From Straminergon stramineum (taxonomy: Eukaryota > Streptophyta > Bryopsida > Hypnales > Calliergonaceae): a stretch of 64,000 nucleotides of DNA. Where the stretch lies: positions 15,629,001 to 15,693,000 of the forward strand of contig OY987272.1 of NCBI GenBank assembly GCA_963920665.1. Reading direction: 5' to 3'. Under the pieces are notes generated by a model. That model was not told the origin of the DNA, did not search any database, and worked only from the letters and a program-made list of their open reading frames with translations. The translations under genes were made by a program, and so were the position numbers. Position 1 is the first letter of the stretch, and the number at the start of each line of letters is the position of its first letter. This document shows positions 1-64,000 of the stretch, piece by piece.

Positions 1-507
1 CTCAAAGGGAGCAAAGCTGATTGGGAGATTGAGCAGTCCAAATAGGTTGAGCTTCAGAGATGGTTGCCTCACAGCCAGAATCGTCATCCACCCGAATACA
101 ACACACGAGTATCCCACAGCTGTGACCCGTCTGTAATACTCCAGCTTGAACCGCGTGATGAGCACATGGTACAACCCTAAAACCAAGAGTCCAGACAAAA
201 GCACCAAAATGATGGAGTATTGAAGATAGTATGTCGTTCCCAAGTTGTACTCCTTGGCACTCTCCACCACTCCGAGACTCCAGAGAGCGCTCATGTTGAA
301 CACCAAATGCAGGAAGCTGATGTGAGAGAATGCTGATGTGATGATCCGCCAATGTTGGCCTTGAGAAACGACGGATTCGTAACTCAGCCCCACATCGCTG
401 TATCCCACATTCCTCCTTTGAATTATAAGCCAGATTACAGAGCAGAGGGTGATGGCGCATGCGCTTGCAGGTTTGGTCACAACTTCGTACAGCAATGGTC
501 GTCCCAT
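1..507 (-). CDS. Rhomboid-family protein, RBL13-like (3' end beyond window)
   Basis: The minus strand reads open from an ATG at 507 to the window edge (169 codons, no stop). The protein starts [16 protein letters not shown] and contains [20 protein letters not shown], the rhomboid first-loop/TM2 region, then [17 protein letters not shown], where the GxS motif with the likely catalytic serine lies. The last residues seen are PISFAPFE. The pattern matches plant RHOMBOID-LIKE 13 proteins, multi-pass membrane serine proteases or pseudoproteases of the secretory pathway or organelles. The second half of the catalytic core (the histidine helix) lies outside the window, so activity cannot be judged. 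No intron is seen in the visible part. The family call comes from remembered conservation, not from a search. Confidence 0.85.
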
Positions 508-1449
508 GGTGCTGCCTCGAACCCTAATTTTCTTCCTGTCCTGCCAATTGCTAAAATCCTACATGATTCGGTCTAAAAATCTTCATGGGGGTTGCATTAC
601 TCTGCCCTCTGGAGCAGATGGAGCTCCTTCTCCCTCATGTCCCAAACCCTAACCCACAACCTCCAAAGCACTCTAAGAAAATATCTGTTACTCAAAATTC
701 AGGGGAATCCTGATCACCGAACCTACAAAACGATCACAATGCAATTGCTTCAACAAAACGTACTCCAAAAACTTGACAGCGAGACGTATTTCGACGCGCC
801 ACGTGTTCAAAAGTCTTTTGCAAGAAGGATACTACCCTAAACCATTTAGATCGAAATTGAAAAACCCACATTTGTTTGATGCGCCCCACCAAAAACCTCC
901 CCCCAAACCTCAAAGAATTGATTGCAAGACACGCTCAATTCACAATAGTCTTTAACAATGCACACTGACAACCTAAACCTAAACCATTAGGTCAGAAGCG
1001 GAGAACACACCTTGACAAAACCCTCCCCACAGAAACTAATATACTCTCAAAAGCGATTTGAATCATGAGAAAGTGAACTCACCTCCATCCACGAACGGCC
1101 TCTCCAAGACACATTACAATTTCACAAGCATCGAAAATCTCCAGCAAGCTTCTGACCCTCCTCAGAAAGCTCTCAACAATACCGCGCCATCAGTAGCTAC
1201 AAAATCACTCAGTGTCCAAAATTTCTCTCTCTCTCTTCCTCTCAATAAAACCAAAATCTGGACGAGGGGTTTGCACAGATTGGAGTTGCTGCAGGAGCGC
1301 ACTCAAACGGGTGGAAACATGTGACGTCGGGGGGTACGACCTACGTCAGCAAGTGGAAGGGAGCGTGGGAACGAGCATGGGGTACAGCAATCGAGCGGCC
1401 CAAAGGATTTTGTCACCAAGCTTGACAGAGCAGTTGTGCGCACGCTTCC
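508..1449. other. Intergenic region between divergent rhomboid and IDM-like genes
   Basis: This stretch holds the 5' leader and promoter of the rhomboid gene, and probably the promoter of the gene to the right. I see a pyrimidine-rich CT run near 1221-1240 and scattered CCTAAACC-type telo-box-like words near 970-990. Short open frames here show no protein-like pattern. Confidence 0.4.
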
Positions 1450-2794
1450 AAGCTCCATCGTCCTCTCCATCGCTCCATCTGCAACTCCGTCTCTCTCGGT
1501 CGGCGATTGCTTGCTTTCTTCTCTGTAAGTCAAGTCAACTTCTCAGCTCATTCCTCGCGTTTCTCACGCCGTTATTCAGGGATGCCATTTCCTTGCAGTT
1601 TGCTTGTTCCTGAGCCAGTTGTTTGATATTGGTATGCATGATAGAGATTGAATATTTTTCTGAAAGACTCAGGGCGGATATGTGAGTGCGTAGATTAGAC
1701 ACCCGAGCAATCGAGGTTTGCTGTTTTGTAAGGGTAGTGTAGGTTACCGGATTGCGAAACAAAAGGGAGATGAGTGACCTAAGCTACCTTGTTTGGTTCT
1801 TTTTTTGAGGGTTTTGTAGTTTTTTTGCATGTGATCTTGTTGTTCTTGTGAGAAGAAGGTAGTCTGGTATGTCTCCCGCGGTTTTGAACGGTAGCCGCGT
1901 CCTGATTTGGCGACCTCGTCTCGGACCGGTACGCGGTGTTGGTTAGGGTTTGATTGCGCTGTGAAGCGTTTTGCATGAACACCACTCGCTATCTACATCG
2001 GTGCCCAGCAACTGTTTTGGGGGCACAGGTGCTTATTGCAATTGCTGTCCATACAAATCCTAAGGAGCAAGGTTCTGGGCTGGATGGAATAGACGACAGC
2101 TGCCTGTCCAAGGATTTATTGATGACTGACACTTGCCCTCACCATGGACGTCATGTAGAAAGTCTCAGTGATCAATCTACGGAGTATTGTCGTATGGAAC
2201 GATTGTTCTATTTCCAGCAAAATTGTGCATTACCCTATGTAAGTAATCTATTGTCAGAATCCGTTACTGAGTTGGAATTCAATTCTGAAATAAACTCAAT
2301 TCCATCGGATCACCTCACGTAGATTAGGGAAATTGCTTGACCTAATGGCAGCTGGAGATTGTTCAAATTGAAATAAACTCAAAACACCTTTGATTCCGTC
2401 GGATCATTTCATCAAGAGTAGGGAAATTTCTTGACCTAATGACAACTTCAGATTGTTCAATTGAAAGAAACTCAAACCACCTTTGGCTCATCGGATCACT
2501 TCACCTAGAGTAGGGATATGGCTTGACCTAATGGCAGCTTCAGATTAATCAATTGAGAGATCTCAAAACACCTTTGGTTCCATCGTCTAGAGTAGGGAAA
2601 TTGCCTGACTTAACAGCAGCTGGAGATTGTCCAACTGAAGAAACTCAAAACATCTTTGGAACCATCTGATCACGTCACCTTGAGTAGGGAAATTGCTTCA
2701 CCTAATGGGAGCGTGGCAAAGGATTTGCAGTGTAAACATTTTGGGAGTGTTGTCATCTATCAAGCTGGACGAGTCAGGCAACGAGGTGGTCGGG
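1450..2794 (+). other. Probable 5' UTR and leader intron of the IDM-like gene
   Basis: A pyrimidine-rich stretch at about 1450-1524 ends in TCTCTGTAAGTC, a good splice donor with GT at 1525. The coding exon starts more than 1.2 kb downstream, so this fits a non-coding first exon and a long leader intron. An open frame at 1954-2322 shows no recognisable domain and was not accepted. The transcription start is inferred only. Confidence 0.35.
2288..2712. repeat. Imperfect tandem repeat, five units of about 83-93 bp
   Basis: Five diverged units start near 2288, 2371, 2464, 2556 and 2638. Each carries the words AAACTCAAAACACCTTTGG, ATCGGATCACTTCACC, AGAGTAGGGAAATTGCTTG and ACCTAATGGCAGCT or close variants. 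The array sits in the probable leader intron, just upstream of the first coding exon of the IDM-like gene. It has no coding potential. Confidence 0.85.
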
Positions 2795-5559
2795 ATGATG
2801 GAAGGAGACTTCGGTCTCATGGAGCAACCATCCCCTCCTTCCACAGGGGATTGTTACCCGGATCCTGTGAACTTACCCAAAGCCCGCGTGGGGGCTTCCA
2901 CAAATGATCAACGCTTTCTTTTGGTTTTCATTCTCGGAACCTATTTTGGTCCTGATTTGCGTGAAGAGATTCCTCGCAAATCGGCTGTGCAGCGTGTCTG
3001 TATGGGCCTGCCCCCCTATTCAGCTGACGATCTCGGAGGCTCATTCTTCAAGCTGTCAGAAATTGAGAGCATTTACTATTATGCACTCAGGTATACATTT
3101 TTCACTCTATATACGCGGTTTTTCTTGCATTGAAGTGTTTTTGAATGACACGATTTAACCAAAAATTCGGAGTTTGAAAATGATCATTTTGATTGATCAT
3201 ATTGTGAATAATCAACAATTTAGATGAGGTCAAATGTTATATCCCTAGAATCAGTGAAGAACATTGCATATGTGCGTCATACATTTAACAATTTGGAGAT
3301 CGGAATTATGTGTTTGACCCACTCTAAACTGCTAAATATAATGACGCTCAATTTGGGCTTAGGGGTTAAGTGTGGCTATTTGCATGACGAAATGCTATGT
3401 TGGATCATTAGGAACTCACATCCAAGTGCTCGAGTTAAACTGCAATCACTTTACAAATTCCTGCAAGGTCACCTGGCGCCCCCTGTGAAAGAGAATTTGG
3501 AAGATGTGCGACAATTTACAGCCTTTTTCCCACCTCATTTGCACCGTCAGTCTCGTTACAAGGGGACTTACAAAGTGATTGAGAGTATGGTGTTCATCGA
3601 TGACCCAGACATGACGTACCTGAAAGAGGATGACATTGAGCGGTTCAAACGCCTCAGCGGGCTTCCCGACTTGGCACTGGATCGAGAAGACGCGCGCAAT
3701 TTTCAACACGGACAACGGAATGACCGAGATGATGAGAGACAGGTAATCTGGCTACTGATAATAGCGCTTGGAGATCCTGTATTATTGCCCTTCCACTTGC
3801 AATTGTAATATTATTGTAATATAGTTTCGTAATCTCACTACGAATGTGCATTCAGTTGTTGTATGCGGGTTTACTTTCCAGTCTACTTGAAATGCTTTTG
3901 CTTTGTAGAACATCGGGTAAGGTGGAGGATACTATTTCCGTGACGTTAAGCATTTTAACATTGGTAGGATTGTGCTTTGGGGGAGATCTATATAGAGCTA
4001 TGGAGAGATCTTTGGGTACAAGAACCAAATCTGTTGTGATCAATTTTTTATCCCTATGTTTGAAATTTTATGCAATTCAAATTGAGAGGTTTAGACCATT
4101 ACTGTGAGTGGTAATGGATAACCCTATTTTCATTCAAAGATCAGTTGTCATAGACATTAAAACAGGTCATACTTACGCCACTTGCTAATAAGTTCATCCA
4201 GGTATATGAATAAATGAGTTGCTGTTGGTAACAGGTCTTGGTATATAAGACGGGATCAGTTCCGTAATGGTTCTAGTATCCTCTAATTTATGTTATGGAA
4301 GTGCAACGTGACGTATCCAGTGTATTGAAGATTTATTGAAGTCCACTAAGGATTCTGACTCTTTCCCTTTGATGTGAACGACTTCGAATGACAGGCACGG
4401 TTTCAAGCAATGGCAGCAGCCCATGGTCAACTTCAGGACCCGGGTGCCCCTCAGCACCCTCTGGTAATCATGGATTCTACTGTTGACAAGAGGAAGCGAA
4501 GGAAACGTGAGTCCCAGCTGGACGTTCTCTCCCTCCCATCCCCTTTACCAGGAGGAGTGCCCCAGAAGGAAGAGAAATCAGATTGGGCTCCAAGCAACAA
4601 AACCGGGCCTGCAATGCTGCTGCTTCCCTCCTTGCCGAGCCTGGATCAATGGAACACGGTCATCAATGCAACGAAGCCCGTGATTACCTTCACAGGGACA
4701 GCAGCAGCACGCAACGCAGGTCCTTTGATCGGTCTTGTGGATATTGGGATTAGTGAAGACGCTTATTTGTTTCGCACTGCATTGCCTGGTGTCAGGAAGG
4801 AAGAAGGTGTGAATCCCAAGGCATCTGAGATTCCCTCTCATTCTCTTCATTATTTGGGAAGCAGTTTGTTCATTATCTCAATGCAGATAAGTTTTGCCGC
4901 CATGGCAAGTTCTGATTGGCAAAGGAGAGGCTTAGACTGTGGGCCTTAACTTTGTGCACAATAGCATGAAGTGTGCACACAGTAGCAGAGAACATGAGAG
5001 TTCCAGTTTGTTGTTTCTTGTGTGAGTATTTTCAAATCCCACTGTAATCAAACTTGTGAGGTAATGTGAGGTAATGGCAAAGCAGGCCAGGTCATGAAGA
5101 AAAACCGCAGGTCCGTACCTCCCTTGCCACTAATGCGCTCGGTAGGTCCTTATCTGCCGTTATTCTTAACAACCTGACCTTCTTTGCCATTACTTCGTTG
5201 ATGAAACTTTTCTGTTTTATTTTTTTGTTGATCCTTCTGTATCCCATTGTGGTACTAGCAATTATGATGTGGATTTGTGTGCAGGTGCATTCAAATGTGA
5301 GGTGGAGTGTGATGGTAAGGTGATGATCAAGGGCACTACCACAACTGGGGGCGATCGCATAGTCAGGCAAAATGGAGTGTTTCTTATGCAGACTCAGTAT
5401 TTGTGTCCTCCGGGTCCATTTACTGTCTCCTTCTCATTGCCAGGTCCTGTAGAACCCAATCAATTTACGGGCACCTTTGGTTCTGACGGTATTTTGGAAG
5501 GAATAGTCGTGAAACAACGGCATAGAAGTGGTGCAGCCGCTTTAATTTTTGAGCCTTGA
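2795..5559 (+). CDS. IDM2/IDM3-like alpha-crystallin (HSP20-like) domain protein
   Basis: Four exons give a continuous 437-aa frame: 2795-3090, 3412-3742, 4395-4806 and 5285-5559, all with GT-AG borders and matching phases. The start at ATG 2795 ([12 protein letters not shown]) is a choice; the same frame is open upstream to 2693. The N-terminal half has a conserved block ([13 protein letters not shown], then [19 protein letters not shown]), then a basic cluster KRKRRKR near residue 241 that could be a nuclear signal. The C-terminal part from about residue 319 ([54 protein letters not shown]) is an alpha-crystallin-like beta sandwich. In Arabidopsis, proteins of this shape (IDM2, IDM3) act in the histone acetylation complex that guides active DNA demethylation. 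Family assignment is from memory; exact orthology is not established. Confidence 0.75.
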
Positions 5560-6037
5560 GGGTGCCAAAAACATTCTGTAGGAAATTTGTACTAAAGCTG
5601 TTTAATAAAGGTATTCTTTGATAAACTTCTCCATTAATATGATAAGAGAGTTTGTACCCAATTACAGAATTGATGTCTGGAAAGGCTAGTGTTGTGTGAT
5701 AACTTCTCCATCAATGTTAGAAAAAGCTTCTTTTTGTCTGCATTGATATGTTTTCACAAGCGTGAGTCCTGATTGTTTCACAAGGTTGAATGTGTGTTTC
5801 TGAGACAAATAGCACATGTATTGTAATGGCATAGAATTGAATATAAAACAAACTTGAGTACATTTGAAGGAAGGAATGGAAGGTTTGGGAGGTAAATTAT
5901 CAATACATTTCTCATACTCTGGAGATATCAGTTACCTTACATGGAAGAAACTTGATGTTTGATATGACTATCTGTATATACACAATATATATTTGAATTG
6001 AAAAAGAAAATCATTGTACAATATCATGTAGTGCAAG
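5560..6037. other. 3' intergenic region between convergent genes
   Basis: This short AT-rich spacer separates the 3' ends of the IDM-like gene (+) and the AUX/LAX gene (-). An AATAAA word near 5604 could serve polyadenylation of the plus-strand gene. Nothing else stands out. Confidence 0.5.
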
Positions 6038-9000
6038 TTATTTGTGTGCACATTGATAGCATTCTTGAAAAATGCCAAAGTTTTTCACTTGATCAATGAG
6101 GTTTGAAAAACTTGCCCAAGCCCCAAATCCTACTCCAAGAATGGCAATTGTAACAATTACCACAAAGTTGAGTGTTACCATGCCCCACCATCCTATAGTT
6201 CTTCTAACCTTGCCAGGTTGTTCAGCAGCATTCTACACAATTGCAAAAGAATTTGTAAGTCTATTGTTTATTATAGATTAAGCATATACTTATGAAACTT
6301 AAAGAAAAAAGAAAAAAAGAGACAAAATGTAAACATTCATAATTTTCTTTGTGACAAAAAGAACAAAAAGCTTGAATTCATGTACCTCGCGTGCAATTGG
6401 GTCCCAAAATGTGATGGTGTAGGCAATGCAAGGGATAATGAATACAGAGAAACTCATAAAGAGGGATCCAATGACGGAGTTCAAAGGACCAAAGAAAGGA
6501 AACATAAGGGCCAATAACCACAATAGCAAGCCAAGTGGTATTCGGACTAATATGCGTTTGAAGTAATGTGATTGATGTACACCCAAACGCTTCTCCACCA
6601 TAAAATTGAGAGGCATGATGTAGAGCCCAAATGCTACAGCCTATATGAAATACAAGAAAACAATGCATTATATATAAATATAAGTACAATTACAATATCA
6701 AACCTTGATATTATTATTTATTTAATTGTATTAGATAGAAATTGTATGCTTGAAAGAAATACTTTTTGAAAAATGTGCATTGAATTCATTACCTGATGAA
6801 TTATCATAAAAATGAGAGCGGTATCTCGAGCCTTCGAGTCCGGCAACAAACCCAATGCATTATTCTCATGCAACAATTCATCTCCATACGACCAATATAG
6901 GGCATATGAATGTGGAACTGTAATAAGTAACACAAAAATCGTGCAAGCCAAATACACATATTTGTATTTCACGGGTCTCCACATCGCATGCATGATCTCT
7001 CTGCACATAAATTTGACCACATAATTATGCAAAAATGTTTAGTATGTTACAAAATTTGGCATTCATAAGGCATGAGAGTTCATAAACCGTCCCTTTCATT
7101 ATGCTTACCCACCTTAAGTCAAAGATAGTAATAGATATTTCAAGGAACATGTCACTCATTTTTAGATAGGGGATGCATTTAGAACTTACTAGCCCAAACC
7201 TGTTGCAACGCAACATTGAACTAAGGAGAATATAGATTGGATAGCCAATTGAAGTCTTAGTACAAAACCGGATGAAAAACATTTGGGATGAAAATGTGAC
7301 CATATTCATGACAACAGGTCATGACATAAATCGTGACACTTTGTATTTAATATACAGAGTAATAGATTAGTAAATTCATGGACCTCCTACCTTACTAGCA
7401 AAAGAGAAACTTGAATTTGAAGTTCAATGACAATTTCTTGGTAAGTGAACTTACATCGTAACTGCATGCCCTCCAGTTCCAAATAATATGTTGGTAGTGC
7501 TAGTAAAAAAGGATTGCTTATTTATTGGAGCTGAGTATGTCACACCCGGAGGCTAAAATCAAGCAATCATACAAAAATTCTCAATTAGTCTTGAATCAAA
7601 ACAATTGTAAAGCAAATACAAATTCACTATTTCTACTAAGTATAGAATAATATGATTATTTTTTTGCATAATTATAAGCAAAGTCAAGAGGAAAACAACC
7701 TTTCCACGAGCTATGGCGGCACTCAACATATACCATGAAGTATAAGTGGTTGTCAATGCACCCATAAACGAAAAGACACGGAAATTATGGATTGTGGGAA
7801 GCAAGTCAATAGTAAGAGAAGCAGCTCCAAATATCAACGCCCAGTTTCTTTTGCTCAAGCTCGGATTCAAGTAATATGCATTACTGCAACCACAAACCAA
7901 CAAGAGTTTCATTACCACAAAAACGAAAGAATTTTGGCTTAATGTTTCTACAAGAGTATTGAATCAACTTGAATTGTAACAGTTGAATGTCTTTCTCATG
8001 TTGCGTTTCTAATCCATCAATAAAAAACAGACGCACAATTCATTAAGAGACTTAATTAACCTTGTCTATTATGCATAAGACTTTAGTATACAATATTTTC
8101 AATTATTTTATTGCTACATCTAATTGAAAACAAGTACTTACAAGAAAGTGAGTATTGTTTTCAAACCTGGCACAAGCGATAATCTGCACCACTGCAACCG
8201 CGCCGACAGTGACCACGTTGAAGAAGAGAGAGATCCTCATAGCCCACCTCCCAACCAAAGCACCCAAAAGCTCATGATACTGAATCACATGCCTTCGAAA
8301 GTCGACACCTTCTTTCTCCTTCCGAGCTCGATACTCCACATACAAACGAGCCAACAAATAGCAGGTGTAGACCCCAATCACCACGTACAAGAAATGAAAG
8401 AACAAGTTATACTTCATTCCCATCTGCGCGTACGACGTCGGCATGGACAATATCACTTGTCCCACCTGCAACACAAATTTCTCACATTCAGGAAATGAGT
8501 TGAAAAATTTCTCTCAACTTACTTGACGATTCTTGTGCACTGCTAAAATCATGACTTCTGACCAAGCTGGGTTCTTTCAAGACCGCCTTGGGACAAATTG
8601 AAACTTGGAAATTGTGATTCAATGATTCACTGTCTACAGTACTCAAAATCAAAGCTTTAGGCAAAATTCTAAGCAAAATTTCTCAAAAAGAAATTTATAT
8701 CAAAGTAAGAATCAAAGCAATAACCCAAAAATATCAATGAAGAATTGATAATAATTATAATAAAGAATTACACGTATTCACAAGTTTGGCTCAATTTCTC
8801 CATGGACACAATTGCAAGCGCGCTAGCTGCACCTAGAATGATTCCGAAATTGCAGTAAATAAAAGCCCGAGCAGCAGACAGACTGACACACTGACAGAGC
8901 GTATCTTCCATTCCGTTCAGATTCTGCAAAAGGATCATGCACTGTCCCTTCTCGGCAGAAATTAATACCGTACAACTGATGAGGCAGTTCCCGCCGAACA

Positions 9001-9565
9001 GTAGTAATAAATTCTAAACAGTTTTGGAACATCGTGTTCATAATATCTAACAGTGGTGCATAATCCAAAGAAATGACGGAATGTGTTTGGCGAAGACTCA
9101 GAAGGCGCAACGAAACTTGTCACAGCAAATTCAAAAATTGCGGAATACTCCCATGGCATCATCAGCAACTAGCGCACCCAGCTAGAAGACACTCATCTGA
9201 ACCTTCAAACTCTTTTTTAAGAACCAGAAAGATTAATTCCAAGACACCGTGAACTAAAACCCAGGCAACGTAAACAGACAATTAGTGATACGTTCAAACT
9301 AAGCTTATGAGCGAGCTGCAGTAAGTCCAATTGATACATGAGAAGAAGGCTGTATGTTTTGTAATTTGCGCACCTGTGCAGAAACAGCGTTGAGCCAAGC
9401 ATCATAGACAGAGCCGCCATGCCATATCGCCTTCTTGAACAACGCTCCTGCACCGCCTCCTTTCTGAGCTTGCTCGGCTTCCACAGGCCGACTACCTCCA
9501 TTCTCCATCGCTGACTCTAAGTGGTTCCCGTTCTCAAGCTCCAAGGCTCTCCCGTTGGACTCCAT
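6038..9565 (-). CDS. AUX1/LAX-family auxin influx carrier, divergent member
   Basis: Seven exons on the minus strand give a 476-aa frame: 9565-9374, 8465-8167, 7883-7700, 7552-7455, 7000-6793, 6640-6386 and 6232-6038, all GT-AG with matching phases. Family landmarks in order are WHGGSVYDAW, LYVEYRARKEKEGVDFRRHV, IIACASNAYY (across a splice), the TNILFGTGGHAVT loop, EIMHAMWRPVKYKYVYLA, MFPFFGPLNSVIGS, and the C-terminal FGIFQECYQC matching the AUX1 ending. Length is close to AUX1 (about 485). These are plasma-membrane proton symporters of the amino acid/auxin permease family that import IAA. Several stretches differ from canonical AUX1/LAX, for example the substrate-side segment VGQVILSMPTSYAQMG. 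It may be a separate subfamily with changed specificity; this is inference. Confidence 0.93.
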
Positions 9566-9706
9566 TACTTCCAGAGAACACTGAAACGATTGCAGTTGAG
9601 GCGGCTATGAGCTCTGGAAAAAGAGGTGAGCGAGGACAGAGCCTGGTGAAGAGATGAGCGAATACAAGCGGGATCTTCAGTTCATATGGCAGTTTCTTTA
9701 TAAAAG

Positions 9707-10310
9707 ATGGGATTTGTTTGAAGCTTGACACCTCAGGAGTTGTGTCCCTCAAAGGTGAAAAAAAGGAGGGGAGTGTTGATGAGATGGAAAGTGGGAGTTT
9801 GCTTGGAGTTGTTGAACTTTTCACATAATTATCCTACTCTCTCCTATCCAAAAGAGATTATACAAAGATTCTTGTGTTTTGACGTGAAAGAAATTGAGCC
9901 GCCGTCATCGTTGGAATCTAGAATTCTTTGAGCTTCATTCACATTACACATTGTCTAGACAACTTTAGGATTGGTTGTTGGTTTTAGAACTTTTGCTAGT
10001 TTAGTGTGTTAGTATGAGAATCTATAATTCTCTCTACATAAAGATTTGTTTTTATGTAAAGATGGGCTTATTTGAGGCTAGAGGTATACATCAAGATTTG
10101 TGTTCTACAAAGGTGAATAGGATAGAAATGAGTTGATGATATTGAAAGTGGGAGTTTGCTAGGAGTTGTTGAACTTTTTATGTGAAGTGAGTAATTATCT
10201 TACTCTCTCCTCTCCTAAATAGATTCTTCTATGTGAAGTGAAAGAATTTGTATTGTAATGATTGTCAAAAGCTATAGATTTTTTACTTTATTTATGTTCA
10301 TCATCTAAGA
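9707..10310. repeat. Diverged tandem duplication upstream of the AUX/LAX gene
   Basis: Two copies, about 9707-9960 and 10062-10310, share AAAGTGGGAGTTTGCT, GGAGTTGTTGAACTTTT, ATTATC..ACTCTCTCCT and GTGAAAGAA in the same order. A weaker third copy lies near 10980-11100. The first copy overlaps the presumed distal promoter of the AUX/LAX gene. Confidence 0.6.
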
Positions 10311-13300
10311 TAGATATTTTTATTTAGTTGTCAATTTGCATTTACTTTTAAAAGCTCTAACTCCTACTCGTCTATTGTCTATTGGATAAAACTTATAAAC
10401 ACGATTTTTTTGGATTTTGTATAAAAATAAAAGATGTTATAGATATTTTTTTAGAAATTATTATACCATTAAAATTAAAATTTATTACTTATAATTTTTT
10501 TTAATTGTGATTGAATTTAACCTTATAAAAATAGAAAATTGTAATCTTTTTTGAAATGTACCAAAAAATATATAAGTTGAATGATCTCAATAAATATCAT
10601 TGAAAAATTTGACATTTTATAGAATTCTATCCGAAGTTGAACAACTAAAAAAGGAATATTCTATTTTAAATTGTATTTTTATTATTGGTTAGTTTTATAA
10701 ATTCTATCAAAAAAGGAATGATATGGATTAAGTGGAAAATTAGAGTAGATATGAAGTAAATAAACTATAAAGTGTAAGAATTAAATGATGGTATAGATGT
10801 CTTCTATCCTAAATAAAGGAATTGTAAAAGTATTTTTAAATGATTGAAAGGTCTTGATTTTAAGAATCAAATGTAATCGAACTCAAATATCTCTTTTGAA
10901 AGATTTCTTTCATCAAAAATCGTCACTAGATTTCTAGTGGTGAGGAGGCTTGTTGAAAAAAAAGAAAAAGGAAATAAAATTTCACAAAGATAGGAGGGTA
11001 TTGATGAGATGAAAGTAATAGTACATTAGGAGTTTTTGAATGTTGAAGTAGATGAACTAGGCAACAGATAATTACCCCTCTACCATAAATTAATTCTTCT
11101 TTGGTATACAAATTTTTTGGTATTGTACCTTTAGGATGGGTTTGGCAAATTAACAATTTAAAAAATAGATGAAATTCTTTGGGGAAATGATTTTTTTGAA
11201 AGAAATTCTTTTTTTATGAAAAAACTAGGGCTTTGTGTTGCTTTGCACAATTGTCAATGATTATGTTGTGAGGAAGAGATGTTAGTTTTCTTAATTTATT
11301 TATCTTTAAAAATAATTGTCGATGCTAATGAAAGAAAAAACATTGCAACAGACAAACACACATATGATTTATTTTTTTATTTTATTTTCTTGAAGATGCT
11401 TCCAATGACCAAAGTTTTATAATTCACTTGAGGTAAACCCTCTATAATATAAACATCATTGATAGATTCATCTAGTAGAATATGCCTATTTTTAGCATCT
11501 ATACAAATTTATTTTCCAGAACAATTAATATTTGGTAGTGATGTGCCAATCCTACCCTTCACTTGTAGTACTTATGATCCACTTCAAAGATCTAGTATTC
11601 TTAACTTCATACACATAAGTAATTACAACATTCTTTTGAAATTATCTCCTAAATGTATTGCTGAATAGTAAGACTTTTTAAGATTTGTCATATGGTTTTA
11701 TCAAAGTCTGCCATAAAGTGATTAAGTTTCACCTAAACCTATGTAAAAACTTTACAACAATGTTTACGAAGTTTTTAGAGCTACCCTAGTAATTTCCCTC
11801 CACTTTGTACAAGGAGCCAATTTTTTTTCCATGGGCATTGGTTGCATCCTTCCCTTATCAAAATCTCCCGTTTCATTTCTTCTAGTATTAAATTCTAACC
11901 GGTTACTTTCCTTCAACTTCAAATTTGCAAAGGCTACAATCCTCCTCTTTCAAGGACATGCTGATTTTGCAATTGAATTCCAAGTTTTGTTAAATCAGGC
12001 AAATTCAAACAGTAAAATAGGGGCCGACCAACCCCAAAGCAATCCCCCCCCCCTTCCTTGTCCGAGCCCTATAAGGCCCTCAACAACCACCCCTATATTG
12101 ATACTAGCCTTGTCTAAGAACATACACAACTCTCGCACACCAGGTATTAGTTTGTGATTCACAACGACAAAGGGCTAAAATTTTACAATTTCATGCAAGC
12201 AACAACTACATATCCACCTTTTATTTTAGATACCGGTTGGTTGCCAATCCTACAATTTTTTTGGCCTAATTTTCACACTCCAACACGTTATTTTCCCCAA
12301 AGGCACCATCTAACTATGAACTAACTAGCAATTCTCCCTGAACATTGTTTTACAAGAATGCAAAAAACATGGTTCAATTAATCCTTAAAGGACCAAGCCC
12401 CCATGACCAAGGTAGTCAACAAAACTACTCCAATTATTGGACCAATAGGTGCATTCTGTTTTTCAACAATAAAGTCATCCATTGGACACAAAACATCCTC
12501 TTCGACGTTTAAGGGTTAATTTGTGCAGGTGAGGCAATGAGACAAGCTAGCAATGGCCCCCCTTTTGTTTGCATTACAAGACTCTTCCAAAATGCCTGCC
12601 CATGTGCACATGAGTTTTATAGGATTGTAACGGCAGTGGCTCTTCCCTCTCCGTAAAGAGCTATCCTTTGGTCGCTGATGTACACAGTTCTTGTACAAGG
12701 AATTATTTCTTGTCTGGAGCCGTGCAATTACTTGGAGAATGGAAGCCTGCTCAGGTACAAGGGGCATCATTTTAAAATGGAATGTGGTGACACTATTGTC
12801 ATATTAGATAAGGACAATTGATGATGAATGTTTGGTGTGACACAAAGCTTTCTTTACAAATCACTGCAGTAGTTCAGAATTCAGACCCTCTTGGCAGCCT
12901 TCAACAAACATAACTAAACATTCAATGCTTAACACATATCCATTTTACAACCTCTTAATGTCCATTTCAGACCCTGCTATGGACAGCTGAAGAAGAAGAG
13001 GGTTGGAATTAGAGCACACTACTATATATTCAGTTGGAAGGAGACGCTATTGCAAGCCTTCAAAAGAGAATCACTTGGAAGCCTTTTATCAATTGACTTT
13101 GGTTGCAAAATGGTTCCTTGCGAAATAAAGCATTCATTTGCCAGGTGGTGGTTGTTTTTTCTCAGTGCTACAGCTTCTCTCTATATTTATTGCAATGTAG
13201 ACCACACACTGTACATTGCACAAATGACTCCATTATCAAATCTAATGAACCTTACACTTTTGCTAATTAACAAATGGAAACATTGTGTATGAAGGCATCA

Positions 13301-15899
13301 AAAATGGCCCTCAAGAAGACCCTTGTTATCAATTATCAATAAATGGGGGTCTTCTTGTGCTCATTTCCATACTTTACACAAACCATGGTTCCACCAAATT
13401 CATTGAAATTGCCCAATCTAATGAATACCATCATCATCTTGTAGTTGTGAGAATTGTTCATGTGTTAAAGTTGACCACATCTGTAAAACCAATTCAACAA
13501 GCTTCGTGGCACAATTGGAGCGTAATAAAAACAAAGGAATAATTTATATGCAATGGCACATCTCAATGAAGCAAGGGGCAAGTGGGTGTTGAATTTTAGA
13601 AAGCACAATGAATTAGTTATACATTGCTTTAATTTTTTTTTATAAATGATCTTTCACCTATATGCTTCACATTATTTTATGTTTGTAAATAGTTTCATTA
13701 CGCTGGTCAAGAATACAAGTTATACCACCTCGGAAAATTGAAACCAAAAATTTCAATGGCCACAATCCATTGTCAAGAGTAGTTACTGTAGATCCTTATT
13801 TTTAGCACTTTGAAGTTCATTCAATCATATAGTTTATTAAAAATGCATTTTAAGAAAATCTAGAATCTTCTTTAGATGGATTCTAATCAGGCAATGGAAG
13901 GTATTATACTTTGCTAGATGCCTAGGATGGACTTATCAATTAGTTCAAGGATTAGGGTTGGCTGAGGAGCTATATAAGACAATGTTATTCACCATAGGTG
14001 TCTCCTTTTCCAGGATGCAAAAGGGACCCTACCTCATTGATAAAACAATGTTATGTCTGTTTGTACAACTATGTTTTTCTTTTTCTTTTTTTTGGAAACA
14101 CATGGATGATTTCCATTGAAAGGGAAACAGTACAAAGGACCAGAGGAGAGCCTCCCCGGCGATCATGCAGCTCTGTTTTTCAGTCTCCTTGCCGTGTACA
14201 TTTACTATTTGAAGCAGGAGATGAACGTGCGTTATGAAATTTTCAAAGGTGGCGTATCATTCTCTTGCACATGTGCTCATTGGCTTTTGCATAAATTAAA
14301 GGTGATGTTCTGGTGTGAGAAAGCTTACCATCAGTGAGGGTTTCAAGTTTTCAATTCCATCAAAAGCTATACAAAAATCTATAGGGAATGTGTGGTAATT
14401 TATTCTTCTTTTCTCCTTACTGGATGAAGTCACTAGTTGCTGCCAAATCTTGGGATACTGTTGCCCTATAATTTTTGGATGAATATAAACATTTTTTTGA
14501 TGAACGGATCATTCATTGTTTGTATGTTGCATTTGTGTTCACCGATGTAAATATCATCATCATTGTAGATAAAGTTTTGGTGCTAGCACAAAAAAATGAA
14601 ATAGGAATTCTCTTGTGTAGGACAGAAGTGTATCCTATCCATCCTTAGAATTAGGGGTGGAAAGGGGAGATCTTCTACAATAGTTTGACCTCCAATGAAT
14701 ATTTTTGGTTTCTTTTAAAGTAGATGATGTCACACAATTCCGAACGTCATGATTTTCTTGGTCACCAATCCGTCCTTTAAGGGTTAAGAAAAGTTCCAAA
14801 TTTTATATCATTTGAATCAATGAAGAACATTGCATGTGTTCATTGCAACCTAAATAAAATTAGCCACAAGAAAATCTCCATATGACCTACTTACAACAAC
14901 CTTGAAAAAACACAACATTCAAAGTGGACAATCATCTCAAGATGGAGGGAGTACACAGGAAAAAGATTCTGTCATGGATAGATGCAAAACTGTAATCAGG
15001 GTCATTCCCTAAGTGTCTCTCATGGGGTGGTTTGCTTGTCATAGGCTAGTTTACCTTACCTTTGCAATGGCTGGTGGTGCTTCATCAAAATCGATTGCCT
15101 TTGTCTTTTTGTACAGATATTTGGAAAGCTGGAGGTACTGTTCTGTTTGTGGCAACAGGTTGCCAAAGGAGGTCCTGCTCCGTGTCCATATCCAATGTCT
15201 GTATTTTAGCTTTCAACCTCCAGTTGGCCATCATCAACAGAAAAAAGGCACAGAAGGAATTGTTGGAAATCAGCAAACTTGTAAAGTTAGACTGTCTGCA
15301 TTGGAGTGGAGAAAGGCTGTCGATAAGGACTCTGGGATGGGAGTGTGCTAAGGACCCACTTGAAAAGTCACAGTTTTTTTAGGTCTGATGTTGTATCACA
15401 TGACATACAAAGTGCATAAATTTCCAAAGAAAAAGGCTCTGGAATCAGACACAGAAGGTGGTACTTCTGGTCTGAAACACCGGCATGAATGAAGCATCTG
15501 TTGGAAATGTTGGGAATGGCTCAACTATCTAAGGTAGACCAGCCTATTACCAGTTATCACCCTGATTTGTAATCTGAGTATATTAGGACCAACTCCAGGA
15601 GGGGCACATATTTTTCAGAGGTGTGCGCATGTTTCACGAATCAAACCCAAGTGGAACTATGATTTTCCGATTGAAATTTTAATTTTTATGAATTTCTAAA
15701 GTGGTCTACCTTAAAATTACAAAACCACCACTAGATTAGAGTCATAGACATCCTATCCTAAACCTATAATGGTCATTCCATGTACCTATTAGCACTTGAG
15801 TATCCACCAATCAAGGATTGACATATTACCCAAGTTGAAATGAATGTACTGAAATTGTCAGAAATATTAGGGGAGATTTGAGGGTTGTACATGCTTGTG
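10311..15899. other. Gene-free AT-rich stretch
   Basis: No frame here looks like a conserved protein. There are poly-A/T tracts, a C homopolymer near 12043-12053, and scattered short open frames (for example 11831-12157 and 15013-15351) that lack domain-like composition. It probably consists of old mobile DNA beyond recognition by eye. Confidence 0.5.
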
Positions 15900-16090
15900 A
15901 GTTCTTAGGCTATGGGGAACGCAGGAACTGCGCCATTGCTGCAATCTAGTGTGGCTGAGACTAGGCCACGTCAATTTTTTTTTTCAACTTCTTTTTGCAT
16001 TTCAAAACTAAAAATATTTATTCATTTATTTAATTTAATTTTCTAGCAAGCAGCTAGACATTCCTAGACAGCACAGGGAATAGGCAGGGG
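15900..16090. repeat. MITE-like fragment (same family as 26417-26711)
   Basis: The segment with GGAACTGCGCC, GCAATCTAGTGTGG and AGGCCACGTCAATTTTTT resembles the internal part of the element at 26417-26711 (AACTGTGCCACCGCAAC, AGGCAACCACGTCCG). It lacks clear terminal inverted repeats, so it is a decayed or partial copy. Confidence 0.4.
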
Positions 16091-16689
16091 AACAACCGTG
16101 AAACGGGCATGTTGAGCCCTCAAATTTTCCCTAATAAGTAAATGGATTTGGGTGAGTTTTATGGTAGAGATGGGGCCAAAAATAGGATGGCGGTTATAGG
16201 AAGCTAGCAAAAATAGGATGTCTATCTTAAGCCCCATGGACTTAGAGGACCTACAATGATGTCTCAATAAAATAGTGCATGTATTGCTAGATCATAGGGG
16301 CATTCCACAAGGCTTGCATAGTGCCGGGGATTTTTTAGAACAAATCGATCCAATGCAAAGCCGGCAATCTAAACATCAAATGGACTTTTTACATTATAAA
16401 AAGAAAGAAAGGACAAAATTCTACATTAAAAAAGACTTTTCATGCAAATAAAGGAAGGTTGTATTGATTGACACACATACCAATGCTTGAAAAGGTATGA
16501 CAACAATGATTATTTCTACACCAAGCCAACTTGCAGGCCCTTCACATTTTGCAAATTTCCCAATCCCGAGTGGTTGCATATTGAGGCCATGGAAGTGGAG
16601 GCACGGAGGGCCCCTTAACGTTGCATTGGAGCCGGTTTTTAATTAGAAATGACAAAGCACTCTCTACATTGCTGATACTAGGCTTGTTC

Positions 16690-16960
16690 CCAGAAGCATT
16701 GTAGATGCTCTTAGATGGTCAATTCCATCATTGACGCCTCCATTAGGAAGACAATAACTTAGACCCTATAATGAAGAATCGACATTTTCCTTCTCCTTAA
16801 GAAATTCTTGGGTCTTCATGTGAAGACAAGGTAGTTTAGGCACCCCACCTTACCACCATAGTTGGGTGAACTATAGTCGTTAGGACCCTGTCAATGTCCA
16901 AGTTTGAACTCATGACCACTTCACAAGTGTGCTAAGGCAAAGCCACTGAACGAAGGTTGT
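16690..16960 (-). repeat. Possible tRNA-derived SINE remnant
   Basis: Read on the minus strand from about 16955, the sequence begins GTTCAGTGGCTTTGCCTTAG, then GTGGTCATGAGTTCAAACTT. These resemble the A-box and B-box region of a tRNA-derived SINE head (TRGC..AG and GTTCAAAC). There is no clear tail or target duplication, so this is only a suggestion. Confidence 0.3.
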
Positions 16961-17690
16961 ACATGTCTATTAGACACATGCATTGTGAACCATCAACACT
17001 AGTCAAAATGGCAAGCAAGTAATATTTTTTTCTTTTGGAGGGGATTATTACTCAAAAGCTATACAATTGAATGATAGATTCACCTATTTGAGGTGGATGA
17101 AATCACTCGACTTCTACATAATATAGTGACAAAATTGTTATATTAAAGATGACTATACACACTTTGGGATGAATATATGTGTTTTCATCCATATTTCACA
17201 TATTTCAACCATGTTAATGGATGTAAATAGCTTCATCATTCCATTGTATGTTGTTTTGTACATTGCCTAAAAATATTGCAAAAAAATCATTGGATGCAAG
17301 ACTTTGAATAGGATCCCATGAAAGCTTTTGTTTTATCTCCTTTGAAATATTATGTGTAACATAGTGTTTCAACCCATTAGATCTAGATACCTAATCATTT
17401 TTATGAATAATGTACTTTATAATAAGTGTTTGTAAAATTAAATGACCATTCAATGGTGCACTTTACAATAGATTTGAAAGGCATGCCCTATAGGAATGTT
17501 TGTGCATTTTTTAGAGACTTCTTCGTATTTACAAATATACCAAAATCAATGCAATTTATTTCTTTAGTGAGGGAAATCTAGTCATGAAGCTAAAAAAATT
17601 TTCAACAATATATTGCAAGTATACATACAATTTTTCCTAAGAGAATGTTGTTTTTAATAATACTTTATAAGGCCGTAGTTATTTTATTAT

Positions 17691-17704
17691 TATTATTGTT
17701 GTTT

Positions 17705-17742
<38 letters not shown>

Positions 17743-17750
17743 ATTGTTAT
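17691..17750. repeat. TTG/TTA microsatellite
   Basis: A trinucleotide run of TTA then mainly TTG units, about 60 bp, in non-coding AT-rich DNA. Confidence 0.95.
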
Positions 17751-19234
17751 TTTATTTTTATAGAGACATCTTTTTTCATCCTAGTTATAACCTAATTTTG
17801 GGTTAATAAGTATGATTTCTAATTGTTGTAGATGTACTTTGACTTAATATGCAAATTGTGCTACAATTGGAGCTCTATGTATTCAAGATATGGAAAATGA
17901 ATCAAATAAGGTAGCAATGGTTGGTTGTATGAACATGCAACTAGTGTGACCCTTTTGTTTGGGAAAGAAATTAACAAGGACAAAGATTGAAGATGCTAGC
18001 CATGTACACACATTCAACATGCTCATATTTTCTTGGAAGAAACGTATGAGGAAGGAAAATATATAAAGGTTGAAAAAACAAGTAGCATTCTAAAGACTTT
18101 ATCAAAGACAAAACTTGATTGCAACTTTTATACAAAGTATAATGGTTTTATGATCAGTAGTGTGTATTACATGAATTTGCCAAAGTCAAACTTTTTAAAA
18201 TTAGTATAAAAAAACAAAAAATTGTTTTTTTATAAATTCCAAAAAATAAAAAATAAAAAATTGTAGTGACTCTATTTTTGTGCCTTTACAAACAAACAAA
18301 TATTTTTCAAACTGGTACCTAGAGAACCTACTTATAATTTGCAAGTCATTTTTGTTGATAACCATGTTCTTCATTTCCATTACCAAGTTTGTAGTAGGGG
18401 TGGGTGTAAATTTGAATGAATTTTAAATAGTAATTGTATTCCCCAAAACCTCTCTCTTAGATAGGATAGAATCTCCCTCCTCAAGGATTAGGTAGGAGAT
18501 CCTGTTAAACCTTTGAAAGCACTTTAGATGTGAAGTTCCACCAAATAATGGCATAAATAGTCACATGGTACAACTAGGGTCTTCTCCCTTACTTTATATG
18601 TAGTTCAAATATCACTTGTTCAAAACAAACCTTCATATTTTAGCTTTTGGCGAAAGTGATGAGGTTACAATCATTTAGAATTTAGTGAAGCATTGTATTT
18701 CTATGTTCATTCATCTTATAGACCAATTGATACTTTTCAAATATGTAGAAGCACTATTTCATCCAAAATTGGTGACTTCATCCAAATTCTAAATAGAAAT
18801 GGGAAACTTTAGATGAAAAAAGACTGCTTTTATTTAGCATAGAGTATAGATTTATTTTGAAATGGTGCAAAATGGCATAATAAATGACGCCAAAAAAAGG
18901 CATATTGGAATGAATGAACAAACTTTTACGCCAACCGAAGTTTTTGTTGGAGTTCTTCTCTCTCTGTTCACCCTAAACTCTTGCTTCGAGGGGCCTCTCT
19001 GTGTAGAATTTTCAGTTGCGATCTTCATTACACCTTTGCCTTGACGATTTCTGCAACGCTTGTTGCGTAATCGCCAAGCACCGGAGCTCGTACTGTTCGC
19101 CAAGCAAACATGGACGTGCATTGTGTAAAAGGCTTTCTAACAATCATCGATCTTCCTTTTCCCTTGCTAAGTTGGTTTTGAGAGAGAGACTGAATTGTGG
19201 TTTCAGAGGTTTAGGGTTTAAGCGATCTTCGAGG

Positions 19235-21404
19235 ATGTCCAGTGAGGAAGAAATTAGTGTCGGCGAAGTGGAGATGGTGTCTCCAACGGATCCAGGAAGC
19301 AGCGCCAAGGGTTTCAAGTACACCAGGGATGAGATGTTTGCAATTTACTGGGCCATGGGGGACAGCTATTACAATGGCGTCGCGGATGTGTGGGCTGTGT
19401 TGGAGCCCTTGAGTCAGGAGCTTTATGAGATGGACGTGGATCACGGAACGCAGAAACCAAGGCACAAAACGATCGACAGGCGACAACGGGGGCGGAAGGC
19501 GACAACAACGGCGAACGGTCGATCGAATAACAATAGTGGCTCTTCCGAAGGAAATTCTTACGAGGAGGAGTTGCTGCTGGAATTAGGGTTGGAGCTGCCG
19601 AGTCAGTCTCCATCATCAGAGGGCGAGGTTTACGAGGACGACAGCGAAGAAGAGGTCGAGAGCTTCCAGCCACTGGCGTTTGCGGTGGAAGGGGAACCGG
19701 ATTTCGAATCTGGAGAGCCTCAAGATGGATGGGAGTATTTGCGACGAGTCAAGTAAGGGTGCCCTTGTTCGGATACAATGCTTATCATTCTTGCATTGTA
19801 CTCTTTGCAAAATCAATTGTCTCGTTATTTTTTGTCTAAACTCGAATAATTTGGAATTGCAGAATCACATTCACTGGAATTTTGCTGTCACGTTTTAGGG
19901 TTTGCAGCCTGTACCCTACACCCTAAGGAGTTATAGTTTTCTTTCATTGTCATGAGCATGATATTAAGTGCTGGATTGGAGTTTTACAAGTAGAGAAGTT
20001 TTTCTGGAGTCGGGTACTTGACCTGGGGTTTGCTGTGAACAATAGGTGGGAGTTTAAACGCTGTCCGAAGGTTGTCGTTGCCAATGTCGATCCTAAAAAG
20101 TTTGCTGAACAGACCCCGTATATGCCGGCTATAGCTTCGGTGGCAGCTTGCTCTCCTGATCTGCTCCCTTCGAAAGAGTGGGAAGCAGAGTTTCTAGCGG
20201 ACTTCTCAAATCTGCGTATGGTAAGCTCATGATCATCAGGTACACAGAGCAATGATATTTTCTGTCTGGTATCTAGTCTGAAAATGTTTCATTTGTCTCT
20301 TGCTTTGATTTAGTTTTTTCCCTGCTTGTCCGGATGGTCCTTGTGTGTTTGTATTCTTAAGATTCACGGGTTTTGTTGTGATGCAGAAATATGCAGAACC
20401 AATAGCAGAGGAGAGGAAATTTGATGGGCCTTTGCCATCAATTCATAATCAGGTCGGATGGGAGACTTTCTGCTTTGGAAAGTCGACCAGCCTAGTTGAG
20501 GAGGAAACTGTAGACAATTCTGAGAGCACAGGTGAATTGATGGAGGAAGCCAACATGTCCACTGAAGAGCAGCCGAAGCGCGTGGATAAAGTAATACTTG
20601 AAGGTGTGATGGACAACCCCTTACTTCCTAATCTGGACTCTGTAACTGATTTCCCGGCCTTGAATGCAACTTCATCAGACGACGAGCTTCGTTTTAGTCA
20701 TCAAGCCGCTTCAAAACCACGAAAGCACTCAACAGAGGCGTCACCTATGTTAATAAAAGCGCTAGTTAAAAACGCACCGAAGGACGATGTGAAGCGGAAA
20801 CCCATTGATCTAAAAGGGCCCCATTCTCCCTTACTTGGTATTTTGATGCGATTGGATGAAGTGAAACGTGCAGCTCTTCTGCGATACCACATTTCTTGGC
20901 TGGAGAGGGTGGATGGCCTACCTGAAGGGCGGGCTCAGTGGCTATTTGCTCTCTCTGCCGTGGTTGATAAGCCTCTAGATGCCCAGACAATGGCAGCATA
21001 CAGGACACTTTTGAGAAGGTGCGCTTGTAACGGTGCATTGTTTGATTGTCATTCCATGCTTCTTTCTCTAAGTGAAGTCATCTCAATCTGAGATTATTGT
21101 GGTAGTTTTGAGTAGTGGTAGATTGAGTGTACATGTGGAATGTCACTCATCGTTTCAGAAGTATCAGCTCATGCAGCCTTTTTTCCATTTTATTTACATC
21201 TTTGTCAAGCTGCGTTTCATCTGTGATTTTTACTGGTTTCATTTTCATGTAGGGAGATTCTAACTAGTGCTAGTTCATTTTCCCAGGTGTGCGTCCTTGA
21301 GGGCAAGCAAAACATCAGCGGAGAACGTAGAGTTATGCAGGTTGAACATGCTCATCGCAATTGCTGGGCGCTACTTTGGTCAAGCTGAGGATGCGCTGAG
21401 CTGA
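19235..21404 (+). CDS. GEMIN2: Gemin2 (SMN-complex/snRNP assembly factor)
   Basis: Four exons give a 480-aa frame: 19235-19752, 20046-20220, 20387-21018 and 21287-21404, with GT-AG borders and matching phases. The start at 19235 (MSSEEEISVGE) is chosen; the frame stays open upstream to 19016. The family core is seen as GWEYLRRVKWEFKRCP across the first splice, then EQTPYMPAIAS and PSKEWEAEFLADFSNLRM, and a C-terminal helical region LLRYHISWLERVDGLPEGRA, LLRRCASLRASKTSAENVEL, GRYFGQAEDALS. Gemin2 holds the Sm protein pentamer during spliceosomal snRNP assembly. The plant form has a long acidic, serine-rich N-terminal extension (about residues 80-155 here) and a low-conservation linker in exon 3. 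Confidence 0.9.
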
Positions 21405-21974
21405 CTACCGACTTCGGATGCTGAAACATTGCAGACATGTCAAAGTTCCACTTCTGGTGCGACCGGTTTTCAGGAGCTTCCTAGAATAGTGTCTAAATGT
21501 TTACGGAGTACGGACCCTGTTTGATACGGAGGCAACTTCTATTTTGGACCTTCACTGGACGGACACATTAGCATGGTAATCTAAGAGGAATTCGTCATCC
21601 AGGTGATTACACATATACTGTTTCTTGCAGCTGTTAGCATCAGTGATTATATTCCAAAGAACATGTAATTTTCTCACATTAATATAAACAACGTTACAAT
21701 GTACCCTATCAGTAGTAGACAGACGATATTATCCTGTTACAGTTTCACTGCATTTTTTTCGTAAGATTCTGAGAATAAGGACACCTGGTTTTAGGTTAGC
21801 CGTTGCTTGTTGTGATGCCGAAGTCGAAACATGACGCGCAAGTCATAAATATAAAACCTTCGATAGGAGGGTGATAATACAGTATCTCGAGTATAACTGT
21901 ATTCTGAATTGTCATTTGGTCATCCGGTTGACTGCATTGCGGATGTTCGAGTGCATCTTCTGAATCAGGATGTT
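21405..21974. other. 3' region of GEMIN2 and spacer to the tRNA gene
   Basis: Probable 3' UTR of GEMIN2 followed by spacer. AATATAAA near 21680 is a possible polyadenylation word. No other gene is visible. Confidence 0.5.
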
Positions 21975-22054
21975 GTTCATATGGCCGAGTTGGTCTAAGG
22001 CGCCAGATTAAGGTTCTGGTCCGAAAGGGCGTGGGTTCGAATCCCACTGTGAAC
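21975..22054 (+). tRNA. tRNA-Leu (anticodon AAG)
   Basis: The 80-nt segment folds as a type II tRNA. The acceptor stem pairs GTTCATA with TGTGAAC (one G-T pair). The A box is TGGCCGAGTTGGTCTAAGG. The anticodon stem is CCAGA/TCTGG with loop TTAAGGT, giving anticodon AAG. A short variable arm (TCCGAAAGGGC) is followed by a T arm GTGGG-TTCGAAT-CCCAC containing the B box. CCA is not encoded, as expected in the nucleus. A T-run near 22077-22083 can end Pol III transcription. There is no intron. Confidence 0.96.
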
Positions 22055-22183
22055 ATCGCTGACGCCCACTCTTTTACTTTTTTCAACTTAAAATGAACAT
22101 CGCTTGACGCCCACCCTTTTACTTTTTCCAACTCAAAATGAACATCGCTGACGCCCATATATTTCCTTCTTTGAACTCAAAAG
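22051..22183. repeat. Three tandem units starting inside the tRNA 3' end
   Basis: Units at 22051-22094, 22095-22139 and 22140-22183 begin GAACATCGCTGACGCCCA (the middle one with one extra T) and continue with a T-rich tail and AACTCAAAAT. The first GAAC belongs to the tRNA acceptor strand, so the tRNA 3' border and its terminator have been copied twice downstream. Confidence 0.9.
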
Positions 22184-22847
22184 TATCACCTTAGTTTGTT
22201 TTTCGTGTCAAAACTATCATCTTTGTAATATTTTCACCTCAAATACCAATTCTATTTTGTAATTGAGTGCAACCTCATGTCATTGTATAGAACATCTGTC
22301 TCCTCTCTCTCTCAAATCTGCTCCTCTCTACCAGCACAGCAGAGAACCTCCTCAGATCGAATTCTGCTACAATCTGCACACAGACTTGGTGGGAGAATAT
22401 TCGTGCTTTCACCGTGGCCACTTGGCCAAGGTATCGCAATGCGCGTCGGTCGCTGAACTTTGATTGCTGGGGACTGAAAAAGATGCCCGAACAACACCGA
22501 GTCTGGATTCTTCTGTTGGAAGCATTTTCATTGCAGGGTTTTAGGGTTTTAGGGTTTAGGGCAACCCCTTGACACTCTTGAACTGAATTGGCATCGTGAC
22601 AAGTGCCATCTACACTTTCCTACCCGCTAACTTGCACATTGCATTAGGGTTTCAGGGAGTGCTGCGATGAAATTCATGTGTTCACGGTGGTCACAATTTG
22701 CGTGAGTTGCCAACCTTTTTGGTGTTTTTTTGAGAGAAAGAGATGCCGAAACATCACCAAGTGTGGACTCTCCTGTTGGAAGCATTTTCCTTCCAGATTT
22801 AGGGTTAGGATTTAGGGTTCTTCTGGATTGGCATCGTCATACTAGCC
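22184..22847 (+). promoter_or_regulatory. TRM61 promoter/leader region with a duplicated block and telo-boxes
   Basis: Two related blocks, about 22400-22610 and 22670-22847, share a CACGGTGG-like word, an ATG-initiated short frame (22483 and 22743), GTTGGAAGCATTTTC and ATTGGCATCGT. Each also carries tandem TTTAGGG telo-boxes (22536-22561 and 22798-22819). Telo-boxes are common in promoters of plant genes for translation, which fits a tRNA-modifying enzyme. The transcription start is not determined. Confidence 0.5.
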
Positions 22848-23879
22848 ATGGCAATGCTAGCGGTTGCCCCCCAGCAGCGCCCGGAGACCGGCCGCGTGAT
22901 CTGCGAAGGCGACGTCGTCATCGTCTACGAGCGTCACGACCGCCTTAAGGCCGTCACAGTCGTCCGCAACGGGGAGCTTCAGAACCGTTTCGGCGTCTTC
23001 CCCTACAATGACTGGGTCGGGAAGCCTTTCGGCAGCCAAGTGGTGGGCAAAAATGGCGCCGGCTTCGTCTACCTCTTGGCTCCCACCCCTGAGCTTTGGA
23101 CCCTCGCCTTGCCTCACAGAACGCAAATCCTGTACATCGCCGACATCAGCTTCGTGGTTTCCTTTCTGGAGCTTCGGCCTGGGAGCGTCGTGTTGGAATC
23201 AGGAACAGGCAGTGGCTCCCTGACGCACTCTCTGGCCCGTGCAGTCTCCCCCACGGGACATGTCCACACGTTCGATTTCCATGAGCAGCGGGCGAACGCC
23301 GCAAGGGAGGATTTCGTCCGCAACGGCGTCGCCGATGTCGTCACCGTGAAGGTGCGCGACATCCAAGGCGAGGGGTTCCCGGAAGAGTTTGCGAATTGCG
23401 TGGACGGCGTGTTTCTCGACTTGCCGCAGCCTTGGCTGGCCATTCCTTCGGTCGTGAGGTCGCTGCGGAGTGATGGTCTAGTTTGCTCGTTCTCGCCCTG
23501 CATTGAGCAAGTGCAAAGGACGTGCGAGGGGTTGAGTAAAGAGCAGTTTGCGGATATTCGCACGTTTGAGGTGCTGCTGCGGTCGTATGAGGTGCGCCAT
23601 GAGAATCTTAGTACCAGTTTTCAGTGTAGTGAACAGACGTCAGGACTAAACCCTAAACAGCGCCAGGACTCGATGGAGTCGCCCCCTGCCAAGCGGCAGA
23701 GAGCAGAGGGTGGAATTGACGGAGGAGACACGAATGGAGCTTCGAATCCGAATTTGAGTCGCGAAGAGGGGAGCAAGAAGACGGAGAGACAGTCACGGGC
23801 TGTGATTGCGAGACCGTACCCGGAAACCAAAGGGCATACTGGGTATCTTACGTTTGCGAGGCAAGCCACACACATGTAG
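22848..23879 (+). CDS. TRM61: tRNA (adenine-N1)-methyltransferase catalytic subunit (TRM61/TRMT61A)
   Basis: A single-exon 343-aa frame. The beta-barrel N-terminal part is followed by GKPFGSQVV, PTPELWTLALPHRTQILY, the SAM-binding motif ESGTGSGS (residues 117-124), HTFDFHEQRA, the motif IV region DLPQPW (191-196), CSFSPCIEQVQRTC and the C-terminal RPYPETKGHTGYLTFAR. These match eukaryotic Trm61, which with Trm6 makes m1A58 in the T loop of tRNAs, including initiator tRNA-Met, in the nucleus. A lysine/serine-rich insert (about residues 262-322) separates the core from the last strand. The gene is GC-rich and intronless, unlike its AT-rich multi-exon neighbours. Start at MAMLAVAPQQ; MLAVAPQQ is an alternative. 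Confidence 0.95.
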   Translation: MAMLAVAPQQRPETGRVICEGDVVIVYERHDRLKAVTVVRNGELQNRFGVFPYNDWVGKPFGSQVVGKNGAGFVYLLAPTPELWTLALPHRTQILYIADISFVVSFLELRPGSVVLESGTGSGSLTHSLARAVSPTGHVHTFDFHEQRANAAREDFVRNGVADVVTVKVRDIQGEGFPEEFANCVDGVFLDLPQPWLAIPSVVRSLRSDGLVCSFSPCIEQVQRTCEGLSKEQFADIRTFEVLLRSYEVRHENLSTSFQCSEQTSGLNPKQRQDSMESPPAKRQRAEGGIDGGDTNGASNPNLSREEGSKKTERQSRAVIARPYPETKGHTGYLTFARQATHM

Positions 23880-26416
23880 GAAACCAGAGCTTTTGTAGGG
23901 TTTAGGGTTTAGGGTTTGTTGATTCTGTACCATTACCAGATACCTGAAATTTCGGAGCTTTCGAAGGACGAATCTGGCATTACTTTTTGTGTTTGAATCA
24001 GAATCCTCGCAAACTGGAGGTTCTGCCTGAAGTTAGTGATGTTACAGGGTACCGCTGCAATTGGTTGTAGGGCTTGGAAATGCTCAATTCTGAAAATCTA
24101 GCTCTCGTTTGAATGTAGCTCTGAATGTGACGAAGTAATAGTGGGTTTCATTTCTCACTGTGGTTGACGGGCTATGTTCAGCAGATTATCTGAAGCGCCT
24201 ACCCTCATTGCATGAGCAGGTGAACCTATTTATTGACTATTTATTGTTTATCAATTGTTGATTAGAAAACTCCGCTTGTGGAGGTGGTTTCTTTAACCTG
24301 TAGTTGAATGCTGTGAACATTTCTTGTCGCTTCACTCAACAGTACAAGCAGGACTTTTCCGTAAGCTCTGAGACCTCCATTGCACCCTATACGGTTTCAC
24401 TCACCACTTATCACTACTATTTACGGAATATGGGTGACTGATCCACAAAAAGTTTGACAGGATCATACTGTGTAAGAAGTGTTTATTCTTACATGATCAG
24501 CGATGCTTGAAACCCACTAATGCAGTTGAATGATGACAAGCTTGCTCAGTGGAAATCATCTTCTCGCTTGATTGCAGATTGGTAGCTTACGGCGATAGTC
24601 AGGTTACCATCTCTTTGGCTTTGAGTGTTGGAGTCCCATGCAAAATATTTCTTGCAGCATCTAGGTCTGTTTCAGGAATACTGTAATTTCTGTATACAGC
24701 AGAACGCGCCAGTGCTTTAGGAGACTGGAAGAAAGATCGGTACTATGTTTTGTAGATATCCTCCCAGCGAACTTGTTACTAGAATTCGGTTCAAGTCAGT
24801 CACACAAGTGGAAAGTATGTTAGGGTCACTACCGGTAAGTCTAGTTGCTTTGGCGAGATTGCTATGACCTTAATTCAAATTCAGTGCAGAACGGCTTGAT
24901 TGCATTTCTGGACATGAATTGACGTGACATCTAAACCCTAAAACTGGCCCAGCCGGCAGCACTGATTTCGCAGTCATTGTCAAAAGGTATCATGGGAGTT
25001 GGTAGCAACTGTAGAGTGCTATTATAGAACTAAAGCCTCCCTTTTGATTTTGAAAGGAAAGAAAAGGAAAGAACTCAATGTGTGAGTGCCACCACGCCAA
25101 ACGCACACTGTATATTGTGGACCATGGCAATTACAATAGGTCACAGTGATATATATTTCTCAAATATAGGGTGGCACTTTGAGCACCTTGAAAGCTCCAA
25201 AGTAACCTACAACCTTCTGTGCAATACTTATTGTGGGACACCTTCATTTTTCACCCACAATAAATGAAGTCATCTCATTATTTTGTAGATTCTGCATACA
25301 CAGTAATTCTTGAAAACTGAGTTTGCTTTCCAAGTGACTGGTGTAACAACCACCGTATCAAAATGTTCAATATCGGTCATTTCCACAATTTTAGGACTTA
25401 AAATTAACCATTTAAAAAGCTTCTACTAAGGTAACGATATATACCAATACAAGCAAGAATAAATTCCTACTTATTTAATGATAGAAATGTGTTTCCATAG
25501 TGGACTTTCGATTTATTTCTTAGCATGCTCTTCATGGTCATTTGGAAGCAAATTTTATTGTTAGAAAAGGGAAAATATCATAAGTGTAGAATGCTACCAA
25601 CAGACCGCTGCAACAGTTGCAGATCACAATCAACATGAGTTTCAGCCGGAACTGGATTCAAGACACATGCCAAGCAGTCTGCCCTGTCCCGATTGTGTGC
25701 CCACCGTCCAATCACAAATGAATGCTGGGTCCAAGATTTGTAAGCTTATCAGCCATGAGTGAATCAATAGTCACAAACTTGTCTTGATGGTTTGGTATAC
25801 TGCTGAGAAAAGGTCAGGCTCTCAGAATGACAGCAACAGTGCCATAAAACCTCCGAGTGGGGCAGCATTTGTGGCATGACTCAAGCACAGCAGCAGCAGG
25901 AACTTACAGCTGCTGCATCATTGCAGGTTCTGTCATTCAAGGTCACCGTCACTACTGGAATCCAAGGAGAGAGTTAGAGAGAGAGAGAGGAGACCTCAAG
26001 AGCAACCAGACAAGATTTTCAAGCTAAGTGAATGGCAATAGGCATTAAGTTAGGGTTTAGGGTTTTCGCTTAAAGCAATTCTCCATACCGGAACTCTGAT
26101 GCGGAAGGGGCACAAGAAACTTTGGTTAACACATTGGCAATTGAAAATCATGAATTTTCCAAAAAAAATTGTATGTTTCCGAATTTGTAAAAATAATGGC
26201 ACATTTCTAAATTTGTATGAATATATTATGAATTTTTTGAAACTCAATTTCATGATGTACCTTGAACTGTTTTTTGTATTCATGCACACATTTAAAACAT
26301 TTTGGACTACTTGCACCTAGATACTTTCAAGATTGTTTTATGGTTCAAGTTGGTTTTAAGCACTTCCACCATACTATATGGAAGGGCAAGAAATTGGGTC
26401 AACTTAGACCATCTAC
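23880..26416. other. Gene-free region downstream of TRM61
   Basis: This includes the TRM61 3' UTR with a telomere-like TTTAGGG run at 23897-23919. No protein-like frame follows. A GA-rich run near 25975-25990 and a second telo-box at 26050-26066 look like promoter words, but only mobile DNA lies beyond them. Confidence 0.5.
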
Positions 26417-26711
26417 ACCATTAGAAGAGATCTAGCCAAATAGAGGGCTCCGAGTTCCCAGTAGCAGGGAACTTGGAGAACTGTGCCACCGCAACATGTT
26501 AATGTGGACAGGAGGCAACCACGTCCGATTTTTACTTTTATTTTTTCTTGAAATTTTTTTTTGACTCTTCTTTCGATTTCAAGACCAACTTTCTTTCTTT
26601 TTCTTAAAATTAAAAAAAAATTATGACAGTTGACCGTTGTTAGCCATGCCCTCACTACTAGGGAACAAGCTTGAAATGGCCTTCTTTTTGTCCAGATCTC
26701 TTCTAATACCT
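26417..26711. mobile_element. MITE, about 295 bp, with terminal inverted repeats
   Basis: The left end CCATTAGAAGAGATCT (26418-26433) is the inverted match of AGATCTCTTCTAAT (26694-26707) and its flank. The interior is non-coding, with long A/T tracts. Related sequence occurs at 41957-42180 in the other orientation and at 15900-16090. Confidence 0.75.
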
Positions 26712-26928
26712 TAGGGCGGGCTTCCATGTATGATTAGTTCCGGTAGAATCAAGAAAATGACAAGGATTGAAGTCCCAAACTTCATTGGAAGAGGGTGAGC
26801 AGAGAAGCATGACATTGAGTTCCACTACTCATCGGTGGCACCTTTCATTGGCTCCTTTCTTTGATGCATCTAAGTTTAGGCGCATGGATTAGAAGAAAGG
26901 TATATTTGAGTGTACAAATTGATGGGGG

Positions 26929-26940
26929 GCCTTCTCTATC
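26929..26940. repeat. Left target-site duplication of the 13.7-kb transposon
   Basis: GCCTTCTCTATC lies directly outside the left terminal inverted repeat. The same 12 bases in the same orientation stand directly outside the right end (40647-40658). Confidence 0.75.
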
Positions 26941-27012
26941 AATGACGCTAGTATGCGAGCTTGGAGCCGTGAGCCTATGAGCTGTGAGCGTAGAGTTTGT
27001 GAGCCTAGAGCC
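26941..27012 (+). repeat. Left terminal inverted repeat of the transposon
   Basis: GCTAGTATGCGAGCTTGG is followed by repeated GTGAGC/ATGAGC words up to about 27012. It matches the inverted sequence at 40588-40646. Confidence 0.8.
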
Positions 27013-27594
27013 CACAAAACCTCTTTTTTTTAGTTTTTTTGCCACCCTTTTTTTCACCTTTTTTTCCAAAAAATAGAGGAAAACATCCTATTTATAGTAA
27101 TTATTATGACCTAAGACCGTGTCCCCTAAAACCGTGGATTGTGGAATGAGTCATTTTTTATCCTTTTGAAATTGCTTACTACTATTGGAAAAGACCTTGG
27201 AACTTAGGTGAAAAGTTTCACCACTTGGTTCAATGATTACAATGTGAAATATGCTGGACAGTGTGAGTTTTGTAGGTAGATGTCATTTGGACACAATTCC
27301 ATTGGGTTTTTTTGTCTACCTAATTTGAATACATAGGATTTAGGGTTCCGAATATCCCATAACTAATGGGATTTCCATGAGCAATAGTGTATGTGCACAT
27401 GTGTAGGATGAGTAGACAATCTGAAGGTTTGGATGAGATGATGTCCACAAGCCATTGTGGATTTGTGGTAGACATTTCACTGAAATCTTCAGATTATTTT
27501 CTTTACATAATTTTCTATTTTGAAATAGTTTTTTTGTGATGATTGAAATTTACTACCAAATGTTGACATCCTCAAAAGAAATTGTATTAATTGG

Positions 27595-28015
27595 CCCCAG
27601 AAATTGGTGGAAGAAAAAGAAGATGGGGAAGGAAAAAAATGGGAAAATAAAATGAAATGGGTGGTGACCAAAAAATGGGAAAAGGAAAAACAAATGGGTA
27701 TAGGGAAAACCAAAAGGGAAAAGGGAAGAAACAAATGAGGAAAGGGAAGAAACAAATGGGGAAAGGGAAAAAATGGGGAAAGAGAAAGAAATGGTAGAAG
27801 GAAAAAAATGGGGAAAGAGAAAAAAATGGGAGAAGAAAAAAAATGGGGAAAGGGAAAAAAATGGATTAAAGAAGAAAATAATGGTGGAAGGAAGAATTTG
27901 GAGTAAAGGAAAACCAACAAGAATGTATAATGGAAAACCCCCAAAATAAGAAGCGGAAATGAAGGGAAAAACAATGGAATTAAGAAGACTATGAGGAAGT
28001 TAAAAAAATGGGAAA
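27595..28015. repeat. Purine-rich imperfect tandem repeats in the transposon's left subterminal region
   Basis: About 420 bp of GGGAAA, AAAAATGG and AAGAAACAAATGGGG units, almost pure purine on the plus strand. The long phenylalanine/proline-rich frame on the minus strand is a low-complexity artefact. Confidence 0.85.
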
Positions 28016-28258
28016 ACACTAGGGCAAAGGGGGAAGACCGAATTATGTATTCATATATGCCTTACTAAAATAGGGATTACGGTGTTATATTTCAATCATT
28101 TATATGAACTAACTACAAAATAATAGACCAATGAGACATGCTTTTCTATTTCATGAATGCATTCAAATTTTCAATTCCATACACTCCAAATCATTTCAAT
28201 TATAATATATATGAATGAATACAATCCAAGTGAAGTACATCGATAAATGAGTTCATGC

Positions 28259-31200
28259 CTACTCGGGAACTGTGATAATTCCTATTCGAACTAAAAGTAG
28301 CTTCAACTCGTTGAAGCTATAACTTGGTGCATGGATGAATTTGTCATCATGTAGGTCCATCTTACAAAAGTAGCGGTATAAGTAGTATAAGTGCTTGCAA
28401 TTCACATATTGATGACGATCTCCAGTAGCCGAGACAACCATGTTCACAAAGTCGGGGCATGTGCACACGGGAAACATACCCACTGTAATTTGATAAACAT
28501 TTTTGTTATGGTCTACCTCTGTCTCCAACAACACAATTGCACCGAGGCCTGGAAAGGGAAGTAATGTGACTCCAAGGATTTGTCCTTTAACATTACCAGG
28601 GCTTTCCCATTTGTTTCGTTGTTCTATAGATGGTGCATTTGCAATTCGTTGAATGGTTCGATTATTCCTAACCGTTGGGTACGCATCTACATTCGTGGGT
28701 GGCTTACTGTCATATACAACACTTTCAAAAATCTTGGACATGTTGAACAGGCGACGTGGCGATAGTATAGGACGTTCTTGGAGACGGAAGCCTGTATGTT
28801 GTAGTAGCAAGGTCTCCTCTCGATTGAGATTGGTCCCAATTAGAACCGGCCAAACTTCTAGTACCTCTGGCCAATCAATGACCCACTTCCTTTTTGTACC
28901 TTTCACACATCTTTCTATGTCATCCCAGCAGAACCAGAAGTCCGCCACTACCTCTCGTTTACTCCCATAATCTTCTTTCCTCTCGTGGTAGGTGGGAGCT
29001 GGTGATCCCTTTCATCCCCTTGCAATTTTGGCGGTGTACTTGATGTTGGACCCACGTTGTTGAGCTTGACATTTTGCGTTTGATTTGTGGTTGATTCTTG
29101 CTATGTGCCATTTCGATGTGTCACAATCGCTTTCAAATGCAATAGTGACATGTTGAGAAGGGTTCACCACATATTGTTTTTCTAAATCCTGCATGACCTG
29201 TGTAGAAGCCGTGGTGGATCTCGTGCGAACATGAGGCTGAGAAAAATTAACTTTATCAGGTCAATGTGAGTCTCCAGCATTGCCAATAGGTATGTCCAAC
29301 TTCCTCTTTGTGCTTCCAAAAATTTCTTCTCCTTCTAGATGCGGTACTCGAGTTCCAATCCTAACGGCTCTAGGCAGTGTGTTTAAGGCCTCAGCCATCT
29401 TCTTGGGATCTCCACTTCGTCTTGTAGCTCTCAACTTCAACTCCCCCTTTAAAGGACCAAACCTAGATGTGTAGCCTCTCAAGTATGCACGGTAGTTTGT
29501 CATTTGCATCCAAGCTTGGATACTGTCGTCACAAATGGCATCAAACAAATTGTTTTTTCGATTACCAGACATTTGAAGCCACTTGTTGTGAACTGTTTCT
29601 GATAGATTGCACGAAGGCATGTTTGCCATTTCCTCCAAGCTCAAATCCTTTAAATCCATCCACAACAACACTTCAATTACTACTTGCAGGGACATATTTC
29701 AAGTCTTTTAGTACGCTTGAACTGTTTTGTTGACTAAGGGTGTAATCTACTGAAGATGGACAGACGAAGACATTTCACCACTATATAATGAATGCATTAC
29801 TACACTAGAAATGAACACTTGAAGAATTGGATTCTTCACTGTCAACAATACATGATCACTTTCTAGAGTTGGGGCCAAACAATTACTCTTTTTAGAGGAC
29901 AGTACTCCAAAAAGGGATACTTGTACACCCCTTGAACACATCAGTCGGATCCGACTGATGTTCCGGTTGAATGTTGAGGTACTCCCATTTTGGGGTCCCA
30001 ACTCCATGTTCCTCAGATTTTTATGAAATTGAAAAAAGTGGATGACTTTCTCAAATCCTCTATTGATAATGACACATATAATCTATCACAGACCACAATT
30101 TGCAAGCAACAAAATGATTATATAAAATTAAATACAAATAGATACTTACCATTTGCATGAAGCCTCCCCATTGATGGTACCGAAAATGCCAGGATGCCAG
30201 CCAGTGGTCTAAGTGATGAAGTGATTCTTCATTGGTAGCTCCAGATGACAACCACCATGATCGAATCATTAGATACCGCGTCTCTGCCTCCTCCGTAGTT
30301 TTGGGATCTTTGTACTGTTTACACAATGCATTGTATTGTTGTTGGAACGCTACCTTTATGTGTTTCTGTGTGTGCTTCTAAAGTGAAGTAGTCCAATGCA
30401 ACAAACAAGTCCTTTCACGGTTCTCCATTTTCTCCTCAGCAGAACCACTACCGTAGACGATGCAAACCGCATTCCAATTAGCCATTGCATTGTCTGCCAT
30501 GAATCCCTTGAAGTTTGGATGGTGAACACCATTTTTTAACATGACATCATTTAAGCACCTCCAGAATTTCACTTGGATCTCAGTATCTTTAGATTGCATA
30601 TCGCAGGTTGAAATGGTCATCACATTTTTGTATTGAGGATCATACACGTGGCAAGCCATCATGGTCTACTCCTTCATGCGCTTGACGTGGTCAAACATCA
30701 TCCACACATTTTGAAGATCACCTCCCGATTGCATTCGCCTCACTAGATCAACACCACTTCCAGGTCCTTCAGTGAACATTTTGAAAACGTACACCTTCTC
30801 TTTGCCTTGGCCCGAAAATACGTTGTGATGGACGAATTCGAACTTTGATTCTTTCTTCATAGTCATGATGTTGTCGATGACAGCTCCTCGGTTGTTAGAG
30901 AGAAATGAAGAGATCAGATTCCTAATATTTGGACTACTCAAATATTGGAATCGGTCCATGACCTCCTCTAGTTCCTCCCCCTTCAACATTCCCTTTTCTC
31001 CCTCTCCTTTGTGAAATAGATAATTGGTAAGGAAATCTTTGCTAGCAGAGAGCGCGATAGCGGAATTCGTGGCCGTTGGTGTTTTGGCCACTTGTTCTGC
31101 AATGAGTCCACATATTTTCTCTGTGGAATCTCTGTACATGCCTTTCGCAACAAGGTGAGTATGATCTCTGAAGTGAATTGCAGCCCTACTCATATTCGGA

Positions 31201-32324
31201 TTATCACTATAGGAGTAGTATACCCTAGCATTGCATGTTTTCAAGCATGAAGGGGTCATTTTGCACACCTTACAGACTAGAGTAGAATCTTTGGGCGGAT
31301 TGGCCCCTACAGCAAACGGAAAGATTGTATAGCCACTCCACTCTGTTTCGTTCCTTTTCGAAGCCCTCTTCAAATAATCACACTCAGGATTTTGACAAGA
31401 CAAATGCCCAGCACAGTAGGACTTACGAAATTTGAGATTGTCAGAGTTGTTGATGTTTATTGTCACCAACTTGCACCACGGGTGTCCGTCGTATCGCTTG
31501 TCCATTCCTTCTAAGTTCTTGGCCGCCGAGGAAGATGAAGAGGAGTGACACGGAGGCAACTCAAAGATGTCATCGCCATTAAAAGCTGGAGGCAAGAATT
31601 CCACGCGGTGATGCTTGACGGCATTCAAATTAGTTGCAGACAATTCATTCTGCGAGTGATGCATGGTGGCGGGTCTCCTCAAGCTTTCCATGATACTATC
31701 TCTCTCAGCTGGACTTGGGTGCAAAGGAGGACGTGAGAACAATGAGTGCGTTAGAGTATTGGACGGGGTACTATAGACTAAGTTGACATGAGTTGGTCCT
31801 TCCCATGGAATTTTGACAAAGCGTAGTTGGTGGCAGGGCCTTAAATCCGGAGACTCTCCTTCCGATTCAGACGACACTTCTATGATAGGATCTAGTTTCT
31901 CTACTTTCACTGTATAAAGTATTGTAGATTGGGGCGGGACCGTCCCAACTTCTTGAGGAGAACTAGGTGAAATGGTATGTGTGACATACGCCATATCTAT
32001 TGTCGATGCATCGGATTGGCGGCTAAGAATCTCTGTAGACGCAGCAAGTATAGATAGAGGAAATCCATAGGCCCTATAGTTTCCAGAAGAGAGGTACCAA
32101 CAATGCCCTTATTCTTCCAAGAGCTTTATTACAGGGATGGATTCCTGCAACTTACCTAATTCCGACTTCCTCTCTTCTTTGACATAGATGGAAGACTCTA
32201 CAAACTTGAAACGAACGTGTAGCAAGTGACTCATAACCCTGGCAAATCCTTCGTTGTCTATAGGAAACACTAGGGGAACCTCATGACCGTCTACTCGTAT
32301 GCAAGCTATGAGAATACAATGGGC
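28259..32324 (-). pseudogene. Mutator-like (MULE) transposase with SWIM zinc finger, broken by four stops
   Basis: Exons recognised are 32324-32156, 32032-30150 (phases match) and a last exon from about 29700 to the stop at 28259. A middle exon near 29990 is likely but unclear. After an N-terminal segment (VDGHEVPLVFPIDNEGFAR) comes a cysteine/histidine DNA-binding-like region (CAGHLSCQNPECDYL, ARVYYSYSDNPNMSRAAIHF). A DDE-like core follows, with FDHVKRMK, YDPQYKNVMTISTCDM, GFMADNAMANWNAV and CLLHW. The C-terminus has MPSCNLSETVHNKW and the SWIM finger (28391-28466: CTC, later CKH). In-frame stops are TAG at 30668-30666 and 30380-30378, and TGA at 29263-29261 and 29014-29012. No frameshift is needed inside the two large exons. 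The initiation codon of the first exon is not visible; TGA stands just before its first readable codon. Confidence 0.8.
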
Positions 32325-34374
32325 TCAGTGGATGTAGGGATTGAATGGAAATGGTCCAAGTGATGGGCTTGCCAAGAAATGAACTTGGAAGACACTATTT
32401 TATAATGTCTAGTTCGGTGTCCAGCTATGAAAGAGGGTGATGGCAAAATTATGGACTCTCATTTAGAATAACAGTGTATGCACCACCACGTACGGCCTCT
32501 TCCATTGCGTACTCCTAGAATTTCAATAATGGCATACATGCGCCATTGTCGATGAGATTTCAATAGGATTAGTTTGGAAGGAATGTGTGGTTTTAGGAGT
32601 AATGATGCATTCCTCATTTGTTTGGAGGTTGAATTGATGAACACAACATCATCAAGAAATTGGATGTAGCATGAGTACATTCAAAATAAGGATGGCACCT
32701 TCATGGTAATTCCAAATGGCATGGTTGCCAATTTCAATGTAGGCATCTATCATAAATGCTTTGAAGTGTGTGAGGATGTAGAGTTGGCAACTCCCAACAA
32801 CCCACCCACATGAAGAGGATAGGATTGCCTTGAGTGGTATCCAATCCGTTCAGACGACACATTAAATAAGGCGGCACGGGACGATGTTTTGAAATTCAAA
32901 GTATGCATCTATAATTTTAATGTTTCAGTAGGCCGTTTTCACTTGCATTTCTACGGATGTTGGCTAGCATAGAAGTAATGGGCATTTTAGCATCCTGTAG
33001 CTATTCTAGTGTCTTCTGGTAGTTTCGCATTTGTAGAAGAGATTCAGTTGTTCCAAGTGATCTTGCATCCCCTCATGCACCTAGAAGACAATAGCACCTC
33101 AATCATCGTAGCAGAACAGACAAAAAAAACGAGGAAGCGTAGTTCCTTTCTTTTTTCATCTTCCAAAATACTTAGAAGGTCAAAGATGACTCGTGCCAAG
33201 AAAGTATTGTCGAAGACAAGCCACTCAACACCAAATGATCTTCGCAGAATACTAAGCTTTGGAGAAGTTAGTAGCGTTGTGGAGGAGGACGTCGGAGCGC
33301 AGAGCTTGGCAGTAGCGTGACAGGTGTCACGTGGTCCAAGGAGCACACAAAATGAAGCTGCTGACAACCTTACAATTGTTGACAATGTAAGCATCCATAG
33401 TTCATATTGCTTTTAGAGGAATCCTTTTCCATTCATTACTACATTTCAAAGTTTCTTCATTATCTCCTAGAAACTAGAGTACATTATTCTTTTCCAATAA
33501 GTGAATAGGATGCACAAATCAAACTTTTTCACCCTTAAAGTGGGAACCATGGTATTTAGGAGTGAAGAGCTATCCAACTTGTCTCACAGTTTGTTAGATT
33601 GAGTCACGTCCAACAGTTTCTAAGGGTATAGGTATCCTTTGCATGGTCACTTCGTAAGGGTTTAAGCATTTTTGGGATTGCTAATAAGGTCTCCCTTCAG
33701 TCGACCATTTCCCGGACTCTCGTAGTTTGAATTCCATCATCAAGAGCATTAGAATACTGATTCATTCATATGAGCTTTTGGATAGTTGTATCATAGAAAT
33801 AGTATGGCACAGTGAGTGAATGCGAGGCCGACGACTATTTGGAGAATTTTCAGATCTTCGGTACCTCTGAGATATCCGGGGTGGATTGACCCTCTTGCTC
33901 GTCCTCCACGGCTTAGTCCAGGGGTGCATTTAAAAAATAAGCAACCCTTTTTTGTGCTTCATTAGTTTATCTTCTCTACGTCGCCGAGCTAAATTTGGTC
34001 ATCCAAATGAAAGTATGAATTCAAAATTTGGGAAATTGGTCACATTTGCCGAAAAAGGAAGATTGGGTCAGGCCTCTGGAATGGGGACCACCGCGGGGAC
34101 CATCCATGCCGGTCCAACGAACTGAACAGCAACATGCGGAAAGTACTGGGGAATACTATTTTCGTCTCTCCAATATCCCGCCGACCGAAAATTCGGGAGC
34201 CTCTAGGGACGAATCTCTTGTTCACCTGATCCCTCGTAGATCTGTTTAGGAAACACCAAGCCCTCGCCCTAGGAATCACGATTAGAATGAAGTCTCCTCC
34301 CACTTTGCTCACGCTCTCCCTATTGAACTTGCACTTGAATCCGCATATTTCTTCAGCACTTGACACAAGAACTA
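32325..34374. promoter_or_regulatory. Central spacer between the divergent transposon genes
   Basis: About 2 kb separates the transposase start from the start of the plus-strand genes, so it must hold both promoters if they were expressed. The serine/lysine-rich frame at 33009-33320 has no domain I recognise. No core promoter element was identified with confidence. Confidence 0.4.
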
Positions 34375-35658
34375 ATGTCGACTGTCCAACGTGAGGAGCA
34401 GGCCGGTAAGATGAGGAGGACACGCAGTCAAGCACGTGACGGAGAGGACGAAACTAAAGAAGAGAATCCAACGAGGACACCGCAAAGGAAACGCGTCCAT
34501 GAGGTAATTCAGTCACCTTCAGTCACCTTCATACTTCAACCCCACTATGGATGCCTCGTTTAGTTTACTCTCACTCCTGGGTGACTTGGGCGCGGCGCGA
34601 CCTCCTCGTCACGGCCGTGGAGCAGGGCCTATGGCATGGGAGATGGGGCTGCCCCGATGGGAGCGAGCTTTTGAATTCATTGGTTCCACTGCGAGGCCTC
34701 ATCGCCACGAGCACTTGGAGCGCGAGGTCCGCGAGGGAGTCATCGCGGCATTCACAAGCCTATCAATGCGGGTCGGTGACGTGGAGATGCATGGTGAGGA
34801 CCCGTTTTCAGGGGTACCTTGAGCTTCGCCCGTGTCATCAGTTGGACCTGACTAGGCTCATCCCCGGTGCCCTTGCTACTACCCAAAATGGGACCCCACA
34901 GCGGATGTCTCGTTTTGATTACTCTCACTCCTGGGTGACTTGGGCTCGGTGCGACCTCCTCGTCACGGCTGTGACATGATTGAAGGGCACCCGCTGTTGG
35001 ATGCTGAATATTGGTTGTGTTGATTAGTAGGTCATGCGTCCGTAGAGAATGTTATAAGATGTCTAGTTGCTAGTTTTCATGTTCTTGTAGGGTTTTTTAT
35101 ATTGTATGGTGGTTATTAAATTATTGTTTATCCTTCTTCTGTAGTTGTTACATTGATTTCTTCTAGTATGTTTTTCAGGTGGAAGGAAGCAAACTCCTAT
35201 GCATTACTCCGTCATCCAATGATCCAATTGCACCTGAACAAGTCCAAGAGGTTTCTAGTCCTTCGAAACCAAAGACTTCCATTAATGAGGAAGAGGAGGT
35301 GTCAAGCGATTCTCAAGATGAAGAAGAGGAAGACCAAGACCTGGTAAGACTTGAGGGTCAAAAAAAGTCCACCAGCCCAACTTCTGACACCTTGGTGCTC
35401 TTGAAGCTTAGCCGGAACACCAATTGGCCAAGCCACCTCATTGCAGGCTACACTCATAAATGAAAAAGGCCTGAGTTTTCTTCTGAGAGCTCAGAGACCG
35501 AGTATAGTTCAGAACCACAAGTTTCCCTTTCGATTGTCAATCCAGAGTATGAGGACTTTTGTCAATGTGATGGTAGTGAGAGTGTGGATCGATTTGGTGA
35601 TGTGATCATTCTTCTCAGCTCTGACTCAGAGAGTGATGTGGAGATCATAGATGATTGA
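34375..35658 (+). pseudogene. Acidic transposon protein with SUMO-interaction-like tail, one internal stop
   Basis: Exon 1 is 34375-34503 (MSTVQREEQAGKMRRTRSQA..., ending KRVHE at a GT donor). Exon 2 begins at 35179 after TTTTTCAG, in phase. The frame is rich in Glu, Asp, Ser and Lys (NEEEEVSSDSQDEEEEDQD) and ends VIILLSSDSESDVEIIDD before TGA at 35656-35658. The hydrophobic patch followed by acidic and serine residues looks like a SUMO-interacting motif. One in-frame TGA (35461-35463) interrupts it, at a position where CGA (Arg) would fit. No catalytic domain is seen. It could be an accessory factor of the transposon, or the N-terminal part of the next gene if alternative splicing joins them. 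The product is otherwise unknown. Confidence 0.55.
34540..34976. repeat. GC-rich insert bounded by direct repeats of about 75 bp
   Basis: The block ACTCTCACTCCTGGGTGACT...GACCTCCTCGTCACGGC occurs at about 34545-34620 and again at about 34900-34976, bracketing some 280 bp of GC-rich sequence in the intron of the acidic-protein gene. Its composition differs sharply from the surrounding element, as in a captured gene fragment. The source is not recognised. Confidence 0.6.
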
Positions 35659-35880
35659 GTGTAACTCATTCTTTTGTATTTAGATACATTCTCTATCTAA
35701 TGTGGAGGCTACAATGTGCTTTTGGTAATGAACATTTCCCTTATCTTTCATTGTAGGTGTTGTTGGACCTTTGGTTTCAGTAAAGTGAAATTCTGTTGGT
35801 TTTCACATAGCCTTTGTGTTCTTCTTTTCATTCTCCCATTTAAATGTTCTTCATTCTCAGGTCCCGAATTGGCTTTGCAA

Positions 35881-38800
35881 ATGGATGTGTCGCCTATCAA
35901 TCAAACACAGGAAGACACATTACTAGAGACTCCAGGGACTGATGACACCATGCAACCTGAAATCGGCATAGAGGAAGAAGGACAATTCATGGAGGAGGAC
36001 GTGGTTGATGAGGACGAGAAGGAGTTGTTAGAAGATGACCTACGCCGGCTGCAAAAGGTAGACTCAGTTTCAACACTCAATGCTCTGAGAATGAAGCCAG
36101 AGAAAACCTTTCGACTTTCAATATCACTTTGCAGACTTGTCGCTATGCCAATGGTACGTCCCATGCTCTTGTGTGACGTACAATTGTTGGAGCGGGAATT
36201 TGCTTGTGGCTACTGGGATGGGGCAGCCGTCTTCTATGTATCCACTATGAATGAAGCCAGCGAGAGTGCGGTATTCACGACACAAGAGATGGCTGACTGG
36301 GATCCTATCTGGAAGCAGAAGAACGACACCTTCGAGGAGTATGTGGATTCTGAGCCGGCGTTGAAGTTTCTCAAGAATATGAAGTTCTTTGTTTGCAATG
36401 GAAACCATCGATGCATGGCTTGGATGAACGTCATCTCAAGGATGTATTCCATGAACCTTGATTGGCATTATGCAGTGGACTGCATAATATTGGACACGAA
36501 AGGGAAGACAGAACTTGTCATGCAGGTTATGCACAACATCAACAAGTGAGTACATGCTTCACATTTGGATTTTGAAATGAATGTTTTTTTGGAAGGGGGT
36601 TGTATAGTCGTGTCATTTTTTGATGGAATTCTAAAGGCATGGTCCATTCAAAATCATGTAGGTCTACAGAGGATTCCCATGTGAAGACAAACTTGGTACA
36701 TGCCTTGTATCGGGTTCAAAAGTATGGCCTTTTCTTGATGGAGAAGTTCAATGAAATGTTGCGACCATCAGAGAGGAAGAGATGTGTCTCCCAACCACAA
36801 AGGAAGACTTGGTACTCCATGCCAGCAGAGGTGTTCACCTCATTTGTCTTCAGGGTGAGATTGGAGTTAGGAAACTATTCCACTTCATTTCTGTGGTCCT
36901 CTAAGTTATGGAATTACTTGTTTTATTCAGTTTTTCAAATGTATTTGGATTTTGGTAGCACGAAATTGCTTTGGCAGCAAATGCAGTCCTCAGAAGATAC
37001 CACAAGACCACACCAATTGATGAGAAGTCCGTGGAAGGGGCCACTCACGCCATGAGGGTAGGGGCAAAGGACAAAAACGTGAAGCTCTATGTCAAGATGA
37101 TAAAGTTGTTGACAGTGGCCAATCCTGCTCATGGGGCTAGATTTCTTCAAGAGGTGAGTACACAAATTTGGAAAATTATGTCGCGTTTGTTTTCTCTTGG
37201 AGTTGGGACTAGAGTTTAAACATATGAGAACATTACTTTTTGTTGGCACAGGTGGAGAGGCATTGGAGCTCCAACGAAGTGCCAGAAATGACCTTGGAGA
37301 AATTGTAGATGGTAGCCACTTGCAACACCACGGCCGACCACAAAGTGAAGTTCTTGAAATGGTGGAACTCCTCACTTCCATCTCGAGAAGCGAGGAAGTT
37401 CCCTCCCAAGCCTGTCTCTGAAACACACCTCGGACCTTTCTTAAACAAGTGTGTTTGGTATGCCGGGGTAAGTACACTTGTATCAAAAGTAAATGCATTT
37501 CATGGAATGATGTATATTGCCCAATACCCGGAATTGTAATTGATTAGGACTCTTTCATCTCCTTCATTTATACTATGTTAGTCACACTGAATGATTGGTC
37601 CAGATCGAAGATGCAACAGTAGAGTACTTCGAGGGGGTGGTCAAACAGGACAACATCAAAATAGACATGATTGTCTCGCAACAACTAGAGACATTATAGG
37701 AATACGTGGAGGGATGGAGGAAGATTTGGGACCAAGGTTTTGGACCATACTTCAAAGGGGCAAATTACTTCAAGAAAGGGGACTCCTTCATGAATCACGA
37801 GGGGTCTAACTTGACAATTAGAAGGGTTCTTTTCATGTATGATTGTAGTTCGTTACAATTGAAGGACATGACATGCCTTCCAATATTGTAAAAGATGGCT
37901 CCATGTTGATATTGTGGTCGTACTGGTTCTCTTCCAAGGTTTTCAAATGCTCTCATAATTTGTATAGTTGAAGGATCTTCAGATTGCATTACGGTGGATG
38001 ACGAAGTGCTTCCACTCTTCTGATTTGCATCTACATTTGTCCACTTGACCTTAATGATTGTAAGTTCTTGCACTATAGATACTTCAAGTACGAGCTAGAG
38101 GCAAAGGGTGCAATCGACCGGAAGGAATTGCCTCCATTCTTGTCCACATGGCTCAATCGAAGCTCCATCGACTGCATATTCACGCCAAGCCAGATGAGAA
38201 CATTCACCACGGCTCATCTCAGTGGAAGAGCGTGGTATTTGGACTATGCATTGGCATTCACTCATCCGTTCGAGGTGGAGCTCCGGGCATCTTTGGATGG
38301 CAAAGGTGCCATTGATTTGGACGTGGACGAGTTCTCAGGCATGACGGACATGTAGAGGAGGAAGGTCATTGCAAAGAGGGATGCAAATGACAGAAAGAAG
38401 GAGGTGCGGGTCCAAGTTCTTTTCACCGCCAAGGAAAAGAGGGAAGCGGAGCGATTGGCCAAGTTGGTGGAGAAAGAAAAGGAAAAGGAAAAAGAGAAGG
38501 AAGAGAAGGCCAAGGCCAAAGGCAAGAAGAAGGTCAAAGCGGACAACCAAAATCCAACATCTTCCACAGTGGATCAAGGCTCTGAGATGCAAGCCAAATC
38601 TCACAGCGGAATCAAGAGGAAGGCCACTCTATCACAACTCATAGAAGATGTCATTACTCATGTCACACATGCGATAGTTCTTAATGAAGATGATTTAACC
38701 AACTCTGAGGATTTAATCCTCAACATCTCCATTCAAGACCTTGTGGACGACGTGGAGTCCAAGAAACCGAAATGCTACAAAGAAGTCTTGGCCTTTCTGA

Positions 38801-40050
38801 AGAAGGTAATGTTCTTAGAGTTTAAATTAAAAGTGCATTTCCATGTTCGAATTATCGTGAATGTAGGATATGCTCATCATTTGTTTTTTGACCTTCTTCA
38901 TAATGGCAGTTGTCAGGGGGAAAGCCTCGCATGTTCTATGGTGTGCCAAACGCTAGGCCGGGGGTGGATGTCGTGTTTTTTGACTGCCTAGAAAACTTGC
39001 TTGTGCCGGGGCTATCTTCTCCGCCACGAGAGGTGTCGGAATGGAACGAAGATTTGGAAGATGAGGCCCTCCAATCTGCATTCAGTTTCGCCTTGAAGCA
39101 CCTGTAGGACCATGGATGCATCATACTGTTTCACTCATGGAGTGCCAAAGCAAAGTCCGACATCGTTGGATTGTGTGAGACGTATCAGATGGTCAAGAAA
39201 AAGGAGTGGATGGGCATGAACCGCATGCACTTGACCTCGGCTATAGACAATTCCAAAACGGTAAATTCCATTGGACCTTTGTAGCATTCACAACCACTTC
39301 AGAGGGCATTATGTTCCTTGCATTCCTCATGATTATATACCTCTTTCGGATGATTGCAGACGCAGAAATTTGGAATTACACTTGGAATCACGTAGAAATT
39401 TGTAGTGAAGGACTTAGGCGCGAAAGGGGAGTGCAATTTCTCATTCAGACGCATACCAACGATGAAGAAAGCTAGTGTAGACATTGCACGAGACGACATG
39501 TTGATGAACTACACCCATCCAGATGACATGGCAATGAACGGTGGAAAGCCATGGCGGGGTGCTCGGAAGAAAGACCCACGATTCTTCCAAATCCTATTGG
39601 AAGCTACGAGCGTCGAAGGCGATTTTGTGTTGGATTGTAGTGCATCCACAGGTTAGGGTTGAACTTTTTCATTTGTTGTATTCCAAGCCATTACTTATGG
39701 TCGAAGTTGTTGAAATAATTATTTTTTTCTCTTGCCTTCAGGTGCATCGATTACTACTTGCCGTGGAATAGGCCGCCACATTGTGGCTTTGGAGGAGAAC
39801 AAGGACATTTTCGATGCCATCCTCACCCCAATGAAAAATTCCACTCCGACCGTGGTGGTGACACAACCACAGACAATTGCTTTGGTTTCACAAGACCCAG
39901 ACGATATGCTCGTCATACCTCGAAAATTCACTTAGAAGGGAAAATTCAGTAAGTAAGTTGGCACTTTCTAAATTCTGTCTTCATTTGGTGATTTCCAAAT
40001 TATCACCCTCTTACATGGAATCATATTGGGTTGCAGTCATTGAGGATTGA
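35881..40050 (+). pseudogene. ParB-like domain plus DNA N4/N6-methyltransferase-like protein, broken by TAG stops
   Basis: Exons in matching phase are 35881-36545, 36662-36854, 36959-37153, 37252-37467, 37604 to about 37800, about 38079-38805, 38910-39260, 39360-39651, 39742-39948 and 40037-40050. After an acidic N-terminus, the first exon has a ParB/sulfiredoxin-like fold ending FFVCNGNHRCMAW (GNHR at 36400-36411) and YAVDCIILD. The middle has a long Lys/Glu coiled stretch (38430-38530). The C-terminal exons resemble a beta-class DNA methyltransferase: PGVDVVFFDCLENL where motif IV is expected, HGCIILFHSW, then FVLDCSASTGASITTC across a splice and GIGRHIVALEENKDIF (motif I and following). 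A classic DPPY/SPPY and FxGxG are not seen, so activity is doubtful. In-frame TAG codons lie at 37306, 37697, 38353, 39105, 39393 and 39933 (the last may be the natural end). Confidence 0.7.
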
Positions 40051-40298
40051 TGTCTGCACCAGCAAAGTTGAAGAAACAAAGTGTTCTCATCACTCCAGAG
40101 AAGCCTTTCGACCTTCCAATTTATGCTCAACAAATGGCTAAGGCCTTTGCGTATTTTGGTTGCTCTAAACCAAAACGCCGTAAAGACACTTACACTTTGA
40201 ATGTCTTACAATTTATAGATGGGTCTGCGTCTGAGGGTACAGAGTCTTCAAACTCATCCAAGACTTTTGATTCTGCGATCGAGTCTGCAAAGACCTAG
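40050..40298 (+). CDS. Small hypothetical protein at the transposon's right end
   Basis: An 82-aa frame from ATG 40050, MSAPAKLKKQSVLITPEKPF, with lysine-rich and serine-rich ends. It overlaps the last base of the stop of the preceding gene and ends about 350 bp before the transposon end. No domain is recognised. It may be an alternative last exon of the methyltransferase gene rather than a separate gene. Confidence 0.35.
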   Translation: MSAPAKLKKQSVLITPEKPFDLPIYAQQMAKAFAYFGCSKPKRRKDTYTLNVLQFIDGSASEGTESSNSSKTFDSAIESAKT

Positions 40299-40587
40299 AC
40301 TCACGAGATTGACATATTTCATGAGTCATGCTATTATGTATTGATTTCTATAATGATTGGATTTGTGTGTTTTATGGCTATATATTGCATGTTTGTTATT
40401 TTACTTTACATTTATCATTTGCAGGATTGGACCATATTGGACTAAATCTAGTTGTTTCTTCAAAAAGTGAACTAAAAGTTAAAAGTACGTTATATTTCAT
40501 AAAAATGACCCTTCTTTCAGAGAAATATAGGGTTTTCAAAATCCACAGTCATAGGTCCTTTCCAATTATTTTCTAGAAAAAAATTCC

Positions 40588-40646
40588 CGCTCCTACGCTC
40601 ACAAGCTCACAAGCTCGCCGCTCCAAGCTCGCATGCTAGCAACCCT
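40588..40646 (-). repeat. Right terminal inverted repeat of the transposon
   Basis: Read inward on the minus strand it begins AGGGTTGCTAGCATGCGAGC, then GTGAGC-type words. It is in exact register with the left end. Confidence 0.8.
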
Positions 40647-40658
40647 GCCTTCTCTATC
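40647..40658. repeat. Right target-site duplication of the 13.7-kb transposon
   Basis: GCCTTCTCTATC, identical to 26929-26940 and in the same orientation. Confidence 0.75.
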
Positions 40659-41956
40659 GGTGCACATGGAAGTGCTTTGCAGATTTTGGTGGAGATGAAG
40701 TCATTGATTACATCATACTAATCCAAGCATGGAAGGAGGCCCTTACTCTCTAAATTTGATGCACTATTGAGTTTTGCATCTATATTTTGTGAGCCTTCTA
40801 ATTTTGTTGTCTTTCATTTGCAAATCATGCCATGGTGCCTACTACAAAAATGTTTCTACAACTTTGGATGTAGAGGGTTGCAAAAGGGAATGATGAAATA
40901 AAACATGAAAGAACCCATGTAGTTATATTGTTAAGACCACAACATGTTAATGAAAAGTTGGTTGACAAGATCATGCGTAGTGAATTGTGGTAGAAACAAA
41001 ACTAACCAAAGGAAGAGAGGATTTTGTTACATGAAATGACAAGTTTGACTTAGAAAGTAGCAAATATATATTGGGACCATTCAATTTTGTAAGCTCACAA
41101 AAGAAAGTTTAAATAGCGGCCTAAGGTACCCCATGTGGTGGAGATGCAAGTATGGCATGCAATTTTTTGGATTGCAAGGCAACAAATGTACCTCCAAATC
41201 ATCTCATCTACCAAATTTTGGGTTAGGAGAGTTGAATAGAAAGTTCAATGGCACACTCTTACACAACCAATGTGTCACATGAATAGTTGATTGACCAACT
41301 ACAAGGGAAAAGTAGGAAAAAACTTACTAAACTAAATTTGTCATATCAATCCTCTATATGGTAGGATTGAAGGATTGACAACTTAAAGAATATTTAGAGG
41401 TACTTATAATCTACTTTGGTCATAAGTTAGATCTATCCAAGCATACAAAGGTGAAGATATTTTTGATTCTCGAAGAGCTATTGTCCATAAAGTGAACAAT
41501 TATAAATTTGCATAGATCCGTAATAAGTCAATTTGAATGGATCTTTTCAAAATTTTGACGAAAGGTATAGATTTAGGCCCTTTTTGTGTGGATAAAGATT
41601 CTCCTCAACCCAACATATGTTTGGATCAAAGTCATTATGTCTAAATATAAACCCTCATATAGGCAACTTTTGGCAACTTCTACTTTTGAATTAAGCAAGT
41701 ATGCAATGGCAAAAAAATTATAATTTAAATATTATGGAAAAACTTTGTATAGTTCAAATAAGTCATTTTGATTATTGCTCTCTTTTATTGGTTACAAATC
41801 TTTTACACTTGAAGTAGGATGCATGATATTAGGTACCATTATCCAATGAGAACTCTACAATAAGAAGGTTTCATATTTTTTTTCTCAGGGCTTCTACATC
41901 ATCACAAAGATGATTCATTTATTCAGTAGTTATTGATAAAGGCAAGGGGATTGGCA
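40659..41956. other. Gene-free AT-rich stretch
   Basis: No conserved frame is seen. Some parts read as protein for short runs (near 40950-41200) but are cut by many stops. Confidence 0.45.
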
Positions 41957-42180
41957 CATTAGAAGAGATTTAGCTACACTAGAAGACCACTTCAAGTTGA
42001 TTTCCAATAAATAATTAAAAATACTAAAAAATCATTAGTTTTTTTTTTAATTTGAAAAATGAAAAAAATACAAAAAGAAATTATTTAAAAAAGAAATTTT
42101 CATTATTATTTGATGTGGTTGTTGCATGGCCATGTCAACATGTTGTTGACGCTGAGTTCCCAAAGTTCAAGTACTTGTAG
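41957..42180 (-). mobile_element. Truncated MITE, same family as 26417-26711
   Basis: The end ACATTAGAAGAGATTTAGCT and the interior (on the minus strand GGGAACTCAGCG, CAACATGTTGACATGG, CAACCACATC) parallel the element at 26417-26711 in reverse orientation. The second inverted repeat is missing. Confidence 0.5.
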
Positions 42181-43189
42181 GAGCTCACAAGCTTCCAAAG
42201 TAGGGAAATTTATTCTAATGATTCATTGAGTGAGTTGGCCTTTGGTACCTTACAGAATTAAGGGAATCAAACCAATTTGAGCAACATCGACATTTAGAGA
42301 TTGATTGACTCTTTGCAAAGGGGGCACATAGGACCAAATAAAGTGTCACCTAGAAGGGCCTAAGCCATAGAGATTTTCTTTGCTTTATCATCATTAGCTT
42401 GTGATTGTACATTACAAACAATCTGAACCTTGTAGAAGGTCATTTTAGTTTCATTTTTGGCACCCCACTGGTGCAAATATAGAACAAAGAATTTTCTTAA
42501 GTTTTTAAATATGAAAAAAATTTCAAATCACCAATATGACGTGGCACTAATAGTGCCCTATTAGATTCCTAAAAAAAATTCTATTATAATTGCACCGTTG
42601 CCATGCAGACGTGTGGCTTTTTTTAGGGTTCAAAATTTTCCTAATGTTGGTATATATTTGTTGAAGGTAGTTGACACAAAGATCTTGAGTGCAAGGCCAT
42701 GAGATTTTGCATGCAATATGGTGGAGTACAAATTATTTGAGACATGCAGTTGGAGAGTCCTGCCATCAAGTATTGTATCAAAGGAAAGGTGGAGGAGTGT
42801 GATCTTATCATTCATGGAGTTGTAGCAATATTGCACAATGAGGGACAACATGGCTAGATAGTGAGGCATGTATTTACTAGGACCATCTATTTTCCCATCT
42901 TTTCTTTAATCTTCACTAAGTTCTAGAGTAGTGGATTTTATTTCACACTACTTGGCAATGGAAGAGGGGTATTTGTCTTTAGCAAGCAACCAATATTTGA
43001 GGGGCATGGACATTGACCTATCTTGATTTCAAGGTGCCACATTTACCATCTAAAATAACAATATTTGTGGTATTTCTCAAAGTGTGGGAGTTTTTATCAA
43101 TAGCTTGAAGTTTTCCAAACTAAAGTTAGAGCCACCACACTAAATAGGAGCACTAGAAGTTGCATGCCATTTACAAAAGGGGGAGGGGG
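42181..43189. other. Gene-free stretch ending in a G homopolymer
   Basis: AT-rich, without a conserved frame. A run of G near 43178-43197 marks the border to the next decayed gene. The hairpin-like segment at 42445-42615 (GGCACCCCAC, GACGTGGCAC, TAGTGCCCTA) could be another MITE. Confidence 0.4.
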
Positions 43190-43197
43190 GGGGGGGG

Positions 43198-44662
43198 TTG
43201 AGCCTATGCTTGAGAGACCAAGGAGTCAAAGCCAACTTGTTTAAGGGCAATATTGGAGTAATTAGTGAAGAGTTAAATGTAGAGGTAGAAGACGTGGAGG
43301 GCACTAAGTTAGAGAGCACTGAAGAGGAAATTTTATCTACTACTAGTGTGGATTGCAAAGTATCAAATTTTACATTCAAGTCCATTTGTGATTTTGGTAA
43401 TGTGGCTATACCATATGGGCACTCATCATGGGGTTTGTCAAATTTTTAGTGCTTTAGGCACCATTAAAGTAAATGATTTTTGCCAAAAGTTCACTATGTG
43501 GTGTGAGCTCCAAAAATCTTGCAATGGGAATTTCAACCCATATACGGTATGTCAGACTTTATTTGGATGCTTTGAAGGTGCACATTTCTCAAACTATAGC
43601 TCAAAGTTTGAATTGGCTTATTCCATCAAGATACTTATATGAAGAGATTATTATGTTCTAAATGAGGTGGACATAAAAGGCAACACTATGGTGAAAATCA
43701 CTACTACACCTCTCATAGTAGGTAAGGGTAAGAAGGAGGATATATCTTTCTATATAGATGGAGATGCCACATCCACTATGGTGACAATAGAGGGCAATCT
43801 CCCCCCATTCAATCCTATCACTTGATTCTTTTATTTGCTTTGTTGAGATTATTATGGCCAAAGGGCAAATAAGATGAAGGTGTTGAAGATATTTGTGTAG
43901 GACAATGATGAATATTTGTGACAAGATCATGCTAGACTATAGGGTTAATGTCTACAACACATAGTGTGACTAAACAATAAGTTGTTCAACATTGATATAG
44001 TATTTTTGGCAAGGAATTGAAGACTCTTGTTTGAAGACTTGAGGATGGAAGTCCTACCAAGACTATAGTTCGTATTCAAGACTTTTGAGAGAATTGAAAT
44101 TAATCTTTTAGAAGAAAAGACAATTATGGGATTCCTCAAGAAGGAAGGAAAGCAATTGGAGAAGACCAAGCTCGCTAAAGCAAGTGTATTACCTTACGCA
44201 AGTGATGTCAATATCACTTGTTTTCATTGTTAGAGCATTGGTCATTGACAAAGAAATTGCAAGAAATCTAAAACAGAACTATTTAAGATAGATGGGTTTT
44301 GTTCAGAGTGTGGAGTCAAGGGCCACATGGAGGCTACTTGCTAGATATTACATCCATGACCCAAGCCCAAAAGAGCCAAAGAAATCAAGGGCACTGACTC
44401 CAAGGATATCAAAAATACTTTGGTAGATGGCAAACAAAAGAAGTCGGCTATGCTTGTACAACCAACCATTGAGCTTTCATCCATTATTTTGGGAGTAGTA
44501 GGAGTGGACAACTCTCAAGGCATCTTCCAATTGGTGGAGCCTAAGGAGAGAGTATTTGTGCCTTGTTGTGGATTATTAGAAGGGGGGCAACCATTGATGT
44601 TGAGAGCTTCAACAATCAAGGGGGTGGAATTGACAAAGGACATAATGGAGACATATATGTAG
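43198..44662 (+). pseudogene. Decayed gag-like gene with two CCHC zinc knuckles
   Basis: One frame from about 43960 to 44662 reads as protein interrupted by isolated TAG/TGA codons. Residue runs include RMEVLPRL, FVFKTFERIEINLLEEKTI, two knuckles of C-x2-C-x4-H-x4-C spacing (44219-44260 and 44300-44341, the second CSECGVKGHMEATC) and a tail ending KGVELTKDIMETYM. Upstream frames from 43198 contain further fragments. Paired CCHC knuckles occur in retroelement gag and in LINE-associated plant ORF1 (DUF4283-type) proteins; which one cannot be settled here. At least four stops fall at positions where CAG or CGA would fit. Confidence 0.6.
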
Positions 44663-45204
44663 ACCATTAACACTTCTATAGGAGGGATGGAACAAACAAA
44701 TAGTTCACAAAGTATAATCTCACTCTATGCATGCATCACAATGATGTTTAAGATGTTAAAAGAGATGTGCAAGTGTTTTATCTCCACCCCTAAGATAAGA
44801 TAAGTACAACCAGGGTTTTGATTTTTTGTTGTAAATTCCTACAGTAGGTATCTCAGTGTGGTCCATTGTGCCTTACAATAAATGGATGAATGTTTAATAA
44901 GTAATGACAAAAAGAAAAGACTCAAACTTCAAAACATAGCAAACTCAATTATCTTGGTCTAATTAAGCCAAACACTCTAGTCTCTTGAAATAAAATGCCT
45001 AAAATCAAAATTTAGCTATCAGAAATCATTGAGAATAGTCTACCATTCCCCAAATGGTATAAATCATTCCATTTATAGGTTCATAGTAAAAGTTATGTCC
45101 AAATACAATTTAGCCTTAGAAGGGGATTTTTAAACTTCATGCATATAATTCTACTGATTTTTGGACCTAAGTTGACTTTTGATTTTGGGTATGATTTTAG
45201 GTTT
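44663..45204. other. Gene-free AT-rich stretch
   Basis: No frame or repeat of note. Confidence 0.45.
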
Positions 45205-45844
45205 AAGGGTGGATGCATGGTTTGGTGTCTCCATAATCATGTCACAAGGTTGATTTCAAGGAGGAGTATGCATTTCAAAGTAAATATCACATAAAGTATT
45301 ATAGTTCATTACGCTATTTTTGGGTAAAAAACATAAGAACTTGATTAAGAAGACATGTGCATATTTTTTTGGACAACCGATGTCTATCAACATTGATTTA
45401 TTGACTCTCAAAGATAAATATATAGACTATGACAATAGTTAGGTTTAATATATATGGACTTTTTTTAATACATAAATACAAAGAAATGGGGTATAGTGAC
45501 TAATGTAGGAGTAAATGAAAACATTTTTTTATCTGAAAATGAATTTTTTGGTGCCAATATCATTGTATTTTTTATGGTTATGGAATTTGGTAGAGTGAAA
45601 ATTAGGTCCAATCTTATGAAATCAATTTCTTATGGAATAAAAATTTATTTTCTATATTTTTTCTTTCATTTGCATAATATATTTGAAGTTTTAAGTGGGC
45701 ATATTTTTCGGTCAACCACTTATGAAGTCTATCTTTAGATATGTATATATGAAATTATGATGGCTCTTTTTAGATGACTTTCCTTTGTTAATTAGTAAAT
45801 CAATTATGGACAATAGTGAGACACCAAACCATGCATCCACCCTT
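45205..45844. repeat. 640-bp fold-back segment with 27-bp perfect inverted repeats
   Basis: Positions 45205-45231 (starting AAGGGTGGATGCATGG) and 45818-45844 are exact reverse complements over 27 bases. The AT-rich interior has no convincing protein. It may be a fold-back element or the ends of an unknown MITE. Confidence 0.85.
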
Positions 45845-47841
45845 AATTCTAGTTTCTCAGTTCTAAGTTTGACTTGGATGGAACAAATATTCACTACTTT
45901 CATCCAATCTTGATACAAAATTTCATCCTTTGTTATCTTCCTTAGTTTAACTCTATTCCTAAGTGTAAACTAGATTTGGATTACCCTAATTATATTCTAA
46001 ATGATGCTAATATCTATTGAGTACTTAGTTGTCTTCAAAATATTCTTAATTGACTATCTATTTAATTTTGAAGGCTTTGAACTTCTTATGCTAACTTGCT
46101 ATTTTAAGGTTTTTAGTATTTTCCATTTGCAGGGAATAATATTACCTATCCATATTGCTAAGACACTTAAAGTTTGAATACTCCTATTGAAAGTTATGGA
46201 TGGATGAAGTTTGACCACTAATTGGTATTTTAAAACTTCATCCACTAATTTCTAAATTTTGTAGTAAGATTAAAGCTTGTCAAATATTGTTGTAAAGTTG
46301 AAGTTTGGATGGTAAAAACATGTGTTTGGAGCCATTTTCAAATATAGTGATAGGTAGATGGACATTCATGTATTCAAATTGAAAGTTGGCATGCCAACTA
46401 CCTTATTTCATTATAGAAAATGTAGAGTTTGTGAAATTAAATTGACACAAACATGGGTCAAATTTAGAAAACGACAAAACACATTTAGGAACCTTTCTTG
46501 TTATTTATTGCAAGTCCCCATGCTTCTTCTTAGTTTCCCCCTGTGTCTTTACAAGCTACATGTGTATGCATTTTGCCAAAACTATTATCAGAAATAGGTG
46601 CGTAGGATGGAAATCTTTGAAAATTTATAAGTAATTTAATAATTATCAAAAAAATATGAAACCACCTTTGTTACATGCCGCACCTACTTTTCTTAGTGTG
46701 AAGAATGAGCTGAAAATCTTCCAATCAATAGATCCCCATGAAAAAGGTGGACCACCCCTTAAATGGTCGCTTTTAGAGTAGACTACCTAAACCCATTTTC
46801 TTTGGGCAACAATTGGTTAATATTATAAATATTGATAGTAGATTCTTATCTATTTATAGAAAATAATAGGCTAATAATGATGTGCTTCATTAAATGTTGG
46901 TTCAAGTGGGCTTAGTTGTAAACAACTACTTGTCCAAACAACTTACAACTTCAAACAATAAAAGAGGTGCTTTTCAAAAGTTAAATTTGTAGTTTCAAAT
47001 ACTCATTGAAAGGAATTAGGGTGGCATGTCATTGATCTTGAACCTTTTTAAGATGGTCATGACCCCACCTATTGATAGTTTTATATTTTTGCACCAAACG
47101 AGTTTGAAAATTCATATTAATTTCATTTCTTTTGGGATTAATATGAATGCACTTGTATTTGAATCCACTCAATGAATTCCTTCTCCAATACACAAACAAC
47201 CGAATAAGCACCTTGCACCACATATCCAGATTATTAATTTGGGCAGTAATAGTCTAGTTGAGTTTGCCTGCACAAAAGAGAATAATTTCAATGTTCAACT
47301 AATGGTACCAATACTCTCTCTAAAAGAGGATTAGCACAAGTAAATAATAATAATTGCTAATGAGTACCAAAATGTAAACTAGTTGCAACAACTACATTGC
47401 AGTCACTTTGAAGTCAACTAAAGTCGATAGCATTGGAATTCAATCAAAACATTTTGAATACCAACATTCAATCATAAGACTCTTGTTGTATTCTAGTTTT
47501 TTTATTGTGAATGTCAAATGAAATAATTGAATTATACTTGTCTAGCTCAAATGGAAACATGACGGATTTTGTAACAAGGGTTGACACACTGTATATAAAA
47601 TATTATCTATCATATTATACACACTATCACAACCCCTATTACGACTCATGTAACAAAATCCGTCACACTTTCATCCTATCTAAAAAACATCATCCAATTA
47701 TTTCATCCAACCTTTACAACAAAAACCTAGAGGGTGACAAGTGAGTGTTCTTTCTCAATACAAGTACAACAATTCATTACAATTTGAATTTTCTAGTAAG
47801 TATATACACATATACTTGAGGTTGGACACAATATGGAAGTA
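45845..47841. other. Gene-free AT-rich stretch with a hairpin
   Basis: No gene is seen. A hairpin at 47560-47665 is listed separately. Confidence 0.45.
47560..47665. repeat. Hairpin with arms TGACGGATTTTGTAACA
   Basis: The arm at 47560-47576 pairs with TGTAACAAAATCCGTCA at 47649-47665 with one mismatch. The pairing may extend weakly into AAGGGTTG and CAACCCCTA. Possibly the core of a small MITE. Confidence 0.6.
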
Positions 47842-48820
47842 TTAACCCCTCAAGGCCTTTTTGGGTTTAAAAACATCATCACATTTGAAGTATTACAATG
47901 CAAAATTTCACTAAGGTATAGAAATCTCAACCATACAATCTTGTAGTGAACATGTTGTCAATGATGTAAATCAAATTTGGAGTCATTTGGCCAAATAGAT
48001 TGCAAGATTATACTGCTTTAGTATAGAAAAAGGATGTTGAAATTTTCCTAGAAACACATTTGGAGGTGAAATTTGATTTCTAAACCTACTCAAATGAAAT
48101 TGTTTTAAACTATAAAGTGTTTCAAAACAAGCATACAAACACATTGATGAAAGCCAATATCATTCAATAGACATTGTGCTTGCAAAATGACTTTGAAATG
48201 TGAAAAAATAGTAGGAAAAGTTGCAAAAACACATCCAAAGCTTAACCTCCTTCTACTGAAATGCTTCTTACTCACTCATAACTTCATGGATTGATACAAA
48301 ATTATTACCTCACAAATTAGAGCCCAATATGCACAACTTTCTCATAACTCTTTTATTTATTGAAAACCAACATTGCATGAAGAAGAAACAGACCGCCAAA
48401 GTTCACCATAATCCAAAATTAAACGTCTGGATTTAGAACTTTGAATTGCTCCCAAACATTCAAAACACTTTGAATTGGCATGAAATTTGTACACCAACAA
48501 CTAGAATTCAAAGGTTACATAACCCAACCAATTTGATTGAAAATAGACATTTGCTGAATGGAGATACAAGCCCGGAAGTTGCACATCCAAATGCAATTTG
48601 GTGAACTCAAATTAAACCCGTCAACTTTGAATGGCTTCCAAAAAATGAGTACATCTTCCATTAATCTGAAAATTCTACCACCCAAACTAGATGAGAGAGT
48701 GTAGATTTCCCAAGAAGTTTCATGGAATTTGGACATGGGATGCAAAAATTACAACACTTCAAATTGGACTTCCAGACTATGTGAGGACACTTTTGGTCTT
48801 TGTGGGCAGTGAGGGGTTAA
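47842..48820. mobile_element. TTAA-flanked non-autonomous element, copy 1 (979 bp)
   Basis: It starts TTAACCCCTCAAGGCC and ends GGGCAGTGAGGGGTTAA, so CCCCTCA inverted ends are bounded by TTAA on both sides. The interior is non-coding and aligns along its whole length, in direct orientation, with 58340-59701. TTAA targets with C-run termini are the mark of the piggyBac superfamily, but no transposase is present. Confidence 0.75.
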
Positions 48821-49850
48821 CTGTAAAATTATCCTGTCCAGCAAGTGTTGATGGCCTTCAACAAACTTCTGTCCATTGCTAAATAATGCCCTTGCCATGT
48901 TCCAGGTGGTTGTTCAATAAATATCAGCAAATGGTTGGACTCATAACTTAGTGGGTAAAGCAAAATCAAGGACAGGATCAATTTCTGGATCAATTAGCTC
49001 AAAGATTAATTTCCATTCAGCTCCCCTTCACATGATGAGCATGGAATTCAGAGTCAGTGCCTGAACTGACTCAGTCCCTTAACTTAACTTAACTTATTAT
49101 CTGAACTGCATCCTTTTCATCATCCACAGGCTTATTACATTTAAAATTTTATAATTTAATGACAAACAAATTCATTGCATTGAGTAGTTGGAAGGTGAGC
49201 TGGGTGAGGATTTGATGGGTGGCACTTTTATCGCATGACAGTTAAGCACTGGTGGGAATTATAATGTATGAAGTAAAATTAATGAAAAAATAAAAATAAA
49301 AAATTATGTGATTGGGTAGTAGGCAATTTAGTACTTAAGACGTGATTGAGACACACTGGGGGGGGGGGCATGTGAGGAGTGTGAAATTAATACAGATAAC
49401 AGACAGCTTTTGCAAGTGGTACTTAATTTATTGGTACCTGAGACTCAATTGCTTGATGCAACACATACTAAGGTAAGGCAACATCAGATGGAAAATTGAT
49501 GGTCGAAGGCAATCTCTGATTTCATTACCATGTATGATTTCTATTGTTTTATGTTTGTGAATTTTGAATTGTAATCCTTAACAACATTGGAATGGCCTAA
49601 ACAAACATCAGTTCTGTTGAATTGGCAGTGTTCCATGTGCCCATAACTGTCACATATATCTTAAAAAAACACAATTTAATTACAAGATACAAACAAGGAG
49701 ATATATAGATTTTGGGTTCAAGCCATGGGTCTTGAATTGTGTCAAAGTAATGGAATATTGTCAAATTAAGGAAATTGATGTTTACAATATAAGTTTATGC
49801 AGTAATCTACATCAACATTTGAAAGACCAATTTGATAATTTTCTATCAAA
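48821..49850. other. Gene-free stretch
   Basis: No gene is seen. A G homopolymer lies near 49361-49368. ATAACTTAGTGGGTAAAGCA near 48941-48960 faintly resembles a tRNA A box, too weak to call. Confidence 0.4.
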
Positions 49851-50264
49851 TCACAAAACTGTCACTCTTGCATTTTTGATGTCTTCTAAATAATTCTTGA
49901 GACATTGTATTCTTGATTTCAAGTTTGATGTATTAAGTTTCACTACATGGTCTTCAATCTCTGTCTTTTCTGTTTTACTTGCTTTTTCAGCCATCTTCTT
50001 GAATTCCCTAACTTTATCTTGGCAATTTGTAAGGTGTTCTTCTGGTTCCCATGAAGCATGGTCAAGTGGATATCCCGTCCATAGCACAAGATATTGAGTT
50101 TCCAATTTGTCAGTATCCTTGTCAACAACAACTTCTCGTACATCCAATATATATTCCACTTCCCATTCATCGTTTTCTCGATCATATACGTTGTCAACAT
50201 TAAATCCATATGGAGTTTTCTCTTTTGAACTTGGATGTGGCGCAACCCAAAATGTTCGTGCCAT
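49851..50264 (-). CDS. Single-exon chromodomain protein, 137 aa
   Basis: An intact frame from ATG 50264. Residues about 33-95 form a chromodomain: EWEVEYILDVREV, then TQYLVLWTGYPLDHASWEPE and EEHLTNCQDKVREF, followed by a Lys/Glu-rich helix. Chromodomains read methylated histone tails. The aromatic-cage residues are plausible (the W/Y positions at both ends). The closest common source is the integrase tail of Ty3/gypsy chromoviruses, but no integrase, polymerase or LTR surrounds it and the frame is unbroken, unlike the nearby mobile-element genes. A stop lies upstream of the start. It could be a domesticated chromodomain or a small leftover. Expression is unknown. Confidence 0.7.
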   Translation of the reverse strand: MARTFWVAPHPSSKEKTPYGFNVDNVYDRENDEWEVEYILDVREVVVDKDTDKLETQYLVLWTGYPLDHASWEPEEHLTNCQDKVREFKKMAEKASKTEKTEIEDHVVKLNTSNLKSRIQCLKNYLEDIKNARVTVL

Positions 50265-52426
50265 TTTTGATAAATTTGTGTGGATGATCTTTCCAATACC
50301 TATAAAATTGATCTACCAGTAGGAAATCCAAAACCAAAGAACTATATAATGCATATGATTTGTATGATGCTTGGTTATACTCAATAGTAAGTCCAAGAGG
50401 TGTATTTATAATCATTTGATCTTTTACTTTAAGTTAATCTCAACATGTGGGACCATCACACACTCAAAGTAAAAGAATCTCAAAAGTAAATTTCAACTAT
50501 TAAAAAGTAAAAGAATTTTTAAGACAAAAGGAAGAAATCTAAGAATTAGAAAACATTTCAATATTCAAAGAAAAGTAAAGTAAAAAGTAAAAAAAGGTAA
50601 AAGTAATTACAAAATTTAGAATTTGAATCTTACAAACATCCCCAAAGGCCCCTTCTCCATTATATCACTCATTTTGACCAAGTGAATGCAGGTCCTGACT
50701 GACTCACCCACTCACTGCTCATCAGTGCTCAGTTTGCCAGGTTTGTAAATTTGCAGTGGCTGTTGTCTGTTGGCGAATACATTCAAAAGTATCTCATGTA
50801 AAATAGTATGGTTTATTCATACACAATGAAATGAGTCAACTGTTCATTAATTTCCAATTTTCAAAAAATAAAAAATAGACTATGTTAGTTAAAATACCTC
50901 CATCAGACGCCACATAACTTTCACACATTATAAAAAAAGAGGAGTCAGGAAATTTGTCTCCTTAAACTACTTCAGTTGAGTTGGTGCCACCTCTTTAAAA
51001 TCACCCAAAAAACACTCTTCATGCCAGTCTATGTCTGTCTGTGTCTGTCCCTCAGTGCATTACCTGTGAATTATTTTACTTTCTTTCTCCATCCATGACA
51101 CTCCATCCCTGGCAGTCAAATAAACATCCACATATTTCATCCAACCCCGAATTTCATTCATCCACAGCCTGACCAACCTCGTACACCTACTGGCAGCAGT
51201 TGGTACCTCAGGAGCCCAATAATAGCAACTCCCTCAGGTGCCGCAGTAATACAAGGAACTGGTTTTCATCTGTGTCGTGACTGTCGTCCTCGCTAACTTA
51301 TCTTCGCTTCTAAACTTACATTAGGTTTCGCATTGGGCTTCACACTGGGCTTCGCATTGGGCTTCCTCCAAATTTGGCTGACAGAACTTTCGAAGTCAGT
51401 CGAGTTTAGTGCAGAATCTGGCGGATTTGTTGTGTGCAATTTGGCTTTGGTCTCTTCGCTCCTGGTATGATTGCATTGGAGCTTTTTTCCAGTTTTCACG
51501 CTGTCTTGGGGGAAAATTGGAGGGCTTTATACTACATGTGTAACAAATCCGTCGTTGCTGCATGAGAGAATCCATTCCTTTTTGCAACTGCAGCTTTTGG
51601 CGTCAGGACTGAACCTCCAGTAGGACTCCCCACTCCTGTTGCGTACAGAAGCCTAGTCGCCAGCTCATACCACTGTTTGTGCTCAGTAGTTTGGGGCCTG
51701 CACGTCGAGGGAATTGATGAGTTCGTCGTCATTACTCGAGCAATATTTTTTTCGGGCTTGTGTGTCCGGGGGTGAGTGAGTAGTAGTCCGGGGTGTCCTC
51801 CTTGATGTGGTAGTACTGGAGCTTCTTTTGCATGCCGAGGTTTTCGTGGGTTGTAGGGTTTGGAAATTAACACAGGCATTGACTTCTCTTAGGAGGATTG
51901 CTGCATGCAAGCTAGAGAGGGTTGGGAGAGGCGGATATGATAGTTTTCAATATATTGTTGGATTAAAGGTTTGATCCGAGAGTGGAGAGGTACTGGCTGG
52001 TGATCGGAAGGTCTATTTCCAGCTTGTGAGCTCGATCGGTCTGTTCTTCTCGGTCCTACGTTGTTGACGGTGAAGGTGTCAGTGGGGGTGCGGAGAGGGA
52101 AAAGAAACCGAGAACGATATATTGGTATTGGTGTATTGGCGCACACATATTGTGTAGTGGTGTGGTGCCTGGCGCGCGCGCGCGCGCGTGGGGAGCAACA
52201 AATGATGCAGTAGCTGTGGGGGATTCAAGAACTTAAGAACGAGCTGCTGATAAATAGTTGCATATTGGCTGTCGAGTGGCGTAGTACGGTGCGCTTGGTT
52301 GTGGGTAGGAAGAAACGATGCAGGGTTAATTGCTGGGGTTTAAGGCAGCCAGCCGGACTTTGGTGGTTGCGATGCATTCTGCTTGGTGAATTGGAGCTCG
52401 GTGAGGGAACTTAACCCACCACAAAG
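50265..52426. other. Intergenic region and upstream leader of the xylosyltransferase gene
   Basis: No gene is accepted here. From about 51200 the GC content rises towards the coding exon, consistent with a promoter and long 5' UTR, possibly with a leader intron. A CG dinucleotide run lies at 52172-52188. Confidence 0.45.
52172..52188. repeat. CG dinucleotide run
   Basis: Eight GC/CG units in the upstream region of the xylosyltransferase gene. Confidence 0.95.
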
Positions 52427-54365
52427 ATGTTTCGCCAGATACAAGAGAACCCGATGTTTCGTCAGATACAAGAGAATCCGATGTTGCGGCAATTGTCGCA
52501 GGACCAGATGAAGGCGGCGCTCCACACGTACCACCCTTCGCGCTTCCTGGCGACGCCCAAGGGACGCAAGGTGATGAAGACCATGAACACGTTCAAGATC
52601 ACCATCCTGTGCGGCTTCATCACGATTCTCGTGCTGCGCGGCACGCTGGGTCCCGGCGGGCTGTTGTTTGGGGGCAGCACCCCCGCGCAAACGTCAGCCG
52701 AGGTTCGGGAGCAGATCATCATGTCGCAGCGTGCGCGCGTGCTTTCGCAAGTGGACGAAGCCATCCCCGACGAGGTGACCGCCAGCAAGTTCGTGGAGGA
52801 GGAGGAGTGGGACCCCAGCACGCCCTACACTCTGGGCCCCAAGATCACCGACTGGGACGCGCAGCGCGCGACGTGGAACGCGCGCAACCCGGGTCGGAAC
52901 ACCACGGTGGGCGGCGCGCCCAAGACGCTGCTGGTGTCCGGTTCGCAACCTGGCCCTTGCGCGAACCCGTTGGGCGACTTCTACCACCTGAAGTTCTTGA
53001 AGAATCGCGTGGACTACGCGCGTCTGCACGGTCTGGAGATTTTCTACAACATGGCGACGTTCGAGAAGGAGATGACCTCTTTCTGGGCGAAGCTTCCCCT
53101 TCTTCGCAAGGTGATGCTGAACCATCCGGACATCGAGTGGGTTTGGTGGATGGACAGCGACGCGATTTTCACGGACATGACGTTCGAGATGCCTATGGAG
53201 AAGTACGCGAACATGAACTTGGTGGTGCACGGTTTCCACAACCTTCTGTTTGAGCAGCATCGTTGGATTGGCTTGAACACGGGCAGTTTCCTCATCAGGA
53301 ACTGTCAGTGGTCTCTGGACTTGCTGGACGCATTGGCTCCCTTCGGTCCTGAAGGCGACGCCAGAGTCGAAGCAGGTATGCCTTATTCCCGTACAGTCAT
53401 TGATCTTATTGTAGACTCGATTCGTGTACCTACATTGAGTTTTCCAGCCTCGACATTTCGGTTTTCATATATCACTTGGTTTATGAGACGGCATGTAGGT
53501 GTGCTCATTTCTGGCCTTGTGCTTGGAAGTGGTCTCACTTGTCAAATTCAAGTTTGGAATTTCTCTGTCTATTCTGTGTGTGTGTCTAGTGAGGGTCTAA
53601 CCTTGTCTTGACCTAAACTGTGCGTATTTATTCGCATGTTGGTGTTGAATTTGGGAGAGTCCACGAAACATCTAAGTAATCTTACGACATGTGCATTCCG
53701 AATGTAGAGATCGAGACCAATCGACATTAAGCCTGCCGTAGCCATTGAGCTGATTGATCTCTAAACACTGGCATATCATGCGTGTTGCAGGGAAATTGTT
53801 GACTGCGAAGCTTGTTGACCGACCAGTTTTCGAAGCAGATGATCAGTCTGCCCTTGTCTACCTCATCCTGTACGGCGACCCCAAGTGGAAAGAGTTCACG
53901 CACATCGAGTGGGAGTTCCTACTGCATGGATACTGGAAGTACGTCGTGTACACGTACGAGGAGTTGATGGCGAAGAACCACCCGGGCTATGGAGATGAGC
54001 GTTGGCCGTTCGTGACGCACTTTGTGGGGTGCAAGCCTTGCAAGCTGGGAGCCACTCCCGAGAACGACGAGTGCTTCAAGCAGATGGAGCGTGCCTTCAA
54101 TTTTGCAGATAATCAGGTTTTGGAGAGATACGGTTTCACCCACGCAGCTCTGGGCTCCTTCAAGACGCAGAAGATTCGCAAGGACTCTGCTGATCCGCTT
54201 GGGGTGGTACAACAGCAAGATGAGTCTTCTGTTGAACAGACAGTGAAATCTGACTCCTCCACTTTGAAGGAGGAGCTGAACCAGGTTGACACAGAGGAAG
54301 CCATGTCCCAGCTGGATGTTATTCAGGAGCCTTTTAAGCTCAACGAGATGGATTTACCTGAGTAG
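52427..54365 (+). CDS. XXT: Xyloglucan 6-xylosyltransferase (GT34), copy 1
   Basis: Two exons, 52427-53375 and 53791-54365 (GT-AG, phase matched), encode 507 aa. This is a type II Golgi membrane protein. A short cytosolic tail is followed by a membrane segment near residues 57-72 (FKITILCGFITILVLRG), a stem, and the GT34 catalytic domain with the DxD motif WMDSDAIF (D243-S-D245), GLNTGSFLIRNCQWSLDLLD, FEADDQSALVYLIL and GDERWPFVTHFVGCKPC. It adds alpha-1,6-xylose from UDP-xylose to the glucan chain of xyloglucan. The N-terminus has a tandem MFRQIQENP repeat. A Glu/Ser-rich C-terminal tail (from about residue 455) is longer than I expect for the family. A closely related copy lies inverted at the right edge. 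Confidence 0.95.
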
Positions 54366-55255
54366 GCACAGCATTCTTTTCTTCATGGCCAATTCAGCAC
54401 TTTCGTTGGTCTTTAATTTATCCCAGTTTGAATTGAAATTCTTGTCTGACACGACAAAGCGCCAGTCTCAGGCCGAGATCCTTGAAGTCCCGAAGGGCAA
54501 GTGGAGTCATCTGATCGAGGCGTTCATTAATTATTGACAGAGTTTGGAACACTTGCCCGAAATTGATGATATCCAGGCTTTCTTCGTTATCAAGGCTTTT
54601 GGCACCAGTCCTGCGCATTGTTAGTTTGGCAGTATAGAATTCGCCATTATGATGTACTCATAACTGGGTTTTTTAGCGACAGGTCTCTGTGCATTGGAGG
54701 GGCCATCTTTGATTGAATTTTTTGTTCTTGCCAGAAGAGCTCCAGCAACGATGATTGGCTTGGATGCCTTCATAGAGTGACGGTGTCAAAGAGGATGCCA
54801 TGGCTAGGTTGCGATTCCAAGAGTATCACGATAGATGCTAAGAGCTGGTTGACCTTGACTTGTACTTGAATAGAATATTGACCCTGAGGTACATTTGAGT
54901 AATTGAATTTGACCATGGTGACCGTTTAATTCCAGTCTAGATCGTTGCAACGGTGCGTTTGCTCCGACTGTCCAATTTCTCTCATGTCTGTAGGTTTCTG
55001 AAAACAGTCACTGCTGCTGTGGCGTGAGTAATTTATGTACAGGGAAATGGATTGTCTCATGTTAATAGTCATGTTATGTGTTCCCAATGGAACTTTAAGG
55101 GTAGCAACCATGGATTCCGCACGGTTTGCTTGGTCTGCAAAATGAAATAGACTTGTGTTGCAACAGAACTTGTGTTCCAAGAAGCGCTGTGTTTGTTTTG
55201 CCAGCTTGATCTGCACTCGCCTTGCACTATCGGTATTGGACAAGGGTGCGGTACC
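54366..55255 (+). other. 3' UTR and downstream region of xylosyltransferase copy 1
   Basis: Up to about 54930 it aligns (diverged) with the region downstream of copy 2, about 62120-62673 on the minus strand; for example TACATTTGAGTAATTGAATT is shared. The duplication therefore included the 3' flank. Confidence 0.6.
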
Positions 55256-55444
55256 TGTTCTACTAAGGTTGGATTCTGGAGTTTGACTCAGTTAGTACAG
55301 TCGGATCTATGATCAGACCGGAACGATAACCCAAGAGACAGTTGTCTCCTTCCTATACAATGAACTTTGTAATGCATAATCTTTTTATGCAATATATTAA
55401 TCTGTCATGTTCTCTATCTATTGTGAATCTTGGTGTACTCAACA
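55256..55444 (+). repeat. Probable Ty1/copia 5' LTR
   Basis: TGTTCTACTAAGG to TGTACTCAACA (TG...CA borders), 189 bp, is followed at once by TGGTATCAGAG, the initiator tRNA-Met primer-binding site typical of copia elements (55445-55455). The start is inferred from the TG border and is not fixed by a second LTR. Confidence 0.65.
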
Positions 55445-55527
55445 TGGTATCAGAGTTATAATTCTGTTTAAGCGTCACTCGTTATGATTTTAGACGTGGT
55501 TATGTCATGTGCTTCGTTAGAGACTTA

Positions 55528-55906
55528 GAGCATCCACACCCATTCTCCAAACCTGGAGTTTTGACATCTGTCCCAGCCATGTAAGGGTCAAAGGTCCCCA
55601 CCAATGACCTTGCAGTAATTAAAAAGTGAGTGGGTCCTTCAGAAAGTGGCCAAGCCACTCAACAATTGAGGGCCTGCAAGTTTGCTCTGTGGAGCTTAGA
55701 TTTAGAAGAATCTGTCGTACAAAAATAACTACACTAATTAGCTCATTAATTAGATCCCTCTTAGTTGGAGGGAGACATGGGGGTGACACATGTCCAATCT
55801 TGGGCCTCCAAGAATCCCTCCTTTGCATGCAAGGGTGGGGTAACGAAGCTAGCCCTCTAAAAGTAGTTTTGTGTGTCATTTATCTTAAGGAAGGATGCGG
55901 CTGCTC
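55528..55906. mobile_element. MITE inserted in the copia leader
   Basis: The left end GAGCATCCACACCC and right end GGATGCGGCTGCTC are imperfect inverted repeats, with TTA next to both ends (possible target duplication). It lies between the copia primer-binding site and its gag remnant. Non-coding. Confidence 0.5.
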
Positions 55907-56076
55907 TTTAGCACAACGGAAGATCCTCCTAACTGAGATCGAAGGTCAACCTGCACCCGTAAAGGCTGCAATAGCATTTGGAGCTGAGACAACCCCATAT
56001 GGAATGCATGGAGTATTGTGGATTGATCAGTGCTTCAACAATTAACCTGTGAAGATTTTCACAAAATTTTGTAACC

Positions 56077-56760
56077 ATGGCCTTTTCAGCTACAAGCTCA
56101 ACTTCGCAAACATATGTAATCCTTCCTCCGGACCCTCCTCTCACAACAGCAAATTACTCTATTGGAGCATCAAAGATAGAGATGCTTCATATGAAGTCCA
56201 CATTATGGACCATAGTCGATGGCACGGAGGTCACCCCGCCGAATCTGACGTTGCTGGCCTAACCGCCTGGGAGCACGAAGATTTCAAGGCACATTCTGAT
56301 ATATTACCTCATTGCGGAGGAAATTAAATGATCACTCAGATTCGCCCACTCAAATCCTCAAATGAGATATGGGATAAACTGAAACAACTGTATGAAAAAA
56401 CGAACAAAGTTAGCCAAGTCCACCCTTCACAAAAAATTATGTCATATGACGATGTTTGCATTTGAGGACATTCCACAATTTTAGAATCATGGCTATCAAC
56501 GTTACAAGAGTTTCCATCGCTGGCTGCGCCCTTACAGAAGCTCAACAGGAGGAGCGTTACCTAACATATAGAGCGCTTTCATCACAAAGCAAGGAGGACT
56601 TGACAATTTAACTTTCATTGATTTACTAACCCACATCTTACAGCAAATTGACATCAATAATTCTATGATATCTGAAAACTCAAAAGCTCAACTGATAAGT
56701 GCCTCTACGTCACTAGAAGGCAAGTTCATTAAAGCTTCCCTAGCGAAACATAGTAGATTT
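56077..56760 (+). pseudogene. Ty1/copia gag remnant
   Basis: Frames read SIGASKIEMLHMKSTLWTIV, DGTEVTPP and, after a frame change, QIRPLKSSNEIWDKLKQLYE. This is the order of the copia gag (UBN2-type) domain. Several stops, including TAA, and at least one frameshift break it. No pol domains follow, so the element is a 5' fragment. Confidence 0.75.
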
Positions 56761-56929
56761 CAAAAACCAGGAGTGCCTAGACGCAATGGCCATGAGATCA
56801 GTAGCCATTGCTCGAGCAAATAAACACCCTTCTTTCACCTTTTGCTCCTTCAACGCCGCTTTAGCCGCTTTGGTTCCCCTTGGTTGAGAAAGCAGGCACT
56901 TGTTTGATTCACCGTGACTGGCCTCCTTA

Positions 56930-57425
56930 GTGAAGCTACCTGCTTTGGGGGCTCCTTATGCAGTCACGATCTTCTCCGACGTTGCCTTCGCGGTGTTGGC
57001 TGCTTCATCGTAGTCCACTTCGGATTCACCAACATCCAGCAGTACTGTTCAAATTCGTATTCTCAATTCTTTGAGTGTTCAGTCCGATGCAACTCTTTCG
57101 ACATTCGCAAAATCTTTGCGGCGATAGTCCCACTAGGGTGCAGTCTGTCGATCTGCTTGTGCACACTAATGAATCGGGTAATGTCCTTCTTAATCTGCCC
57201 CCAATTTGATTCTAAGGAGCGTGCAAGTCTAAATCCCCCCACCCGCCGACACTCATCGTCGTGTAGAAATTTTTGCCTCCCACAGCCCCGTTCTACTGTT
57301 GGTTGCCACTGATCGGCTAGGTATTGGGTGATGGCTACTAAGTTCCTGGTTAGTTGTCTTTCTTTATCTTGTACAAATTTTCGACCCTTGGATTGTTGTC
57401 GGGTCGGCGCTGAAGCTTCCTCCAA
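56930..57425 (-). pseudogene. Myb/SANT-like transposon protein remnant (PIF/Harbinger ORF1 type)
   Basis: The minus strand reads RSLESNWGQIKKDITRFISV, HKQIDRLHPSG, then after a TGA YEFEQYCWMLVNPKW and an Arg-rich tail. The order S...W..I..D..RF....HPSG.......C W..L...PKW matches the Myb/SANT-like domain of Harbinger ORF1 and related plant proteins. The TGA stands where CGA (Arg) would fit. No transposase partner is seen nearby. Confidence 0.5.
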
Positions 57426-57790
57426 ATCTGCCCAGAAGCACTCGAGACATCAACGCCGACATCTTCCTGAGTCTGATCCGCAGAGAAGTTTTCGACTGCG
57501 GTGAACTCAGCCTCCCTCGACAATGCCCCACCGCGCCGACGGCCACCTCAAGCCATTGAAAAATTTATGCGAAAGGATAAAGTCAGACGAAGATGCTCCG
57601 AAATTTTGGGCACATCCAAAACACCGAGGGCATTGAAAACTGGCTTGGCAAGCATGGTTAATGAGGGCTCCGACAAATTTTGCCTGTTGGAGACTGCGGT
57701 GGGGCACTCTTCGTCCTCCGTCCGCGCCAGTGACCGTTTCGGGCCTCTCCCCAGTGATTGAGTGCGGATGCACTAAAGACTTCATACATA
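57426..57790. other. GC-rich fragment of unknown origin
   Basis: Open frames exist on both strands (for example 57501-57761 + and 57507-57860 -). None resembles a known family. Its composition links it to the Myb-like remnant next to it. Confidence 0.35.
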
Positions 57791-58035
57791 CTAGTGTGCA
57801 CTGTGTCGATGCCATAGCCAAAATCAAAGTGAAAGTATTTTTTTTATTTTTCAAAACCAAAAATAACTCAAAAATTCATAACTTTCACACTGTAGGTCCA
57901 AACACCACGAAACAAATCCTGTGCACCCCTCCTGGCCAAGGACTTTCCGATGGTACCAAGCACATAGCCACGGGATGTAGAGTTCGGGAGATTTCAACAT
58001 AACAAACAAAACAAAACAACCTAACTTAAGGTATG
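57791..58035 (+). repeat. Direct repeat pair, copy A
   Basis: About 245 bp running from CTAGTGTGCACTGTG through TAACTTTCACAC.GTAGG, GAAACAAA.CC..TGCACCC and TGGTACCAAG to CTAACTTAAGGT. It is repeated in the same order and orientation at 61369-61620. Confidence 0.75.
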
Positions 58036-58339
58036 GACGCATTGTATTTGCTATAGGTACAACATTTCTTCTCTTTTTTCATACATCAATATAAAAAGAA
58101 TTGCCAAATGTAACTAAATTTTTTCAGAAACAGACATCACATAGATTAAAATGCTCAATCCATCATTAGAATTGAGAAATTAAATAAAAGGAGGAAATGG
58201 AATCAAATGCATACATCTACAAGATTCAGAGTGGTACAACTGAAGTGAGCAATTGCAAACCCCACAAACATGCTTTACAAAATCCTAGTGGACTTAGATG
58301 ATGCTCAAAGCTTAGTGTATACAATAGAATAGCATTGAA
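58036..58339. other. Short AT-rich spacer between repeat copy A and the TTAA element
   Basis: About 300 bp with no gene or repeat of note. Confidence 0.4.
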
Positions 58340-59701
58340 TTAAACCCTCAACGCCCAAGGCCTGAACAAGTTCAAAAACAACATTGCTTTTGAAGTGTTA
58401 TAGATATAATTTTCACTTAGTTCTAGAGGTCTCAACCGTACAATTTTGTAGTGCACTTTTTGTAGATGACATGCATCAAATTTGATGTCATTTGACCATA
58501 TAGATTGCAAGATTATAATGTTTTAGTGTTGAAAAAGGATGCTGAAATTTTCCTACAAATACATTTGGAGGTGAAATTCGGTTTCTAAATCTACTCGAAT
58601 GAAGAAACTTTAAACTATAAAGTGATTCAAAATCAGCATGTAAACACATTGATGAAAAAAAATATCATTCAATGGACTCATTGTGTCTGCAAAATGGCTT
58701 TGAAATTTCAAAAAATAGCAAGAAAAGTTGCAAAAAACACATCAAAAACTAAACCTCCTTCTACTAAAATGCTTCTCAGTCACTACTACTTGGATTGATA
58801 TGAAATTTTATACACACAAACTAGACTAAGGGAGCCGACCCCTTACTAATCACAGACCCAATCTAGCAACGTAGGGTGGAGTAATTTCAATCAGTATGTG
58901 ATTAGCAACAATTAATGCTGGCACAGTTCCCGGGCAATTCGTGGTGCATTATAATTGGCTACAAGACTCCCAAATTTGGACCCAGCCCTTCTTGGATTTT
59001 GCAACCAACCCCTAGTCAAAAAGAGGAAGGTCTGTATGGCCAATATGGATAGAATAGAATCTTTAGCTTAAAAACTTGTAGTAATTATTTTGTGAGGAAA
59101 AAAAATCTGAAAAATTATGGAAACCTTATGAACTCTATTTTTGCTCATGTGAAAAATTTCCCCACCATTGACACCTCCCTTGCAGTATGTGTATTTGCTT
59201 AAGTGGTCAGAAAGAGGTCGGCTCCCTTAGTATGCACAACTTTTCCAAGAAAAATTATTGGAAATGAACATTTTATGAAGAAGAAACAAGCTGTCAAAGT
59301 TCACTATAATCCAAAAATGTTGGGATTTTGAACTTCGAATTGCTCCGAGACATTCAAAACAACCTAGATTGACATGAAATTCCACCACAATAACTAGACT
59401 TCAAGGGGATTATAACCCAACAAATTTTTATTGAAAACTAACTTTGGATGAAGGAGATACAAGCCCCGAAGTTGTAGCCATCAAATGGAGTTTAGAGAAC
59501 TAAAATTGAACCTGTGAACTTCGATTGGCTTCCCAAAATTCATAAAATCTTGGATAGATTTGAAAATTTAAACACACAAAATAGAGGAGAGCGCAAATTC
59601 TCCAACAAATTTTATTGAATTCGGGCATCGGATGCAAAAGTTACAGCACTTTGAATTTGACCTGAGGACACTTTTAGTCCCCTTGGGTGGTGAGGGGTTA
59701 A
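58340..59701. mobile_element. TTAA-flanked non-autonomous element, copy 2 with nested insertion
   Basis: It starts TTAAACCCTCAACGCC and ends GGTGGTGAGGGGTTAA. It aligns along its length with 47842-48820, for example TAGATTGCAAGATTATA and GAAATTTTCCTA..AACACATTTGGAGG-type words. It is about 400 bp longer because of the insertion at 58825-59231. Confidence 0.75.
58825..59231. mobile_element. 407-bp element with perfect 16-bp inverted ends
   Basis: ACTAAGGGAGCCGACC at 58825-58840 is the exact reverse complement of 59216-59231. The segment is absent from the related element at 47842-48820, so it inserted after the two copies separated. The interior is non-coding. Confidence 0.85.
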
Positions 59702-60047
59702 GGAGGAGCAATCTCAAAATGTGTCACGAAATCAGCATACAAGCGTCAAAAATTGAGTCACGAGTGCATTTGTTCATTTTGAATGTATCAATGGCAAGAG
59801 GGACTTACAACATTCTGGAGCTTAGACAGCAATGCATATCAAAATGCTCATACTGTACCTTTCTGTAACCCAAGAATAATCAAATTTATCACCTCCTCAA
59901 AACCCTAGTATTTATAACTATATAACTTAGCACTTGGGAGTTGGATTACTCACACATCTTCTCAATCGAAATTCCAATAAAAAAAATGGAACATTGGACT
60001 CTCTAATTGACAATGTGTTACTTGTCAGATTAACTAAGAACATGCCT

Positions 60048-60089
<42 letters not shown>

Positions 60090-61368
60090 ATTGAAAAAGA
60101 AAAATGAAAAAACAAATATTGTATCATGTTGACATGGATCATTTTAATTACTTACAAATGGAAAGTGTTCTTCATCTTGAGCTAAAATAGCTATCGATAA
60201 TGCACAACATTAATCCCAAAACGCATGGGCAACCAAAAAGTGCATGAGGAATACTTTCAAAGAAATTGTAGAAACAAAGAATGCACTCATTTATCTCAAA
60301 ATTTGACAATTTTTGATTGACTATCTTGGTTATAGGTCTTGTTTTTGTAGGGTTAAAGGGTGCTTTTAATATTCAAGATAGAAAATGTTATACTTATCTA
60401 AGTTATTTGTTGAGACGTGGAGGCTCTATTTATAAGCATTGTCTTATTAATAAAATAAATTACACTTGATACATATTTCCTTGAAAGAGTATTTAAATGA
60501 AGATTTAAAATAATTTTAGTAGCCTTGAATTGATCCCATTATGGCTACTTTAGTGGAACCTTGTTTTATGTTGATGAAATAAAAATTATACTTTGTTTCA
60601 CATAATTAGTGTGGAATGGGGTTTGCAAAGGTTGCAATTGGGCTAAACAATGACAATTTTATGAATCAAATGAATTGATACATGAGATTTATACACATGA
60701 AAAAAGATTCACTTCTCCCTCAATTTGAAGGGTTGCTTTTGGATCATCATTGCTATTATGTAAGGAATAAATGACACCACATTAGCATCCCAAAGGGTAA
60801 GAAACAATCCGAATGGTTCACAATGAGAAGCTATGGGAGAACCACCCTTTCCTCACTAGGCCCCACACCCAACTCGTAGGATGCAACCACTTCCAACCAA
60901 GGCTAGAACAAATTTCCAACCAAAGCTTGGAATGTGCTATTTTTTCCTTTTCAAGGTTGGGACTAATAAAGTCATGATACATGTTTCGAAGTATTGAACA
61001 GTAAAATAGTTCTTGAACAATTGGAATTGGAAGAGTCTATAGATTGAATATGGGTCCAACTTTTGGCTTCCTAAACTCATAGTTAATTCAATTTAACGTA
61101 TAATATTACCAAAATAATTTGAAATCCCTATTATTTATATCTTCCTATATGGCAAAAAAATTATATTGCCTTATATTGCTCCTAAACATGCGCAAAATTG
61201 CTTAAGTGGTTGACTATAGGTGATTCTCTCATATATGCTTTTGCTTTGACCACCTAGAAAACATCTTTACATTTTATTTTTATAGATTATTTGACCAAAC
61301 TATATGTAAGTAGAAAATTCCCAGATTTCAAGTTCTTTTTTGAACAACCCTACAAATATAAAAGAACA
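59702..61368. other. Gene-free AT-rich stretch with a TA microsatellite
   Basis: No gene is seen. The TA run is at 60050-60087. Confidence 0.45.
60050..60087. repeat. TA dinucleotide microsatellite
   Basis: About 19 TA units. Confidence 0.95.
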
Positions 61369-61620
61369 CTAGAGTGCCCTCTGTTGTTGCCACAGTCAAA
61401 ATAAAAATAAACGTATTTTTTTAATTTTTTAATTCATAAAAACTTCGAAATTCAATAACTTTCACATCATAGGTTCCAACTTCACGAAACAAAGCCCATG
61501 CACCCTCCCTGCCGAGGGCTTTCTGATGGTACCAAGAACATGGCCGGGGATATGTAGTTTGGAAGATCTCAACCTAACAAACGAAACAAACAAACAAACA
61601 ACAAACTAACTTAAGGTGTG
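61369..61620 (+). repeat. Direct repeat pair, copy B
   Basis: This matches 57791-58035 in order and orientation, with several substitutions and an AAAC-repeat expansion near its end (CAAACAAACAAAC). Confidence 0.75.
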
Positions 61621-62673
61621 TATGTGCAACCACCAAACGAATTACAATAAGCATGTGCACCGACCAATGACAACAATGGGCTATTCTAGCTTAGTTGGTA
61701 GAATTGAAAAATCTCAATGACAACTATTCACAAAGATTCAGTCTCTGCCTTGTAAGACTTTCTTATCTTCTTACACATTACGATCAAACGTATGCATGCT
61801 TTGAAATGTGGGACAACCGACATGATTGTAAAGAACTCCGTGCTACAGTGGCCATTTGATTATCAATTTCTTTCTGATCCAGTTTGACTTCAGACACGGT
61901 AACTTTGCAAAGTCCGATTAATAAGGACACTGTCGTAAAGAAGAAAAATGAGGCTGAACCCCCAACCCTCACACTCAGGAAGGAATCGGAATCACAACTC
62001 ACATCGGCAACATAAATTAGGTAGGGCGACAGTATGTTCACAGAAATTCACGAAGTCTCGAACAGTCGGAGCAAAACACACCATTGCAACTTACTAAGCT
62101 TAGACTGGAGTTAGAAGGCTGATCACCATTCCCAAATTCAATTACTCAAATGTACTTCTGGGTCAATGTTCTAATCAAGTACAATTGGAGCTCAACCATC
62201 TCTTAGCTTCAATTCACCTAGTCTTCGTTTCGCAACCTAAATCAAAGCGTCCACGTTTGACACCGTCACTCTATGAAAGTCCCTGGAGGCACCAGGCAAC
62301 CCAAACTTCGTTGCTGGAGGTTCGGACAAGAACAAAGTAATCTATAAAAGACAAATCCTCCAATCTATAAACCCTAAACCCTGTAGCCAAAAAAGCTCAA
62401 TTGTTCATCATAATGCCAGATTCCATGCTGCCAAGACAATGATGCTGAGGTGCCCAAAGTCTTGAGAGCTAGGACGAGCATGGATTTAGGTTTTTAGTCA
62501 TGTGTCGTAATGCCAACACACCGGAAGTGAGCATCTCGATCAGAATGATGACTTCAAGGATCTCGGCTTGGGGCTGGCGCTTCTTCGTGTCAGACAGGAA
62601 TTTCAATGCCAAATGGAATGAATTATATACCAAGGAAGGTAATGCATTGGCCGTAATGAAATGAATGCTGTGA
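61621..62673 (-). other. 3' flank of xylosyltransferase copy 2
   Basis: From about 62120 this aligns with the 3' flank of copy 1 (54366-54930) with clear divergence. No other gene is seen in the part further left. Confidence 0.55.
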
Positions 62674-64000
62674 CTACTCAGGTAAATCCAAATCATTCTC
62701 AAGCTCACTGAGCTTTAAAGGCTCCTGATTGATATCTAGCTTGGACATGGCTTCCTCTGTGTCAACCTGGTCCAGCTCCTCCTTCAAAGTGGAGGAGTCA
62801 GATTTCACCTGGTCATCTTGCTTCAAAGTGGAGGAGTCAGCTTTCACCTGCTCATCTTGCTTCAAAATGGAGGAGTCAGCTTTCACCTCCTCACCTTGCT
62901 GTTGTATCACCCCAAGCGGATCAGCAGAGTCCTTGCGAATCTTCTGCGTCTTGAAGGAGCCCAGAGCTGCGTGGGTGAAACCGTATCTCTCCAAAACCTG
63001 ATTATCTGCAAAATTGAAGGCACGCTCCATCTGCTTGAAGCACTCGTCGTTCTCGGGAGTGGCTCCCAGCTTGCAAGGCTTGCACCCCACAAAGTGCGTC
63101 ACGAACGGCCAACGCTCATCTCCATAGCCCGGGTGGTTCTTCGCCATCAACTCCTCGTACGTGTACACGACGTACTTCCAGTATCCATGCAGTAGGAACT
63201 CCCACTCGATGTGCGTGAACTCTTTCCACTTGGGGTCGCCGTACAGGATGAGGTAGACAAGGGCAGACTGATCATCTGCTTCGAAAACTGGTCGGTCAAC
63301 AAGCTTCGCAGTCAACAATTTCCCTGCAACACGCATGATATGCCAGTGCACAGCGATTAGTCACCAATGACAATGTCAAATCTATGACATTGACTGGATT
63401 TAGCTCACTATAATTATGCTACATGTGCAGCGTAACCGGCCGCTACATTCAAGATCAACATGATAAATTCAGTCTGGTATAAATCAGCTCAGTAGCAATG
63501 GCGTACTGAATTAGTACCAAATTCGTACGCCATATTAACTCCCTAAAATTCGTTCCAAGTGAGCCCTCCATATTCAGAATAACATGCCGCAAGATAATAT
63601 GTTATCCTGGACTCTCGCAAATTAATATCACCCTATTCACACAATTTAGGTTAAGACAAAGAGGATGTAGCACTTCCAAAAACGATCTAACAAATGGAAC
63701 CACTTCCAAGCATAGGGCCAGAAATGAACAGAGCTAGCGCATTTCAGGTGAACAAACCGAGGCCGTCTCTTCCATAATATAAGGACGCTAGCATACCTGC
63801 TTCGACTCTGGCGTCGCCTTCAGGACCGAAGGGAGCCAATGCGTCCAGCAAGTCCAGAGACCACTGACAGTTCCTGATGAGGAAACTGCCCGTGTTCAAG
63901 CCAATCCAACGATGCTGCTCAAACAGAAGGTTGTGGAAACCGTGCACCACCAAGTTCATGTTCGCGTACTTCTCCATAGGCATCTCGAACGTCATGTCCG
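62674..64000 (-). CDS. XXT: Xyloglucan 6-xylosyltransferase (GT34), copy 2 (5' part beyond window)
   Basis: The end of exon 1 (64000-63797) and exon 2 (63323-62674) are present, separated by a GT-AG intron of 473 bp (copy 1: 415 bp). The visible exon 1 begins inside the DxD region (TDMTFEMPMEKYANMNLVVH) and runs to EAG at the donor. Exon 2 encodes the rest of the GT34 domain, with residues identical to copy 1 through IRKDSADPLGV. It then diverges into a tail with three KADSS/KSDSS-type repeat units and ends LSELENDLDLPE. The tail is about 25 residues longer than in copy 1. The gene faces copy 1 (convergent), with about 8.3 kb of mobile-element debris between. The N-terminal half is outside the window. 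Confidence 0.93.

Follow-up and report, generated by a model that had tools for sequence, protein, structure and literature searches.

A two-gene Mutator-type transposon in a plant genome carries a conserved methyltransferase-like cargo with an altered catalytic motif

Results

Structure of the element and its surroundings

The window, a 64,000-nucleotide stretch of the Straminergon stramineum genome (C10:15629001-15693000 in the 326 Mb and 59 contigs that we searched), contains a 13,708-bp transposable element at 26940-40647, whose ends were defined by comparison of copies and by end searches. The element is bordered by 10-bp target-site duplications, CCTTCTCTAT, at 26930-26939 and 40648-40657, recognised in the sequence and by copy comparison, and begins and ends in terminal inverted repeats at 26940-26983 (plus strand) and 40604-40647 (minus strand), in which the arms 26947-26983 and 40604-40640 show 86% complementarity over 37 nt. 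A 21-mer from the left end occurs within the window only at the two element ends (chance expectation 0.00), which, together with this complementarity, bears out the inverted ends described in an earlier note on this DNA. The element starts at C26940, reading 5'-CAATGACGCTAG in the window copy and 5'-CAACGACGCTAGC in several others, and from its end at 40647 the other strand reads 5'-CAGGGTTGCTAGC. Across copies, C directly precedes AA/AG.. in 12 of 13 left ends examined, and right ends finish in ..AACCCTG or ..AACCCCG. Because other copies set the true ends at 26940 and 40647, the duplication is 10 bp long; the 12-bp direct repeat reported in the earlier note is thus a genuine duplication whose length had been overstated, the 12-mer being the 10-mer extended by a matching base at either end.

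Just inside the left end, at 27580-27930, lie A/G-rich repeats of about 17-18/35 bp, and periods of 35-54 bp were called near the left end in seven of eight elements; these repeats could be subterminal transposase sites or the result of simple-repeat drift. Elsewhere in the window, host genes for SMN-interacting protein 1 (PF04938) and the tRNA methyltransferase GCD14 (PF08704) lie within 20309-23876 on the plus strand, with a tRNA gene between them at 21975-22055. A glycosyltransferase family 34 gene (PF05637) is present in two opposite copies, at 52415-54362 (plus) and 62677-63360 (minus), which are very similar over the C-terminal open frame, the only part of the second that is visible before the window ends. 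A chromodomain open frame (PF00385, 4.7e-16) at 49854-50312 on the minus strand probably represents the integrase end of what remains of a chromovirus-type retrotransposon.

A divergent transposase and ten-exon cargo gene

The transposase lies on the minus strand (coding exons at about 28259-29698 and 30100-32309) and the cargo gene on the plus strand (35881-40298), confirming the divergent layout proposed previously. The transposase 5' exon (30100-32309, 3' boundary approximate) encodes a zinc-type DNA-binding domain at the N-terminus, WRKY-like by model, followed by an RNase H DDE core, for which a 465-aa piece of copy B shows D267, D333 and a CxxH; an IS256-related DDE RNase H transposase with CxxH after the second D, a Mutator-type trait, is therefore present. 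The 3' exon (28259-29698), open over 479 codons in copy B, carries near its start an N-x-x-E motif with the candidate third catalytic residue (NLSETVHNKW), and also a CxC...CxH SWIM-like finger, both read by eye in translations. The proposed start codon at 32309-32307 is ATA in the window copy and ATG in five other full copies. Pfam gave no MULE or SWIM match for the transposase pieces, and a Transposase_mut match at 0.034 was found in one of 60 transposase members.

The cargo coding model comprises 3,396 nt, equal to 1,131 codons plus a stop, in ten exons on the plus strand, and its nine introns in the window copy have GT-AG ends and are in phase. Exon 1 (35881-36545) encodes the ParB-like domain with an FFVC[D/N]GNHR motif and is followed by exons 2 (36662-36854), 3 (36959-37153), 4 (37252-37467) and 5 (37604-37887). 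The frame of exon 2 is the same in homolog P0043, through which a single frame runs, and a frameshift that we had considered in this exon is unneeded. Exon 6 (38079-38805) includes a lysine/glutamate-rich stretch, exon 7 (38910-39260) a methyltransferase-like domain with an altered motif IV, exon 8 (39360-39651) motif X and motif I (LDCSASTG), exon 9 (39742-39952) the continuation of the motif I region, and exon 10 (40037-40298) the end of the frame with its stop codon.

Between the two genes, the region 34249-34973 contains a tandem repeat array in some copies, as comparison of repeats among copies revealed. The unit of about 343-354 bp is present 2.6 times in copy B, 6.6 times in D and 1.9 times in H, and an array with a unit of about 350 bp was called in these three of eight elements and is absent from the calls in the other five. 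The window copy retains only an 81-nt pair at 354-bp spacing, and TRF run on the window alone found no array. Upstream of the cargo, a conserved acidic open frame (35179-35658, plus strand), either a separate gene or an upstream exon, is interrupted in the window copy by a TGA at 35461-35463; it is also present in H, and its dN/dS between H and the other copies is about 0.13-0.19 in five of six comparisons, F being frameshifted there and giving no value.

Copies in the genome and a second family

Searches with the left end (460 bp) and the right end (407 bp) gave 490 and 585 candidates, of which 40 each were scored, at 81-100% and 73-100% identity, respectively. Among the matches listed, neighbouring ends on the same strand formed 18 pairs at 13,547-17,389 bp, with no shorter pair, and a further 10 pairs at 20.7-90.3 kb, one of which, at 32.8 kb, encloses the nested element H. 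We read seven of the 18 pairs end to end (A-G): the window copy A; B (C4:22031473-22045825), C (C2:6663359-6677368) and D (C6:about 18916883-18932600), which among ten copies examined were the ones complete within the stretches retrieved; E (C10:19593986-19607705) and F (C2:14752713-14766426), picked for their length of about 13.7 kb; and the diverged copy G (C5). Copies A-F align end to end at 90.5-96.6% identity. The 10-bp duplication is perfect in A (CCTTCTCTAT), C (CATGACAATG), D (ATTTTTAAAG) and F (GTACATTACC), matches at 9 of 10 positions in E (GGCCT(T/C)CAAG), and has no counterpart at the ends of B.

Six of the seven end-to-end copies (A-F) contain both genes over their whole length. 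In copy G, cargo exons 6-10 and part of the 3' exon of the transposase are recognisable, and neither a 5' transposase exon nor a ParB exon could be recognised. Two others among the ten copies, L009/L010 and the outer copy of L021/L022/L037, contain the ParB exon, and in five (L011-L018, L023/L024) the match stops before the cargo, through interruption or truncation, which has no bearing either way. Element H, at about C4:21892512-21909461, has ends like those of the window's family, flanked by its own perfect 10-bp duplication, TCGTGAGGCG. Its two transposase exons, acidic exon and ten cargo exons are all present and arranged as in the window copy, with 56-86% protein identity per piece; its cargo exons, matched one by one, contain a single stop. 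H sits inside a copy of the window's family (L037/L022, C4:21890001-21909900), and one family has therefore inserted into the other at least once. The earlier note would have given up its single-element reading if the transposase and methyltransferase genes proved to reside in separate elements; among the copies read, both lie together in six of seven end-to-end copies and in H.

In other sampled genomes, the best 120 rows listed per search gave 35 distinct longest contig sizes (of at least about 10 kb) for the ParB homologs and 65 for the transposase. Four exact sizes are common to both lists (31334, 239112, 422261 and 583271), where a rough model of independence predicts about 0.01, and a 4,688-bp contig size is common to the ParB match P0003 and the methyltransferase-exon match P0124. 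This suggests that in those genomes the genes share contigs, though not necessarily one element.

The window element is one dead copy of a plant Mutator-superfamily (MULE/IS256-type) DNA transposon family. When complete, an element of this family carries a DDE transposase and a ten-exon cargo gene as two divergently transcribed units. The ends, the duplication and the DDE/IS256 fold uphold the earlier proposal of a Mutator-type element with a methyltransferase-like cargo between its own ends. Copy A is broken by seven in-frame stops in the cargo model and by stops in the transposase, in addition to the ATA at the proposed start. The cargo model contains four in-frame stops in B, four in C, three in D, four in E and one in F, and splice sites are changed in each of B-F, so that the cargo is intact in none of A-F.

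A methyltransferase-like domain with a conserved, non-canonical motif IV

We searched for relatives of the 3' part of the cargo with one spliced protein made of exon 7 of copy B and exons 8-9 of copy C. All six PHROG matches listed are methyltransferase families (best 6.9e-5). Pfam N6_N4_Mtase (PF01555) matched at 0.0034, with 17.8 bits, below the curated cut-off of 26.7. Among phage methylases, 155 records matched at E values up to 1, eight of them covering at least 80%, and the best 20 comprise 15 methylases or methyltransferases, four unannotated records and one hypothetical protein. A phmmer search of the PDB placed T-cell receptor chains at the top (0.0025), a likeness that we take as chance, and no methyltransferase scored better than E 1. 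In a BLASTP alignment with the Enterococcus phage 9184 methylase, VDVVFFDCPENLL pairs with VDMVLTDPPYGIL and DLVLDCSASTG with DTILDFTMGSG, which puts motif IV at the expected place, yet in non-canonical form. The cargo thus shows the PF01555-type trait of homology in the fold and at motifs I and X, with motif IV ahead of motif I. Motif I reads LDCSASTG in the window copy and LDCTASTG in H, and motif IV reads DCLEN in the window copy and DCPEN in B, C, D and H.

The canonical motif IV, (D/N/S)PP(Y/F/W), occurs in none of the seven own-genome copies with exon 7 translated (A-F and H). Of 23 outside homologs of exon 7, three end short of the motif, and the 20 that cover it likewise lack the canonical form. 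In all 20 the fourth place is E and in 18 the second is C; the changed motif is therefore conserved, not decayed. Judged by these alignments, the 3' part of the cargo is homologous to N6/N4 methyltransferases, and the canonical catalytic motif has been lost family-wide.

Exon 1 is less readily assigned. It has 170 homologs, of which the best 120 were listed and 60 aligned with the window exon; G and N are invariant in their FF(V/I)CDGNHR motif, which we take to resemble the ParB GxRR and DndB DGQHR motifs. Within this set of 61 members, the matches to Pfam DndB (0.032), NCBIfam DGQHR (0.018) and NCBIfam DndB (0.022) are weak and occur in one member each, and unrelated families match equally weakly, for example HTH_metalloreg in five members (0.029). 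The window's own exon gave no ParB- or sulfiredoxin-type profile match in Pfam or NCBIfam, and its structure model was poor (pLDDT 53, best Foldseek E 4.0). Pattern-based scans of IMG/VR and GTDB contigs, of limited reach, returned no relative, and tblastn of the ParB homologs against phages and plasmids gave only E values of 0.3 or worse. We accordingly set aside a viral or prokaryotic origin of this exon, noting that the lack of a relative in IMG/VR and GTDB makes no more than a recent donor among bacteria or viruses less likely. Since profile support is weak and unrelated families match as strongly, the ParB-like identity of exon 1 is suggested as a lead only. The ParB/methyltransferase label given to the cargo in the earlier note therefore holds for the N6/N4 methyltransferase homology, while its ParB half depends on a motif resemblance and very weak profile matches, with a poor structure model that gave no match.

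Selection on the cargo and a footprint of methylation

Between H, whose cargo was read exon by exon, and each of A-F, dN/dS over cargo exons 1-10 (the acidic exon excluded) is 0.11-0.12, at dS above 1 and near saturation. Comparisons of G with A-F over cargo exons 6-10 gave 0.24-0.27, and the transposase pieces gave 0.15-0.19 for G and 0.05-0.10 for H, where 11 of 12 values were computable. By these measures, the cargo is conserved between diverged families and appears to have been kept by selection alongside the transposase. Of 1403 differences confined to a single one of the six copies, 848 are C>T/G>A changes, at per-site rates of 0.33 for CG, 0.27 for CHG and 0.08 for CHH; this excess at CG and CHG is what methylation of these sites in a plant would be expected to leave behind. 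Of the seven cargo stops in the window copy, four fall at positions that encode Q elsewhere, as CAG-to-TAG decay would give. Despite the cargo, the copies have evidently been methylated at some point, possibly when already dead.

Discussion

Our analysis favours the view that the cargo is a catalytically altered accessory or anti-silencing protein on a two-gene MULE, not a DNA-marking enzyme, a reading to which we assign a probability of about 0.5. We favour it because the N-methylation motif has been lost while the fold and the replacement motif have been kept, and it is more likely that the cargo shields or regulates the element than that it chemically marks DNA. The transposase would act at the element ends, and the cargo protein may use its ParB-like part to bind DNA of the element itself, perhaps loading first on the intergenic repeats and then spreading. 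The altered methyltransferase fold could serve as a DNA- or SAM-binding module, and the outcome would be protection of the element from host CG/CHG methylation, or assistance to transposition. Such an effect would be comparable to that of VANC in VANDAL MULEs, by analogy and without evidence of kinship. Several observations stand against this reading: the methyltransferase match lies below the Pfam cut-off and fares poorly in the PDB phmmer search, ParB profile support is thin and the ParB model failed, the transposase has no Pfam MULE or SWIM match, the array is uncalled in five of eight elements, G is without both 5' exons, the copies were methylated in the past despite the cargo, and dS exceeds 1 near saturation.

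Both ParB and methyltransferase folds are DNA-binding, and a cargo that diverged families have kept in the same element as the transposase could instead be a transposition accessory, concerned with end binding, target choice or strand protection and without a role in silencing, comparable to MuDR's second gene. Neither the repeat array nor the CG/CHG decay would then be explained, and we consider this rather unlikely, although the present data do not separate it from anti-silencing. A lower probability still attaches to the idea that a lineage of plant Mutator transposons has acquired a chromatin system of its own. In this arrangement, a ParB-type DNA clamp would load on the intergenic repeats and spread, and the amino-methyltransferase fold attached to it, repurposed and bearing a new conserved motif, FDC(P/Q)ENLPVPG, would act as a steric block to host methyltransferases or else catalyse a different, cysteine- or glutamate-based reaction on DNA; we regard it as unlikely. 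Slightly more doubtful is a working amino-methyltransferase that uses its non-canonical motif IV to place 4mC or 6mA in the element's DNA. The homology to N6/N4 methyltransferases, the partly kept motif I and the fact that exons 7 and 8 are under strong purifying selection would suit such an enzyme; against it, motif IV is canonical in 0 of 20 covering homologs, and in the available text of PMC8885841 the change of SPPY to APPA abolishes the activity of N4CMT, a working eukaryotic 4mC enzyme. The suggestion that the cargo adds 4mC or 6mA, made in the earlier note, is accordingly not supported.

Passive carriage of a captured host or bacterial gene, as in Pack-MULEs, would be in keeping with the tendency of MULEs to acquire host gene fragments (PMC6446971, available in part). 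Here, an entire ten-exon gene has been kept at dN/dS values far from the neutral ones that a passenger would be expected to show, on which ground we reject capture as highly improbable; the lack of ParB-exon relatives in IMG/VR or GTDB contigs adds to this only as an argument against a recent donor. The idea that the ends of unrelated insertions happen to surround unrelated genes could draw on copy B, with its unmatched ends, and is refuted, to the point of being negligible, by 18 end pairs in one length class with no shorter pair, by matching duplications in five of six copies and by the collinear second family H with its own duplication.

The altered active site, conserved among the covering homologs, poses the testable question of whether a pseudo-enzyme has turned into an anti-silencing factor or has acquired new DNA-modifying chemistry. 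Since the family is numerous, natural copies permit comparative methylation tests.

With MULE/IS256 elements the family shares terminal inverted repeats, a DDE RNase H core with CxxH, an IS256-like fold, a second divergent gene, an N-terminal zinc domain (WRKY-like by model) and a SWIM-like finger read by eye, and its 10-bp duplications (perfect in A, C, D, F and H) fall within the 8-11 bp given for MULEs in the available text of PMC6446971. It differs in the missing Pfam MULE match, in its length of 13.5-17 kb and in its methyltransferase-like and ParB-like cargo; as far as it is available, the MULE groups table of PMC6446971 lists no such gene, and the word methyltransferase has 0 occurrences in the text of that paper. 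Within the limited body of papers covered, none describes a plant MULE with such a gene set, which is weak evidence that this Mutator-type transposon carries a new class of cargo. MuDR families of Phytophthora carry SET histone methyltransferase genes (PMC12730594 and PMC6446971, both available in part) and are likewise MULEs with a gene of a chromatin-modifying enzyme family, but SET proteins modify histones and are unrelated to the N6/N4 fold, and the host is an oomycete. Fusions of ParB and methyltransferase domains occur in phages and bacteria (PMC5512222, available in part) and, like the cargo, may combine ParB-like and N6/N4 methyltransferase-like parts in one gene; the gene described here is intron-rich, has 1,131 codons and an altered motif IV, and no close prokaryotic or viral relative of its ParB exon was found in our searches. 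The bdelloid N4CMT is also a bacterial-type amino-methyltransferase family member in a eukaryote, but it is a host gene with an intact SPPY that deposits 4mC at transposons (PMC8885841, available in part), whereas our cargo rides on the transposon itself, without the canonical SPPY motif.

Other comparable elements carry genes acting on DNA modification. Fungal DNA transposons bear TET/JBP genes, which illustrates that DNA-modification genes ride on transposons (PMC12730594, available in part); a DNA transposon with a gene of a DNA-modification enzyme family is common to both cases, but there the enzymes are dioxygenases in fungi and in other superfamilies, and here a methyltransferase-like protein in a plant MULE. 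In VANDAL MULEs, the VANC protein causes methylation to be lost, and the motifs to which it binds build up as noncoding tandem repeats (PMC5735166, available in part). Our elements share with VANDAL an element-encoded second gene and noncoding tandem repeats, and we infer a parallel between the VANC repeats and the intergenic 343-354-bp array of B, D and H. Pfam matched neither DUF1985 nor DUF287 in the cargo pieces scanned, where a domain split by exons could escape, and an anti-silencing role here would be one by analogy. Anti-silencing or demethylation genes are thus known on fungal (TET/JBP) and Arabidopsis VANDAL transposons, and the plant MULE described here would add an independent solution.
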